Source: Chrysophaeum taylorii (Eukaryota > Sar > Pelagophyceae > Pelagomonadales > Pelagomonadaceae). Taken from it: DNA of 64,000 nt. The stretch lies in contig JAQMWT010000584.1 of the NCBI GenBank assembly GCA_029834535.1, forward strand, positions 1 through 64,000. Reading direction: 5' to 3'. The position numbers were made by a program, and so were the translations under genes. This document shows, one piece after another, positions 1 to 64,000 of this stretch (position 1 is the stretch's first letter; each line of letters begins with the position of its first letter). Under the pieces are notes generated by a model. That model ran no database searches. It was not told the DNA's origin and saw only the letters and a program-made list of their open reading frames with translations.

Positions 1-79
1 TCGACGTAGGTGGGGTAGTCTTTAGGACTTGGCGTGCGGGCGCCTCCCGGTGTGTGTTTGAGCATAACCAGGGCTTTGC

Positions 80-2908
80 ATGAGCCGGTCCGCCGCCATT
101 CCAGCGCACGACGAACAAACGATTAATCCAACTGGCAAGGGGCCTTCCCCCTCTCATGCCGACAACCGCACCGGATGTCAAACACCCCACGTCAAAGTCT
201 CAGACCCCACTGCCTTCCCTCCGGACCCAGGCATAGCCAAGGTTAGTCCACAACCTGGCACACCCCACATTCACGAGGACACTCCACCTTGTTCAAATAT
301 CGCACCAACAATGTTGAACACACCAGCACCAATAAACATTACTCCCTTCACTCCACCAACCCCACCGGAGCCTCCACCTCCTTCACTGGAGCCTAACTCC
401 CCACTATCGGCGACTCCCGCTACACCATCTATACAAGTTCCCCAACATCCTCGTCAACCCCCTCGCCGCACCACTCATCTCGTTGATGATCATGCCATAT
501 ACGGCCATGACGGCCCCGGCACCTTCATCCCTGACCAAGCCCCCACCGCGGCTCAAGCTCCTGCCGCCCCACCGTCGGATTCCCTTGTCCGATATCCATC
601 ATCTTCCGCAAGTCACTCTCCTCAGGACTTTCCTCTCCATCCACAAGACCATGCCACCTACGGCCACGACGGCCCCGGCACTTCCATTCCTACCCCAGCT
701 CCTTCCGCGGCTCAAGCTACTGCCGCCCAACCATCGGACCCTCCTGACAGACCTACATCACCTTTCGAAAGTCGCTGTTCCCCCGATTTGCACCTCCACC
801 AGCGTGACTATGCATTCCACGTCTACGAACATTCCTCCGTCACCACGCAAGCAAACTCCCACCTCCTTTCTCAAAGTTCCAATGCACCTCCGTCTGAGCT
901 CCAACGCGAGTTGGCCACAACTAAGGCTGCACTCCGCTCCCAAACCGCTGAATTGGCCGCAACTAAGGCCACGCTCATTTGCAAGGACGACGCTTTGTCC
1001 TCCGCAGCCAACAAACTCACCACCACCGACGCCGCCCTGGCTTTCGCCACTGCCCAGCTCGCCATCCAAGCCGACGAACTGGTCTCCACCCACGCTGAAC
1101 TCCATCTCACCCACACCCAGCTCAAGGCACTCGAAACTGCCCACGCCCACGCTGACATCCGCAGCTCCCACCTTGAAACCAACGCCGTCCTCCAAACCAT
1201 TCTTACCTCACTGGATGCCACCCACCCTACCCAAGATACTGCATCGCATCTTTCACCTCCTTTCCCCATCCACAACCAACCCTCATCCCCTTCCGAACCA
1301 ACCTCCAATGCCTCTCCCCCGATTCTCCCCGAGTATCATCACCGCCTCCACGGATGCCCTGGACCCGGTTCTCCTGGTTCAACACCCACTCCGCCTATCT
1401 GTTCTCAACCCCCCGCCATCTCCGGCCCCTCCTCCTCTACCCACTCACTCTTCACCTCTCTGGCACCCCCTGAACCCCTTTGCACCCGCTCGCCTTATCA
1501 GCCACCTGGTTCATTCCAACTCGACCACATCCCCGCGTCCGAGTTGCGAGGGCGTACATTCAACACCGGCGACCGTACCCCTACCACCAGCGACGATCAC
1601 CACGTGCAAAGTCCCTCCAAGAATCAAGACCACCAACATCAAGAATCGACAAGAACCGAATTATCAAAAGACAGCTCTTTCCCTGATGGTCATGCTCACC
1701 ATCATGCTGCCAAGACATGCATAAGGGCATCTTCTCTCTTCGGGCACAACGGCCCAGGAAGCAGTCTTGTCGAAGGAACACCAAGCCACCTCGTTCCCAC
1801 TTTCGACAAGTCAAAGAACCACCTCGTTCCCACTTTCGACAAGTCAAAGAACAAGACACCTCGAGATGTTCCCGAGTATTATGCCTACATCGACTATGGC
1901 AACCACACCCAAGAACCTAAGGCTCCGCCGTATTCTATGCCCCAGGCACAAGAGCCGCAGGCCACTGGCAACATCCCCTCTGATTCAGTCTCTTGGTATG
2001 ATGCATACAGCGAAGAAGCAAGACCCACTTCACTAGTCTCGAAGATAGTCTCCTCGACCATTCCAGATCAGCCGCCTGATCCAAGCACCACCAATGACCC
2101 AGCAATGCCGTATCCACAAAGACAAGACACGCTGTCAACGGTCCCACGGTCAACATACTCGCAGGCACTCACCGCACCTGCAGGTATCCGCTCAGATTCA
2201 CAAGGCATTCCCGCCTTATTCGATATCTCACGATCAGCAGCTCCCGATCCCTTCGAAGCTGGTTCCGCCTCGCCGCCTCCCCTCCTCGAAGACAGGCGCG
2301 CACTGACGCTCACCGGCGCTTGCTGCTGCACCCACCATCCACCTTCTCGGTCGAATGCACTGGATGACACTGCTCAGCAGGTTGCATGGACCCAGCTGCG
2401 ACCACCATGTAACGATTTGATGGATGTCTTCGCACGAGCACCAGTCGCAGCACCTGATCACCCGCTCTCCAACTTTCGGTCAGAGCACGCAATCCTTTCG
2501 GCTGCCGATCCTTATGTCTCACCGCGACCAAACTTCTGGAAAGCTTTCCCCATGGCCGCAGTAACAGGCACAGATTTCGAGAGTTCTGAACGACCCGATC
2601 AGCCGCTAACTATGCACGATTCCATTGCGACCACTTCGGTCCTTTATGTCCCCTTGCATAGCTCTCTTCTGGACGCCACACGCTTGCGCTGCCTCCGGAA
2701 AATCGATGTTGCGCTCTCAGCAAACATTCTCCGCGCACTATGCGCAGGCCCGCTCCAACAAAACCACTCTGTAAGCATTTTCGCATCACTGGAATGCACG
2801 ACAAACGTTCCACGCCAGCTGCCGGCTCCACCACATACATGCACCTATGTCACGTACGTTGCCTCCCTCAAAAGCGCCTTATCGCTCAGCACGTCACTCC
2901 TCATTTGA
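80..2908 (+). CDS. Low-complexity Pro/Ser/Thr/His-rich ORF with a coiled coil
   Basis: I do not recognise this 942-codon frame. It is rich in P, S, T and H, with a recurring YGHDGPGT-type phrase (about residues 138, 194 and, degenerate, 556). Residues about 280-385 form an Ala/Leu-rich coiled-coil stretch with TTKAAL/AATKATL spacing. There is no signal peptide, membrane helix or catalytic motif. The G-poor strand makes a long open frame likely by chance, so it may not be a gene. An overlapping frame (483-1724) is also open, as expected from composition. In-frame duplication of 33 bp is in favour of some coding constraint. Confidence 0.3.
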   Translation: MSRSAAIPAHDEQTINPTGKGPSPSHADNRTGCQTPHVKVSDPTAFPPDPGIAKVSPQPGTPHIHEDTPPCSNIAPTMLNTPAPINITPFTPPTPPEPPPPSLEPNSPLSATPATPSIQVPQHPRQPPRRTTHLVDDHAIYGHDGPGTFIPDQAPTAAQAPAAPPSDSLVRYPSSSASHSPQDFPLHPQDHATYGHDGPGTSIPTPAPSAAQATAAQPSDPPDRPTSPFESRCSPDLHLHQRDYAFHVYEHSSVTTQANSHLLSQSSNAPPSELQRELATTKAALRSQTAELAATKATLICKDDALSSAANKLTTTDAALAFATAQLAIQADELVSTHAELHLTHTQLKALETAHAHADIRSSHLETNAVLQTILTSLDATHPTQDTASHLSPPFPIHNQPSSPSEPTSNASPPILPEYHHRLHGCPGPGSPGSTPTPPICSQPPAISGPSSSTHSLFTSLAPPEPLCTRSPYQPPGSFQLDHIPASELRGRTFNTGDRTPTTSDDHHVQSPSKNQDHQHQESTRTELSKDSSFPDGHAHHHAAKTCIRASSLFGHNGPGSSLVEGTPSHLVPTFDKSKNHLVPTFDKSKNKTPRDVPEYYAYIDYGNHTQEPKAPPYSMPQAQEPQATGNIPSDSVSWYDAYSEEARPTSLVSKIVSSTIPDQPPDPSTTNDPAMPYPQRQDTLSTVPRSTYSQALTAPAGIRSDSQGIPALFDISRSAAPDPFEAGSASPPPLLEDRRALTLTGACCCTHHPPSRSNALDDTAQQVAWTQLRPPCNDLMDVFARAPVAAPDHPLSNFRSEHAILSAADPYVSPRPNFWKAFPMAAVTGTDFESSERPDQPLTMHDSIATTSVLYVPLHSSLLDATRLRCLRKIDVALSANILRALCAGPLQQNHSVSIFASLECTTNVPRQLPAPPHTCTYVTYVASLKSALSLSTSLLI
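1787..1852 (+). repeat. 33-bp tandem duplication (2 copies)
   Basis: Two adjacent copies of a 33-bp unit encode HLVPTFDKSKN twice in the frame of the 80-2908 ORF. The unit length is a multiple of three, so the frame is kept. Confidence 0.85.
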
Positions 2909-3249
2909 GGACGCATGTCACATGCCCGCACCTTCGAATGCTCTACACGCCTAAGGGCAACCCTGGTCACTACGGCGCTCACTGCTCTGGTCCCAGCATC
3001 TCCGCTTTGAGAATGCACCCAGCAGGACTGACCCTTTCATCGCCTTTGGCTCAACTGCACTCTCCTTCGGCGACCCCTCTTTTCGAATTCCCGCACTGGA
3101 CCCCAAGCACTTCAGGCCGGATACTCTCCACCACGGGATCTCAGCTCACGCGCCCATCTGCCCTACCTTGCAGACAGGTCAGCCGCGAGCCACACTCCTT
3201 TAGGCACTGACTTCGGACCACCCGCATCACGCGCTTTTGCTCTTGGAGC

Positions 3250-4401
3250 ATGACACGCGTTTCGATGCGTGTTTCGATGCTCTCCGCGTCACCGCCTCTA
3301 ACACCACGACACTCGTCATTTTCCACCGACGCTCCGCGCCGCAACGTATCTCACGACCTTCAGCTCACCAACATATGTCGCTCGCGCCCGCACCACGTCG
3401 CGCACGCCTTACGAGGGCGTATTTCAATTGGTGACCTCACAGGTCTATCGATGCATTTCCCGACGTCCGACTTTGAACTTACGAGTTACTTTAAGGCAAT
3501 CCCCAATGCCAAGACGTCTGAAGCTGCGCAATCATGTCTCTGGAACTCCAAAGCAACAGAAACTGCCAGACAAGAAAGCACTCAACTCTCAACAGCTGCT
3601 CAACAGCTACTCATAATCTCGCACATAGCAACCAGTACTATCTCGCAGTCTCTATTGGACGACAAGACGAAAGATAAGACCACAACGGCCAGCTACACCA
3701 GCCAGCTCATTGATGTAGCAGACGAGACAAAGCAAACCAACTGCACAGCACGATTTCAGACTATGCAGACTATGCTCAGGTCCCACGCTCAATTACTCGA
3801 CCACGCACACGTTCTGTCACCCGACCTTGCACCGCTACTGGCTCCTGTCTCATTCAAAGCTGATGCACCCCATCCGATGGACCAATCCTTAAGACATGTC
3901 CCGCTCGCAGAAGCACCAACACAAGACACAAAGGTACATCATGAAGACACAGGTAAGCGCACCACGATCATGCGCACAAGCTCATTGCGCCTATCCGCCT
4001 ATCCGATCGACGAGACGAAGCTACAGCTCTGCTTGTTCCCTTCGCTTCTGGAAGACAAAGGCCGCCTTTCAGCCTCCCAGGCACCTGACCCTTCCCTGTC
4101 GCTGCAATCCGTATTAGCACAGACGAGCTCGCCTCCCTGCACGACTGCAGATCAGGCACAAGCCTATGTCGGCTCTCTGCAGAGTTATGCGCACCCGCCG
4201 GAATCTTACCAGCACAGCTACCTCAGCCAGTCAGGTCACTGCACCACCTCGGTCTCCCCTGACACTAGGTCGACGTATCGCTCATTCGCGCAGGCACCTG
4301 ACCCTTCCCTGTCGCTGCAATCCGCATTAGCACAGACGAGCTCGCCTCCCTGCACGACTGCAGATCAGGAACAAGCCTATGTCGGCACTCTGCAGAGTTA
4401 A
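3250..4401 (+). CDS. Low-complexity ORF running into the 213-bp array
   Basis: A 383-codon frame without recognisable domain. Its first half is Ser/Thr/His/Ala-rich; its last part enters the 213-bp tandem array and ends at a TAA in the second repeat unit. The same frame reopens in later units and continues through the end of the array into the 5587-5961 frame, whose first codons read MDDYDLEHEL. Coding status is doubtful for the compositional reason given for the region. Confidence 0.25.
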   Translation: MTRVSMRVSMLSASPPLTPRHSSFSTDAPRRNVSHDLQLTNICRSRPHHVAHALRGRISIGDLTGLSMHFPTSDFELTSYFKAIPNAKTSEAAQSCLWNSKATETARQESTQLSTAAQQLLIISHIATSTISQSLLDDKTKDKTTTASYTSQLIDVADETKQTNCTARFQTMQTMLRSHAQLLDHAHVLSPDLAPLLAPVSFKADAPHPMDQSLRHVPLAEAPTQDTKVHHEDTGKRTTIMRTSSLRLSAYPIDETKLQLCLFPSLLEDKGRLSASQAPDPSLSLQSVLAQTSSPPCTTADQAQAYVGSLQSYAHPPESYQHSYLSQSGHCTTSVSPDTRSTYRSFAQAPDPSLSLQSALAQTSSPPCTTADQEQAYVGTLQS

Positions 4402-5570
4402 GCGCACCCGCCGGAATCTTACCAGCACGGCTACCTCAGCCAGTCAGGTCACTGCACCACCTCGGTCTCCCCTGACACTAGGTCGACGTATCGCTCATTC
4501 GCGCAGGCACCTGACCCTTCCCTGTCGCTGCAATCCGTATTAGCACTGACGAGCTCGCCTCCCTGCACGACTGCAGATCAGGCACAAGCCTATGTCGGCT
4601 CTCTGCAGAGTTATGCGCACCCGCCGGAATCTTACCAGCACGGCTACCTCAGCCAGTCAGGTCACTGCACCACCTCGGTCTCCCCTGACACTAGGTCGAC
4701 GTATCGCTCATTCGCGCAGGCACCTGACCCTTCCCTGTCGCTGCAATCCGTATTAGCACAGACGAGCTCGCCTCCCTGCACGACTGCAGATCAGGAACAA
4801 GCCTATGTCGGCACTCTGCAGAGTTAAGCGCACCCGCCGGAATCTTACCAGCACGGCTACCTCAGCCAGTCAGGTCACTGCACCACCTCGGTCTCCCCTG
4901 ACACTAGGTCGACGTATCGCTCATTCGCGCAGGCACCTGACCCTTCCCTGTCGCTGCAATCCGTATTAGCACTGACGAGCTCGCCTCCCTGCACGACTGC
5001 ATATCAGGAACAAGCCTATGTCGGCACTCTGCAGAGTTATGCGCACCCGCCGGAATCTTACCAGCACGGCTACCTCAGCCAGTCAGGTCACTGCACCACC
5101 TCGGTCTCCCCTGACACTAGGTCGACGTATCGCTCATTCGCGCAGGCACCTGACCCTTCCCTGTCGCTGCAATCCGTATTAGCACTGACGAGCTCGCCTC
5201 CCTGCACGACTGCATATCAGGAACAAGCCTATGTCGGCACTCTGCAGAGTTATGCGCACCCGCCGGAATCTTACCAGCACGGCTACCTCAGCCAGTCAGG
5301 TCACTGCACCACCTCGGTCTCCCCTGACACTAGGTCGACGTATCGCTCATTCGCGCAGGCACCTGACCCTTCCCTGTCGCTGCAATCCGTATTAGCACTG
5401 ACGAGCTCGCCTCCCTGCACGACTGCATATCAGGAACAAGCCTATGTCGGCACTCTGCAGAGTTATGCGCACCCGCCGGAATCTTACCAGCACGGCTACC
5501 TCAGCCAGTCAGGTCACTGCACCACCTCGGTCTCCCCTGACACTAGGTCGACGTATCGCTCATTCGCGAC
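4080..5570 (+). repeat. 213-bp tandem array, seven units
   Basis: Units start at about 4081, 4294, 4507, 4720, 4933, 5146 and 5359, an exact 213-bp step (71 codons, frame-preserving). The unit is recognisable by GCACCTGACCCTTCCCTGTC at its start. Units 2 and 4 share variants (caggaacaa, gcactctgcagagttaa) that put a TAA in the frame open in unit 1, while units 1 and 3 read TAT there. Units 5-7 carry a third variant set (gcatatcag) and also read TAT. This is a 426-bp dimer pattern followed by a homogenised run. Confidence 0.95.
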
Positions 5571-5596
5571 TGCCTCAAGTCATCTAATGGACGACT

Positions 5597-7489
5597 ATGA
5601 TCTCGAGCATGAACTCATTGCAACGCTTGAGTCATACCCAAGAAGGAATCCGACTTTGGAGTCACCTCAACCACTCCCACAGGAACTTTGGCCACCAGAC
5701 GCCACCCATGTGCTCGTGGTTTCTCCATTGGTTTCCTCCAAAGCATTTGACTGCAGCAGAGACAAAACGAAAACCTCCCCATGCGACTATAACCGCATTC
5801 TCGTTTGGGACACAAGCATTTACTTCATGTCATTTGCTTACGCCCATAGTACCGCGACACACGGCAACCAAGATAGAAGCGGACTGCGTTCCGCCCTCAT
5901 CTCTGAGCGCTACCCCCGACATGCTGCTCCCGGCACTACTAGCCAGTCCCATCACGTCTGATTCAGCTCCCATCGCCTTGTATGACGTCATACGTCATAT
6001 TCCGATTAAAGCCCAGACACCGCGCAGGCTCCTATGCACTAGCGACGGCACGCTCACCGCCCCTCTCGGTTTAGACTACGAACATTGCGCCATACCCATG
6101 GTACACTCACAGTCAACTGAGACGCACGCTCGCTTGTCGCACAGTACGATGCCCGAACACCTTTTGATTCAAGATACGCAGAACACTGTCGTCTCAGCCA
6201 CCGCTGAAGCGCCTCCTCCGACCGCCGCCCGGCTCTGCGCTCGTTTTGCAATCATGGTCTCTCGGTCTCACCGGCAATTCGAAGATTTCACCCAGTTCGA
6301 ATTACGAGGGCGCATTAGTTTCCCACCGACGACAAGATTCGTTTCGATTCGTATCAGTCATGCCTCCTATGGCTACTCTGGCTACATCAGAACTCAATTC
6401 AAGGCACGTACCGAATTCCCTCTTTCTAAGGACCTCTGTCACACGCCACGACCTGATGAGTATTCGTCGTTCCTCCCCGCTTCAACGCGACTCCCGACGA
6501 CCAAATCCCCGACGATTTGTGATGACACAAAGTTCCGTCATCAATGCAATTCAGAGCCTCCCACGCTCTTCCGTCAGTCTCTCGCAGGTCACACCTCCCA
6601 AATTTCAGCATTCCACCCTCGCTCGATTTTATCCAGCATGCTGCCATATGCAAACGAAGTTCAGTCACGCCGACGCCACACTTCGCAGTTATCGCTAGTC
6701 TCGCGCAATAAATGCCCGCCACCAAATGATACCCGCACGCAGAGTCCTTTACTCACCTCTCTCCACGTCCCTCCCAGCACTATACTTGACGTTGAAGCTC
6801 TGCACCACTATGGTTCGGTTAATACACAACTTCACGCGAAATCCTCGTCCATTTCAGATCCTATCTCGCATCTGTCGACATTGTTGTCAGAATCATGCTT
6901 CGGACACAGCTCAGATTACACTCGCGTATTACGCTCTCATGACGCACTCGGTTCGCTCCTCTCCGTTCGCACTGCAGGTTCCATCTTGCCCAATTCGCAC
7001 CCAGTCGACGCTTTCCGTAACACCCGCGAGGATAACCCCCAATCTCCACAGGATGGACACGCGCTCTGCTCTCAGCATTCCACCGAATCTCACGGCCGCA
7101 CACCGCTAGCCCCACCCAGTTATGTTACGAATCAAGGGAAGTTAACTGCCATGCCTATCTACTTCTTCATTCCAACACACTCGCTGCTAGTCACAGTATC
7201 ACACGACTCATTATCGGACAGTTCTCGCATTATGCACAGGACCTCACATCATGTTCATTCATCGGACATCCCCCGTCCACAAACTAATCCTCTCTTGAAA
7301 CATACGCTCCCTACACGTTGTATACTGTACAGCTCTCGCATATCGACAACACCCTCCTGTCGAATGTCTCACCTTTCAGTCACTGCACGATTCACCAGGG
7401 ATGCACCACGCTCCCTCGCGCTTGTACATCAAGGGAAGTTCGAAGGTATGGTCAAAGTCGCGTCGTGCGTGTTCTATGTTGCAAAGTAA
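5597..7489 (+). CDS. Low-complexity Ser/His/Thr-rich ORF
   Basis: A 630-codon frame following the tandem array, without domains, signal peptide or membrane helices that I can recognise. It contains one of the region-wide phrases, FELRGRISF, at about residues 233-241, equivalent to SELRGRTF in the 80-2908 frame and LRGRIS near 3411. Its end overlaps the left arm of the inverted repeat. As with its neighbours, the open frame may reflect the G-poor strand rather than selection. Confidence 0.25.
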   Translation: MISSMNSLQRLSHTQEGIRLWSHLNHSHRNFGHQTPPMCSWFLHWFPPKHLTAAETKRKPPHATITAFSFGTQAFTSCHLLTPIVPRHTATKIEADCVPPSSLSATPDMLLPALLASPITSDSAPIALYDVIRHIPIKAQTPRRLLCTSDGTLTAPLGLDYEHCAIPMVHSQSTETHARLSHSTMPEHLLIQDTQNTVVSATAEAPPPTAARLCARFAIMVSRSHRQFEDFTQFELRGRISFPPTTRFVSIRISHASYGYSGYIRTQFKARTEFPLSKDLCHTPRPDEYSSFLPASTRLPTTKSPTICDDTKFRHQCNSEPPTLFRQSLAGHTSQISAFHPRSILSSMLPYANEVQSRRRHTSQLSLVSRNKCPPPNDTRTQSPLLTSLHVPPSTILDVEALHHYGSVNTQLHAKSSSISDPISHLSTLLSESCFGHSSDYTRVLRSHDALGSLLSVRTAGSILPNSHPVDAFRNTREDNPQSPQDGHALCSQHSTESHGRTPLAPPSYVTNQGKLTAMPIYFFIPTHSLLVTVSHDSLSDSSRIMHRTSHHVHSSDIPRPQTNPLLKHTLPTRCILYSSRISTTPSCRMSHLSVTARFTRDAPRSLALVHQGKFEGMVKVASCVFYVAK

Positions 7490-7800
7490 TCCTGAACTGT
7501 GACAATCGACTGATCCATTCATTTCATGTCCGGAGTCGTTTTCATCAGAATCAAACGAAGCGTTTTACCAGAATCAAACTTCCCTTGATGTACATGAACT
7601 CACTGACAACCAACGGCATGCTGACTTTGATCGCGAGCTTAAAGAACTCCGACGCCTCGTCTCCGGGAAAAAAAGGCCGCGGTCATGCGCGCGATGAAAA
7701 CGACTCCGGACATGAAATGAATGGATCAGTCGATTGTCACAGTTCAGGATTACTTTGCAACATAGAACACGCACGATGCGACTTTGACCATACCTTCGAA
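7439..7800. repeat. 108-bp inverted repeat (foldback) with 146-bp loop
   Basis: Arms 7439-7546 and 7693-7800 are reverse complements with one mismatch that I can see in 108 positions. A shorter inverted pair, TGTACATCAAGGGAAGTT at 7423-7440 against 7579-7596, is nested in it. The loop carries two scraps of the Helitron helicase repeat: about 7608-7650 (antisense relative to 32437-32487) and about 7647-7696 (same sense as 32543-32594). The structure can form a long hairpin and looks recent. Confidence 0.93.
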
Positions 7801-8400
7801 GTCAACTCTCCCCCTGGCACGGACACTATCTTCAAGCAGTCCATCGCCTTCAGGCATTTTCTTCTGTTGCCCGACTCTTCTACATTTTCTGCACAGGGCA
7901 CCGACTCTTCAGCAGAAGACACACGCCTGTATCCACCATCGTACGCGATACACTCGCAAACCCCAGTCTCAGTCCAATCATCTTTCGATGATAGCAAATG
8001 GCACCCTCCACCAGACCACAACACCAAGTCTACAGCAAATTTAGAGTTTTCATATTTATGGCCAACCCCAGACGAATATATCCGGATATCAACATCACAC
8101 GAAGATTATCCGCATGTTATTTTAGACGCTCATAGCCTAGCTTCAGCTGTCCCACGCTACACTCAGGACGACAGCTTCGACACGCATGTGACAGGCAATT
8201 CTGGTTCTCTCATCTTCCAGGAACAGCTCCGCCTTACTCGCTCTCATTACGACGATTACCTTACCATGTCGAAGCCGATTTGGTTAAATGGTCATATCTC
8301 TTCATGGGATCACGCTGGCGCTCCGTCACATCGTCAAACCTTTACTAGCAAAACTTTAGTCACAACAGAATCTCATCCCTACGGCCACTTTCACTATTAG

Positions 8401-8950
8401 CTTTTCGATCAACCATTGGTCTGCTGCACAATTCCCGACTGCCTGACCCATGATCCCTCCTGTTATTATTCGTTAGACCACCCGCTCTACTCAGATGCTC
8501 CCCCAGCCACTTTGGATTTATCCACCGGCACGCACCGTCCCCTATCTCATTAGCCACTGAGCAAGATGATGATCTGATCTCTCGCACAACATTCGCCATA
8601 CTTCATCGTTAGCCTACCTAGCATCTTCCTCCACTTTTCTTCTTACTCACGATCGATGCTTTTTCCTTTCTTTGATCATCCGCCTCTTCTTGCAATACCC
8701 TCTTTCTTTTGCTTCCCCTCTCAGCCTATTCTACACTCAACTTCGCGCGCTTTCTCCTTTCTCACTCACACCTACCTGCTTTTCGCTCTTCTCTATCTCT
8801 TTCATGCACTTCGCACACTTTCCTTCAACGCCTCCTCACGACTCGACATCTATTTGTCTCTGGCCAGACATTTGTTTTGTTTGTCCCAGACTTCGCTCAT
8901 CACCGAGTTCAATCTGCGAGGGCGTAGAGATAGAAAATTCCATTTAGGGT
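8401..8950. other. Pyrimidine-rich spacer without gene
   Basis: A T/C-rich stretch (8640-8890) with short frames encoding only Phe/Leu/Ser-rich peptides. It ends with the fourth GCGAGGGCGTA motif at about 8914 and a telomere-like TTAGGGTTAGG next to a C10 run at about 8943-8964. I see no gene. Confidence 0.5.
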
Positions 8951-8954
8951 TAGG

Positions 8955-9910
8955 ACCCCCCCCCCACTTAACCTCACACTCACACTAACAACCCCAAAAT
9001 CGCTGTGTCGAACACCGTACTGCTCTTTGTGTCGTTAGAGGACAGGACGAAAGGCAGCACGACCACTGCCACAATTCTCCACCAGCCCAATGCATAGGGT
9101 GTAGGCTAAATAATCCCAGCGCACGGGTCAGATTCACAGGGCGCTTAGACGAGGGCGCAAAAAGGAGTATCGAGGGCGGGTTATAGATCTGTAGCCATTC
9201 GTCACGGTCTTGAGCGAGGGACGGGAGTACCAGGCTTTCGTCGGAATGTGGAGTTTGCGGAGCGCACTGTTGAGACCCAGGTCGTGTGTGAGCTGTGGGG
9301 CCCCGCGGGGGGGTTTGGAAGCGCACGAAGGGAAGAGTATCTTTCCCATGGTGGCGGTTTCCGGGCATGCCGGCAACGTGGCCTGCCCAGCGGAGTTGTC
9401 GGCAAAGATGAAGGCAGCGGCAGCCTCAAGTCCAAGGCTCTGAAGGAAATTTGAAATTTTGATATGGTCTTTCCAGGTCTGGCGCCGTCGTGTAACGCGG
9501 CACATCGTGCGTGCGCATTGTGCGTGAAAGCCTCGTAGACGAGTGAAGGTCACTAACTTTGGCTAGGCATTACGATTCCGCACCGTAGAGGAGGATGGCG
9601 AGGATGAGATACCGACGTAGACAGTTCGTTTGGCTCGAGCAGAGACGCATCTCAACGCAACATCGTAATGACGGAGCACACCCAAAGCCGCTGCCGCCTT
9701 CTTTAGACGAGAGCAATGTCCTCACTGCAGTTGCAAGAGAGTACCGTGTCCTATGTACTCCCTCACCCCCCCCCACGTGTCAAAAGGCGACACGAAATGA
9801 ATCGGTGCATTCCGCAGGTATGAACGTGTCTCGCTGATCTGATATCGCTTTGCCCGACATCGCAACAAAACGCCAGCGTCCACGCCAGAAACACAACTCA
9901 AATCCACGAG
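8955..9910 (-). mobile_element. Decayed non-LTR retrotransposon (LINE) 3' end
   Basis: Translated minus-strand pieces match the end of a LINE reverse transcriptase ORF in order: CLRRYLILAILLYGAES near 9640-9573 (the typical LLYGAESW site, here followed at once by a stop), then TRLRGFHAQCARTMCRV (about 9547-9495), RRRQTWKDHIK and ETATMGKILF (9360-9330), the conserved tail after RT. Pieces lie in more than one frame with stops between them, so the copy is dead. Upstream RT motifs are not recognisable. The 3' end seems to lie near the G10/telomere-like junction at 8943-8964. Confidence 0.7.
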
Positions 9911-10097
9911 GGTGCCACCGTGCTCCCAGCCAGCAGTAGATCCAAAACTTTTAGCTTCCTGGAATAGGGCATATGCCCGGCTGAGTGCTCATGACCAGTC
10001 CGGCCGGTGATGTCTCAAAGACTGCCCTGGTACGAGATAAGTTGGCGGGGGCTTGAGCAAGCTCTCGTCCTTGCTTCGTCATGTAAATGACGCCGTC
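9911..10097. other. Spacer before LPMO 3' end
   Basis: About 190 bp between the LINE fragment and the LPMO stop codon. No gene or motif seen. Confidence 0.4.
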
Positions 10098-11420
10098 TCA
10101 GTCGCAGTAGATGCCGGCGCACGCTGCGCACTCGGAGGCGGACTCCCCGCAATGGTAGTCGGCGAAGACCGGCGCCGCGCAGGCCCCACACTCGCCGAGA
10201 AAGCAGCAGTGTGGGTCGGCGTCGGGGCCCGCCACGACGCGGACGTTGGTCGGCTCGGGGGTCGGGTAGCCCGTGGGCCTGGGGGTCGGAGCGGGCGTCG
10301 GGGATCTGGTGGGTCTGGGTGTCGGCGCGGGCGTGGGTCTTGGCGTCGGGGCGGGAGTGCCGCTTGACGCGCCGCCGTGCGGGCAGAAGGTCGCGGCCGA
10401 AGAGCACCTAAGACAGGCCTCCTCGCTCGCGGCGCAGCCGTTCTCGTCCTCGCTCGCGTTGGGGCACGCGCCCTCGGCGCACCAGTCGATCGCACTCGAC
10501 CACCAACAGCAGCGACCGCCGGATTGCTCGGTCGGCTTCTTCGTGGGCTCGGCCGTGGCGGCGACGGTTGGCTTGGGCGACGTCGTGGGCCGGGGAGTCG
10601 CCGGTGTTGCCGTCGGCTGGAACTCACCCTCCTCGACGTAGATGTCCGCGCAGGCCGCGAAGACCTCCGTGGTTTTGTGCGAGTCCCAGCGCCACGTGAG
10701 AACGGTCGGCCCCTCGGGCCACTCGACCGGGATCACGACCTTGTCCTTGACGAGGCGACCGCTCTCGCACGTGTCGGCGTCCGGTGCCGCGCACGCGTGG
10801 CCCGACCCCAGGCCGCAGTGGAAGTACTTGCCTGGATCTGCCGCGCAACCCCAATCTGCACGGCAGTCGGGCTGGATCGAGCAGTCGTTGCCGTCGGCGT
10901 CGTCGCACCGCAGCACGGTGCGCTGGAAACATTCCTCGGCCTCCTCCTGTTCTTCCGAGGACATTGGCTCGTCGGCGAGGAATTTAGCGATGATCGACGG
11001 GTCGTTGCACAAGCGGTAGCTATAGACGCCGCCGTGGTCAGCGTTGGCACACCACGAAACTTCGAACGCCTCGCCCGCCTTGTAGGTCTCGACGATCGTA
11101 GTGCCCCACTTGCCGTCGGGGTCGGGGTAGTTGTAGTCGTTGGTGCCTTGCTTTTGGGTCCCGCAAACGCCGAACGGGGTGACGCCATTCATCAGGTACC
11201 CGACGGACGGTGCGGTACCGGGCTCGGCGAAGGCTTGATTCCCGGGCCACGACCGTGTCTCGGAGCCCGGCACATCGGCCAGCATGGGGGCCGCGAGCAC
11301 GCAGTGGGGACACCAGTCCGACCTAGCGTCGAGCGCTTGCCGCTGTCGTGACTTGGGCTCGAACAGGTAGCCGTGGCCGGCGACGCGGCCGGCGAACAGG
11401 ATAGCGACGAGGCTGAACAT
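10098..11420 (-). CDS. Secreted lytic polysaccharide monooxygenase (AA15/LPMO_10-like) with two Cys-rich modules
   Basis: 440 aa. A signal peptide (residues 1-15, ends VAG) precedes GHGYLFEP, so His16 becomes the N-terminal histidine of the mature enzyme, the first copper ligand of the histidine brace. His129 in NADHGGVYSYRLC fits the second ligand. TWRWDSHK...FAACADIYV (about 240-262) matches the end of the chitin-binding/LPMO_10 domain. Then come a Thr/Pro linker (about 265-300), a Cys-rich module starting CCWWSSAIDWC, a second TPAPTPRPT linker (about 355-395) and another Cys-rich module ending IYCD. The enzyme should oxidatively cleave chitin or cellulose outside the cell; the Cys modules may bind carbohydrate. 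No intron is needed. Family AA15 versus AA10 is not settled by eye. Confidence 0.85.
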   Translation of the reverse strand: MFSLVAILFAGRVAGHGYLFEPKSRQRQALDARSDWCPHCVLAAPMLADVPGSETRSWPGNQAFAEPGTAPSVGYLMNGVTPFGVCGTQKQGTNDYNYPDPDGKWGTTIVETYKAGEAFEVSWCANADHGGVYSYRLCNDPSIIAKFLADEPMSSEEQEEAEECFQRTVLRCDDADGNDCSIQPDCRADWGCAADPGKYFHCGLGSGHACAAPDADTCESGRLVKDKVVIPVEWPEGPTVLTWRWDSHKTTEVFAACADIYVEEGEFQPTATPATPRPTTSPKPTVAATAEPTKKPTEQSGGRCCWWSSAIDWCAEGACPNASEDENGCAASEEACLRCSSAATFCPHGGASSGTPAPTPRPTPAPTPRPTRSPTPAPTPRPTGYPTPEPTNVRVVAGPDADPHCCFLGECGACAAPVFADYHCGESASECAACAGIYCD

Positions 11421-11784
11421 GCTCTTCTTCGTCTTCTTCTGTTGTTTTCACTTTGTGAAATGACCAACTCACGCAGCGATATCCGAAACGGTCACAGCAG
11501 AGGGGTCGTGCTGTGTTTTGCGCGAAATCTGGATATGATTGTGGCAATTTTGTCGGTGCAAGCTCCGTCATTTCCGCGATATTCGGTTCAACTTCGGATT
11601 TGTCCGCTTCTCCCCGACGTTTCGCGCAGTTCGTTGCTGGGTATTGGCTCGATAATTGCGGCGTACCGGATCAAAATCTCTGGGCCAACCGGGATCACAC
11701 ATACGCAAGCGCTTCAACCGTCCGTCATAGCATGAAACGGGGACGGCCTCCCCTGTGTTGCACAAACATTTGGAGTAGTGTGTG

Positions 11785-12145
11785 GCACTTGCCGCGAAGG
11801 CCCACGCCGTGTTGGCGAGCACCTGCGGATTGAACTCGCCCAGCCGCGAAATAGCCGCGTCGGCGATCGCCGCGAAGAGCTCGGGTGCCTTGATGCCCGC
11901 CTTCGCGAAGGACAACACCGTGTTGGCGAGTTCCTGCGGATTTAACTTGCCCAGCCGCGAAGAAGCCGCGTCGACAATCGCCGCGAAGAGCTCGGGAGCC
12001 ACGATGCCCGCCGTCGCGAAGGCCCATGCAGTGTTGGCGAGGCCCTGCGGATTGAGCTGCTCCAACCGCGAAGGTGCGGCGTCAGCGATCGCTGCGAAGA
12101 GCTGAGGTGCCGCGATGCCGGCCGTTGCGAAGGCCCGCGCGCGGG
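11785..12145 (-). pseudogene. Fragment of NPQ-LANTAWAFA repeat protein (111-bp repeats)
   Basis: On the minus strand 37-residue repeats follow each other at a 111-bp step (plus-strand landmarks 11825, 11936, 12047). The consensus is NPQxLANTAWAFAxAG followed by APELFAAIADAA. About three and a half units remain; the open frame runs on to 11568 through unrelated sequence, and upstream the frame breaks near 12142 into the window-start-like repeat. Such repeats resemble the helical-repeat (OPR/RAP-type) proteins expanded in algae, many of which bind organelle RNA. Here it looks like a fragment, not a whole gene. Confidence 0.6.
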
Positions 12146-12232
12146 CGCCTCCTGCAAAGTTCGAGCACGACCTTGGGGATTTGCATGAACCGAACCGCTG
12201 TCGTCCTAGCGCACGACACGAGGTCTTAATCC
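12138..12232 (+). repeat. Diverged copy of the repeat at the window start (30-130)
   Basis: GCGGGCGCCTCC, a GAGCA[TC]-AC-AGGG block, TTTGCATGA[GA]CCG and AGCGCACGAC followed by TTAATCC occur in the same order at 36-130 and 12144-12230. The two are a dispersed ~95-bp repeat. Confidence 0.6.
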
Positions 12233-13318
12233 GTGCGTTCTGACCAAGTATAGGCCAGCCTTATTCATAGGGCGGCGCAAGCTAATCCTAACGCCGATGC
12301 GCGCGGGACTGATCAGAATCACAGAGCGTGTAGTCAGACCGAGGGGCGCCTTTCGAAAGGCGAATCTGCGGTTGGTGATCATCCGGCTTTTTGCTGTGCT
12401 ACGCGGGGACATGGAGCTAACTTCGTCGCTCAGAAACCGGGAGTTGACTTCGTCGTTACGTCCATTCTACGCCCCCCGGCCATACCTCGTCCCCCTGCGA
12501 GCGATTGGGTCAACTTTCAACCGGCCTCTCCGGGAGGCGAGCAGGTGCCAACTTACGCCGAGGAGCGAACTGCGCATACGTAGGGTAAACTTTTGAGAGG
12601 AGAATGAGGTTATGCTACTCGACATGTTTCACACAGTGCTGGACATACCACCAGATGTGGACACATTGAGCACGTACGCCATCAGTACTTCGCAGGAGCT
12701 TCCGCGCGTACGCTGTGAGACGTCCGCCTCTCCGCGACTTCTCAAGGACCAGGGCGAGTAGTCTCCAGGTACCCCATTCCACATGAAAGACGAGTTCGAG
12801 CGCGCGCTGTTAACAGCCCATTGAGCGGGCTGGTCTTTCACTTACGACGGTTCGAGGCCATGGCTATGAGCAAGTCTCGATCCACCATTCAATAGCGGCG
12901 TCGCTGGCGCTGCGCAGTCGACAAGGCTCGATTGCATCAAATTCTAGCAAAAAGGCACGGCGCCGCCAAGAGCTCGCAGCCCGTGGGTGCAAAACGTCGT
13001 CCGTCTAGGAGACTCGACCGCTTGCATGGCCTCGCAGACGTCGGGCTCCTATAACACGAGTGCCAGCGCCGCTTGGTCGGTCGCGCTGGACTGAGGTTCT
13101 GCAAGGCAGAGGGACTCACACAAACTGGGACTTGAGATGTCGTGCGAAAGAGGCTCACGACGAACCCTGATCACCAAAACGGCATCACGTCAACGTCGCG
13201 TGCTCGGTGCTCGCCGGCGACGAGACGGAAGGTCGAGTGCCGCGTACACTTCCGGTGGTGGTGGTGGGTGACGTCGTCGACTGGAGAAACGTGACGTCAC
13301 GGGTAAAATCGGCTGCAG
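12233..13318. other. Intergenic, no supported gene
   Basis: About 1.1 kb. Short frames only. 12415-12470 has a twice-used phrase (GAGyTrACTTCGTCG), and CGCCCCCCGGCCATACC near 12470 recurs at about 34797 in the mobile patchwork, so part of it may be repeat-derived. I see no RNA gene. Confidence 0.4.
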
Positions 13319-14317
13319 ATGGACGAGTGCTCGAGTTTGCTCGAGGCGAAGAACCCGTTCGTGGATGACCCCCCCCCCAAGAAGCGCAAGACTGTCGGGC
13401 TGTGGTGGACGTTACGTCAGAGCGGTGGGTCGCGGGACATGGTGGTTGCGTCGTGGCTTTTTTTGCTCGGAGCGGGGGTGTTCACGGTGTGCGTCGCCGG
13501 GGAGCTCGCGAGCGACCTGCGGTCGCTGCCGTTTTGGATGCTGACGGCGTCGGGGGTGCTGTTCTGCGCGGGGTCGGCCGCGTTTATCCGGGCATTCTCG
13601 GGGGATCGCGACGCGGCGGAAGTTTTATTCTCGCGCGAAGAAGATTCGGCTCACGTCGACGACGAAGTCGAGACGCACGGGTGCTCGGGATGTCGCGCGT
13701 GCGTCGCCCGCCACTTTGCGACCGAGCTTTTGGTCGCGTCCTGGTTGTTCTTGGCGGCCTGCGTGCCAGTCGTTGTCGCGAGCGCCTGTTACGTCGTCCA
13801 TCACGACGATCGTCTCTACTTTTGGGGCGTCCTCGCGGGCTCCCTCGCCTTTGCTATCGCCTCGGGCTTCTTTGTGGTTGCATCATACCCCGAGCACCTC
13901 ACGCCCGGCCACGTCTCCACGGCGGCGGCTCTCCTCGTCGATGGAGGTCTCGACCCCGCCGTCGCTCGCCGGCACTGCGGCTCCGACTGGCTCTTGAGTA
14001 ACTGGCTCTTTCTCATTTTGACCGCGGGCTGGCTCCTCGGCGCGACCTACCTCGTCCTCTCGCGCCCGAACGACGCGGACTACCGCCTCTCCTTTCTGGA
14101 AGCCATCATCTACTTTATCGCCTCCGTCTACTTCGTCAAGGGCTCCTACGCCGCCCAGGCCCAGGCCGACGCCACCTTTTCGTCGTCGTCGTCGTCGTCG
14201 TCGTCTAGTAGTGCGCCCCCGCTCGAGCAGAGGCGACCAGATCGCGGCGCTCCCCCCGCGGCGAGACGTCCCGCTACCGCCGCAGCCACTGACGGCGGGT
14301 CTCTCGTCGACTGCTGA
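13319..14317 (+). CDS. Six-TM membrane protein built of three repeats (YrhK-like)
   Basis: 332 aa. Three homologous two-helix units each begin with a hydrophilic residue pair plus the core ASWLFL/SNWLFL: about residues 39-97, 135-193 and 225-280. Each unit is helix, short polar loop with aromatic residues, helix ending in a FVxxSY or equivalent. This gives six predicted transmembrane segments. The N-terminus carries PPPKKRK, and the C-terminus a poly-Ser tract and a Pro/Arg-rich tail, both likely cytosolic. The WLF core and two-helix unit resemble the bacterial YrhK-like domain, but this is inference. Transport or signalling role is unknown. Confidence 0.7.
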   Translation: MDECSSLLEAKNPFVDDPPPKKRKTVGLWWTLRQSGGSRDMVVASWLFLLGAGVFTVCVAGELASDLRSLPFWMLTASGVLFCAGSAAFIRAFSGDRDAAEVLFSREEDSAHVDDEVETHGCSGCRACVARHFATELLVASWLFLAACVPVVVASACYVVHHDDRLYFWGVLAGSLAFAIASGFFVVASYPEHLTPGHVSTAAALLVDGGLDPAVARRHCGSDWLLSNWLFLILTAGWLLGATYLVLSRPNDADYRLSFLEAIIYFIASVYFVKGSYAAQAQADATFSSSSSSSSSSSAPPLEQRRPDRGAPPAARRPATAAATDGGSLVDC

Positions 14318-14391
14318 TCGTCGTCGTCCGTCCGTGCGTGCGTTCCTGCACCTTATTATTCTCTTCTCCCCCGCCGCTCGTCACCTTCATC

Positions 14392-14426
<35 letters not shown>

Positions 14427-14545
14427 AAAATTGTCGCGTGGATCTAGGCGCCGCCGCTGTCGTCTATTCTACCCCCCCCTTAATATTTTCTGAACTTGTT
14501 GTTTGTTTCCACTGATTATTATTATTATTAATCTTTCTTACGCTT
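14318..14545. other. Short spacer with (CCG)n tract
   Basis: 228 bp between two same-strand genes. It carries a CCG trinucleotide tract (about 14394-14423), a C-run and TTATTATTATTATTA just before the next start. No gene seen. Confidence 0.5.
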
Positions 14546-16976
14546 ATGGTGGGTCGGTCGCTGTATGTCCGCAGCGATGCGCCGCTTGCGGCACACTCGC
14601 TCCGCGTGACGCTCCCGAAGAAGTGGGTGGAGCGCGAGACGTGCAGCAAGGTGGTGCGGCTGTTCGTCGAGTCGTACAACGCGCGACACCCGCCGGTCGC
14701 GGCGGAGGGGTGCGCGCTCTGGGGTGACCGGTCGCAGCGAAAGTTCCGCGGCGACGAGGGCCTCGCTGGCGTGGATGAAGAGACCGTGTGGGTGCGGGAG
14801 GGTTCGGGGAAGCCCGAGGCAGCGGCGGCGTCGCGGGCCGTGAGCACATACGTTCCGCGGATCGTCGCGAAGCGAGAAGCGCGCCGACCGGAACTCGCGA
14901 CGATGCGTCTCGAGAACCAGCAGAAGCTCGTGGAGCGCGCCGGGGCTATCCTCGCGATCTTCGGGGTCCGGTCCGACGACGGCGCCGTGTTGGCTGCGCG
15001 GCGCGTGACGCGCGATAGCGGCGAAGAACAGTTGGTCGCGCAGCTCGCCGCGCACCGGTACGAAATGCGTCGCGCGCCGGGGAAAGCGGGCGGATACGCC
15101 GACGCCCTCTGCCGCGTCTGGAACGTCCTGAGCGGACTCCTGCCCGCGTCGATCCTGGTGGTGCGGTATCTGCCGCTGCGACGCGAGAACGGCAAGGTGG
15201 TCGGGGAGGCGCCGGGCGGCGACAAGTGGATAGCTCGTCCGTTCGTCGACGGCGATCCGTGCTTCGACCCGGCGCGCCTCGGCGAGGCCCTCGGGTGGCT
15301 GCACGTTTTGGGCCGCGGCGTGCCCTCGCAGGCCGCGGCTCTCGCAGAGATCCGGCCCAAGTCCTACGCCGAGCGCCTCGCTTCCGAGGTGGATAAGTGT
15401 CGCGAGAAGCTGCGGCGCCGAAGCGGTTCGGAGAGAAGAAGAGTCGAGGCTCTAAATTTCCTCGATACCCTCGACGTCGCCGCCATTTCGGCGCTTCCCG
15501 AAACCTGGACGCACGGCTCGCTGTCGCCCGCGACCTGCCGCGTCGGTAATGACGGGCGGCTCGTCGTGGACGGCCTGGAGAACTCTGGCCTCGGGACGCG
15601 AATAGAAGACTTGTGGCCTCTCGTAAAGTGGGACGGCACCGCGAAGGGCCTCGTCGTCGGCCTCGCCGCGCTCCCCGTCGCGCTGCGCGCCTACGTCAAG
15701 ACGACCAGGGCACCCTTCTCGCCCCAGGAGTGCCGTCTCCTCCCTTGGGTCCTCTGGCTTCGCGCGGCGATCGACGTATCCGTCGGACTCAAGACCTTAT
15801 CTCGCCTCGCCGCCGCGGCGCAAGACGTCGCGACCGCGGCCGCCGACGCCAACCCGAAGCTCCTCGAGGACGAGCCGCCCACCCCCCTCCTCTTGCTCCC
15901 ACCCCCGGACGACCAAGAGGAGGAGGAAGAGGAGGAGGAGGAGGAGGAGCCGGCCGAGGACGGGTTCTGGGCGGCGTGGGCGACCAAGGTCAAGTCGAGG
16001 CGCCGCCGTCCCCGGCCGCGCGCGACGACGCGAGGGGAGTTCGAGGACATTTTCGCCAAGTTCAACGCGGCCCCCGTCGACGATAAAGGCACGATCGGTG
16101 TCGTCGAGGCGGTCGAGGTGTCGCGCGCCGTCGGCGTCGAGACTCGGACGCGACCCCCCGGCCGAGCCGTCTGCTGCGCGCTCCACTTGGAGCGAGACGC
16201 GCGCCGCGCCGCGCACGTCCAAGAACACATCCGCAAGGTTGTTCCCGGAATCCGCGTGGTGCGGGCTGTCGACGCCATGATCGACGGCGAGCTCGAGGCT
16301 TCGAGCTCGAGGCTCCGCGTCGACGTCGGCCGCTGGCGCCTCGGCCGAGTCGCGCGCGACGGACGGGACGTCGGTCCGACGCGCGGCGAGGTCGCCTGCG
16401 CCGCCACGCACTGCGCAGCCTGGCGCCTCCAGGTTGCGGCCGCCGAGCCCCGCCTCGTTGTCCTCGAGGACGACGTCCAGCTCGCTTCCAACTTCCTCCC
16501 GAGTCTCGTCCTCGCCCTCGCCGAGGTCGACGACGTCGACCTCGTTTACCTCCACGTCCCCCCTCGCTTCCGCCGCGACGACCTCAAAGTATCGCAGCGC
16601 CTCAGCAACGTCTACCCCGCCGCATCCCTCGCCGCCTACGTCCTCTCCCTCGAGGGAGCTACAAAGCTTATTGACCTCGTCGACGCCCTCGACGCCCCCC
16701 TCGACCTCCTCGTCAACCGCCTCGCCCTCGATCAAAAAATAACCGCCTTCGCCGTCCTCGATGCTAACCTCGTCCGCTCCAGGGGCGACCCCGCGCTCCA
16801 CCGCCTCCGCTTGCTCCCCTCCACGATTTCGACTACCCCCCCCTGGTCCGTCACCTCCTCTTTCGCGCCCTCTTCTTACGCTCTTCTCTGCGCGCAGGCG
16901 CGAACCCTTCGTCGACGCCCCGAACCACCTTCTGGCGGCGGGGGACGACGACGACGATACCTCCATTCTTCTCTAG
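14546..16976 (+). CDS. Pseudo-kinase (APH-like) fused to GT25 glycosyltransferase
   Basis: The N-terminus (LRVTLPKKW...FVESYN, residues 15-46) is an unrecognised small domain. Residues about 120-440 resemble an aminoglycoside-phosphotransferase-type kinase: LGEALGWLH, then HGSLSPATCRV (His323) and VVDGLENSG followed by EDLW. The usual HxDxxxxN reads HGSLSPAT, so catalytic Asp and Asn appear replaced. After a poly-Glu linker (about 455-468), residues about 545-760 match glycosyltransferase family 25: LERDARRAAHV, the EDD motif in VVLEDDVQL (about 640) and AAYVLSLEGATKL. The genomic frame stays open to 17269 through poly-A-like sequence. I prefer a 52-bp intron 16846-16897 (GTCCGT...GCGCAG), which gives a 792-aa protein ending with an Asp-rich tail and DTSILL at 16976. 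Confidence 0.7.
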
Positions 16977-18593
16977 GGTGGGGGGCTTATTCTCCTTCCT
17001 CTCTCCGAGGTTCTGCCGGTCTTGCCGTGCCGATTCTAATAGTGGGGTTGCTGCGGTCCTCTCGTCGCAGCACCTTTTTCTCTCGGTCCTCAGCCACCCT
17101 AGAGTGTGTTGTTTTTGTTTGTGGACTTTTTTGCTTGCTGTTGCATTTTGGTCGGCGTTTCCCGCGCGCACCAGAGAAGAGAGAAAAAAAAAAGAAAAAA
17201 AAAAAGAAAGAAAGAAAGAAAGAAATTCTTTGCACCATCACCACCCACAAGCCATGTGCCGTCCGTTGAAAATGACATATTTAACCTTTCTTCTTCCCTC
17301 CTTTTCTTCAAAACATGTGAAAAAAAAAAAGTCTCGGTATTTTTTGTGCTCTTTTCCCTCCTTCTTCTTTAGATTGATTGATTGATTACAAGCGTGCCGT
17401 AGTAGTAGTAGACATACCTTTATAAAAAACCATAGCTTCCTGTCTGTCGTGTACTTAGGCTAGGAGACCGAGCCGGTTTTCTGAACCTCATTTTCCCGAC
17501 GCACTCGGTGGTGAGGCGGGATGATTCCTTCGTCCCGTTACCATTGCACTTCAGAATCGTCTGGGCGCAAAGGAAAATACGTACGTTCGTTTGATAAAAA
17601 GGTGGTGTTCGTTATGCGAAATCCTGGCAGAACGACTCCGTTCGCTCATGGCTTCAATTAGAGAAGCGGATAGCGCACTCAGTAACAATATGGTTAAGCA
17701 CTGGGCGCACACGCTGATGAGCATAATTAGGTATAAGGAATAATGTATGCAGGAGTTCAACATTTTCTTTTCGTGTTGTTCGCACTCACAACAGACAGGT
17801 AACCTAATCTGCTCTCGCCTTGCTCAGCGCCATCTGACCTGCCGCTCTCATATACCCCCGTCCACGCATCAGCCCTTGAGCCCAACAGCACGAAAGAGCC
17901 TCTCGTTGTCGCCTATGCTGCGGTCATAAGAACTTCGGCCGCCACCGTCGAGTGGACCCATCTTACTCGTATGAGCGTGGCTATCCGAAGCCTGGCTATA
18001 TGTTGATCTCACAACTCATCGTTCGCGAAACCGCAGCAGCAGTAAAAACCCAACAAGTGCGTGCGTGAGTGAGTGAGTGAGTGAGTGAGTGAGTGAGCTC
18101 TCGCCCGCTCAGTCACAAAGTGCGCCTCAGCCCTGACTTCCCCAAGACGCGACGTCGCGTCGAGTTCTGCATCCCCCACACACCTTCCGCGACGGCGTCG
18201 GTCGGCCGCACGCTTGGTGCGCTCTTGACAAAGATACGGCGGGCGCTCTAATGGACAGCATTATACCTCGCCGGGCACCTTCTCTGCTCGCATCATATTC
18301 GATGCGCTGGATAAGGCTCCTCTCGTTGGGCGTGTGATGCGCCGCCTCGTCGACTGCAGCTCTGGAGATTCAATCCCACCGGACCACCCCGGAGGGGCTC
18401 GCAGTGGGTCGGTCTCCCCCCCTCGAGAGGCGAGGACGCTCCTCCGCGATTATGATGATGATCGAGTGCTGTTATAGCAGGCAGGCAGGCAGGCAGGCAG
18501 AACGAAACAAGCGGAAAGTGAAGAGAAACGGATGAAGAAGAGGCCCAACAAAGCAAAGCAAAGCAAAGCAGCGCAACGCAAGGAGCGCGTTGA
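16977..18593. other. Intergenic with simple repeats
   Basis: A/G tracts at 17180-17225, AAAA/GATT runs around 17310-17390, a (GAGT)n microsatellite at about 18065-18098 and (GGCA)n at about 18478-18500. Short frames show no domain. I looked for tRNA or snRNA signatures and saw none. Confidence 0.5.
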
Positions 18594-20321
18594 CTATTGT
18601 TCGCACTTGGGCCTGTTGAGGACGGAGCGGAGCTCGGCGAGAAGGCCCGCCGGGGGTGGCGGCGGCGCGCGGACGCTAGATGCTTGTGGTTGGAGGGGCT
18701 GGGGCGGGACCGAGCGAGTTCTCGCTGTTGGCTTTTTGTTTTTGGCGGCGGCGGCCCCGAAAAAGGCAGCGGCCTTGAGGCCTGCGCCGCGAAGGGCCTG
18801 AAGCTCGTCGCGGATGTTGTCCGCGGAGGAGTCGACGCCCGACCTCACGGGGGTCTCCGCCGGTGGATCCGACGAAGCTGCAACGGGCGCCGCAAGGTCT
18901 TCGTATTGCGCGAGATCGAGGCCGTCCGGGAGATCGCGGTAGGCGGGGTTGCGGGGTCGATTATCGCGGATGGCGGAGACGAGCTTGTCGCGGACGTTTT
19001 CGCGCCAGGCAGCCTTGTCGCCGTTGGCGTCGTTCTCGAAGGCGTCCGGGAGGGAGGCGTAGACGGCGCGGAGCTCGAAAAGGTCGAGGCCCGCGACGTC
19101 GTAGGTGCCGCGGAGCACGACGACGTGGGTCTTGGCGACGCGGTCCGGCGGTAGCCGCACGAGCCAGAGAGCTTTTCTGGTCACGAGGCGCTTGGCGAGG
19201 GTCTTGGGGGCGCCGCGACGCTCGAGGTCCGCCGCCGAGCAGGCGGAAACGTCGGGAGGGACGAGGCGTCGCGCGTCGTCGCGCGCGGCGAGGTTGGCGG
19301 CGAGCTGCTCGCGCTCCCACGCTGCTCTTTCCTCGCGCAGCCGCGCTTGGTATTGGGGATGTGCCGCGACCAGCTGCTGGTACTTTTCGCAGTCGGCCGA
19401 GGCGCTCTCGTCGCCGTCCACCAGGAGCCGTCGCGTCGCCGCTTTGAGGCACTCCTCCAGCTCCTCGAGAGTCGCCGGACCTTTTGTCGGGGCGGTCTCG
19501 GCGGGAGCTCCGGCTCGCGGCGTTCCTCCGCCGTGGACGACGATTTCCTTGGTGACGACGACCACCTTTTCCTTCTGTTCCTCGAGCTTCTTGATCTTCT
19601 CGTCCGCCCGGAGCAAGCGGGCCTCGAGGCTGCTGATGGTCATCCGGGCCATGCGACGCTCGGCCATGGAGGCCGAGGCGCCGCCTCCGAGGTGCTTTTT
19701 GTGGGCGTGGATCTCGTCTCCGTAGAGAGGCGCGTTCTGCGCCGTCGTGCGCGGAGTCTTGGGCGTACGCGTGGTTGCCTCGAAGGGCGTCACGTCGGCA
19801 CCACGGCGCGTCGCGCGCTTGCGCGCCGAGCTCGCCGTCGGCCGACCCGCGCCCGAGCGAGGGGTGTTCTCCGCGAACTCGTCCAAGGTCCGCGTCTGGG
19901 GCCGCACCGAGACGGATCGCGCCCGCCGCGGGCCCTGGCGCGGCGGTCGCGCGGCCATGCGCAGCCGCGCGATCGGCGAGAGCTGCTCGGGCTGCGTCTC
20001 GGCGAGCGCGCGCCGGGGCGGCTTGGGCGGCTTGGACCCCGCGCCCCCCGACATCAAAACGTCGAGCTCGAGCTCGGACTTTCCGTCGATCAGGACGTCG
20101 GCCGCGACGCGCGCCTGGAACGCCGACAGCGAGCCGCGCTCGGTCCACCTTTCGTCCCCGCGTATCCGGAACTTGGCTGCACGGCCCGCCCCGCTCAGCC
20201 CGACCGCGACGCTCTCGACCGTCGCCTCGCGACGCAGCACCTCCGCCGCGGCGACCGACAGCTTGCACCGGCGCATCAGCCCCTCGCTCGAGTAGAGCGC
20301 GGCGTCGATGGCGAGCATCAT
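18594..20321 (-). CDS. Unrecognised coiled-coil protein with a conserved-looking basic block
   Basis: 575 aa, no signal peptide or membrane helix. Residues about 110-200 are basic, Pro/Arg/Thr-rich and disordered-looking; about 230-260 is a coiled coil (SSLEARLLRADEKIKKLEEQ); about 330-370 is a second helical, charged stretch. Residues about 355-470 are dense and globular in character, with ALWLVRL, VVLRGTYDVAGLDLFELRAVYASLP and FENDANGDKAAWRENV. I take this as the core domain but do not recognise the family. The C-terminus is Pro-rich. Coiled coil plus basic region suggests a scaffold or cytoskeletal role, which is speculative. The start ATG abuts a (TCAG)n microsatellite in the 5' leader. 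Confidence 0.7.
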   Translation of the reverse strand: MMLAIDAALYSSEGLMRRCKLSVAAAEVLRREATVESVAVGLSGAGRAAKFRIRGDERWTERGSLSAFQARVAADVLIDGKSELELDVLMSGGAGSKPPKPPRRALAETQPEQLSPIARLRMAARPPRQGPRRARSVSVRPQTRTLDEFAENTPRSGAGRPTASSARKRATRRGADVTPFEATTRTPKTPRTTAQNAPLYGDEIHAHKKHLGGGASASMAERRMARMTISSLEARLLRADEKIKKLEEQKEKVVVVTKEIVVHGGGTPRAGAPAETAPTKGPATLEELEECLKAATRRLLVDGDESASADCEKYQQLVAAHPQYQARLREERAAWEREQLAANLAARDDARRLVPPDVSACSAADLERRGAPKTLAKRLVTRKALWLVRLPPDRVAKTHVVVLRGTYDVAGLDLFELRAVYASLPDAFENDANGDKAAWRENVRDKLVSAIRDNRPRNPAYRDLPDGLDLAQYEDLAAPVAASSDPPAETPVRSGVDSSADNIRDELQALRGAGLKAAAFFGAAAAKNKKPTARTRSVPPQPLQPQASSVRAPPPPPAGLLAELRSVLNRPKCEQ

Positions 20322-20364
20322 CAGTCAGTCAGTCAGTCAGTCAGTCAGTCAGTCAGTCAGTCAG
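20321..20364. repeat. (TCAG)11 microsatellite at a 5' leader
   Basis: About eleven uninterrupted TCAG units immediately upstream of the minus-strand gene whose start codon is at 20321-20319. On the transcript it would read (CTGA)n directly before ATG. Confidence 0.9.
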
Positions 20365-20566
20365 TCCACGATCGATCGATTGATGGCTTGCCGCAGCAAC
20401 AACAGTCAACTGACTCACCCCTGACCAGTGGTCCCTAATTCAAAATAGGGACACGCCGAAGAAGAAAAAAAAAAAAAAAAAAGAACGCCCCCAAAAACCA
20501 AGGATTAGGGTATTTTTAATAAGACTCCGGGGGAGTGACGCCCGCCCGCCCGCCCGCCCACCAGAA

Positions 20567-20584
20567 ATGTTTATTCATCTCTGA
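20567..20584 (+). promoter_or_regulatory. Five-codon uORF overlapping the main start (TGATG)
   Basis: ATG at 20567 is followed by four codons and TGA at 20582-20584. The A of the TGA is the first base of the sugar-carrier ATG (20584-20586), giving a TGATG stop-start overlap. If the mRNA includes it, translation of the carrier would depend on leaky scanning or reinitiation. Confidence 0.5.
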
Positions 20585-22358
20585 TGGTGGAGGCCGGGCG
20601 GCGTCGCGGGACGCCGTGGGTGCTGTGCACTCTGACGATTTCGATGCTGGGCATCGGGTACGCCTGGGCCGCGCAGTTCGCCCGCGTGCCGTCGTTGCTC
20701 GAGAACATGGGCCTCTCGGACGAGGGCGTATCCCTAGCATTCCTCGCCGGGCCGATCTGCGGGCTGCTTGTCCAGCCGATCGTGGGGACGCTGAGCGACC
20801 AGACGAAGACGCGGTGGGGTCGGCGACGGCCCTGGATTTTTGCGTCGGTCGGCCTCGTGTTCGCGAGCTTCGTGGCTATCGGCGACGCTTACGCCGTCGG
20901 GGAAATACTAGGCGATCGCGGCCGGCGGAGGCCGCGCGCCATCGCCGTCACCATCTCGGCCTTTTGGGTACGTGCGTCTGTCCCGATGATGATTTGAAAC
21001 ACTTGATCTTATCCAAACGGGGCCTCGCTTCGTCGAGCCGTGCTCTGGGCGGGCCCCCCTGTCGTGACGAGAATAAAGGAAGAGAGGGACTTTTCTACCG
21101 CGCGTAGGTCCTCGACTTCTCGCAGAACGCGGTGCAGCTCCCGAGCCGGACCCTCGTGAGCGACGTGCTGGTGCCCGAGGACGTCGCCGCGGGGAACGCG
21201 ATGTTCAGCCTCTTCGACGGCTGCGGCAAGCTGGCGTCGTACGCGCTCGCCGCGTCGACTCTAAACGCCTTCAAACTCGTCGAGGACGAGCCCGACTTCG
21301 CTTCGGACGCGAGGGTTCAGTTCGGCATCGCCGCTGTCGTCGCCATCGTGTGCGTGGGGATCACGCTCATCGCGGTCACCGAACCGCCGGCGCCCCCGGT
21401 AGGCGCCGCGCGCTCCGTTCGCGACGCGGCCGCGCGCGCGTGGTCGCTCGCGATCAAGGTCGTCGTCTTCCAGGACGCCCGCTCCTCCAAGGGCTACGAA
21501 CTCGTGAGCCTGCACGACAACAAGCGCGCTACCGACGTCGTCGACGACGACGACGACGAGTGGAGCAAAAAGAAGGAAGACGACCTGGACGACGAGGACC
21601 GAGCTCCTCCGTCTTCCGACGAAGCGTCTCTCGAAATCCTGCGACGCATGTGTCTCACCGAGCTCGGGCTCTGGTTCGGGCTCAGCGCGTGGCAGGTCTG
21701 GGGGGCGATCCTCGTCGGCAAGTCGATCATGGACGGCGAGCCGGCGGGCTCCCCGGGCTCGACCGAGGGCGACCGCGAGAAGTTCGACGCGGGCGTATTG
21801 TTGTTCTCTCTCGGCCTCGCCGCCGCCAACCTCGTCTCCTTGCTCTTAGCCCCCGTCTACCCCGCCCTCCTCAGACTTCTCGGCGCGAGACGCATGCTGC
21901 TTTCGGCGTCCCTCGCGATGGCCGCGCTCATGGCCGCGCTCGCCGCCGTCCCGGTTCTTTCCGCGACGACCTACCTCGACCGCGACGCCGACACTAGCTC
22001 CTCGTTCGCCCTCGTCTCGCAGGACCCGAGATTCTTCGCGACCGTCCTCCTCCTCGCCGCCCTCGGCTTTCCGTGGGCCGCGCACATGAACGTCCCCTTC
22101 TCCACTATCGGTCGCGCCTACCAGGACTCCCCCGACGTCGGCCTCTACATGGCCACCCTCAACACCTCCCTCTGCGTCGCCCAGCTCGCCATGAGCTTCT
22201 CGACCCCCATCCTCATCCGCCTCGCGAGGGGGAGCGTTACGGCCGCCTTTTCCGCGGGGGCCCTAGCGGGGCTCTTCGCGGCCTACCACGCCGCGAAACT
22301 CGAGGTCCCCTACGACGAGGCGGCCCGCCCCCTCCGAGCAGCCACTGCCTCCCACTAA
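20584..22358 (+). CDS. SLC45/SUT-like sugar:proton symporter (major facilitator)
   Basis: Two exons: 20584-20967 and 21108-22358, with a phase-0 140-bp intron (donor GTACGT, acceptor CGTAG), giving 544 aa. Exon 1 has TM1 with GIGYAWAAQF, and the loop GTLSDQTKTRWGRRRPWI; the RxGRRRP signature is typical of sucrose/SLC45 transporters. The splice joins ISAFW to VLDFSQNAVQLPSRTLVSD, also a family landmark (helix 4, N...Q.P.R). A long acidic cytosolic loop (about residues 245-300, DDDDDEW, KKEDDLDDED) separates the two halves, as in SUTs. The second half ends with NVPFSTIGRAYQD and LCVAQLAMSF. It likely imports a disaccharide or glucose with protons at the plasma membrane or vacuole. A 5-codon uORF precedes it. 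Confidence 0.85.
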
Positions 22359-22363
22359 TAATT

Positions 22364-22373
22364 AATAAATAAA
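22364..22373 (+). terminator. Overlapping AATAAA polyadenylation signals
   Basis: Two overlapping AATAAA hexamers begin 6 and 10 bp after the sugar-carrier stop codon. Confidence 0.45.
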
Positions 22374-22588
22374 TAATGCTGTGAATTCGTTCCTAGTTCC
22401 GTTCTTGTTGTTGTTGTTGGTGTTGTTGTTGTTGTCGTCGACTACATGCGTGCTGCGACCATCCATATCTTTGTTGTTGTTGTTTTACGAACAAGAAGCT
22501 TGCCCTGCTTCAAGTCGTGACGTGTACACACACAGGGCTGATGACGCAATCGTTCAATTTATGACGTCGCTGTTGTGCCATAGCCCAA

Positions 22589-23871
22589 ATGATGAGCGTG
22601 GAGACATCCATGTTGCACGAAGGCGTCGAGACCTGGATGCGTCGGCTCCAGTTCAGCGAGGATCAGATTGCGGAGATCTGCGAGAACGCGGAGACGCTCC
22701 TGGACCTCGCGTCGAGCGAGGACGCGCTCGCAGACACGCGGGAGCTCTGCGAGAAATGGGCGCCGATTCCGCGGCGGCGGTTCATGCAGGCGCTCGAGGA
22801 TCTCTATAAGAATAGCAAGGCCACGCCGCGCGTCAAGACCGAGCCGGTTCGCGAGAAGAAGGAGGAGGTGCCAATCATCACGCGGACCGACGAGGCCAAC
22901 AACGAGACGACGAAGAAGAAAAAGCCGATCGACGTCGTCGACGCCTACGACAAGGTCGACCGCGTGAAGCGCCAGCGGCGTGCGCCGGTGTCTGAGTCGC
23001 CGCCGGCGTCGCCGAAAGCGGACGCGCGAAAGAGGGAGTCGACGTCGCCGAGAAAGGTTCGACGTCCGGGATGCTTTATCGTGGAAGATTCGGCGCGGGA
23101 GAAGATGCGGCAGGACGGATGGCAGGTGGTGCGCGTGGGCGGACGAAATCACTACGCGCCGGCGCCGCGAGCTGCGGCGGGACGGCTCCCCGAAACGACT
23201 GCGTACGCGTCTCTCCGCGAGGCGGCGCTCGCGCACTACCCGTCGCTCGTCGTCAAGGTGAAGCTCGAGACGTCTATGGGGGAGGGGTGGTTCCAGTGCG
23301 AGACGTGCCACGGGTGGCGCGAGGGAAACGAGTGCGTTTCCTGCGGCGCTCCCTCGGATCTCACGCCCGCCGTCGAGGCGGGCGATCTCTTGCTCGGAGA
23401 CTGCGGAACCTGCCGTTCTCGGCTCGCCGCGTGGCAGCGCGTCCCGACGAGGTGTCGCTCGTGCCCTAAGCGGCCGAAGAAGAAGAAGAAGAAGAAGAAG
23501 GACACATTAAGTCTAAGAAAAGAATGCTTCGCGCGACTGATCAAGGACGGCACGATCAGGGCCGAGCGGATCTTGTTTCAGAAGAACAACCCGCGCGCGA
23601 CTCACGCCAACCAAAAGACCGCCATGGCCTGGGACGCGTACTCGAGGGCCCGCACGGTCGAAGACGCCCTCGCCAAAGGCGCCAGGAAGATCGATCTCTC
23701 CTACGACCTCGCGCGCGGCTGGGCCCGCTTGCCAGATTACGACGTTGTCGAGAGGCAGCGGGACGAAGCGGATGATGACGACGTCGTCATCGATGACGAG
23801 GTCATCCACTCTTCTTCGAAGAGCCCGAGGCTCTTGGAGGAGGAGGAGGAGGAGGAGGAGGAGGAGGAGGC

Positions 23872-23903
<32 letters not shown>

Positions 23904-24046
23904 CGACACCGCCGCGGCGCGCGGTCACCGCAGAGGCCCGCAGAATCAACCTCGGTGCGCTTCTTCTCAAGTTCAAGTTGGCGACAGCGAGCTCCTTTCG
24001 CATCATCGAGGCCCCCACCCCCGACGAGTCATCAACGACAGAGTGA
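22589..24046 (+). CDS. Nuclear-type protein with Cys zinc ribbons and acidic tract
   Basis: 485 aa, family not recognised. Residues about 1-80 are helical (MRRLQFSEDQIAEICENAETLLDL style). A Lys-rich disordered segment (95-165) holds KKKKP and RKRESTSPRKVRR, likely nuclear localisation signals. About 170-190 reads DGWQVVRVGGRNHY, and about 233-255 CETCHGWREGNECVSC, a CxxC...CxxC ribbon; a second CGTCR...CRSCP pair follows at about 272-295 with poly-Lys after it. The C-terminal third has E11 and D10 runs (about 415-440). Zinc-ribbon plus charged tracts suggest a chromatin, transcription or RNA role. No intron is needed. Confidence 0.7.
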
Positions 24047-24133
24047 TGATATATAAATAGATAGGGGGATTTTATTTTATTTTTGGCACTATTTCATCTC
24101 CGGGAGGGAGAGGAAAGGGAGAACACAAAAATT

Positions 24134-25906
24134 ATGGTTGGGAAATGGGTTTGGTTTCGCCCGCGGCGCAAAGCGCCGGACGCATCCGTCGAGGAGAGCC
24201 ACCACGTCGAGAACCGGCTTCCGAAGAAGGCCGAGCCCCCCCAGACCCCACGGCGGCACCACGCGCGGTTCCTCAAGCCCCACCGACCGAGCCTCTACGA
24301 CGTGGCCGGAAATTTTTCGGTCCGCATCCGGGAGCGAGACGCGCAGCGCACGGCTCGACGGCTCCTGACCCGCGACCCCTACCACTCGTTGTTGTCTCTG
24401 CCGCTGGTGGCGATCGTGCTACTGTTCGTGAGTGCACACGTGATGGCGTGGCTCGTCTACACGCCCGTCTACATGAGGATATCCAGAGACTGCGGCCTCG
24501 GCGCTGGCGCCTTCCAGCGGGCGTTGTACTACTCGGTCATCACCATGTCGACGATCGGGTTCGGGACCCCCGACATGACCTTCGAGGGCTGCACGTCGGC
24601 GCTCTTCGTCATCATGTCTCAGACTCTCCTCGCGCTCCTCCTCAACGGGATTCTGGTCGGCATGCTCTACACCAAGATCGCCCGGAGCAAGCAGCGGTCG
24701 GTGCGGATCGTCTTTAGCGAGAAGGCCTGCATCCGCCAGATTCGAAACCGCTACTACTTTATGTTCCAGACGTTTGACCGCTCCTCGAGCACGTCGCACA
24801 ACCAGCTCATCGAAGCTCACGTGAGGTGCTTCGCGATCAAGCACGAGACGGTCGGGGACGAGGGCGAGCCTATTTTCTTCCAACAGTGCGCGATGCGGCT
24901 GTCCCACCCCAACGACGAGCTCGGTTCGATGCTCATGATGGCGCTCCCCACTCTCGTTTCTCACAGAATCGACCCGTGGTCGCCGCTCTGTCCCGCGCCT
25001 CACGAGCCGCCGTTCGGGTACGCCCCCACGCCCATGAACACCGTCCAGGGATATCCGAACCTCGTGCTGCGCGAGGACGACTGCGAGTCGGGGAACCGTG
25101 CCTGCTGCGTCTGCGAAGTCTGCGGCGAGACCTACGAAACCCGCGCGCAGCTCGAGCTCCATCGTCGCGCGGCCGCCGTCGACGAACGCTTCTCGGGCCA
25201 CGACGCGGCGACCATCTGCCCCGAAACGGGCGAATCCCTCCCGACGGTCGCCTCGCTCCGGACCTACTGCGCTTACAACAACTTCCAGCCCCCGCCCGGC
25301 CGCCGTACCCCCCGCGACCAGCGCGGCCACTCCCGCGTCAACCACCTCAAGTACCTCCCGGCGATCGTCGCGAAGGACGACGACTTCCGGCCCAACGCTA
25401 TGCTCCATCACGCCCACCACGACGAAGAGAGCCACCACGAACAGAGTTCACTCCTGGACCCCCTCGTCGCGCCGCCGCCCGCGTCGTCGCCGCTCTCGGG
25501 GGGGGCGTTTCCGCACCACCAAAGGGACGCCGACGACGACGGCCATTCCTCGAGTCTCGACGAACACATCGAACTCATGGCAATGCGTGGACCTTCCGAA
25601 GACGAGGAGACCCCCGCCAGGCTCGAGTCCTGGCGCGACGGCCGTCGCATCCAGGACCACATGCACCGCACCGGTATGGAGATCCTCGTCTACGTCGAGG
25701 CGATCGAGACCTACACGAGCTCCACGATGCAGGCGCGCCACTCCTACCACTTCGAGGCGGGCGACATCGAGTTCGACAAGACCTTTGTGCCCTGCGTCAC
25801 GCGAAACGGGGACGGCCGCGCCGAGATCGACATGGACGCCTTTCACGCCGTGCGCCCAGCCCCGAAAAACGCCAGCGCCTTCCTCTCGACCCCCTCCATG
25901 GTCTAG
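24134..25906 (+). CDS. Inward-rectifier-type K+ channel (Kir) with a large zinc-finger-bearing insert
   Basis: 590 aa from the first ATG (MVGKWVWF). Residues 86-109 are TM1, about 130-139 the pore helix, STIGFGT at 139-145 the K+ selectivity filter (TIGFG), and 153-178 TM2. SVRIVFSEKACI (about 189-200) and LIEAHVRCFAIKHE (about 225-238) are the start of the Kir cytoplasmic immunoglobulin-like domain, and MEILVYVEAIETYTSSTMQARHSY (from about 523, then FVPC) is its end. Between them lie some 270 extra residues: CCVCEVCGETYETRAQLELH (about 324-343, C2H2-like), CPETG, a His-rich patch HHAHHDEESHH and Asp/Ser-rich linkers. Kir channels set resting potential and K+ flux; the insert could bind metal. 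Canonical Kir proteins of ~400 aa lack this insert. Confidence 0.85.
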   Translation: MVGKWVWFRPRRKAPDASVEESHHVENRLPKKAEPPQTPRRHHARFLKPHRPSLYDVAGNFSVRIRERDAQRTARRLLTRDPYHSLLSLPLVAIVLLFVSAHVMAWLVYTPVYMRISRDCGLGAGAFQRALYYSVITMSTIGFGTPDMTFEGCTSALFVIMSQTLLALLLNGILVGMLYTKIARSKQRSVRIVFSEKACIRQIRNRYYFMFQTFDRSSSTSHNQLIEAHVRCFAIKHETVGDEGEPIFFQQCAMRLSHPNDELGSMLMMALPTLVSHRIDPWSPLCPAPHEPPFGYAPTPMNTVQGYPNLVLREDDCESGNRACCVCEVCGETYETRAQLELHRRAAAVDERFSGHDAATICPETGESLPTVASLRTYCAYNNFQPPPGRRTPRDQRGHSRVNHLKYLPAIVAKDDDFRPNAMLHHAHHDEESHHEQSSLLDPLVAPPPASSPLSGGAFPHHQRDADDDGHSSSLDEHIELMAMRGPSEDEETPARLESWRDGRRIQDHMHRTGMEILVYVEAIETYTSSTMQARHSYHFEAGDIEFDKTFVPCVTRNGDGRAEIDMDAFHAVRPAPKNASAFLSTPSMV

Positions 25907-26193
25907 CACTCAATGACAACAACAACAACAACGACATTATTAACCAGCAGCAGTGCATATTCACTACTAAACCCTCCCCCTGAACGCGACGACGAAGTGT
26001 TATTGCGATCGATCGTGATGAGTCTTTGGTGCCTGTGAACGCCGGCTTGGTAGTCAGTCAGTCAGGCAGTCAGCACAACTTTTGTATTAGTATTGTTCGC
26101 AAACGTTCGGAATGGTCCCTGGTCTGGAGGATAGACTCGCGACGCTGGGGCTAGCGATCAGGGTAAGGGATATATTCGATTCGGGGAGTCCAC
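25907..26193. other. Spacer, may hold the first RRP43 exon
   Basis: Contains (AAC)n at about 25916-25930 and a TCAG-like patch near 26053. An ATG at 26112 starts an open 17-codon stretch (MVPGLEDRLATLGLAIR) ending at a GTAAGG donor at 26163. A 43-bp intron 26163-26205 would join it in frame to HEGLLPV of RRP43, though the acceptor AACAAG is poor. Confidence 0.4.
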
Positions 26194-26976
26194 ATGCTGA
26201 ACAAGCATGAAGGGCTCCTCCCCGTCATTATCGCGCCGGAAGCCGTGGTGCGGAGGTTCGTCGATGCCGGGTTGCGGCCCGACGGCCGCGCGTTCGACGA
26301 AGCGCGCGATGCGCGGCTTGGCGAAGATCCAACGCTGCGGTCGTCATCCGCAGGGACGCTGACGATCGGGTCGGCGCTCGCTCGCATCGGCGCGACCCAG
26401 GCGCTCTGCACGGTGGGGCTCGGCCTCGGCGCGCCGGGCGAACCCTTCGTCAAGGTCGGGGTATCGGTCGGCACGAGCGGCCGCGAGCTCTCTTGGGCGC
26501 GGTCGGTCGAGCTGTTGCTCGCCGACGCGTGCGAGCGCGTCGTCGAACGGCTCGAGCGCTGGACGCTCGCGTTGAGCGTGACGTGCCTCTGGGACGACGG
26601 CGGTCTCCTCGACTGCTGCGCTTTCGCCATGGCAGCCGCCCTCGCGGACGCGCGGTTGCCCGAGACCGAAGAGCGCGGGGACGTCGTGGCCGTCGTAAGG
26701 AGCCGCGCGACACCCCTCCTCCGGGGAAAACGAAAGGACGTCGTCGGCCTCCCATTGACGTGCGCCGTCTTTGGAACGACCGTACTCGTGGACCCCACAG
26801 CGGCCGAGGAGCGCGTGTCGACGCTCGTCACGGTGCTCTGCAGGGAGGACGATGCGATCGTCAAGATCAAGCAGCACCCCGGCGGCCCCGTCGCGACGAG
26901 CCCCGACCTTATCCGCGCCTGCGTCCACCACGCCCGAAGGCGCGCCAAGGAACTCGCATCACTCTTACCCCAATAA
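26194..26976 (+). CDS. RRP43: Exosome subunit RRP43/EXOSC8-like (RNase PH fold)
   Basis: 260 aa from the ATG at 26194; an upstream exon at 26112-26162 is possible. GLRPDGRAFDEAR (about 26-38) is the RPDGR signature of exosome RNase PH-type subunits. It is followed by GTLTIGSALARIGATQALCTVG (about 53-75), the beta strands of the fold, then ELLLADACERVVERLE and VVGLPLTCAVFG later on. Phosphorolytic active-site residues are not evident, as expected for a structural ring subunit of the eukaryotic 3'-5' exosome in nucleus and cytosol. RRP43 fits best, RRP42/45 is possible. The TAA stop overlaps an AATAAA (26972-26977), and the next gene starts in the same frame only 9 nt later. Confidence 0.75.
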   Translation: MLNKHEGLLPVIIAPEAVVRRFVDAGLRPDGRAFDEARDARLGEDPTLRSSSAGTLTIGSALARIGATQALCTVGLGLGAPGEPFVKVGVSVGTSGRELSWARSVELLLADACERVVERLERWTLALSVTCLWDDGGLLDCCAFAMAAALADARLPETEERGDVVAVVRSRATPLLRGKRKDVVGLPLTCAVFGTTVLVDPTAAEERVSTLVTVLCREDDAIVKIKQHPGGPVATSPDLIRACVHHARRRAKELASLLPQ

Positions 26977-26977
26977 A
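26972..26977 (+). terminator. AATAAA overlapping the RRP43 stop codon
   Basis: The hexamer includes the TAA stop at 26974-26976. If used for polyadenylation, the cleavage site would fall inside the next gene. Confidence 0.3.
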
Positions 26978-26985
26978 GAAGAACG

Positions 26986-28344
26986 ATGGAAGCAAAAATG
27001 GAGAAGCTCCTGGAGGAGAGCGGCGAGGCGTCGGTGGAGGCGTTTTTGCGCGAGGTCGAGGTCGACCAGGTGCTGGTAGCCGCGGCCGAATCGCCGCTGG
27101 CACGGCGCGTGCTGCGGCGCGTCGCGGGGACGCGAATGGGGGCGCAGGCGCTCATGTCAGCTTCGGCGCTCGAGATCGCCCTCGTCGGCGGGCTCCGGCA
27201 CGCGACGGGCGCCGTGCGCGCCGAGGCCGCGAAGGTGATTGGGCTGGCGATTTCCAACGCGCCCACCCTGCCGCCGGAGATCACCGCAATTGGGGCGGCC
27301 GTCGTGGACTCGAACGTTGGCGCGGCAGACTCGGCGAGCGACGCCGTCGCTGCCCTCGCCGCGCGCGCTCCGGACCTCGCCGCCGCGGCTCTCCAGTTCC
27401 CGGTGGCGAACCCGAGCGACGGGATCCGGCGGGCCGACGCGGCCGTCCGCGCCGCCGCGGCATGTCGGCAGCCCGAAGCGTTCGGCGACTACCTCGACCC
27501 TCTCTTCCTTTTGCCGGCGAACGACCCGCTTCTGCAGCTCACGGCGACCGAACTGATCGCGCGCCTCGCCGCGAATCCTGCGGGGGCAAAGTTCGTGCTG
27601 CGGCCCGACCGGCGCGACCGGCTCGCGAGCCTCGCGGTGAAAGAAGATCCGTTTTCTGCCGGGGATAGGGCTCTCGCCGCCCTCGCCGTCGCCCTCGGCG
27701 CCGCCGCCGCCGCCGACGACGACGCCGCCGACGACGACGACGCCGCCGCCGCCGACATTTTGCGCCTCGCGCTCGCCCGCTTCGACCGGGAAGTCGACCG
27801 CGTCGCGGCCTTTGAGGCCCTCGGACACGTAGCCGCCTCGAGCGCCGGCCTCGCGCGAGTCCTCCGCGACGACCAACTGGCGGCGCGCTGGCTCGCGTTC
27901 CCCGAGGGAGAGCGCCCTGCCGTCAGGACGGCGCGGCTCGAGTCGATCGCGAGGGCCTTGGAGGGCGGGGATCAGATTTGGCACCACCTCGCGCCGGCGA
28001 AAATAGTTTTTGCCGACGCATCCAAGGCCCAGCACCCCCCGCTCAAGACGGCCGCCGTCCGCCTCCTGACCGCGTGCGTTTCTCGCTCCCCCGACGCACT
28101 CGCCGACCTCGCGACTCTCGACGGGTTCTACGAGTGGCTCGTGTCCCACGACCCCGACCGACCCCCGGACCTGGCCCGCGCCCTCTTCGATCTCCTCGAA
28201 GCCGTCGTCAAACGCGACCCCTCCCCCTTCAACGATGCCACGCGGGCCCACCTCCGCCGGCTCGTCGACCTTGGTCCCTTCCGCCCGCACCCTGGCGCTG
28301 TCTTCCGGCCCAAGGTCGCTCTCAAGGACCGCTCCGCCGAATAA
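26986..28344 (+). CDS. PSMD5: PSMD5/S5b-like 26S proteasome assembly chaperone (HEAT repeats)
   Basis: 452 aa, almost entirely Ala/Leu-rich helical hairpins of HEAT/ARM type (for example GGLRHATGAVRAEAAKVIGLA, about 65-85; AAFEALGHVAAS, about 268-279). LLEAVVKRDPSPFNDATRAHLRRLVDLGPF (about 404-433) near the end is the part that most resembles PSMD5. There is no catalytic site. The family member S5b helps assemble the proteasome base and blocks premature 26S formation. An Asp/Ala low-complexity loop (about 238-258) is an expansion. It starts 9 nt after the RRP43 stop, in the same frame, and converges on the antenna gene 77 bp away. The family call rests on fold and C-terminus only. Confidence 0.6.
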   Translation: MEAKMEKLLEESGEASVEAFLREVEVDQVLVAAAESPLARRVLRRVAGTRMGAQALMSASALEIALVGGLRHATGAVRAEAAKVIGLAISNAPTLPPEITAIGAAVVDSNVGAADSASDAVAALAARAPDLAAAALQFPVANPSDGIRRADAAVRAAAACRQPEAFGDYLDPLFLLPANDPLLQLTATELIARLAANPAGAKFVLRPDRRDRLASLAVKEDPFSAGDRALAALAVALGAAAAADDDAADDDDAAAADILRLALARFDREVDRVAAFEALGHVAASSAGLARVLRDDQLAARWLAFPEGERPAVRTARLESIARALEGGDQIWHHLAPAKIVFADASKAQHPPLKTAAVRLLTACVSRSPDALADLATLDGFYEWLVSHDPDRPPDLARALFDLLEAVVKRDPSPFNDATRAHLRRLVDLGPFRPHPGAVFRPKVALKDRSAE

Positions 28345-28420
28345 TTAAAACATCATCATCTTAAGCCGCCCGCCCGCCCGCCCGCCCGCCGCTAGCCAGT
28401 GGTTGTTGATGGAGCGAGCA
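28345..28420. repeat. (CCCG)n tract between convergent genes
   Basis: About six CCCG units at 28366-28390 in the 76 bp separating the two stop codons. Confidence 0.8.
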
Positions 28421-29091
28421 TTACGCGGTGGCCCCGAAGAGCCCGGTGCCCGTAACAAACGCGCCGTGGATCATGCCGCCGATGCCGATCATGGCCGCGC
28501 GGCAGTGCGTGATCTCCTTGAGCTTCATCTCCTCTTCCATGCCGGGCTTCATGAAGTTGTAGGGGTCCCAGGAAAAGTCGCCGGGCTCTCGGTCGTCGAA
28601 CATGTCGAAGTACGTCATTTTGCCCTTGTTCGACACCCACTCGACGATTCCGGCGCCGAGGATGAGGGCGAACCACGCCTCGGGGGGCACCGCCGTCGCC
28701 GCCTTGATGGGGTTCGGGTGGCCGTAGATCTCCGCTGGAGCCCCGGGAAACTTCAAGCCCAACTCGGGAGCGACGAAGCCGGCGATGGCGAGCATCGAGA
28801 CGCGACCATGTTTGATCTCGGCTTCGCGGAGAAATTTGATGTCGAAGATCTCCGCGAATCCAAAGGGGTCGAACTCCTCGTTCCCTACGTACCCCTCGAG
28901 GCCTGCGATTTGTTACATTAAGTAGGGAGGAGAAAGAAAGATGCGCTCAGCTCACCCTTGGGGGCCTTGATAAAGGGGATCGACTTGCTCATGGCGCTGA
29001 GCGCGACGGTGTTGTGCTGCTGCTGCTGGGCCACGGGCGCGAAGCCGTCGGCCACATAGAACAAGACGCAGAAAGCAGCCGGGATCATCAT
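28421..29091 (-). CDS. Fucoxanthin chlorophyll a/c-binding antenna protein (FCP/LHC)
   Basis: Two exons on the minus strand: 29091-28956 and 28902-28421, with a 53-bp phase-1 intron (donor GTGAGC, acceptor TCGCAG), giving 205 aa, the normal FCP length. Residues 1-17 (MMIPAAFCVLFYVADGF) form the ER signal ending in DG|FAP, the FAP-type bipartite plastid leader of secondary plastids. Mature part: NEEFDPFGFAEIF, helix 1 with REAEIKHGRVSMLAIAGF (Glu and His/Arg chlorophyll ligands), helix 2 AWFALILGAGIVEWV, and helix 3 KLKEITHCRAAMIGIGGM. It binds chlorophyll a/c and fucoxanthin in the thylakoid and feeds light to the photosystems. It is head-to-head with the next gene, 63 bp between starts. Confidence 0.93.
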
Positions 29092-29154
29092 CGCGGGGAT
29101 TGGTTCAAGGAGCGAGGGTAAGTAAGTAAGTAAGTTAGGAAGGAACTTCCTTCC
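29092..29154. promoter_or_regulatory. 63-bp shared divergent promoter with (GTAA)n
   Basis: The antenna gene and the 29155 gene start back to back with only 63 bp between their ATGs. The gap contains GTAAGTAAGTAAGTAAG (about 29118-29134). Both promoters must overlap each other or the genes' 5' ends, unless the second gene starts further in. Confidence 0.5.
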
Positions 29155-30603
29155 ATGAGGGGAGAAGTTGTTGCCACAGGGCGGCGGCGGCGGCGGCGGC
29201 AAAGAATCAGCGTCGTCTGGGCATACCTCTTGAGCGTCTATCCCGCAGCTGTGTCGAAGCGGCAGCAGCACCGCGACGGCATCGCGGCGTTCGAAGCCCT
29301 CGACTACTACTACGCGCCCTACGATGACCGCGCCGCGAGGGTCCGGCCGCCGGCGAAGTTTAATAACGGGTCTGGTGGTGTCCCTGGGCTCCCGTACGTC
29401 CCGCGCGGGGCCTACTACCTCGCGGAGCCCACGACTCCGCGGCCGGCGCGGTGGGTCGCTGGCGGATCCAGGGAGCGATGGGCGAGGCCGGTGCGCCTCC
29501 TAGAACAGCAGCAGCTCGAGTCGCCGCTCGAGTTGTTCTCGACGGTCGGCTCGAGGCTCGGCCCCGCGCCGTCCTGGACAAACCCCCTCGCTCTCGTCAA
29601 GTATCCGTTGTATCCGATGGGCCTTGGGCGATCTCAAGTCCCGCTCCCGTGGCTCCGCGAGGCCGTCGCGCGCGGTTTCGTCGAAATCGAGCAGTTCGGT
29701 GGCCCGTTGTGGGTAACCGAGTGCCCCGACGCCGCCTGCGGGCTCTGGGCAAACGTGTGGCGCGGTACTGGGACATTCCTGCGCGTCGACCCCAACGCGA
29801 CCCTCCTCTCCGCGTCCAAGGCCACCGCCATCCGCGAAATGGCGGAAGCCCTCGAGCCGGTCGACGCCGTTTCCCTCGCGCGCTACCTCGACCTCGAGGA
29901 GCACGTCCGAACTGGGTCTGACCTCGCTGACGCGATCTACGCGCGCCGCCGCCCCTGCCGCGCTCTCGACGACGCCGCGTGGCGCACGTGGGCGAAGAAC
30001 GCTTCTAGAGAGGCGCCGCCCCTCGACGTCTACTGGGGCCTCGGTCTCTGCGGCCTCGGCGCCCACTTCGAGCGCACCAAAAAGAAATTTGCGGGCTTCG
30101 ATGCGCTCTTGATGGTCCTCGCTTGCCTCCGCGGCTTGAAGACCCTCGTCTTCGAGGCTTCCCCCAACGACAACGGCCTCTTCCATACCGAAGTCGTCGA
30201 CTTCGACTACCCGGGGGGCTGGGAAAAGAAGAGACCCAATTCGATCGACCGCTGTCTCCCGCCGGTCCGCCGCGGCGACCTCAAAAAGGCCCTGCCGACC
30301 GTCGAGGCTCTCGTCGCATATTGGCGAAAAGGCACCAAGTTCGCGCTCCTCGACCCCTTCTTAGATTACGACAACGTTTCCGCGTGCGATATGCCCGACG
30401 CCACCTACTGGACCGAGGACCCCGCCGATCCGCACTTCCCCGACATCTCGAGGGCGACCGCCTGCCGCTCTACGGGCCTCGCGAGGCTCGCCGATCCGGG
30501 CCGCCCCCTTCGGACCTGCTATCTTTTGTGCCGCAACGCCATGTCCCGGGTCCACGCCACCATCTCCGATACCCACCTCTACTACTCCTCCTCTGCCTCG
30601 TAG
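29155..30603 (+). CDS. Unrecognised ~480-aa protein, possibly secreted or organellar
   Basis: 482 aa from the first ATG. The N-terminus is basic (GRRRRRRQ) followed by ISVVWAYLLSVYPAAV, which may be a signal anchor or a targeting leader. The rest is globular with many aromatic residues: LPYVPRGAYYLAEP (about 78-91), NPLALVKYPLYPMG (about 142-155), WVTECPDAACGLWANVWRGTGTF (about 186-208), YWGLGLCGLGAHFERT (about 294-309), VVDFDYPGGWEKKRPNSIDRC (about 346-366). A potential N-glycosylation site NGS lies at about 70. Six or more Cys residues are spread along it. I do not recognise a family or active site. It shares a 63-bp divergent promoter with the antenna gene, so light-linked co-regulation is possible. 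Confidence 0.7.
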   Translation: MRGEVVATGRRRRRRQRISVVWAYLLSVYPAAVSKRQQHRDGIAAFEALDYYYAPYDDRAARVRPPAKFNNGSGGVPGLPYVPRGAYYLAEPTTPRPARWVAGGSRERWARPVRLLEQQQLESPLELFSTVGSRLGPAPSWTNPLALVKYPLYPMGLGRSQVPLPWLREAVARGFVEIEQFGGPLWVTECPDAACGLWANVWRGTGTFLRVDPNATLLSASKATAIREMAEALEPVDAVSLARYLDLEEHVRTGSDLADAIYARRRPCRALDDAAWRTWAKNASREAPPLDVYWGLGLCGLGAHFERTKKKFAGFDALLMVLACLRGLKTLVFEASPNDNGLFHTEVVDFDYPGGWEKKRPNSIDRCLPPVRRGDLKKALPTVEALVAYWRKGTKFALLDPFLDYDNVSACDMPDATYWTEDPADPHFPDISRATACRSTGLARLADPGRPLRTCYLLCRNAMSRVHATISDTHLYYSSSAS

Positions 30604-30800
30604 AACGTCCAGTCTATATACTATACTACTATCGGAAGGAAGAAGGCGCGAATTTTTTACTCCCCCCCCGACGACGCGCGCCGCCCGTCGCCCGTCTCAA
30701 CAACCAGAGCGACGATACACTGCCGGTCGGGTCGGTTGGTTACACGTGGAAGAAGAAGAAGAAGAAGAAGGAGCTGCTTTGCTTAGTGGATCCTTTATTT
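30604..30800. other. Spacer between convergent genes
   Basis: About 200 bp with a C-run near 30663 and a (GAA)n tract at about 30751-30772. No gene seen. Confidence 0.5.
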
Positions 30801-31660
30801 TTACGCGGCGACGAGGGTCGACTTGGCCTCCGCGAGCTCGGCGCGCATGCCGTCGATGGTCTCCTTGTAGGCCTCCTCGGTGCGCGGGTCCCGGAAGATG
30901 GCCGAGCCCGCGACAAACATATCCACACCCGCCTCGGCGACTTCCTTGATATTACCCGCGCTCACGCCGCCGTCGATCTCCAGGCGGATATCGAAGCCCG
31001 ACTCGTCGATCAACTTGCGTGCCTCCCTCGCCTTATCCAGGACCGCCGGGATGAAGGCCTGGCCGCCAAACCCCGGATTGACCGACATGAGAAGGATGAT
31101 GTCGACCTTGTCCATGACGTACTTTAGGCAGTCGAGCGGAGTAGCCGGGTTGAAGACCAACCCGGACTTGCAGCCCTCGCTCCTGATGAGCTGGAGCGTG
31201 CGGTCGACGTGCGGAGACGCCTCGGGGTGGAAGGTGATGTAGCTCGCGCCGGCCTTGGCGAAGTCCGTCACAATGCGGTCGACGGGCGAGACCATCAGGT
31301 GAACCTACGGAGGACCCAAAATTAAGCAGGAACGACCGTCGAACGCACGTCGATCGGCGCCGTCACGCCGTGATTGCGGAGCGCCGTGCACACAAGCGGA
31401 CCGATCGTGAGGTTGGGGACGTAGTGGTTGTCCATGACGTCGAAGTGGACGACGTCGGCGCCCGCGGACAGCGAGTTCACGACCTCCTCGCCGAGCCGCG
31501 CGAAGTCGGCGCTCAGAATCGAGGGCGCGATCAAAAAGTCCTTCTCCGGCTCGATCAGCTCCATCGTGACACGGCTGCGGAGGGCGCGGGGCCCGCGGAG
31601 CAGGCTGGGGGGCGCGACGAGCGCCGAGACGGTCACAGCAAAAAGCAGCATCGTCACCAA
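30801..31660 (-). CDS. RPE: Plastid ribulose-phosphate 3-epimerase
   Basis: Two exons: 31660-31349 and 31304-30801, with a 44-bp phase-0 intron (donor GTGCGT, acceptor CCGTAG), giving 271 aa. Residues 1-~35 form a leader ([20 protein letters not shown]) fitting plastid import. The enzyme is a TIM barrel: [16 protein letters not shown] (about 44-59), [17 protein letters not shown] (about 71-87, metal-binding His/Asp), then across the splice [28 protein letters not shown] (about 177-190) and [11 protein letters not shown] (about 210-220). It interconverts ribulose 5-phosphate and xylulose 5-phosphate in the Calvin cycle and pentose phosphate pathway. Length and motifs are complete. Confidence 0.95.
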
Positions 31661-31762
31661 CTATGAATCTATACGTCAGCGCAAGGGTTCGGGTTACCGC
31701 ACCTCTCGCTCTTCAACCAGCGGAGGTTGTTTTTCTGATTAGTTTTACAACAGGTACAGGCC

Positions 31763-32115
31763 AGTAAGTTCACCTAGTCCCAATCTCTAACCCCAGTAAG
31801 TTCACCTAATCCCAGTAAGTTTCATATAAGTTCACCTGGTCAGTAAGTTCACCTAGTCCAAATCTCTAACCCCACCTGTTCCCAGTAAGTTTCATATAGG
31901 TCAGTAAGTTCACCTAGCTCACACCCACTCCTTCGAGCTCGTCGCTCTCGCCTCCGCCAATCTAAGCTGCTTTGATCCGCACACGCCGCTAATCTTTGAG
32001 TTTACTCTAAAACCCCCAGTAAGTTCACCTGGTCCCAGTAAGTTCACCTGGTCACTATATTCACCTAGGCCAAATCTCAAACCTCAGTAAGTTCACCTGG
32101 TCCCAGTAAGTTCAC
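31763..32115. repeat. Array of short CAGTAAGTTCACCT repeats (copy 1)
   Basis: About ten irregularly spaced copies of CAGTAAGTTCACCT followed by [AG]GTCC, mixed with CAATCTCTAACCCC and a GTTTCATATAAG variant. The array is interrupted by a ~90-bp block at 31921-32010 that also occurs at 52411-52500 and, diverged, at 41684-41772. It lies past the 3' end of the helicase fragment on that fragment's strand. A near-identical array is at 52230-52610. Confidence 0.92.
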
Positions 32116-32129
32116 TTACAGTGCGCGTG

Positions 32130-32755
32130 TAGACGCCGGGAGGGGGCTTATCGGTATTGCGCAGCACGTGTGGGGTAGGGTGGAGTCGTCGACTCAGAAG
32201 AGCATATCCTCGGGGTTGCCGATCGACAGAGAGCCACGTAAAGCTGGACGTGACAGAAGACGGGCTTGGGCAAGAGGACGCGGACCTCGCGGGGCGTCTG
32301 GCCCTGGCTCTTGTTGATCGTTTGGCGTCGGCAGGCCTTAAGAGATACATGTTGGAGGAGCCTCGGTGACACGACACGATCGATCATGTATCTGGTACCG
32401 TTGCAGTGGCCGTGCGACGGGTCGAGGTTGCGAAGACTTTAAGCTCGCGATCAAAGTCAGCATGCCGTTGGTTGTCAGGGAGTTGAAAACTCTACTGTAA
32501 AGAGCGAGGCGTCGTCTTCCGATCCAACCTAGTCGGCCGAAAAGAACTCCGACGCCTCGTCTCCGGGAAAAAAAGGCCGCGGTCATGCGCGCGGCGTTGT
32601 CAGCATCGACAACATCGTTTCGACGGGGCGTGAGAATGGCGCGCTGGCTAAAAGAGCCGCCGCGGGTCGTGGAAATAGTCTGCGAGGTCGCCGTAGACGG
32701 CTTGGAGGATCGCTGCCTGGCTCGCGCGCCTACCTGATCCTTACCCTAAATCGAG
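32130..32755 (-). mobile_element. Helitron-type PIF1 helicase C-terminal remnant (copy 1)
   Basis: Minus-strand translation, in order and spread over several frames, gives ILQAVYGDLADYF (about 32710-32670), AILTPRRNDVVDADN (about 32630-32590), EFFNSLTTNGM-like (about 32485-32450), GHCNGTRYMIDRVVS (about 32415-32370) and TINKSQGQTPREVRVLLPKP...LYVALCRSATPRG (about 32330-32200). These are the last motifs of PIF1-family helicases as found at the end of Helitron Rep-Hel proteins (RAILTP-N--V, NGTR, TINKSQGQT, HGQLYVALSR). Frame changes and the lack of the Walker A part show a dead fragment. The typical Helitron 3' hairpin plus CTRR end was not located. Confidence 0.75.
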
Positions 32756-32759
32756 GGAC

Positions 32760-32995
32760 AAACAACCTCCGTACTTATCTCCGCCCGTCAGGCACATCCC
32801 TCATACCCCACAAACCCACCCACATCCTTCATGCTCCCCACACACACCCCCCTCTTAGCAGTCGACATTTAAAGACAAACAACCTCAGTACTTATCTCTC
32901 CTCGTCAGGCACATCCATCATACCCCACAAACCCACCCACATCCTTCATGCTCCCCCCACACACCCCCCTCTTAGCAGTCGACATTTAAAGACAA
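32760..32995 (+). repeat. 118-bp tail module, two tandem copies
   Basis: AAACAACCTC starts the units at 32760 and 32877-8 and recurs at 32995. Each unit ends with CTCTTAGCAGTCGACATTTA. The module recurs after the nuclease-like ORF (34510-34610), in part at 34812-34840, and at 53328-53475 in the copia insertion. Confidence 0.9.
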
Positions 32996-33016
32996 ACAAC
33001 CTCAGCCCCGCCGCCT

Positions 33017-34504
33017 TTGTTGGCACGGCGGCCCAGGCCCTCCCACACCTCGTCGACCTTCGCGATCCTACGGGTGCCGTGGAGGTCCCTGGCTACCTCC
33101 CCCGCCTCGCCTCGGTCCTGGGTGCCACTTCTTTTCGCACAGGTAACGAGTTGCACCGTTGGCACCACCTCCTCGCATCCGGTTGCCGCCTGGGGCGAGC
33201 ACTCGAGACTGCGTGGGACGGACTTCGGGCTGATCTCCGTACCACGATGGCTTCCCACGGCGGCGCTGGTTCCGGCGACCCCGCCAACGTTCATCTCGTC
33301 GACGGTCCTCTCTCCCACGAATTCGGTCTCCATGGGCGTCCTCGTCGACCCCACCATCTCGACACCCGTGCTCATACCCCAACTCCAGCGTGGTCTAACC
33401 TCCCAGCGCGAGACAGCTCGGGCCACTGCACTCCAGCGCCTTGCGGCCACCCTTCCCATCACCGAAGCACTTCGAGTAGCGGCGTCCTCATGGGATCGCT
33501 TCTCGACCACGTTCATCAGCTCGTGGCCCAGCTCCGCCCTTCAAATCCCCAACCGCTGCTGGGCTGAGATGTGTGCCCAGTACTTTGGCTACCCCTCTCC
33601 AGCTTGTTTGGGCCTCGTGGGCACTCGCATTCTGGGCACTAACGTCGTTCTCGACGCTCACGGCAAGGTGCTTCTCACGCAGGCCAACCTTGTCAACCGC
33701 GGAGGAGCGCGGACCACCTGGCATGACGGCCAGCTCGACTGCGTCCACGGCAGCGTCAAAGAGGCCGGCATCCCAGCCCTGTCCGAGGTTTTCGGCATCT
33801 TTGCTGACGTCGTCGCCCCTACCATTCGCACGCGCCTCTACGGCCGGTACCGAGGCAATCTCGCCCGACGTCAAGTCGTCCCAGACATCCTCACCACGCT
33901 CGACAACAAGGAGCAACTCTACGACATCAAAACCCTCGCTTGGGGTTCGTTGTACACCGCCCACGCCCTCCATCCCTCCCACCCGTCGCCTGTCGATCGG
34001 CGCGCAGAGCAAGTCCACTCCGAATACCTCGCTCACGCCCGCGGCATCGACGCCATCATCCCCCAGCCGGGTACAGCACCACCGCCTGGCTTCTTGGGCC
34101 CTGTCGAACAGCGGCTACGTAGCTACGGCACCGTCGCCGGCCTCGTCTTTGGTGCCTTCGGTGAGGCCAGCGCGGCGTGCCACGCTCTCGCCCAAACATG
34201 CGCAGAGCGCATCGCCGCGCGAACCTGGGTGACAAGCGGCTGCGCCAACTTCACAGAGGCAAAGGCGGCCCAAACTCGCCGCATCTACCGTGAGTGGGGG
34301 ATCGCCAACGCATTAGGCCGGGCTCGCTGTGCCCTCACCGCCCTCACCCATGTCGCCGCCTCGGGGAACCCCACCCAGGCCGCCCGGTCCCAGCAGGACG
34401 TCACCCTTCGTCGCACATACGTCCGGCGACAGCATGCGTACGACCTACGGGCGGGGCCCGTCCTCTCTTCGCCTGCCCCACGCCTCGGCGATGACCCCGA
34501 CTAG
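33017..34504 (+). CDS. Mobile-element PD-(D/E)XK nuclease-like protein
   Basis: A 495-codon frame whose first ATG is at 33332 (MGVLVDP); the true N-terminus is unclear, because sequence upstream of about 33300 looks more protein-like in another frame (GYLPRLASVLGATSF). The core reads SWDRFSTTFISSWPSSAL, then FGYPSPAC, VVLDAHG, and VVPDILTTLDNKEQLYDIKTL: a PD...DxK arrangement typical of PD-(D/E)XK (restriction-like) nucleases. It is followed by YLAHARGIDA and GPVEQRLRSYGTVAGLVFGAFGEASAACHAL. I recall similar ORFs in repeat elements of dinoflagellates and haptophytes. Tail modules flank it on both sides and its last ~75 bp recur at 53250-53325, so it is part of the mobile patchwork. Confidence 0.6.
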   Translation: MLARRPRPSHTSSTFAILRVPWRSLATSPASPRSWVPLLFAQVTSCTVGTTSSHPVAAWGEHSRLRGTDFGLISVPRWLPTAALVPATPPTFISSTVLSPTNSVSMGVLVDPTISTPVLIPQLQRGLTSQRETARATALQRLAATLPITEALRVAASSWDRFSTTFISSWPSSALQIPNRCWAEMCAQYFGYPSPACLGLVGTRILGTNVVLDAHGKVLLTQANLVNRGGARTTWHDGQLDCVHGSVKEAGIPALSEVFGIFADVVAPTIRTRLYGRYRGNLARRQVVPDILTTLDNKEQLYDIKTLAWGSLYTAHALHPSHPSPVDRRAEQVHSEYLAHARGIDAIIPQPGTAPPPGFLGPVEQRLRSYGTVAGLVFGAFGEASAACHALAQTCAERIAARTWVTSGCANFTEAKAAQTRRIYREWGIANALGRARCALTALTHVAASGNPTQAARSQQDVTLRRTYVRRQHAYDLRAGPVLSSPAPRLGDDPD

Positions 34505-34942
34505 GTCCCGCGTACTTATTTCCGCCCGTCAGGCACATCCCTCGTACCCCACAAACCCACCCACATCCTTCATGCTCCCCACGCACACCCCCCTCTTAGC
34601 AACTAACTAACTAACTTCAGACCTCTCCCGAGCATGGGAGCCAGGCCGGACCGACAGGAGCCAGTCCGGAATCACGGGCCTGTAGACGAGGAGCGCCGAA
34701 AGGTCGGTCGGAGGAGAGTGACCATCAAGCTTGTCGCAATGCGACGAGGAGACCGTGATGTGACTGACAACCAACTCGCCGATAACCTTCCGTCTTCGCC
34801 CCCCGGCCATACCCCTCTTAGCAGTCGACATTTAAAGACAGACAAACATCTGTCTTTTAATGCCGACTGCAAACATCTGTCGATTAGTAGTAAGGATTTA
34901 CACACGACACACGCAACAACTGGTAGAATAGAAAAAAAAGGT
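34505..34942. repeat. Tail module plus 185-bp block repeated inverted at 51986-52172
   Basis: 34510-34610 is the 118-bp tail module, then (CTAA)n leads into a ~185-bp block (about 34603-34787) whose reverse complement is at about 51986-52172 with few differences. Read on the minus strand the block stays open and encodes DLSALLVYRPVIPDW and RPGSHARERSEVS, so it was once coding. A partial tail (CCCCTCTTAGCAGTCGACAT) follows at 34810, then a short AT-rich leader to the glycosyltransferase start. Confidence 0.85.
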
Positions 34943-36391
34943 ATGAACGTGCTTGTTGCCGTTGCGACGACGACGACGGTCGCCGGCGCATCGCGGGGGT
35001 ACCTCTACGTGTCGAACCGGCTGGACGAGGTGCTCGTAAGCGCCTGGAGCCTCCGAGCCGCCGAGCCCCTCGCGAACGTGACCCTCGTCGCCGACGCGGC
35101 GTCCATCACGGAACTCGAGGCGCGACAGGCGTCGGGTTTGTTCGACGTCGTGCTCTCCGCCGAGACCGTGCTGCCCGGGACGTCGACCGGCGACTCGATG
35201 GGCTTCCGCGTGCAGAAGCTGCGGGCGTGAGGGTGGTGCGTGAGGCGCCGTGACACGCGTCGCAGACTGCGCGCGACGCCTTACGACGAGACAGTGTACC
35301 TAGACAGCGACGTCGTCGCGTGCGGTCGGTTCGACGGGAAGGCGTTGTGGGAGGCCGTCGGGACCGCGGACGTCGCGGGCGTCGCGCCGCGCGCGGGCCA
35401 CGTGAACGGCGGAGTACTGGCGTACCGGAAAGGACGCGTCGCGCAGACGTTTCTCGCGGATTGGGAGCGGAGGTACCGGAAAGTGATGCGCGTCACGCGG
35501 CGCGAGCAACCCGTGCTGCAGGATGCGCTGCGCAACGTGAGCACCTTCGCCCTGCTGGGTGTTGACTGGAACTGCCGCGGCGCGGCGACGTGCGAGGGTA
35601 ATTTGTGCCGGCTCGCGCACGGACACGACGCGTACCTCGCCGTTTCGGCGGCGTTGCCGCCGTTTCTCGGGACCGAGGCCGACCTCCGGGCCCTCGGTGC
35701 GGTCTACGCGCAGGCGTGCCCCGTCTTCTCGGGCGGACACCCCCTCGTCGTCCTCGCCCGCGCGGCCGGCAGCGACGGCTTCGAGGGCGCTTTGGCGTCG
35801 CGCCTCGCGGCTCTGCGCAAGGACAACGATGCCGAGCTGTGTCGCGGGCCCTCGCCGGCTCGGTGCCTCGCGACGCGACGCAGGTACGGCGTTGTGATGT
35901 TGGCCGACCGCCCTCCCCCCCTCGTCGTCGACTCCCCCGTGCCGGCCGCCGCGCCGGTCGCGCTTTGTTGGCTCTCGTCGCCGACGACGCGCCCGGGCCT
36001 CGCCGGTCTTTTGGCCGCTTGCGCCCGCCGAGGCCTGCGGCCGATGGACTGCTCCCCGGTCGCCAAGGCGGCAGTGCGGTGGTTCGGCGGCGTCGACCCT
36101 CGCACGGCCCTCGAGCGCGCGCGCGGCGACTTTGCCGCCGTCCTCATGCCCCACCGCCTCCGGGACTCGTTTCGGCTCTTGGAGCGCGTACTCCCCTCCC
36201 ACTTTCTCCGCCTCGCGGACACCACCACCACCACCACCACCACCCTAGGAGATGGAGAAGACCCCGCCGCCGCCGCGAAACCGGCGTTGCGAATGGACGC
36301 CTACGGCATGGCCGTCCTCGCCCCCGACCGTCGCCTCTTCGAGGCCCTCGAGGCCGACTTCAACCAACGGCTCGCTGCGTGCGGGGTGTAA
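34943..36391 (+). CDS. GT8-like (nucleotide-diphospho-sugar) glycosyltransferase
   Basis: Two exons: 34943-35226 and 35266-36391, with a 39-bp intron (GTGAGG...CGCAG), giving 469 aa. The splice joins QKLRA to [26 protein letters not shown] is the DxD nucleotide-sugar/metal site of GT-A enzymes. [13 protein letters not shown] (about 140-152) is the usual acceptor-side NGG motif. The N-terminus [16 protein letters not shown] could be a signal anchor, followed by VLVSAWSLR and VTLVAD of the first beta strands. The C-terminal ~230 residues (about 240-469) are Ala/Leu/Pro-rich and not recognised; they include a poly-Thr run. It probably works in the Golgi on glycans. Mobile repeats end only about 70-100 bp upstream of its start, so its promoter may be repeat-derived. 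Confidence 0.8.
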
Positions 36392-36488
36392 GGTCTGGCC
36401 TGCCACTGGCACCTGCACTTTGTTGTTGAACCCAAAAACCCTCCTTCCACGCACTACTAAATTATTACAACAAACAACAACAACAACA

Positions 36489-38675
36489 ATGGTGGCCGGG
36501 CGCGTCGTCGGCGTCGTCGTGATCGCACTCGGCGCGTGGGCGCTCGTGGTGCCGTCGGGGTCCGAGGGACGACAACAACGACGACGACGACGCCCAGTGG
36601 TGCGGTCGACGTCGGAGTTTCCGATGGGTGGGACCACGGGCTACTACACTGGCCCCGCGTCGACGCCCCTCCTGGACGCGGTGAAGATTCCCGCCGACAT
36701 GAAGCAGCTTTCGAGCGGCGAGCTCAAACAGCTCGCGCACGAGCTGCGGTGGGAGGTGATCCGGTCGGTCTCGAAGACGGGCGGCCACCTCGGGTCGTCG
36801 TTGGGCGTGATCGAGCTGACGGTCGCGCTCCACTACGTCTTCGAGGCGCCCGAGGACCGGATCATCTGGGACGTGTCGCACCAGTGCTACCCCCACAAGA
36901 TATTGACGGGGCGGCGGTCGCGGATGGACACTCTGCGGCAGCAGGGCGGGCTCTCGGGCTTCCAGAAGCGGGCCGAATCGGAGTACGACTGCTTTGGCGC
37001 GGGACACTCGTCGACGAGCATCTCGGCGGCCCTCGGGATGGCCATCGGCAAGGACCAGAAGCGGAAATCCCGGAACCACTGCATCGCCATCATCGGGGAC
37101 GGTGCGATTACGGGGGGCATGGCCTACGAGGCGATGAACAACTGTCACTACCTCGAGGCGCGCGTGATCACGATTCTCAACGACAACGGCCAGGTCTCGC
37201 TCCCGACGGGCACGCCGAGCGCCGGCGGCGTCATCCCGAGCGGCGCGCTCTCGGCCTACACCTCCCGCCTCATCTCGAGCAAACCCTTCGCCGACTTCCG
37301 GAACGTCGCGAAGGGTCTTTCGAACTTGATGCCGCCAGAGATGCAGGCGATCAACGCGAAGATCGACGAGTACGCTCGCGGCATCGTCACGGGCGGCACC
37401 CTCTTCGAGGAGCTCGGGTTCTATTACGTCGGCCCGGTTGATGGCCACGATCTGGATAATCTGGTCCCGATCCTCGAGAACATCCGCGACACGGCGCCCA
37501 GCAACAAGCCTATCCTCCTCCACTTGAAGACGGAGAAGGGGATGGGGTACGCGCCCGCCATGACCGCGAGCGACAAGATGCACGGCGTTGCCAAGTTCGA
37601 CGTCGCCACCGGCAAGCAGTTCAAGGGCCCGCCCGTCGTGCCCGGGGCACCCCCCAAACCCCCCTCCTTCACCTCGGTCTTCGCGAACGAACTCTGCCGC
37701 GTCGCCGAGGACGACCGCGACGTCGTCGGCATCACCGCGGCCATGCCGGGCGGCACGGGCATGGACGTCTTCGGGAAACGGTTCCCCAAGCGCACCTACG
37801 ACGTCGGGATCGCCGAACAGCACGCGGTTACCTTCGCGGCTGGACTCGCCGTCGAAGGCCTCAAGCCCTTCTGCTGCATCTACTCGACCTTCCTCCAGCG
37901 CGGCTACGACCAGCTCGTCCACGACGTCGTCATCCAAAAGCTTCCCGTCCGCTTCATGATCGACCGCGCCGGCCTCGTTGGCAACGACGGCCCCACCCAC
38001 CACGGCTCCTTCGACCTCTCTTATCTCGGCTGCATGCCGGGTCTCGTCGTCATGGCTCCCTCGGACGAAATCGAGCTCATGAACATGGTCGCGACGGCTC
38101 ACGCGATCGACGATTCTCCCAGCGCCGTCAGGTATCCCCGCGGCGCGGGCTACGGCCTCGACAAACTCAACGACCTCTTCGGCTACGACATCGACGAAAT
38201 TCCCTCGAGGGGGAAAGTCCTCCCGATCGGCAAGGGCCGCGTGGTCAAGCGACACCGCGCCGGTGGCGCTCGCAAGGTTGCCCTCCTCGCCCTCGGCACC
38301 CGCCTCGCCGCCGCCCTCGAAGCTGCCAAGGACCTCGAGGACCGCCACGCCGATCTCAGCGTCACGGTCGCGGACGCTCGCTTCATGAAGCCCCTCGATC
38401 TCGACCTCGTGCGCGCCCTCGCCGCCGAGAACGACGTCCTCGTCACCATCGAAGAAAATTCTGTTCTCGGCTTTGGCGACTACGTCCTCCACTTCCTCGC
38501 CCTCGAGGGCTTCCTCGATTCGGGCGACCTCAAGGTCCGCCCGATGGTTCTCCCCGACACCTTTATCGAGGCGGCCACCCAGTTCCAGCAATACGACCAA
38601 GCCGGCCTCAACGCCAAGCACGTCGTCGGTACCGTCAACAAACTCATTGACCGCGCCAAAGTCCCTGCCATATGA
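36489..38675 (+). CDS. DXS: 1-Deoxy-D-xylulose-5-phosphate synthase, plastid
   Basis: 728 aa, single exon. Residues 1-~40 ([16 protein letters not shown], then basic RQQRRRRRP) fit a signal plus transit peptide for a secondary plastid. The thiamine-diphosphate enzyme follows at full length: [36 protein letters not shown] (His), [30 protein letters not shown] (the GDG...N cofactor/Mg motif, about 201-216), [15 protein letters not shown] (about 438-452, catalytic Glu) and [15 protein letters not shown] (about 489-503). It condenses pyruvate and glyceraldehyde 3-phosphate, the entry and often controlling step of the MEP pathway for carotenoids, phytol and plastoquinone. It starts 97 bp after the glycosyltransferase stop on the same strand. 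The long antisense open frame over it is a codon-bias shadow. Confidence 0.97.
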
Positions 38676-41600
38676 TCTCCGCCTTGCCTTTCTCCTCCTG
38701 CTTGGTGAGCGAGTGCACCTCTTTTGCCTGCGCGGTCACCTCGGTTGAAATTTATTTCTTCTTTTGCCAGCGTGGCTTTCGCACCACCACCAATATCTCG
38801 TCGTATTAACGACGCGGCGAGCGCGTGTTTCTTTCCTCTCGCCGCCGCTCCTCCTCGCGTGCCGTCGACCTCGCGCAGCCAACCGAAAACTCAAACTCCT
38901 CGGGTTCTTTCTTTCGTTTTTCGACACGCGTCGGGGGAACGGACATAACGACGACGACCTGCTGCAGGACCTTGGCGTTCGTACTATAGATAATAATAAT
39001 TCGCGACGCGCGCGCGGAGGAATTCGTGCCCGAGTCAACCACTCTCGGCTAGTCGGCTCGCGCACCGATACTTTCGTTTCCCTTTTTGGTGCTGGAGTTT
39101 TTTTGGAGCCGGTTTTTTTTTTTTTTTGCCGCACGCCTCCTTACGTGTACGTTTTCCCATCATCAGTCAGGCTGCGTTCGAGACAGATTGGTGGTGCGCG
39201 CAAATGAGGAGGACGTGAATGTGTCCGTGCGAGCTCTCTTTGTCTTGAAAGGAGGAAGCACCTCTTCTTCTTTGTAACTAATCTCATCATAGTGCCGTGA
39301 TGATGATGATGATGGCACGCGCGGCCTTCTTTTTTCTTCTTCCATATGTTATGCTGCACAGTTATTAGAAAAAAACTTTCTAATATCCGCTTAAGTTGTA
39401 TGCTGCTCACCACCCCGGCAGACTGCGGCATGGCGGTCCATTATTCCCCCCTGCATGATCAAACTCAAACGCCCGCGTCCGAGTTGACGACGCCGCTCAT
39501 GCATATACTAAAAAACGGTACATATGAGGCAGGCCCATTATGGTCTGTCTCCGCGCTCTCACCGATCCTCTACATTCCTGCATTTCCCCTTGTCAGTGGC
39601 CTAGCTTAACAAAGCGCACCCCTTCTGCCTAAATTTACCCTCCGCTGCTTATGTTGATGATGATGCGGTCCTCCGTCGTACCGACAATGTCTCGGACTTG
39701 CAGGAACTACTTCACTACCATGCGGGGGAGCTTCGCTATCCACCAGAACGAAAACCGGTTTTTGTTGAAAAAAGTGGGTATCACGACGTACTTGGGGATG
39801 ATATCTGCGATCATGCTTTTACACCAGCTTCCTGTGGCACGCGACAGCGGCGGGACGGTGCTCGTTGTCAAAAAAAATTCGGGTCAATCGGCCTTTTTCG
39901 AACTCCACTAGCGCCTTCTCTCCTGCCGAGTGGCACGCTGCGCTCTCAACTCGAAAGCAAAACTCCTCGGCAGGCGAATAAAATGACGAACGTGACACGC
40001 GCGTGCTCGCGTCCATTGTCTGCTTACGAGCAGATAGGCACCTGCCGTGATATGCGGCAGAAAGAGATCCCTGTTGACCTGCTTCGTCTGCGCACGATAC
40101 GAAATTTCTTTGAAGCCAACAACAAAAGCTCAAAGGAGCAAACTGACCAGATCGCAGTTATTAACCAAACCTACTCGGACTCTGGACTAACCAAACTTCT
40201 CTTACGACGCTTTCACGTTCAGCGATTCCAGATCGAAAGTCCGACAGCTCTTATTGTCGCGCAAGCCCTCGAGAATTCTCTCCTCAAACGAGGCTCCAAA
40301 ACTATGACTTGTCGTGTTTGATTCCACCGCGATGCACTGAACACGCATGTCCTCAGCATCCGGCGCCGCCCTGTTCTTGGCGTTAATCCCTAATCTTGTT
40401 TTGGTCGAGCTTATTAATTATTTATTTATTTATCCGAGTGATCCGGGAGGGAGGCCCCTGTTGTCCCGCCAGCAGATATTACGCTCCTGCAATTACTACT
40501 CTCCACGCACCAACAACCGGGCCCGAAAACAGCCACGAGTGAAGTGCCGATGCTCTCCAGTTCGCTGCGGATATCGGCTGCTGGCCTGGGTTGAATTGAC
40601 ATTAAGGGGAAAATATCTCTCACCAAAACAAACGGTGTCCGTGTTGTCAAGTCAAATGTCGTGCATATTCTATTATGTCAGGACCGACCTCGAGCGCAAC
40701 ACTGTGTCCTCGAGTCGAAAGTTCAACGCACGCCGAACGACTCTATTCTCCTTCATGGCCCCAAACGGATCTCCTCGCCGCTGTCCGACTGCTCGCGGTC
40801 AGGCATAACTTTCAGCCGCCTCTCATGCCTGCGGGGCCTTCAGAAAGCCCGCGATGGATTAACTCGGCTTCTCCTCGCGTGTGCGGTTCTTTTAAGACAC
40901 GTTCGTTCGACCATTGGCCTTTCTTTGCCCACTTATCTTTGTCGCCACACGATGTGCTTTCGTCACGCATACTTCCCTCCAGATTTATTTTCCTAACTGG
41001 ATGCGACTCGTCGGACAAATGCCATCTTCGATGCAGACCTTGTTAGTCGAGCTCGTGTTGCCACCTACCAATTCATCCTCGGTGTACGGCCTCGGAGCAT
41101 CGTCGTGACTTTATCTGTTTCCTCGTGCGTCTCTTCTGCTTTCGCCATAGCGCTCGTGTAGCGCATTAATTAACCATATCGGGGCAATAATATCCTCATC
41201 CCTCAACACTAGCGCGGCCGCCTGCTTCGTCGGATGGGGTCTAATTATCCTTTCGATCGCGATGATGATCAAGAGGGTCTGCACTACAAGCCCGATGCCT
41301 TCGTTTTTTTGAGACAAAGTGGCGCTCTCCGCATGCCTCCAGTTTACTACGTCTTTTCTTTCACAAGAGGAGGCCATACGAACGAAACTATTTCCGCGAG
41401 CTCTGTCTCTGCGAGCCGCAGCTTTCTGGCTCGCATCCTCCCCCCTTCCGCCCTCCGCGCCTGCCGCTACCTCGGCCAACTCCCCCCTTGGGAGACGACG
41501 TCGTCCGTCGTCAACGCAGCGACGATTTTGCTTCACCTCGCACGAATCGCCTTCCTTAACCCTCTCGCAGAAACGCCAACGGCCCCTACGTCTCTCGGCC

Positions 41601-41814
41601 GCCGGGTCCCTGGCGGCGCCCAGACGGTTAGGCTAGCGCCTTGCCGTCCCCCCTATCATCGGTTTACACCCACTCGTCGTGCTTACACCCACTCTCCTTT
41701 TAGCTCGACGCTCTCACCCCCCCAACCTAAGCTGCTTTGATCACCGCACGCTCGCTAACCTTTGAGCTTACTCCTTAACCCTCTCGCAGTTTCTGCAACT
41801 TCAAAAAAATCCGC
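38676..41814. other. Three-kilobase stretch without supported gene
   Basis: Contains T-runs (39092-39127), ATG/GAT microsatellite (about 39297-39314), and AT-richer sequence 39340-40450. The longest frame (39698-40321) shows no domain and none of its pieces look like known transposase, RT or capsid parts. An 18-bp direct repeat CCTTAACCCTCTCGCAG occurs at about 41554 and 41773, and 41684-41772 matches the mobile block of 31921-32010. I take it as degraded intergenic DNA that ends in a repeat-derived promoter. Confidence 0.5.
41684..41772 (+). repeat. Third, diverged copy of the 90-bp patchwork block
   Basis: Shares TACACCCACTC, GCTCTC, CTAAGCTGCTTTGATC, CGCACxCGC and CGCTAACCTTTGAG in order with 31921-32010 and 52411-52500. 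It lies 43 bp upstream of the DUF4126 start codon. Confidence 0.8.
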
Positions 41815-42984
41815 ATGGACCCCTACAAGACATTGACGAACTACGCCTTGAGCCTCGTCATGTCAGGGCATTCCGGCGTCCGCGCATTCCTGCCAACATT
41901 CCTGTTGTCGTTGCTGAGCCTGGTCCGGCCTGACCTCGTCGAGCTGTCGGGATCAATGTCGTGGCTCAAACATCCCGCGAGCGCGAGCGTTTCTGGTGTC
42001 CTCGCGGCCGCCGAGATGGCGGCCTCGATGATTCCGGCCATCGAGAATATCGTCCAGACGGTGATGACCTTCGTTCACCCGATTATGGGCGTCGTGAACG
42101 CGATCGCGCCTAACCTCGGCGACCAGACGGCGTATACCCAGGGCCCGATGGCAGTGTTTGGGGGCAGCCAGGCGCTGATTTTCCACCTCATCAAACTGCT
42201 GATGCGCGCCCTGGGGCTCGGGTTCTTGGGACCGTGCTTGGCATGTCTCGAGCACTGCGGCGTGCTCGTACTCGTCCCTCTCGCTATTTTGTTCGGCAGC
42301 TTTGCCATCGCCGTCGCGGCGCTCTTGCTCTTCGCCGTCGCGCGCTGGATCTACCGGGTCGTCGCGACCAACGCGCCGTTGCTGGGGACGGACGCCGACG
42401 GCAAGGACAGGAGGTTGCTGCCCAAGGCCTCCAAGCTCGAGTCTTACGTCCGGCGCGAGCACTCGGTCCTTTCGATATATTATCTCCGCGAGGATGACGG
42501 GTTGCCGCGACCGCACCGCGCCGCCCTACTGTGCGCGATGCTCTTCGCCCAGCTCTATTTCGTGGCGGAGTTGCTCCAGACAACCATCTCGCCCATCGGC
42601 CAGGATATCCTCGTCGCGCTCGCCCTCGTGCCCGTTCGCGCCGTTTCCAAGGCCCTCCTGCGCGCCGCCGCCAAGGCCGACGCGGACGCGATGCCCGCGA
42701 GGGCCGCCGTCGTCGGGGCGGCTCTTCTGGTGCTCTGGCTCTACGCCGCCGTCGTGACGCTCGTGGAGCTCCAGCCGCACGCGGCCGGCCTCGTCGTCGT
42801 CAACTTTGCCACGTCGCTCTTCATCTCCTGGGTCGTCTTCGAGCCCTTAGAGCTCGTCTTCCTATTCAAGTTCTGCAAGACCTGCTGCCCCTGCTGCGCC
42901 TTTTGCTTCATCGACGACTCGGCGATCGAGGAGGAGGGGGAAGAGGACGACGACGGCGGAACCGCTAAGGGCGCCGTCGTCTGA
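41815..42984 (+). CDS. DUF4126-type multi-pass membrane protein with Cys-rich tail
   Basis: 389 aa. Residues about 15-105 match the DUF4126 domain: SGHSGVRAFLPTFLLSLLSL, WLKHPASASVSGVLAAAEM, IPAIENIVQTVMTFVHPIMG, with a small-residue and Pro-rich membrane core. Further hydrophobic segments at about 142-180, 240-265, 300-320 and 325-350 suggest seven or so helices in total. The end of the protein reads KFCKTCCPCCAFCFIDDSA, a palmitoylation- or metal-type Cys cluster, followed by an acidic tail. Function of DUF4126 proteins is not established to my knowledge. The leader upstream is a repeat block. Confidence 0.75.
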   Translation: MDPYKTLTNYALSLVMSGHSGVRAFLPTFLLSLLSLVRPDLVELSGSMSWLKHPASASVSGVLAAAEMAASMIPAIENIVQTVMTFVHPIMGVVNAIAPNLGDQTAYTQGPMAVFGGSQALIFHLIKLLMRALGLGFLGPCLACLEHCGVLVLVPLAILFGSFAIAVAALLLFAVARWIYRVVATNAPLLGTDADGKDRRLLPKASKLESYVRREHSVLSIYYLREDDGLPRPHRAALLCAMLFAQLYFVAELLQTTISPIGQDILVALALVPVRAVSKALLRAAAKADADAMPARAAVVGAALLVLWLYAAVVTLVELQPHAAGLVVVNFATSLFISWVVFEPLELVFLFKFCKTCCPCCAFCFIDDSAIEEEGEEDDDGGTAKGAVV

Positions 42985-43007
42985 CGAGAAGCGAGCGAGC
43001 GAGCAGC

Positions 43008-43565
43008 CTAGGAGATCCAAGTGAACTTAGTTGTTGTTGTTGTTGTTGTTGTTCGTGGGACCGGGTGGTGTTTTGGGAAGAACGTGAATTCGCCGTCGGC
43101 GTAGGAAAGGGTCTCGAGGAGGGACGCGGCGAGGCTAGGGCCGGGCGCGGTGGCGTGGGTGACAAAGGCGCTGATGTAGGCGTCCCTCAGCTCCGGCGCC
43201 AGGAGGTTGATGACGTCGATCTGGTCGAGGGTCTGGCTAAAGCAGGCGCCGGTACCCGCGGCGACCGCGTTTATCTTGACGGCGCCCACGGCGTTTGCCC
43301 TTACCGTCACGAGGACCTTGACGGCGTCTCGTCGCAGGACCCCGCGCCACGCGAGCCGCCACCGCGTCTGTGACCCGAGCGGATCGAGTCGTCGTCGTCT
43401 GGTGGTGCGCGCCGCCGCCAAGAGCGGCCGGGGGCCTCGCTCGAGGGTCGGCAGCACAACCACCTCTCGCGTCGGCGGCGGCTTCCTTCTCCTTCGGCGA
43501 CGAGAAGCAGGGGTGTAGGCGCGCTCGAGGGCCCGCAGCGCTTTGTCCCGGTCATCGCCACCCAT
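43008..43565 (-). CDS. Small unrecognised basic protein
   Basis: 185 aa from the first ATG (MGGDDRDKALRALERAYTP). The first half is Arg-rich and low-complexity; the second half looks structured (DAVKVLVTVRANAVGAVKINAV, LDQIDVINLLAPELRDAYISAFVTHA), then a poly-Thr run and KFTWIS end. No family is recognised. Its stop is 23 bp from the stop of the converging DUF4126 gene. It may be real because the second half has alternating strand/helix character and a sensible position, but an artefact is possible. Confidence 0.45.
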   Translation of the reverse strand: MGGDDRDKALRALERAYTPASRRRRRRKPPPTREVVVLPTLERGPRPLLAAARTTRRRRLDPLGSQTRWRLAWRGVLRRDAVKVLVTVRANAVGAVKINAVAAGTGACFSQTLDQIDVINLLAPELRDAYISAFVTHATAPGPSLAASLLETLSYADGEFTFFPKHHPVPRTTTTTTTTKFTWIS

Positions 43566-43667
43566 GGGATACGTATCTTTCACGGGATACGTACGTATCT
43601 TTGTGAAATTGTTGTTCCGGGGCAAAAATCATCATCATCGCAAAAAGCGTCCTACGACGTACATACG

Positions 43668-44267
43668 TCATAAATGGATTTCGTCTTCGCCCTCCTCGCA
43701 GCAGTGGGCCTTGAGGGCGTCGAGGAGCTTGGGAAGGACCGCCGCCGCCGCCGCCGCCGCCTTCTTCTTCTTCTTCTTCTCGGGGCGGCGGAGGCGGGCG
43801 TGGTGATCCAGGAGGAGGGAACTAGTGTGCTGTACCCATCTCGCTGGGTCCTTGAAGACGTCAATGACGTCAAAGGCGAGCCAGGTGGTCGCACCGCTCC
43901 CCTCATCCTGGAGCCCGAGGAGCGCGGCGCGATCGCCGGTTTTCGTGTTGCGAAGGTGCAGGACGACGGTGCCGGCGGTGAGCATGTCGTAAGCGCGGGT
44001 GTCGAGGCTCGGCGCGCCGCGGCGGAGGTCGAACTGACCGCGAGAGACCGAACCGTCGGCGGCGACGCGAAAGTAATTGACACAGAGCTGCGTCTTGCCG
44101 CCGGTCGCGTCGCGAATAGCGACGTCGCGTGTTCGTCGCCACACGCACAACTCGTTATGCGAGCCATACGCCGCGCGCTGGCAGTCGGCGGAGCAATAGT
44201 ACGACGCGAGACACTTGGCGCACCGCTTCCGCGCGGGCGTACCGCACGCTTCGCAGGGCCGGTCCAT
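43668..44267 (-). CDS. MYND zinc-finger protein
   Basis: 199 aa starting MDRPCEACG. Residues 5-43 are a complete MYND finger: CEACG...RCAKCLASYYCSADCQRAAY..HNELC (CxxC, CxxC, CxxxC, HxxxC spacing), a protein-protein interaction module. About 60-160 forms a small beta-rich domain (TQLCVNYFRVAADGSV, AGTVVLHLRNTKTGDRAALLG, TWLAFDVIDVF). The end has K6A7 and an acidic CCEEGEDE. An upstream extension of the frame to 44576 overlaps the divergent SURF6 gene and is unlikely. The 129 bp between the two starts would be a shared promoter. Confidence 0.8.
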   Translation of the reverse strand: MDRPCEACGTPARKRCAKCLASYYCSADCQRAAYGSHNELCVWRRTRDVAIRDATGGKTQLCVNYFRVAADGSVSRGQFDLRRGAPSLDTRAYDMLTAGTVVLHLRNTKTGDRAALLGLQDEGSGATTWLAFDVIDVFKDPARWVQHTSSLLLDHHARLRRPEKKKKKKAAAAAAAVLPKLLDALKAHCCEEGEDEIHL

Positions 44268-44396
44268 CCTTGCGTCCTTTTTCGGCTCCAAAAACGCGCG
44301 GAATCGGGGTATTCTGATGCGGGTAAGGGAGGAGCAAACTCCTCTAAGGGTAAGAAAGAAAGAAGAAGGGCGTCCGTCTCGCGGGAGTAAACACCG

Positions 44397-45371
44397 ATGC
44401 GGGTTAGGAGTGTCATCAGTATGGATCTCGACGACATCGCGAAGCGATACGACAGCGAGATCGCGAGCGTCCTGGCGGCGCTGCCCGCCAAGCTCGTCAA
44501 TCCCGACGAGGAGCCCGAGGTCCCCGCACGCGCGCTCAAGTTCTTCAAGAACGCCTCGGGTGCCGCGCCCGCGCAAGCGCGGAAAGAAGCGTCGAAGCGC
44601 GGGAAGCGCCTCAAATTCGACCTCGATGCGCGCGAGGCGGCGCCCTCTGCGACCGAAGTCGTGCCGCCCAAGGCCGGCCTATCGCTCGATGATCTCCATT
44701 TCCGCCTCCGCGACAAGCTCGAGGCGTGCCGCACCGAACGGACCTCGACCAAGCCCAACAAGCGGGCGGCCCCCAAGCCGCCGCGCGACACGAACAAAAA
44801 AAATAAGGCGCGTCCGCCGAAGCGCGAGAAGCCCCCCCCCGTAGAAGAAAAAAAGCAAGAAGAAGAAGAAGAAGAAGAAAAGCCAAAGCCAAAGCCCGCG
44901 GTAGACCTCAAGTTTGCGATGCTGCGGCCGCCGTCAAAGCGGGCCAAGATGGTCGGCAAGGTAGGCGCGCCGGGAAGCAAGACCAAGAAGCTCAAGGCGC
45001 TTATTGCCGAGGCCGAGTCGAAGCGCGACGAGCTCGCACGACTCAAGGAGGCGGGGGACGACCGCGCGGAGAAGATAGAGTGGCGCGAGGCGATGCAACT
45101 CGCGAGCGGGGACGTAAGGGCGCCCGTCGATCCTGCGAAAATCAAGAAAGCCCTAAAGAATCGCGACAAAAAGAAAGCCAAGTCGGCGGAGGCCTGGCAG
45201 GCTCGTTTGGAAAGCCAGAAAGCAGCGACCAAGGATGCCAAGAAGACGAAGAGCCGCAACGCGACCGGAGAGACACCATCTCGGAATGAAGACAAAAAGC
45301 GACGACGGCAACAACAAAAAGGCGAAGAAGCTCCCTCGAAGAAGGGGACGTCGAAAAAAACACTGGCGTAG
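44397..45371 (+). CDS. SURF6: SURF6/Rrp14-like nucleolar ribosome-biogenesis factor
   Basis: 324 aa, highly charged. LSLDDLHFRLRDKLEACRTER (about 96-116) is the short N-terminal SURF6 motif (L--RL--KI---R). Residues about 195-300 are the Lys/Arg/Glu-rich helical SURF6 domain, with KIEWREAMQLASGDV and IKKALKNRDKKKAKSAEAWQAR (the KK-EKKK---W--R pattern). The family binds rRNA and supports 60S and 40S precursor processing in the nucleolus. N-terminal residues 9-36 (DLDDIAKRYDSEIASVLAALPAKLV) form a helix. A poly-Glu/Lys linker lies at 150-165. Single exon; the tail is a basic nucleolar signal. Confidence 0.75.
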   Translation: MRVRSVISMDLDDIAKRYDSEIASVLAALPAKLVNPDEEPEVPARALKFFKNASGAAPAQARKEASKRGKRLKFDLDAREAAPSATEVVPPKAGLSLDDLHFRLRDKLEACRTERTSTKPNKRAAPKPPRDTNKKNKARPPKREKPPPVEEKKQEEEEEEEKPKPKPAVDLKFAMLRPPSKRAKMVGKVGAPGSKTKKLKALIAEAESKRDELARLKEAGDDRAEKIEWREAMQLASGDVRAPVDPAKIKKALKNRDKKKAKSAEAWQARLESQKAATKDAKKTKSRNATGETPSRNEDKKRRRQQQKGEEAPSKKGTSKKTLA

Positions 45372-45617
45372 TAATTAACGTGCGCATAGTTATTTACGTT
45401 TACAAGTTACCCTGTTTTCTTAACTTCGAGCTCGGTTCCGGCGGAAACGTGAGCACTACTTGTCATGATTCGTCTGTTGTGGTATTGCCAACGGCCACCG
45501 TTGATTGATTCCTCCTGGATAATCGGGTGGTGCCTACAGTAGTACCACCTCGCGTCTTTGGGCCAGCGACCTGCAGACTATATATCGCCGCGTTTTTAGC
45601 GCATCTGTGGATAAATT
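45372..45617. other. Left flank of the copia element
   Basis: 246 bp between SURF6 and the LTR. It ends with AAATT at 45613-45617, the left copy of the 5-bp target duplication. No gene seen. Confidence 0.7.
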
Positions 45618-46015
45618 TGGAGCGATTTGACCCTCTCCGGGTACATGGTAGAGACTGCGTGCAGTCTTAGGCGTGTACAGACCATTCCGCTTGTCACATG
45701 CTACTACACAAGGTAGGGATTTCGGCCCTAACTCCTTAAGGACATTAGGTCCCATAGAAGCTTTTACACTGACAACGGGGAACGAAGTCTCTGTTAATTA
45801 AACAGAAAACCCCGTACCCGACGGTACGCACCTGGAGGCCTACTCCATGTTTGAAAGGAGCTTCAGACTGGGTTCTTCATAGTCATGAAAGATAAAAGGG
45901 CGGAAGGGTAAGGGAAGAAGGAGAGAGGGAAAGCCCTATTACGGAGAGAAAACCCTCGTGTAAAGATAGGTGTGAAATGTTCCAGTGTCGCACACATAAT
46001 AGTGTAGCTCTCTGG
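45618..46015 (-). repeat. 3' LTR of the copia element
   Basis: Matches 58910-59306 over its whole length. Ends are TGGAG...CTCTCTGGA on the plus strand. The run CCCCC just inside (46016-46020, GGGGG on the coding strand) fits a polypurine tract. Confidence 0.93.
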
Positions 46016-46875
46016 ACCCCCTCAACGTATGGAAACGGTTTATGCATTTCAGACGTTCTTGAGGCGGAACTTGTGCAATATACATGAGAACAGTGAACAA
46101 TGGAACAAACAACAACAGAACAGGACAATTTAATTATGACGTCGAGCGTGTTGTGATGTTGCGTAATCATTGCATCACTCAAGTTGACCAAGGGTAATAT
46201 AACAGAAGAAAGGAAGGACATAGCAGTATCCGGTGTAAGAGCGTGTAGGTCCAATGCAGGAATAACACGATCATGTGCATCAGACAAAGCTGTGTGGGTG
46301 TCGTGAGCTGCTGCGTCGATTAAAACTCGCTGTGCCTCATTATAGGTGTCTGGGGGAAGCTGTCCAATAGACGAGATAAGTGACCGAGAAATGATATGGA
46401 CAAATACAGCAGAAGACGGGATTATGGTGTCCTGATGCATTTGAAGACTTGACAAGATGTTGTCTAATAGAGATACATGTTTGATGTTCTCGATCACTTG
46501 AGTGTTTAAGTTTTCGTAAGTCTCTTGCATCTGTGTGAGAGACGTTAGTGCAAGCGATAGTTGTTGATCTCGTGCCATCAATTGCTGTTCGGTATTAGTG
46601 AGACGTAGGGATAAGGACCGAACCTCTTCTATTAATTGGTGTAAAGATTCGGCCATATTGTTGTCAGCTTTATCTGACGTGGGTTCAGCGGTTGGATTAT
46701 CGATCGGCGTTGGTGAAGCATCTTCAGAAGAAGTATCATCTGAAAAGACATCAATTATGTCCGAAGGGTAGCTAACCTGGATTAGCACATTTTTAAAGGC
46801 AGCTTGCTGGTCAAGTGATAGTTGACGAAAATAATTAAGCATTAGCGGTAACGTCTCGGGAGAGATTGTGTCCAA
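45900..46875 (-). CDS. Copia element: second 3' accessory ORF (coiled coil)
   Basis: About 330 aa, not recognised. Residues about 75-140 form a coiled coil (LHQLIEEVRSLSLRLTNTEQ and following heptads), preceded by an acidic Ser/Thr/Pro stretch. The later half is helical and hydrophobic (ALTPDTAMSFLSSVILPLV). The reading frame runs into the 3' LTR. Position past RNase H makes it an accessory gene. There is no clear signal peptide or fusion peptide, so I do not call it an envelope. Confidence 0.45.
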
Positions 46876-46959
46876 TTAGTGGGAAACGTCGTTAACGAAG
46901 CGTTCGACAAGCATATTAAGCAGCTCGTCCGGGTTGGTTACTATGCATACTTTATCTTC

Positions 46960-48000
46960 AACAGAATGTAACAGCTGCTACAAGAATCTCAAGATTTACA
47001 CTCGAGATAAAGGGCAACCGAAGTAAAATCATGCTGCTTTCGTCAGGGTTAACAATGATTTTGGAGACATCAACTTTAAGGGATGTTGCAGTTTGCATGA
47101 TTGCCTCTTCAAGCTGCTTATTAATAGCGATAGACTTTCCAAGGCGGAGGATTATAGCCCTGATGTGGGCCGCTGGATCGTTAAAACAAGAAAGTTGGAA
47201 GGGCTGCTGACTGTTGCGAATTAAAGCTATCCCATGATGTGGCCGATCGCACAGCGCACAAATCAACAAGAAGAAAGGGCGCGGCACATCGAAACAGTGA
47301 GATGCATGTTGCGAAGACGCGAGATGATCCTCAATAATTTGGCGAATCGCGTCAGTTTTAAGTTCGTCTTCATTACAAATGGTGAGCACGACTGGTGTGC
47401 CTGGCGTTTTTACTTTATTGTAGCACTTTGTACACGTCACATGAACTTTGACAACCCCTTTAATGGGTGGGAAGCGATGAAGACGAATTCCCTCATTAGG
47501 AGATATAGCGGGGGCGTTTCGGATACGCCTAGTCTTGACACACAACAAAGAGCTTAGATATTGGACATTGTCTACAAACTCTGTCTGTTGTGCTTCCGTA
47601 AGCAGCTGCTGCAAAGACTTAAACCAGCACTGGGGTTCCTTGTGTTGCGGAATAAGGAAGTTGGGTGGTGATGAGCCAAGGGCAGTAACGTTCCCGGACA
47701 TCATCGCTAATACGTCAAATTTACAATGTTTGAGCAGGAAATACTCAGACTTTGTTGCTTGCGATTTAGACTGTTGTTGGGTAGCTGCTTTGGGCGTCGA
47801 TTGCTGTCCTTGTGCCACCGACAAATAGGTTTGATATTTTCGATTAGGGGAACTATTCGGTGCAACGCTTGGAGTTGGAGCATTAAAAGGTGGAGACAGT
47901 GACAGTATACCACCACCACGACCCCGGTTCATGGTAGAGTGGCGTCCGCTCGCAGCATCTTTGTTTTTAGTGGGATTCATCATGAGAGGAATCTCCACAT
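46960..48000 (-). CDS. Copia element: 3' accessory ORF resembling a ubiquitin-specific protease
   Basis: About 350 aa past RNase H. The first ~100 residues are Pro/Ser/Gln-rich. Then PQCWFKSLQQLL resembles the catalytic Cys box of USP/C19 peptidases (NTCWFNS-LQ-L). A CTKCYNKV pair and a later CALC suggest the zinc-binding finger typical of USPs, and HHGIALIRN...FQLSCFNDP resembles the His box plus ND motif (GHY-a--r---W--fnD). The Cys-to-His spacing, about 140 residues, is shorter than in most USPs. If right, the element carries its own deubiquitinase-like protein. This is inference from short motifs only. Confidence 0.35.
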
Positions 48001-48099
48001 CACATTTTATGTGGCATTTCACATTTTAGCAAGCCAGTATCCTGTGCATGGCAGGGTTAGTTTAAAGTCATTTCGGACATAATGGAGGGTAATGATTAA

Positions 48100-49157
48100 C
48101 CATCTTGTTGAGCTATGGGTTGTTGTAAGCCGAGTAACGTGCGAAATCTGCTGAAGAGTGGAGCTCCAAAGGTTTTGGTAAATCCATCGGCGATATTATG
48201 GGAGCCGGAAACATGATGTAGACGGATGCGTTTTAACTGTACGTAGTCGCGTATACGGAACCAACGTGTGCTGATAGCTTTAGCCTTAGTCGCACTGTCG
48301 GGATTATTAGATAGATGAATAGCAGAAGCAGAATCTCCAAGTATAGGAGTGTTACGTATGAACGACATGTCCGACGGGAGGGGATTGTCGTGAGCATCAT
48401 AATCTAGTAACAAATCTTTCCCTGAAGGTTGGCGAAGATAGAAGTGAGGGTTTATAACGATTGCCATTTCAGTTAGCAATTTGCGTAACCAAACCACATC
48501 ATCGGCACACATATTGAGGGCGATAAGTTCACTCTCATGCGTAGAAGTAGCTGTTATAGGCTGTAGCTTAGACTTCCAAGTGATGAGAGAACCAAACAAA
48601 AAGATGGCGTAGCCTGTTGTGGATTTGCGGTCTTGTTCATAAGAAGGTGCATTATCGGCATCAACGAATGCGACCAATGGATCAAAATTACCTGAATTAA
48701 CTTGTTCTTTAGTGTAGTCCAACATGGTGGCCATGTCAGTACGATTACCAATAAGAAGACGAAGATGATCCATTGGAGCGGAAGGACCAGAGTAGTACCA
48801 GAGGCGAAGATTACGATTTTCGGGCTTACGCAAGTAGCGGAGCGTTCCTGTTAGTACTTGAACATGCAGAAATGCTGGATTGTGCATTCCTCGAGAGCAA
48901 CGACTAAGGCTTTGGGATAAATCAGGGCGACAAGCTAATTGGACAAAAGTAAGTTTGCCAAGTAAGGTAGAGAAAGTCTGAAGAATAAACTTGTCCATAT
49001 CAGAAGATGGCTCTCCAGTTTTATACGTGGCTGATGGTGACATCGGTGTAGAAGTGGGACGTAATTGCATTAAGATGGGGTACTCTTCGAACAATGCGTC
49101 CAGTTTAGCCTGACAGTCCAGTGATATAGAGCCATCTGTTGTACGCGTTATGTGCAT
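48100..49157 (-). CDS. Copia element: end of reverse transcriptase and RNase H
   Basis: SPSATYKTG, LLGKLTFVQLACRPDLSQSLS and LRYLRKPENRNLRLWY are the usual copia RT-to-RNase H connection. VAFVDADNAPSYEQDRKSTTGYAIFLFGSLITWKSK carries the RNase H start (D-AD, then D-KSTTGY, a copia hallmark), followed by STHESELIALNMCADDVVWLRKLL, GDSASAIHLSNNP and HHVSGSHNIADGFTK. This fixes class and orientation. Confidence 0.95.
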
Positions 49158-49286
49158 GCCTAGGAGAGTATGGACTTCCTCGAAGGTGTCGACGGAGTAT
49201 TCCTTTTTCAGGGCTTGCTGGAACTCACGACGTAGAGTTTCCGAAGTACAAGTAATGACGACGTCGTCTACTGAGAGCGTACAAAT

Positions 49287-51985
49287 TTAAAATGTAGCTT
49301 CAGTTTGGACTTTAGCGTAAATGCATGTGTCTGTTCGAAATCGTGTATAGCCTAATGAATCAAAGAAGCTGTTTATGGTTTGATTCCAAAGGGCAGAGCT
49401 CTGACGTAATCCATAGAGAGATTTAAGTAGCTTTGGGAGACGGCGGCATTGGCATTTAGTATCTTCGGGATCCAGAAGGTAAATGCCTTGTGGCAGTTTG
49501 ACATAGACATGAGAATCGATGGGAGCTTGAACAAAAGCGTTAGGGACGTCGACATGATAGACGGGAAGTCGCAGATGAGCTGCTAGCGCCAAAACACAAC
49601 GGATGCCGGTAAGCTGTGCCATAGGGCTGAATGTGTTGAAGAAATCGGTGCCCAGAGAGGCTAAGAATCCTCGTAGTACCAGGCGTGCTTTATGTTTAAT
49701 GTACTGACCAGCAGCGTTGGTTTTTATACGTAGGACGAGACGGGTGTCAATAGGCTTTGAGTTGACCATTGGCAGCGCTAGTTTAAAGCAGCCAAACTTA
49801 ACAATGTCAAAAATCTCTTTGGAGATGGCAGCAACATAAGCTTTGCGATCAGCGTCTGAGAGACCTTTGAGGCAGTTCAATTCATATTCATCAATTTTGA
49901 TATCTTTGGCTTGAATCTTGTATTCGTCCGAACCAACCGTGCTGGGATCATGAGTCGTCGTCAGATGAGTAATTGCGTAAGAAGCGACATTATCGGGCAG
50001 ATGAGCGTGATCGGGATCTTCGATGAGTTGAACGACTAGTAGAGGAGCATCACCAAGGTGGGCTTCAATGTAATGCGATTGCACGGTGATATAGTCTTCG
50101 ATGGCGGAGAGATGAGGCTCGGAAGCACCATAAGAAGCGTCATTATGATCCAAAATGGAGTGGGGCGTGAACAAAGCATAAACATATTGAGCGGGAGGAA
50201 CTTGAAGGGCGTGAGCATGTTCAGAGGTTAAATGAACGAGAGCTTGAGGAAGGTGAAAGTCTGCAAGGTTGATGTTGTCGCAGAAGTGAACATGAGGAGT
50301 ATCAGGCGATGGGTGGCTATGGCTCCTATGACACGTAACTGAAGAGGACTGTGAAATCGCTTGGTGCACATGGTGATAAAGGGATGGTGTAAATTCCCCC
50401 TCTGGAGGTATAGCCGTCCAGTGGATGCCATGAGCGATATGAAGGGAGTGGAGGGTGGGGTCGCAGAATGTTATGTACTGCTTGGAGAGGTCGTACTTGA
50501 AGTCGGCAAGCGTACCACCGGCTTGTTTATAAGCGGCAACAGTAGGCGAAGCAATACGAGTAAGAACATCCTTGAGATTGGTTTTGCGACGAGGCTGAGG
50601 GTGATGAGGACCACGGGTGAGACAGAGGACATCCTGGGAATAGAGAGACCGATAAGATGGTAAAAGTGGCAGAGTGTCGGGAGACACTTCAGATGTAGGT
50701 GTGGTGGCGGAAGTAGCGGGTGCAGGAGCAGCTGGAGCACATGCGGGAGCGGGAGAGGGAGCATGGAGATGAGAAGAAGGAGTCCCCCTCTCATGGTCAG
50801 TGTCGGTAGGCATAGCATTCCCCCTCTGCGCCGCATCATTGGGGGTGCTGTGAACAGAGAAGGGAATGTCGGGTGAAGGTGCGGGAGGTGGATGTTGTTC
50901 ATAATCAGGAGGAGATTTAGAAATAAGATGGGGAAAAGTCAGTTTAGAGGAAACACGGACTTGACCGTTTTCAGGATTAAGGACAACATCGGCTAAATGA
51001 TTAACATGGGGTGTTATTAAAGGGTTTATAACGTTAGCACCGCATAGGTAGATGTAGGGACGGCATCGGGGTTCATATTTATGAAATTCATTAGGTTCCA
51101 AATGCAAATAACAAACAGAACCAAAAGGTTTGAGGTAGTCTTGTTGGGGAACATTACATTGGTCTAACAAAACTTGTTGGGGACTTAGGACTTTATTATA
51201 AATACGTTCGAGGGAAACGTTAGGGAGGAGATTATATGATTGGATAGCATGTATAACAGCCCACGGGTAGTGTGGTGCCGGATCTATTAGGGGGTGACCT
51301 TTATAGGATACATTAAGCATATGCCTGAGTCGTGTAGACGCGGCAGTGGCTATGTGACCAACAGCGGCTTCGACTTCATGATTAAAGACATGTAAGTAAG
51401 GGGGGAACGCGGACATATTAATACCATGTTCCACACGGAAGGGGGTTGTAACATGCTGGGATAAATAGGGTTTAAAGGAATCACAATAAATTTGTTTTAG
51501 TTGTACATGAACATAAGTAGAGCAAAAATTGCGGACAAACTCAAGGGCGTTACAAAATTCGCTGGAGTTAGTGCTACGACAAAAGTACACTAACAGAAAT
51601 TTAGAAATGAGACACTTGAAGACAATAATATGTCGAAAGGATCCCCATTCCGAGAGCACAGAGACGTAACCACCGTCACATGCCCAAGCTTCACCAGGTT
51701 GAAAAATTTTTTCGAATGATGGTTGCTTGATAAGGTGGTGTGGGTGAGGAAAGCTTTTTTTATGAATTGTACAATCCACACAGAACTTACGGTAGGGTAC
51801 GTCAGATGGGTGGTGTCCAGGACTGGCAATAACCTGAACAGCTTTTATGGCTTGAGAATCACTGGAATGGTGAATGTTGTGAAAGTTAGTAGCTCGTTGT
51901 TGCGCATCTCGAAATGCAAGGGTGCCCCTGGCATGGACTTTCTTATCGAAGGGCGCATGCTTCTCATGGAGCTGTCTTGGCGTTA
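49287..51985 (-). CDS. Copia element: integrase and reverse transcriptase
   Basis: The part near 51.95-51.7 kb is a pre-integrase zinc region (FCVDCTIHKKSF). GEAWACDGGYVSVLSEWGSFRHIIVF starts the integrase catalytic core (first Asp), continued by IYCDSFKPYL (second Asp) and FNHEVEAAVGHIA (Glu). A Pro/His-rich linker of about 200 residues separates it from RT, which starts near ISKEIFDIVKFGCFKLA and includes TRLVLRIKTNAAGQYIKHKARLVLRG, FNTFSPMAQLTGIRCVLALAAH, VYHVDVPNAFVQAPI and SLYGLRQSSALWNQ, all standard copia RT blocks. Confidence 0.93.
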
Positions 51986-52229
51986 TAAGTGACGAGTTGG
52001 TTGTCAGTCACATCGCGGTCTCCTCGTCGCATGGCGACAAGCTTGATGGTCACTCTCCGCCGACCGACCTTTCGGCGCTCCTCGTCTACAGGCCCGTGAT
52101 TCCGGACTGGCACCTGTCGGTCCGGCCTGGCTCCCATGCTCGGGAGAGGTCTGAAGTTAGTTAGTTAGTTAGTTTTTCTTTAGTAGGAGATAATATATCT
52201 GCGGATAGGATGTTAGAGAGGAACAAGTG

Positions 52230-52610
52230 CAGGCCAGTAAGTTCACCTACTCCCAATCTCTAACCCCAGTAAGTTCACCTAATCCCAGTAAGTTTCATAT
52301 AAGTTCACCTGGTCAGTAAGTTCACCTAGTCCAAATCATTAACCCCAGTAAGTTCACATGGTCCAGTAAGTTTCATATTAGTTCACCTGGTCAGTAAGTT
52401 CACCTAGCTCACACCCACTCCTTCGAGCTCGTCGCTCTCGCCTCCGCCAATCTAAGGCGCTTTGATCCGCACACGCCGCTAACCTTTGAGTTTACTCTAA
52501 AACCCCCAGTAAGTTCACCTGGTCCCAGTAAGCTCACCTGGTCACTCAGTTCACCTTGTCACAATCTCCAACCCCAGTAAGTTCACCTGGTCCCAGTAAG
52601 TTCACCTACA
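52230..52610. repeat. Array of short CAGTAAGTTCACCT repeats (copy 2)
   Basis: Same order of units as 31763-32115, with only scattered differences. It again lies at the 3' side of the helicase fragment. Confidence 0.92.
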
Positions 52611-52639
52611 GTGCGCGTGTAGACGCCGTGAGGGGGCTT

Positions 52640-53245
52640 ATCGGTATTGCGCAGCACGTGTGGGGTAGGGTGGAGTCGTCGACCCAGATGAGTATATCCT
52701 CGGGGATGCCGATCGACAGAGAGCCACGTAGAGCTGGACGTGGCAGAAGACGGGCTTGGGAAAGAGGACGCCGACCTCGCGGGGCGTCTGACCCTGGCTC
52801 TTGTTGATCGTTTGGCGTCAGCGGAGCTTAAGGGATACTGGTTGGAGTAGCCTCGGTGACAACGACACGATCGATCATATATCTGGTACCGTTGCAGTGG
52901 CCGTGCGACGGGTCGAGGTTGCGAAGACATTAAGCTCGCGATCAAAGTCAGCATGCCGTTGGTTGTCAGGGAGTTGAAAACTCTACTGTAAAGAGCGAGG
53001 CGTCGTCTTCCGACCCAGCCTAGTCAGCCGAAAAGAACTCCGACGCCTCGTCTCCGGGAAAAAAAGGCCGCGGTCATGCGCGCGTTGTCAGCATCGACAA
53101 CATCGTTTCGACGGGGCGTGAGAATAGCGCGCTGAAAGAGCCGCCGCGGGTCGTGGAAATAGTCTGCGAGGTCGCCGTAGACGGCTTGGAGGATCACTGT
53201 CTGGCTCTCGCGACTACCTGATCCTTACCCTAAATCGAGGGACAG
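52640..53245 (-). mobile_element. Helitron-type PIF1 helicase C-terminal remnant (copy 2)
   Basis: Parallel to copy 1 from the ILQAVYGDLADYF-like segment to TINKSQGQT and LYVALCRSA, and sharing most of its degenerate state, which implies both descend from an already dead fragment. It carries its own small differences (for example 8 bp fewer near 53085 and 53135). Confidence 0.75.
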
Positions 53246-53529
53246 GCAGCATGCGTACGACCTACGGGCGGGGCCCGTCCTCTCTTCGCCTGCCCCACGC
53301 CTCGGCGATGACCCCGACTAGGTCCCGCGTACTTATCTCCTCCCGTCAGGCACATCCCTCATACCCCACAAACCCACCCACATCCTTCATGCTCCCCACA
53401 CACACCCCCCTCTTAGCAGTCGACATTTAAAGACAGACAGACAGACTCCTCTTAGCAGTCGACATTTAAAGACAGACAGACGGACAGACAAACAAACAAA
53501 CAAACAAACATCTGTCTATTAGTAGTTAG

Positions 53530-55490
53530 GAAGCATGAGCTACTGAATCAGTATGAAAAGAGGTAAGTTCGTGGTTAGAAGTGATAGTATCACAACATAA
53601 GATTTTTTTATTGGAAATATAGAACATAGTAATAGAACTCTGGTGTAATGTTGAAGATGTATCTGTTGGGAATATATTTGTGAAGAATGTTGACCTATAG
53701 TTTTTGGTTAGAGGAGCGTGATCAGGGTCAAACGATGGTAATAGCGTTAATGTACGCAAGTCGTAAACAAGCTGACACAAGTGTTTATAAATTGTATGAT
53801 ATGTTCCAGCTGGAATAGCATTTGCGATGATATCACAGCATAGGTCGGGGGACAAAGACAAAAGAAAATTGATTTGGTACGCTGTGAAGTTATTGGCGCG
53901 TGCCAATTCGCGAGTTGAGTAGTGTCGGATGCGATCGAGTCGTGGATCGTACACGAGCATATTAGCAAATCCACGAATGGTAGGAGTGGGAGTATATATA
54001 GAGTGAACTTTGGCCCCCATCTTCCTGTCGCTTGATGTTATAAAGCCCAAATATCTGCTTTGGGACAAATGCATGTCACTTAAAGCAAATATTTTGTCGA
54101 TAAATTCGAGACGATTTTCCTGAGGGTAGAAGACAAAAGAATCATGAAATACAGGAGAGGTATAGGAAACCAGTGCTTGTACTAGACGACGTGTGTCTTG
54201 ATTTTCATTATTATTATGGTATGCTTGGCAAAGCCAAAGAAAACCGGTGACTGGTTCGAGAGAAGCAGTCTTGTCGATTCCGGCATCGTGTGTTAAAAGG
54301 GTGTAGGTTTCGCCAAAAGCATTTATGTGTACCTGGTATTTAGAGGAAGAGTTAGAAACTGTTATGTCTCCGCCTGTGTGTCTTCCACCAGTGATGTAAA
54401 TGATAGGTGAAGTAGAGGATTTATTTAGGAATAACCTGTGAGATGGTTGGTTAGATTCGATAGTTGTAATACGAAAGGACACAGGTAATGTGATGGATTT
54501 AGGGAATAATCGTCCCATGATATTATAGAGGAGCACAAAAGCTTTGAGTTCAATAGGGGATCTCATGCAAGCTAGTGGTTTTCTTGAATTAGTCAAGAAT
54601 CCCAGGCGAAAATTAGAAATGCCTTCCATTTCATCTTGACTGGGATGTTCGACTGTTTTATTAGAGTGCAGACGAAGGAACATCATAGTTAAGGTTTTGA
54701 GCTCAGTCACATTTAAGCGCACGGATCCGGTACGACTAAAAATGTTATAGGTTTTAGGTGTGGACACAAATGGTAAGTCAGGAAAGACTTGTGTCCAATG
54801 TTCGTCAACTATTAACTTGCGACTGATGGAGTTAGCGTGGTCTGCAATATCCAGAAAGGAGGTGACTCGTTTATTAGGCCATGAAAGCAGATCGAGAGGG
54901 CCGGTGTTATATTTGCGTGCAACGAGGATCCATCTTCCTCTAGCTTGATAATCTCCACATAGATAGCATGGAAATCGGTCACATATGTCCACCGTGTAGT
55001 GCATCGTTGAGAAGATGAGATTAGCGACTCGTATATGGTCTTCGTACGATGCGGAGTGTGGTGGTGTCATTTCCATGAAAAGAACAAGCGGCTTTAAAAG
55101 CTCAAGTACACTTAGAGCACTTGGAAACAAGGAATCATCCATATCGCGTTCGAAGGTGGAAATGGATCTCCCATTGATTATGTTGCGATTTGTGCATGGT
55201 GATGTCAATTCCACTATGTCAGTGTAATATCGTGCACGTTCAACGTCCGATGCTCGATGGAGATATGTCAAAAACTTAGGTAAGGATGGGAAAACTTCGA
55301 TGGAATTACCACAACGTCTTCGTAGCATGTGCGTGATATTGTCGTCGCTCTCAACAAGAACTTTAACGTTGATGTTGATTTGCAAGTCATTAGAAGCGCA
55401 AGCCAAGAATGCAGGAGTGGACATCCCAGAGCAAAGTAAAGTTACTGTAGGTATTCGTGGGCTAGTAGATGAAGTTACTGTATGGAGCAA
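53530..55490 (-). CDS. Copia element: C5-cytosine DNA methyltransferase
   Basis: About 650 aa with C5-methyltransferase motifs in canonical order. VTLLCSGMSTPAFLA (about 16-30) with VLVESDD is motif I/II (SAM binding). SPCTNRN (97-103) fits motif IV, with Cys99 as the catalytic cysteine. VLFMEMTPPHS (about 136-146) fits motif VI, the ENV site, here EMT. CGDYQARGRWILVAR (178-192) fits motif VIII (Q-R-R). TPTIRGFANMLV and RHYSTRELARANNF (motif IX) and IANAIPAGTYHTIYKHL (motif X) close it. The enzyme would methylate cytosine in DNA. Retrotransposon-borne methyltransferases are known from dinoflagellate and charophyte elements; here it lies between protease and integrase of a copia element in a stramenopile. 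Confidence 0.85.
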
Positions 55491-55509
55491 ACGTGTTGTA
55501 ACCTTGCGT

Positions 55510-56330
55510 CATACTGGAGGTGGGAAATGCTTGCGTATATAAGGCAGCTGCGAATGCATTGACTCCAAAATGGTTTTAAGCCATGGGACATAAATTACTC
55601 GTTCCATGAGGGTGGAGTATAGTTTGAGCATTTCGCGTTGTTCATTAAAAGCACATAGTCTGAACTGTAGTGAGCGAAGTTCCATTTTACGCGCTTTTGC
55701 TTGTTGTAGCGAGTAAATTGGTAGAGTTGGCAACAGGTTACTGAGTCTAAACAAAGTAATCTTGACATTATCATCAATTTTACTCTGGATAGATGATTGT
55801 CCTTTAAATTCAACTCCATAAAGGTGTATACCAAGTTTATCTTCTCCCCATTGAGTCATACTGATGATGTGCAGATCGGGATCGTTGTGGTCGTTTTGCT
55901 TGGGTAGGAAAAGCGCAACGTCTAGCTTTACATATCCCACATTTGGATGCTTTGGCAGAGCGGGAATGACGGTCCTTATAATCATAGCATGTGTGATTCT
56001 CTGCGTATCCGTAGCAGTCTGGATAGCAGGTGATAAAGACTCGGGTAGCTTTACGATGTGGATAGGATCAGCATAACGTTTAAAGTTAATTACATGTTGA
56101 GAAGCACATGTGTCAGCATATCCTGGCGTAGTCATTAGCGGCAAATTGTACTCGTTGTACAGTTTAAGCATTGTTGCATAACAGGCATGTGTTGAGCTTT
56201 GACCAAACACGTACTGTGTCATGAAACTTTGCGTTTGTTCGGAAGGCACAACGACGAGTGTAAAACCAGTATTTAGTTTTGGTAGCAACACAGGGGATCT
56301 GTACCATCTTTGTTGGTTAAATTACTGGGG
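55510..56330 (-). CDS. Copia element: aspartic protease region
   Basis: TPGYADTCASQHVINFKRYAD resembles the copia protease active-site segment (D-[ST]-G-A-S--H, then a loop). It is followed by VGYVKLDVALFLPK and ISMTQWGEDKLGIHLYGVEF, the beta strands typical of the domain. About 250 aa lie between gag and the methyltransferase. Confidence 0.6.
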
Positions 56331-56548
56331 AGCTCAGAGTGCAAAGAAGTTTCCCGAGCTTGACGACGAACAATAGCATTCTGAGCTTTAGCATTTTGTG
56401 GAGCTCGTGGCAGTTGCAAAGTCCGCGCGATGTTCGCTAGAACGACGGACAGTGATTGTTCGTGGACCAAGTAGCTTTGACGACCAGAAGTGGCGGTATA
56501 ACAAGTTTTGTCTGCGTGATTCTTCGATTGCACTGTGTCTGAGCTAGG

Positions 56549-56576
56549 TCTGAAGTTAGTTAGTTAGTTAGCTAGC
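56549..56576. repeat. (TTAG)n footprint shared with the patchwork edge
   Basis: AGGTCTGAAGTTAGTTAG followed by more TTAG units is the same as the edge of the 185-bp block at about 52148-52172 and, inverted, 34600-34625. It lies between gag and protease. Confidence 0.6.
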
Positions 56577-58425
56577 ATTTATGTGCTGCAGTAGCGGCTG
56601 AGGGATGTTATCGATTTCATCATCTTTAATTGACAGGAAAGTGTGGAACATTTTCTCTGTATCAGCAGTCCCCCTCTGCTCCGCATCACTGGGGGACGCT
56701 TCAGGAGCAGATGTTTCAGTTTGATACTTTTCTTCTGAAACAAGAGATTCCTTATCGGCTTCCAAGAGGTTCGATATGGTATTGGACATAATATCAACTC
56801 GAGATAAGTAGAGATGAACTTGGGTGGCTTCATCAGGATCTAAGGACTGTGTCGAAGCTTGAGAAGCGGTTGTCCAGAGGGTACTCAATAAGCTTTTCAT
56901 TTCCTCCTGTACCATTTTAGAGTCGGTGGAAGGATTGGGATTCGCTTCCTGCAATTTACCAAACAGGTGGCGAAGACGATCAACTTGATAAGTAGCCCGG
57001 TCCATAAGAGACATATTAGAGCGTGCATTACGGTTAGAGGAAGATGAGTAGACAGGACGATCGAAGCTGGTACCTTTGACGTTATAATTTGAAGGTGGAC
57101 GATAGTACGACGTGTCACGGGGTGAAGATTGTCGATGCTTTATCTTTTGCATTACGAAGCTTACGAGCGTTGAAGCCAGACTGTCCAGCTACAGTAGCTA
57201 ACAACGAGTAAGCGTTGTTTAGAGAATCGTGGGATTGATGAATAGTGTCCATCAATAATACCTTAGGTGGCTTGGTAGCGGTAGTACCAGGGATGTAAGG
57301 GATCCAAGAAGCGGGTTTATCCAAGCGTCGGTTAGAAGAAAACTTTGTCTCATTATATATCTTTAACAAGAATTCCAATAGTGGACGAACGTCGTTAGGA
57401 TCAACTAGCTTTAACAATTCGGGATCGTGACTCGAGTTGTTACTAGAGCGTGTCTCGTAGAGTTTACACCATTCCAATAAAGATTGAGAATAGCGCTCGT
57501 GATCCGATGGATTAGCATATAGACGGTAGATCTCCTCGTGAGCTTTAAGAGTGATTATGGAGTTATTAAATTGGATTGATGCTTCATCATTATTTAATTG
57601 CTTTGCCTGAGATTGAAAGGAAAGGAGTTGTTCGACAAATACATGGGCATACCAATTAACATTTAGAGACATTCGATTAAACTGAGATTTAAGCTCAGTT
57701 ACATCTGTACAAGACACTGTCTCATAGTAATGATAGGCTAAAAGCATTACAGCACGTAATTTATTGGGATGTGCAGTAATTGCATAAATTTTCTTTAGTT
57801 GAGGCCACATAGCGAGAGCGGGCTTTTCCTGGGACTCGAGGTTAAAGAATATGTACAAAAAACCAGCATAAGTTTCGCAGTGTTTGATCCAATCGGCATT
57901 AGAAAGACCTGTAAAGGATATGTTAGTTAAAGATGAATCATACACAATTGATTTAGGAAATCGGGTATCTAATAAAGTAAGGACATTTTTAACATCCTCA
58001 TTTAATTCAGGACGGACAAGGTTGTACGACTCTTGGTAGTAAAGTCGTTCAAGGCTATTACGGGCATCAACCGTTAGTTGATGAGAAGAGTTGACGTGCC
58101 AAGTCTTTAAATGTTCGGGCAGGGCATCTTCATCAGGTAAGTTTAAATCGTTAACTTGTTCAGCTTTCCATTGAGCGAAGATGATATCAACTTCTTGTTC
58201 AAGGATTTGATTATATTCCGGAGCATTCCGGGTGTAAGCTTCATATGAATCAAAGCAGAATAACGCGTCCACATATGGACTTGTCATATGCCTGCGAAGC
58301 GTTTCAATTTGCAAGCTCACCTTAGTTGAATTATCTTGGAAACGCAATCCTGCGTTAATCTTATCAACGAGGATTTGTTCTTGTTTGTAGATATCCGTGG
58401 TAGATATTGTTTTTTGTTTTGACAT
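56570..58425 (-). CDS. Copia element: gag region
   Basis: About 430 residues of helical, Gln/Asn/Leu-rich protein starting MSKQKTISTTDIYKQEQ, with FDSYEAYTRNAPEYNQILEQEV and LAMWPQLKKIYAITAHPNKL, then a second ~190-residue part with SNMSLMDRATYQVDRLRHLFGKL. No CCHC zinc knuckle was seen. The position just inside the 5' LTR and length fit copia gag. Confidence 0.6.
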
Positions 58426-58909
58426 GATTGTGACCTATTAAGGGATAGGTTAGAGGATTGATAGACAGATTCGACACATAAGAATGAAGGGTTTCTCAAG
58501 TGCGGGTTCTATGTACAGTACGCGATTTTAAACGTGGGCTTATTGACAAGACCAAACAAATCAACATGCTATTTAAAACAGGGTGACTTGAGACTGAAGA
58601 ATGGATTAGTTCTCGAGCAGTCAGTCTTTTGTTGGGGAATGGAAGGAAAAACCCGTACAAGTTTCCGCGGCTTGTATAGGAAAAATTTTAATTTTATTGG
58701 TTATGCGAGTGCATGTGACCAGTGACCGACCCAACTCGGTCACAAACCAATTTAACTGGTGGGCACATACCGTCACACAACAAATATGTACAGTAGACCA
58801 CCGCCAAACACATTGTCGCATTGTACTCGTGATCAGGCGTAAATTGATCATTCGATTTAGACGTACAACACAGTTGGGCTGACACACCTACGCATCTGGG
58901 CCCATAACC

Positions 58910-59306
58910 TGGAGAGATTTGACCCTCTCCGGGTACATGGTAGAGACTGCGTGCAGTCTTAGGCGTGTACAGACCATTCCGCTTGTCACATGCTACTACA
59001 CAAGGTAGGGATTTAGGCCCTAACTCCTTAAGGACATTAGGTCCCATAGAAGCGTTTACACTGACAACGGGGAACGAAGTCTCTGTTAATTAAACAGAAA
59101 ACCCCGTACCCGACGGTACGCACCTGGAGGCCTACTCCATGTTGGAAAAGAGCTTCAGACTGGTTTCTTCATAGTCGTGAAAGAAAAAGGGCGGAAGGGT
59201 AAGGGAAGAAGGAGAGAGGGAAAGCCGTATTACGGAGAGAAACCCTCGTGTAGAGATAGGTGTGAAATGTTCCAGTGTCGCACACATAATAGTGTAGCTC
59301 TCTGGA
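58910..59306 (-). repeat. 5' LTR of the copia element
   Basis: TGGAGAGATTTG...GTAGCTCTCTGGA on the plus strand. On the element's strand GGTTATGGGCCCAGATG directly follows it, the place for the primer-binding site. Confidence 0.93.
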
Positions 59307-59346
59307 AAATTATCGACCGTCCCAATCTATATATGGGCGCATTCAT

Positions 59347-59808
59347 TCAATTGTGTGCTTTCTTGGTTGCTACTTTCAGAGGATCGTTGATGTGGTTTAA
59401 AGAGAAGGTGACAAGAAGGGCCATCCATTGAAGCTGGCTCGGGTGAAGCTCGGCCGACACCCGCAATCGCGTCAGACTTGCTTTCCGACACCCATTGATG
59501 ATGGGATCCATGGTTGTTTTCTGCAGCTCAGGCATGTTTGTTTTAAGTTTTGAAGACAGTGAAATAAAAAAACTTTCATTTCGTACGCCGCCAGTGTCTT
59601 GAATTTTCGAGAAGGTTGGTGTGAGACGCGACGTACTCGCCACGTCTGCCACATTTTTTAGTGCAATCCTATACTTCGCAATGTGTAGATAACTGGAACA
59701 GGCCTGAAGAAAATGTCCGACCGATAGAAGAAAGCATCGAGAGCCATCCGTGGTTATTAGCTCAAGTACGCGGGCAATTGGCTCCTTCATTGGAACGCGT
59801 GGACACAA
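59347..59808 (-). CDS. Unrecognised ORF between two LTRs
   Basis: About 150 residues, protein-like in composition (LELITTDGSRCFLLSVGHFLQACSSYLHI; LRVSAELHPSQLQWMALLVTFSLNHI). It lies in the 557-bp gap between the copia 5' LTR and the next, separate LTR. It may be an exon or remnant of a host gene hit by both elements, or part of an older element. No family recognised. Confidence 0.3.
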   Translation of the reverse strand: MCPRVPMKEPIARVLELITTDGSRCFLLSVGHFLQACSSYLHIAKYRIALKNVADVASTSRLTPTFSKIQDTGGVRNESFFISLSSKLKTNMPELQKTTMDPIINGCRKASLTRLRVSAELHPSQLQWMALLVTFSLNHINDPLKVATKKAHN

Positions 59809-59863
59809 ACACTAAAGAATTCATGAACGTAGGTGCGTGCGCCTCGAAAGAACTTGGTCGGTC

Positions 59864-60450
59864 TGGAGAGATTTGACCCTCTCCGGGTACATGGTAGAGA
59901 CTGCGTGCAGTCTTAGGCGTGTACAGACCATTCTGCTTGTCACATGCTACTACACAAGGTAGGGATTTAGGCCCTAACTCCTTAAGGACATTAGGTCCCA
60001 TAGAAGCGTTCGCACTGACAATGAGGAATGAAGCCCCCATTAATTAAACAGAAAACCCCATACCGTCAGAAAACCCCATACGTAGGGGTTTAGGCCCTAA
60101 CTCCTTAAGGACATTAGGTCCCATAGAAGCGTTCACACTGACAATGAGGAATGAAACCCCCATTAACTAAACAGAAAACCCCATACCGTCGGAATTAAGC
60201 CCCCATTAATTAAACAGAAAACCCCATACCTGACGGTACGCACCTGGAGGTCTAGTCTACTCCTTGTTGGAAGCAGCGAACTGCAGATCTAATTCTTCAT
60301 AATCTGAGATAATAATGGCGGAGGGGTAAGGAAAGAAAGAGGAAAAGCCGTATTACGGAGAGAAAACCCTCTTGTGGAGATAGGTGTGAAAGGAGTGAGA
60401 TGTTCCAGTCGCTCATACACCTCATACACATAATAGTGTAGCTCTCTGCA
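59864..60450 (-). repeat. Separate related LTR with internal duplications
   Basis: Starts like the copia LTR (TGGAGAGATTTGACCCTCTC) and ends TAGCTCTCTGCA, but is about 190 bp longer, because a CCCTAACTCCTTAAGGACAT...CAGAAAACCCCATACC segment is present two to three times. It has no partner LTR in the window and no matching flanks, so it is a solo or truncated LTR, more diverged than the pair bounding the intact element. Confidence 0.8.
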
Positions 60451-61444
60451 AAAGGTGAGGGTAGGAATGCCGGTCCTGGTGTGTGCGAGTGCCCGGGGTT
60501 ATATATACCCCGGAGCTTCCCCATCATAGTGAAACGTGAACATCTGGGGCGAGTCAAGCATGTATGAAGCATGTATGCGAGACAGTGGGGACCCGGACCC
60601 AGCAGACGACGACGCCATCTGCTTAAGATGAACATTTGCGTTGAACATCGGGTCCTGGTAAGTGAAAGCGCCCAGATGAGGGGGGTCTAGTGTGTGTGCT
60701 AGACGATGGGGCTCCAGCAGTTGGCGATGGCAACTGCTTCGAAGGCACTCTTGGCGATGGCAACTGCTTCGAAGGCACTCACACACTCCTTGCGGCGCAG
60801 CGGTGGGGCGGATTCGAACGCGCGAACCACCTCGAGCGCTTTAAGGGCCTATAACCAGAAGGTGTGGGTTGCAATGTCGGTCCTGGCGCGTGCGAGTGCT
60901 CGGGGCTATATATACCCCTGTGCTCTGGACGGTCGCGATAGGAGTATCAAGACTGAGGTTAAAATAAAATCGATGTAAGCGAAGCTCCGTGGTCGCCCCA
61001 CGAGACGAGAGAAGCTCGCGGGTGGCGGTGTGGGCTTGCAGTAGCGCTGGAGCTCGATGGCGCGACAAACTTGGAGAAGCGCGACTGACGAGTAGTTTTT
61101 GACGACGAGAACGCGACAGCGGGTCGGTGGGAGATTTGGGGCGAGGGTCAACTGACTCCAAAAGTCCGCGACACGACGTGTTACTGCAGTGTTGGCGTCG
61201 CACGTAGCACTTTGGGACCTTTTTTGTTCGGCTAGTCGGACTTAATGGGAAGCCTCAACGTTGAATCGCGCTTCATCAAAATGCGGCTCAAGTTCTTCTT
61301 AAAAAGTTCTTACTTTGAGAAGAGAGAAGACCAGACCCATCTCGGGGGGCTTTCTTTTTTTCTCGACCTCACGAGGATCACCTTTGTCACCTCGCTCTCT
61401 AGTCACGACTTCATTGCCAAGTTTGTTTCTTTCTTCTATTTCGA
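60451..61444. other. Repeat-bearing spacer with two TATA-palindrome boxes
   Basis: A ~70-bp segment is duplicated (about 60455-60520 and 60863-60925), each with a palindromic GGGG[TC]TATATATACCCC core. Between them a 27-bp unit GGCGATGGCAACTGCTTCGA... is repeated in tandem (about 60724-60777). Otherwise no gene; the last ~200 bp would be the 3' UTR of ICME. Confidence 0.6.
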
Positions 61445-62593
61445 CTAGAAGGGCATGCAGGCCCTGCCGATGTCGAGGAGGAACTGGGGGGCGAGACGGC
61501 GGCAATCGGGCGAGGTGATGTCGAAGGCGGGACGTTCCGTCGTGTTTTGCCAAGTATAGATGAGATCAAAGATGTCGGCGTGCACGGCGTGGTCGCCGGC
61601 GAAGGGCTTCTCGAGGATGGGGTCGGTGTGCGTCCAGTCCCGATAGGTGATGGTCGGGAGAACGTCCGCGCCGAGGAGGCGGAGGCGGGCCTCGAGGAGC
61701 TCGGAGGTGACGTAGGGTGCAGAGAGGTCGGCCGTGCCGTGGATGAGGCAGATCCGCGGGAGCAAAGTTGTAGCGAATTTGTCGTCGACGAGCTCACGGA
61801 TTCTGGAGCATTCGTCCGCCGGGGAGTGTCGGTGGAGATCGTTTCCGAAAACCCAGGCGAATATGTTCCGGTTAAGCCCCCGCGCCATCCACTGGACGGC
61901 GGTCGCCTCGAGGTGGTAGGGCCCGGAGACGCCGACAAAGCCGAGAACGTCAGACGCGCGCCAGCCGTAGGTCGGGGACCCTCCGAAATACTCGCTCTCG
62001 GCCTTGCGGAGCAGCAACAAGGAAACGAGGTGGGCGCCTGCGCTCTGGCCGGCGAGCAATATTTTGCGGGGGTCGGCGCCAAAGGCTCGAGCGTTCCGGA
62101 ACGTCCACCCTACGGCGCGGTCGACGTCATCGAGCATGCCGTCGATCCGTGCCTGGGGGCAGTTTCTGTAGTCGGGGGCGAAGACCACGACGCCGTTTGC
62201 AGAGAGAGCACGGCCCAACGGAACGGCCCACGCCTTGTAGCCTATGATCCACGCGCCGCCAGTGACGAAGACGACGACGGGCTTGTTCTCTAGGTGCTTC
62301 CCCCCGGGTTCGTAGACGTCGAGGAGATGCCGCAGGCCGGGCCCGTACGCGACGTTCTTGCGCACGCGACCGCACCAATAATGCACCGAGGACGCGAGCG
62401 CGGGCGCGAGCGCGAGTGCGAACAGGATCAACTTGATGACCATCACGATCCACAGGGGCGAGCCCTGCATCACGAGCCAGCACAGTTTCGTCCCGAGCTT
62501 CCCGACGGTCACACATTGCCGCCCCAAGTCGCCCAACCCGCCGCCGAGGGACTTTGACTTCCCTGGTATGGCAACTTGCGGCCGCCGGCACAT
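61445..62593 (-). CDS. ICME: Isoprenylcysteine alpha-carbonyl methylesterase (ICME-like alpha/beta hydrolase)
   Basis: 382 aa from the first ATG (MCRRPQVA). A membrane anchor lies at about 45-70 (LWIVMVIKLILFALALAPAL). VVVFVTGGAWIIGYKAW (about 103-119) is the oxyanion-hole region, VFAPDYRNCPQ (about 136-146) the next family block, and LLAGQSAGAHLVSLLLL (about 177-193) the nucleophile elbow G-Q-S-A-G with the catalytic Ser. ICLIHGTADLSAPYVTSELL supplies the acid (Asp), DWTHTDPILEKPF the catalytic His. The TGGAWIIGYKAW and GQSAGAH phrases match plant ICME, which removes the methyl ester from prenylated C-termini at ER or Golgi membranes. It starts 23 bp after the stop of the upstream reductase on the same strand. 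Confidence 0.88.
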   Translation of the reverse strand: MCRRPQVAIPGKSKSLGGGLGDLGRQCVTVGKLGTKLCWLVMQGSPLWIVMVIKLILFALALAPALASSVHYWCGRVRKNVAYGPGLRHLLDVYEPGGKHLENKPVVVFVTGGAWIIGYKAWAVPLGRALSANGVVVFAPDYRNCPQARIDGMLDDVDRAVGWTFRNARAFGADPRKILLAGQSAGAHLVSLLLLRKAESEYFGGSPTYGWRASDVLGFVGVSGPYHLEATAVQWMARGLNRNIFAWVFGNDLHRHSPADECSRIRELVDDKFATTLLPRICLIHGTADLSAPYVTSELLEARLRLLGADVLPTITYRDWTHTDPILEKPFAGDHAVHADIFDLIYTWQNTTERPAFDITSPDCRRLAPQFLLDIGRACMPF

Positions 62594-62616
62594 AACGAAT
62601 GGGGTGTCTTTCTTTG

Positions 62617-63726
62617 TCACGGGGGGGAATTCGACGGGGGCTTCTGGGTCTCGTAAACGGCAGAAAAGTCGTCGTCGCCGTGGTCCTTGCGGGCGGCGAG
62701 GAAGGCGGCGTTGGCCGCGGCCGTCAGGGGGAGCGCGACGTCGAGGTCGTCGCCGAGCTGGAGCGCGAAGCGAAGGTCCTTCTGGGCGTGCTTGAGGGGA
62801 AAGTTGGGGGCGTGGTTCCCCTCGAGCATCTTGGGCCCCTTGAGCTTGAACATGGGGTTAGACACGACGCCGAGCTCGAGGACCTTAAGGAGGCCGCTCT
62901 CGTTGTCGCAGGGCAACCCTGCCGCCTGCGCGAGCGCGAGGCCCTCGCCCAGGGCACACATCATGTCGCCCATCACCTGGTTCACCACGAGCTTCATCTT
63001 GCTGCCCGCGCCGATTTCCCCAAAGTAAAAGTTCGCCTTGCCCATGATCCCGAGCTCGGGCCGCACGACCTCGTAGAGAGCGCGGTCTCCCCCGCACAGA
63101 AAGATCAGGTTTCCGGTTTCGGCGGGTCCCTTGGACCCCGACACCGGTGCCTCGAGGAAGGCGCCCTGCCTGGCCGCGACGGCGTCGCGCATCTCGATCA
63201 TGCGTTGCGGCGTAAGCGTCGCGCAGTCCACGATCGATTTTCCCTCGCACACGGCCTCGAGGACGCTCGGGAACACGGCTTCGGACGCCTCGAGCGTCGA
63301 CAGCATGCAGAATGTCACATCGCACGCGGCCACCACCTCGCCCGGCGATTCGGCGACGCTGCACAAATCGGGATACATGGCGGCGAGCTCCGCGGCCTTG
63401 GCGACGTCGCGGTTCCACACCACCAAGCTTCGACCCTCTTTGAGCAGGCACTGCGCCATCCCACGCCCCATAATCCCAATGCCGCAAAACCCAAACTTGC
63501 TTGGCGCGCTCGCCTTCATCTTCTTCCCTTCGAGCTTTTGTTGAGGTTGTGTTTTCTTCGGGGAGACGACTTCGGCTGATGAATTCCGTTGGTACGGTAT
63601 AGGACTACAATGCTTAACCCGAACAAAAAAAACCGTTCGTACGACGAACAAACTGAACGGGATACACTTCCGAGTCATGTTGTCCCCACACAACGCACCA
63701 AAAACCCTCAAGCCTCCTCTTAGCAT
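62617..63726 (-). CDS. GLYR1: GLYR/3-hydroxyisobutyrate dehydrogenase-family reductase
   Basis: 369 aa from the first ATG. Residues 1-75 are a leader with a hydrophobic stretch (CIPFSLFVVRTVFFVRV) and a Lys-rich linker; the enzyme proper starts about MKASAPSKFGF, so an internal start is possible. FGFCGIGIMGRGMAQCLLKEG (about 79-99) is the GxGxMG NAD(P) fold, VVWNRD follows, then CMLSTLEASEAVF, FLEAPVSGSKGPAETG (substrate loop) and GSKMKLVVNQVMG with the catalytic Lys. APNFPLKHAQKDLRFAL near the end is typical of plant glyoxylate/succinic semialdehyde reductases. It likely detoxifies glyoxylate or succinic semialdehyde with NADPH in cytosol or organelle. The leader may target plastid or mitochondrion. 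Confidence 0.88.
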   Translation of the reverse strand: MLRGGLRVFGALCGDNMTRKCIPFSLFVVRTVFFVRVKHCSPIPYQRNSSAEVVSPKKTQPQQKLEGKKMKASAPSKFGFCGIGIMGRGMAQCLLKEGRSLVVWNRDVAKAAELAAMYPDLCSVAESPGEVVAACDVTFCMLSTLEASEAVFPSVLEAVCEGKSIVDCATLTPQRMIEMRDAVAARQGAFLEAPVSGSKGPAETGNLIFLCGGDRALYEVVRPELGIMGKANFYFGEIGAGSKMKLVVNQVMGDMMCALGEGLALAQAAGLPCDNESGLLKVLELGVVSNPMFKLKGPKMLEGNHAPNFPLKHAQKDLRFALQLGDDLDVALPLTAAANAAFLAARKDHGDDDFSAVYETQKPPSNSPP

Positions 63727-64000
63727 CGACCTTCAAAAACCCCGTGCGCAATACACAAGTCCAGGAAGAACGACGTGCTCTTCGTGATTGATTGGGCCCT
63801 CTCGATTCACGACGAAGATCAAAGCAACAGGACACAGAAAGGCGCTAAGGTCGATCGATGTGAACTTCCCGCAAATAAAAAGCGTACGTTGACTTGGAAG
63901 GGCGCGTCGAAGGTATTCGCAAAGATTAGGCCAGGAGTGCAGAACGGCATTTTACCGCAAAGAATGGGAAGTCGTCGAGCGCCTCGGTCAGCTGACACTA
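63727..64000. other. Upstream flank of the reductase gene
   Basis: About 270 bp to the window edge; presumably the promoter of the minus-strand reductase. No further gene is visible. Confidence 0.5.

Follow-up and report, generated by a model that had tools for sequence, protein, structure and literature searches.

The window analysed here, a stretch of 64 kb of Chrysophaeum taylorii DNA, holds a Copia-type LTR retrotransposon of a family termed F1, whose pol carries between protease (PR) and integrase (IN) what is predicted, by way of its relatives, to be a diverged C5-cytosine methyltransferase (MTase). An MTase upstream of the integrase is common to three families, F1 (the window element), F2 and F3. 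The explanation that we regard as probable, with considerable room for doubt, is that of a Copia clade in which a C5 MTase has been resident in pol since one old capture, in which F1 expresses it through readthrough of a UGA codon, and in which the enzyme methylates the element's own DNA, thus protecting, marking or tuning its copies. The observed basis of this explanation consists of the position in pol, the motifs, the selection on them, the parallel divergence of MTase and integrase, and the UGA itself.

Structure of the element

An earlier note on this DNA had described a Copia retrotransposon, and the description holds. The reverse transcriptase (RT) matches RVT_2 (E 3.9e-31 in the window element, 1.6e-38 in the F2 copy L039), the integrase lies upstream of the RT, which is the Copia order, the LTR pair is 97.2% identical in a self-comparison of the window, and AAATT stands on both sides. 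The integrase part of the window element gives rve at 17.5 bits and SH3_retrovirus at 24.2 bits, both in place and both below their cut-offs. The order of the whole element is gag–PR–MTase–IN–RT. The coordinates given earlier, 53530–55490, cover the MTase frame, and the whole element extends over 45618–59306. The placement of this frame between protease and integrase is likewise sustained, as its 654 aa (53526–55490, minus strand) are flanked by a frame with DTCAS and by the integrase–RT frame. The features are as follows:

45618..59306, minus strand: complete LTR element of Copia type (family F1), 13,689 bp when its three later insertions are counted, delimited by the LTR pair and the target duplication
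58910..59306, minus strand: 5' LTR, 397 bp, from the window self-comparison and the flanks
45618..46016, minus strand: 3' LTR, 399 bp, from the window self-comparison and the flanks
59307..59311 and 45613..45617, no strand: target-site duplication AAATT (5 bp), directly outside both element ends
58896..58909, minus strand: putative primer-binding site GGTTATGGGCCCAG, adjoining the 5' LTR
56568..58425, minus strand: gag, in frames 57115–58425 and 56568–57152; a single 608-aa frame in copy L041
55509..56291, minus strand: protease-like open frame with DTCAS, the motif recognised by eye
55509..55511, minus strand: conserved in-frame UGA between protease and MTase–IN–RT, from the comparison of F1 loci
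53526..55490, minus strand: predicted C5-cytosine MTase region of pol, 654 codons, from motifs, selection and profiles of relatives
49287..51779, minus strand: integrase and reverse transcriptase (RVT_2)
48096..49157, minus strand: end of the RT / RNase H side of pol, from position and Copia order (dN/dS 0.20 against copy L054)
46958..48022, minus strand: extra 3' frame X; its stop-free match in copy L054 is spread over two frames (dN/dS 0.17, 350 codons)
45883..46875, minus strand: extra 3' frame Y, overlapping the LTR, matched in copy L054 (dN/dS 0.28 over 224 codons)
51990..52171, no strand: insertion of 182 bp in the window copy, absent from L010, L012 and L013
52224..53527, no strand: insertion of 1,304 bp in the window copy, splitting MTase from integrase, absent from L010, L012 and L015; 93% like window 31749–32760
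56401..56572, no strand: insertion of 172 bp in the window copy, absent from L012, L015 and L041

Pfam searches give no match for the protease-like frame 55509–56291, no family above cut-off for the frame 48096–49157, no match for frame X, and for frame Y a FAM76 match below cut-off and none over it. Frames X and Y sit between RNase H and the 3' LTR. The gag-to-protease junction (56291–57152, minus strand) shows a frame change at differing places among the F1 copies L010, L012 and L021, which may mark a frameshift site or be due to decay.

The window copy is broken by the three insertions. The gap between MTase and integrase is secondary, since the splitting insertions are missing elsewhere and copies L041, L042 and L043 keep the frames joined: MTase and integrase share a frame of 1184 aa in L041 and of 1173 aa in L042, and in L043 a single open frame of 1464 aa comprises MTase, integrase and the start of the RT. 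Two of the insertions that broke the element are constituted by repeats that recur in the window, of about 1 kb (52222–53244 and 31749–32760) and of about 180 bp (51993–52170, 53247–53418 and 34430–34778), with 93–98% identity. LTR-like pieces at 59863–60391, 82–95% identical to the element LTR, lie just outside the 5' LTR and are perhaps an older relative inserted next door. Host genes of the window include a DXP synthase with an N-terminal extension (36252–38675, plus strand), which hints at a plastid-bearing host, and an LPMO_10-like protein (10098–11420, minus strand).

The primer-site word of 14 bases, GGTTATGGGCCCAG, may pair with the anticodon region of the initiator tRNA, as a half-tRNA primer. 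The 70.8-Mb genome contains 549 occurrences of its reverse complement and none of the reversed control; no tRNA gene was found at the first 8 of these places. Related families seem to share the word, because 4 of the 8 primer-word loci read hold gags that are 34–43% identical to the F1 gag.

A predicted, diverged C5-cytosine methyltransferase

Along the frame 53526–55490, the earlier note had recognised motifs I, IV, VI, VIII, IX and X in order; this order is confirmed, having also been tested across relatives. The stretches that we take to be motifs I, III–IV, VI, VIII, IX and X are these:

55416..55448, minus strand: motif I (TVTLLCSGMST); TVTLLCSG is residues 15–22
55185..55220, minus strand: motifs III–IV (DIVELTSPCTNR); DIVELTSPC is residues 91–99, with the predicted catalytic Cys99 at 55194–55196
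55056..55085, minus strand: motif VI (VLFMEMTPPH); MEMTPP is residues 139–144, with Glu140
54921..54962, minus strand: motif VIII (LCGDYQARGRWILV); GDYQARGRW is residues 179–187
53883..53927, minus strand: motif IX (around STRELARANNF), residues about 525–535
53805..53837, minus strand: motif X (around IIANAIPAG); ANAIPAG is residues about 556–562

Motifs VIII and IX are separated by some 300 residues. In an alignment of seven rows (A7) that brings together F1, F2, F3 and two homologues, P0001 and P0002, the residues Gly22, Glu47, Asp91, Pro98-Cys99, Glu140, Gly179 and Arg186 are invariant (7/7). Motif VI reads EMT in F1, F3, P0001 and P0002, and in motif VIII of F2 a single Arg is left of the usual pattern. 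A 591-base stretch of the F3 copy L065 has LCSG, EVTPPC, AEMTPP and GDYQSRERW. Motif IV is SPC in F1, PPC in F3 and P0001, APC in P0002 and LPC in F2; because of these variants SPC looks derived, and a Dnmt3 origin, at which the SPC of F1 had hinted, was dropped.

The class membership of the protein is reached through its relatives. The earlier note had proposed a search with the Pfam profile PF00145 and had named the absence of a significant match as evidence against its reading; that absence is what is found for the window protein, and it is overcome solely through the relatives. Taken alone, the window protein matches no Pfam family at E<=1 and no NCBIfam family, its first 200 residues alone give no match, and the DNA methyltransferase of PHROG is reached at E 0.063 only. 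P0001, from a protein search, is an MMETSP transcript with 39% identity, and P0002, from a profile search, comes from a 9,613-base contig of ENA with 38% identity; the records of both state no species, and either may come from the same organism as the window. P0002 exceeds the PF00145 cut-off of 22 bits with 23.0, and P0001 stays just below it with 20.2. F2 is over the cut-off in L039 with 32.1 bits and reaches up to 46.1 in the F2-like L003, and the F3 stretch scores 11.2. In an alignment of ten members (A1), PF00145 is matched by 4/10, phrog_116 DNA methyltransferase by 9/10 and TIGR00675 dcm by two (best E 2.8e-8), which are presumably the F2 rows.

Profiles of these alignments were compared with the PDB. 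The A7 profile retrieves 8yf3 (E 2e-5), M.HhaI (3.7e-5) and 3g7u (9.7e-4); of the 18 hits that it yields at E<=1, the top 13 are C5 MTases, with M.HhaI entries making up 11 of these 13, and DNMT1 entries stand at E 0.36–0.38. With A1, 8yf3 is found at E 3.8e-4 and M.HhaI at 2.1e-3. DRM2 is matched weakly with A1 (E 0.27) and is absent at E<=1 with A7. An F2 profile (A6) finds 8yf3 only, at E 0.25. The claim that the element encodes a C5 MTase is thus upheld by P0002 and F2, both over the PF00145 cut-off, and by the C5 MTases that A7 retrieves.

That the domain is some other Rossmann protein appears extremely improbable. The silence of the window protein in Pfam would agree with it, as would the structure models, which are poor (pLDDT 38 and 48) and match the folds of generic Rossmann dehydrogenases, and the F1-dominated A5 profile, which finds no MTase in the PDB. 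It is largely refuted by the PF00145, TIGR00675, PHROG and PDB profile matches: the intermediates match PF00145 and TIGR00675, the 13 best A7 matches in the PDB are C5 MTases, and motifs IX and X follow in order.

Further searches found no relative in the viral_contigs and genome_contigs collections and, for P0001, no match among phages at E<=1. When the MTase portion of the F2 polyprotein served as query, 7,996 candidates were scored and not one reached E<=0.001.

Selection on the methyltransferase

For F1, 32 sequences were considered, of which the 24 that are free of stops were used; 8 of L010–L037 were excluded because they contain stops. All 24 stop-free copies retain Cys99 and Glu140, and 23 retain Pro98 and Arg186. 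With stops included, the Cys is kept in 30/30 F1 loci, and L019 has a stop at the Glu. The median dN/dS of the MTase frame is 0.107 (274 of 276 F1 pairs), and over the whole frame it is 0.05–0.13 in 10 of the 11 pairs listed, the eleventh being saturated.

L043 is the full copy farthest from the window copy. In this pair dN/dS rises from 0.02 for the MTase half through 0.06 for the recognition region and 0.07 for IX–X to 0.15 for the tail; with a dS above 1, these values are rough. Among the 11 pairs listed, values for the MTase half lie between 0.02 and 0.15, and in 8 of these pairs this half has the lowest value of all four regions. In three pairs with L043, dN/dS is 0.020–0.028 for the MTase half and 0.016–0.021 for the integrase, which makes the MTase about as constrained as the integrase; in closer pairs, the corresponding ranges are 0.07–0.11 and 0.05–0.17.

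Three families and a probable single capture

The matched places of F1, F2 and F3 amount to at least 266, broken copies included; this is a lower bound, as only the best candidates were scored. F1 has 73 matching rows in its own genome, of which 68 were kept as places, F2 has 86 rows, of which 73 were kept, and F3 has 125 rows, all at E < 1e-150 to the F3 C-terminal query. In the F2 copy L039, protease motif, MTase, integrase and RT lie in a single frame of 1952 aa. On contigs C10 and C297, element matches stand at nearly equal coordinates in the F1, F2 and F3 lists, and since these coordinates nearly coincide the two are probably duplicate or allelic contigs.

Seen from the RT side, 150 of 1670 candidate RT hits were scored. 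An F3 MTase lies within 8 kb upstream of 50 of these 150, at 1.9–2.9 kb from the RT in 45 of the 50, and the downstream control gives 0/150. A listed F1 MTase lies within 8 kb upstream for 17 of the 150 and an F2 MTase for 1, counts that may overlap among the three families. An abundant RT group near C560 was considered as Copia without MTase; this reading was dropped because one of its members, L064, read over the 2.5 kb upstream of the RT, revealed the third MTase family, F3.

The MTases of F1 and F3 are 56.9% identical and those of F1 and F2 20.8%, and the integrases 59.2% and 27.4%, respectively; the RT is 39.5% identical between F1 and F2. That MTase and integrase diverge in parallel, and that the MTase occupies the same position in pol, speaks for one capture preceding the split of the families. 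Compared by hhalign, the F1 and F2 MTase profiles show weak to moderate similarity (probability 70%, E 4e-5), and the MTase may, judging from these sequences, have been replaced in one branch after the split.

At least two further PF00145 matches, L001 and L002, stand outside the element families and may be DNMT2- and DNMT5-like. L002 (G000:C621), with PF00145 in a 2086-aa open frame, is a possible host DNA methyltransferase. The PF00145 gene L001 is matched by 11 phage records.

A conserved UGA before the methyltransferase

A TGA stands 25 codons before motif I in 29 of the 30 F1 loci L009–L038, L009 being the window copy and L014 the one that does not have it. In these 29 loci it is followed by CGCAAG in 26, CACAAG in 2 and CGCAAT in 1, and L043, at a dS of about 1 to the window copy, also has TGA CGCAAG. 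The frames on either side of the UGA are open in most F1 copies, which argues that it is a stop that has been kept. Stop-codon readthrough between gag and pol is known in some retroviruses, and readthrough of the F1 UGA would be the simplest reading of the sequence pattern. At the protease–MTase junction of F2, the frames of L039 and L040 run on without a stop. Among the relatives of the MTase, P0001 is transcribed (MMETSP).

Possible function and alternative explanations

The proposed mechanism starts from a C5 MTase that would have been captured once, before F1, F2 and F3 split, and would thereafter have been a domain of pol between protease and integrase. In F1, gag–PR would end at the conserved UGA, and occasional readthrough would yield MTase–IN–RT. 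The MTase would most likely move methyl groups from SAM onto cytosines of the element's own DNA, either while the cDNA is still in the particle or shortly after it has integrated. Methylation of this kind would serve to protect new copies, to mark them or to modulate their expression.

A footprint of CpG deamination, which methylated CpG sites in resident copies should leave as additional C>T changes, was looked for in 29 F1 copies. Singleton C>T changes are found at 8/76 CpG sites and at 35/315 other C, showing no rise, and under a looser polarity at 13/87 and 47/368, with no clear rise; C>T rates by neighbouring base run from 0.086 to 0.151. CpG O/E lies at 0.88–1.05 for element stretches, with 0.93 for the window element, vs 1.30–1.33 for two stretches of host DNA; TpG/CpA reaches 1.11–1.15 in elements, with 1.11 for the window element, vs 0.81 in the host stretches. 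These values would fit deamination, although GC content differs too. As C>T at CpG shows no clear rise, methylation may be short-lived, may use another sequence context, or may fall elsewhere or on RNA.

It could be argued that the MTase, though active, acts in trans on the host genome or on rival elements and benefits this clade through altered host silencing, not through marks on its own DNA. The domains of a pol polyprotein are normally packed in the particle together with the cDNA, which speaks against this proposal, as does the fact that nothing here ties the MTase to host loci. We consider it unlikely, even though the element's own copies show no CpG footprint and, according to the part of the 2018 study available, expressing SymbioDIRS-Dnmt3 MTases in yeast leads to methylation of the yeast DNA (de Mendoza et al. 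2018, PMC5890265). An action on RNA, either the element RNA or the tRNA primer, in the style of DNMT2, would also agree with the lack of a clear deamination footprint, and two eukaryotic families of such enzymes are reported to have RNA substrates (PMC12344493, in the text available). Nevertheless, the best profile matches are cytosine-specific MTases of bacterial type such as M.HhaI, and motifs VIII and IX enclose a large region, which makes this reading quite unlikely.

The domain might instead be a catalytically dead module that binds SAM or DNA and is kept for structure, as EMT in place of ENV in F1 and F3 and the eroded motif VIII of F2 could suggest. The retention of Cys99 and Glu140 in every stop-free F1 copy and in every row of the A7 alignment, and the catalytic half being most often the region of lowest dN/dS, argue against this, so that a dead module seems very unlikely. 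Methylation of the element's own DNA by an MTase resident in pol is retained as the preferred explanation.

Relation to known systems and significance

DNMT-bearing LINE, DIRS and Gypsy elements are already published, and, as far as the accessible parts of the literature go, the Copia backbone with the order PR–MTase–IN is new. In its accessible text, the study of de Mendoza et al. 2018 (PMC5890265) describes SymbioLINE-Dnmt, two SymbioDIRS-Dnmt3 structures and KnitGypsy-Dnmt3, and says that the Copia elements of Symbiodinium lack any DNMT. The earlier note had named Symbiodinium and Klebsormidium as precedents; the organisms are right, but the backbones are LINE/DIRS and Gypsy, not Copia. KnitGypsy-Dnmt3 of Klebsormidium nitens is, from the same text, alike in being an LTR retrotransposon that has a C5 MTase within its Pol frame and evolves under purifying selection. 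It differs in being a Gypsy element with a Dnmt3-related MTase, whereas the present element is a Copia with its MTase between PR and IN, and the present MTase profile best matches bacterial-type C5 MTases among solved structures. SymbioDIRS-Dnmt3 and SymbioLINE-Dnmt, as described there, share the many copies, the conserved key residues and the retroelement-borne C5 MTase, on DIRS and LINE backbones instead of Copia; the LINE type also carries an orphan MTase.

A 2025 article (PMC12344493, Mol Biol Evol) speaks, in the portion available, of DNMT3 in 'LTR Copia and DIRS' elements, citing the 2018 work, where the charophyte element is a Gypsy. This wording is the sole mention of a Copia-borne DNMT found, and it comes with no description of a PR–MTase–IN element in that portion. 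Sola1-1_Ec32 of Ectocarpus (PMC12477816) is, according to the accessible text, an algal transposon with a DNA methyltransferase as well (a ParB plus methyltransferase protein), but it is a DNA transposon and its enzyme is predicted to act on N4-cytosine or N6-adenine, not C5. A Copia element with a C5 MTase between PR and IN does not appear in the accessible parts of a survey of DNMTs in microeukaryotes (PMC9998398), of a dinoflagellate review (PMC11453091) or of the Ectocarpus element survey (PMC12477816), nor, by title and abstract, among the open-licence literature matches listed.

Cytosine MTases borne by retroelements have been described for few lineages, with LINE, DIRS and Gypsy as backbones; Copia adds a further one, with hundreds of matched copies and an MTase at integrase-like constraint. 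The parasite brings the kind of tool that hosts often use against it, and the key parts of this tool are kept by selection. The elements thus offer a natural experiment on what is gained from methylating DNA where hosts silence elements by methylation, and as at least two other PF00145 genes are present, host and element methylation can be compared in one genome. A wider reading, which is plausible although we lean slightly against it, is that the whole Copia clade has the C5 MTase as an ancestral and permanent component, one that goes back to a single capture of an orphan, non-Dnmt3 enzyme that would predate families whose integrases are 27% identical, and with relatives in other sequence sources (P0001, P0002); the conserved UGA of F1 would set the dose of MTase–IN–RT. 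If this is true, these elements would methylate each new copy as a step of their replication.
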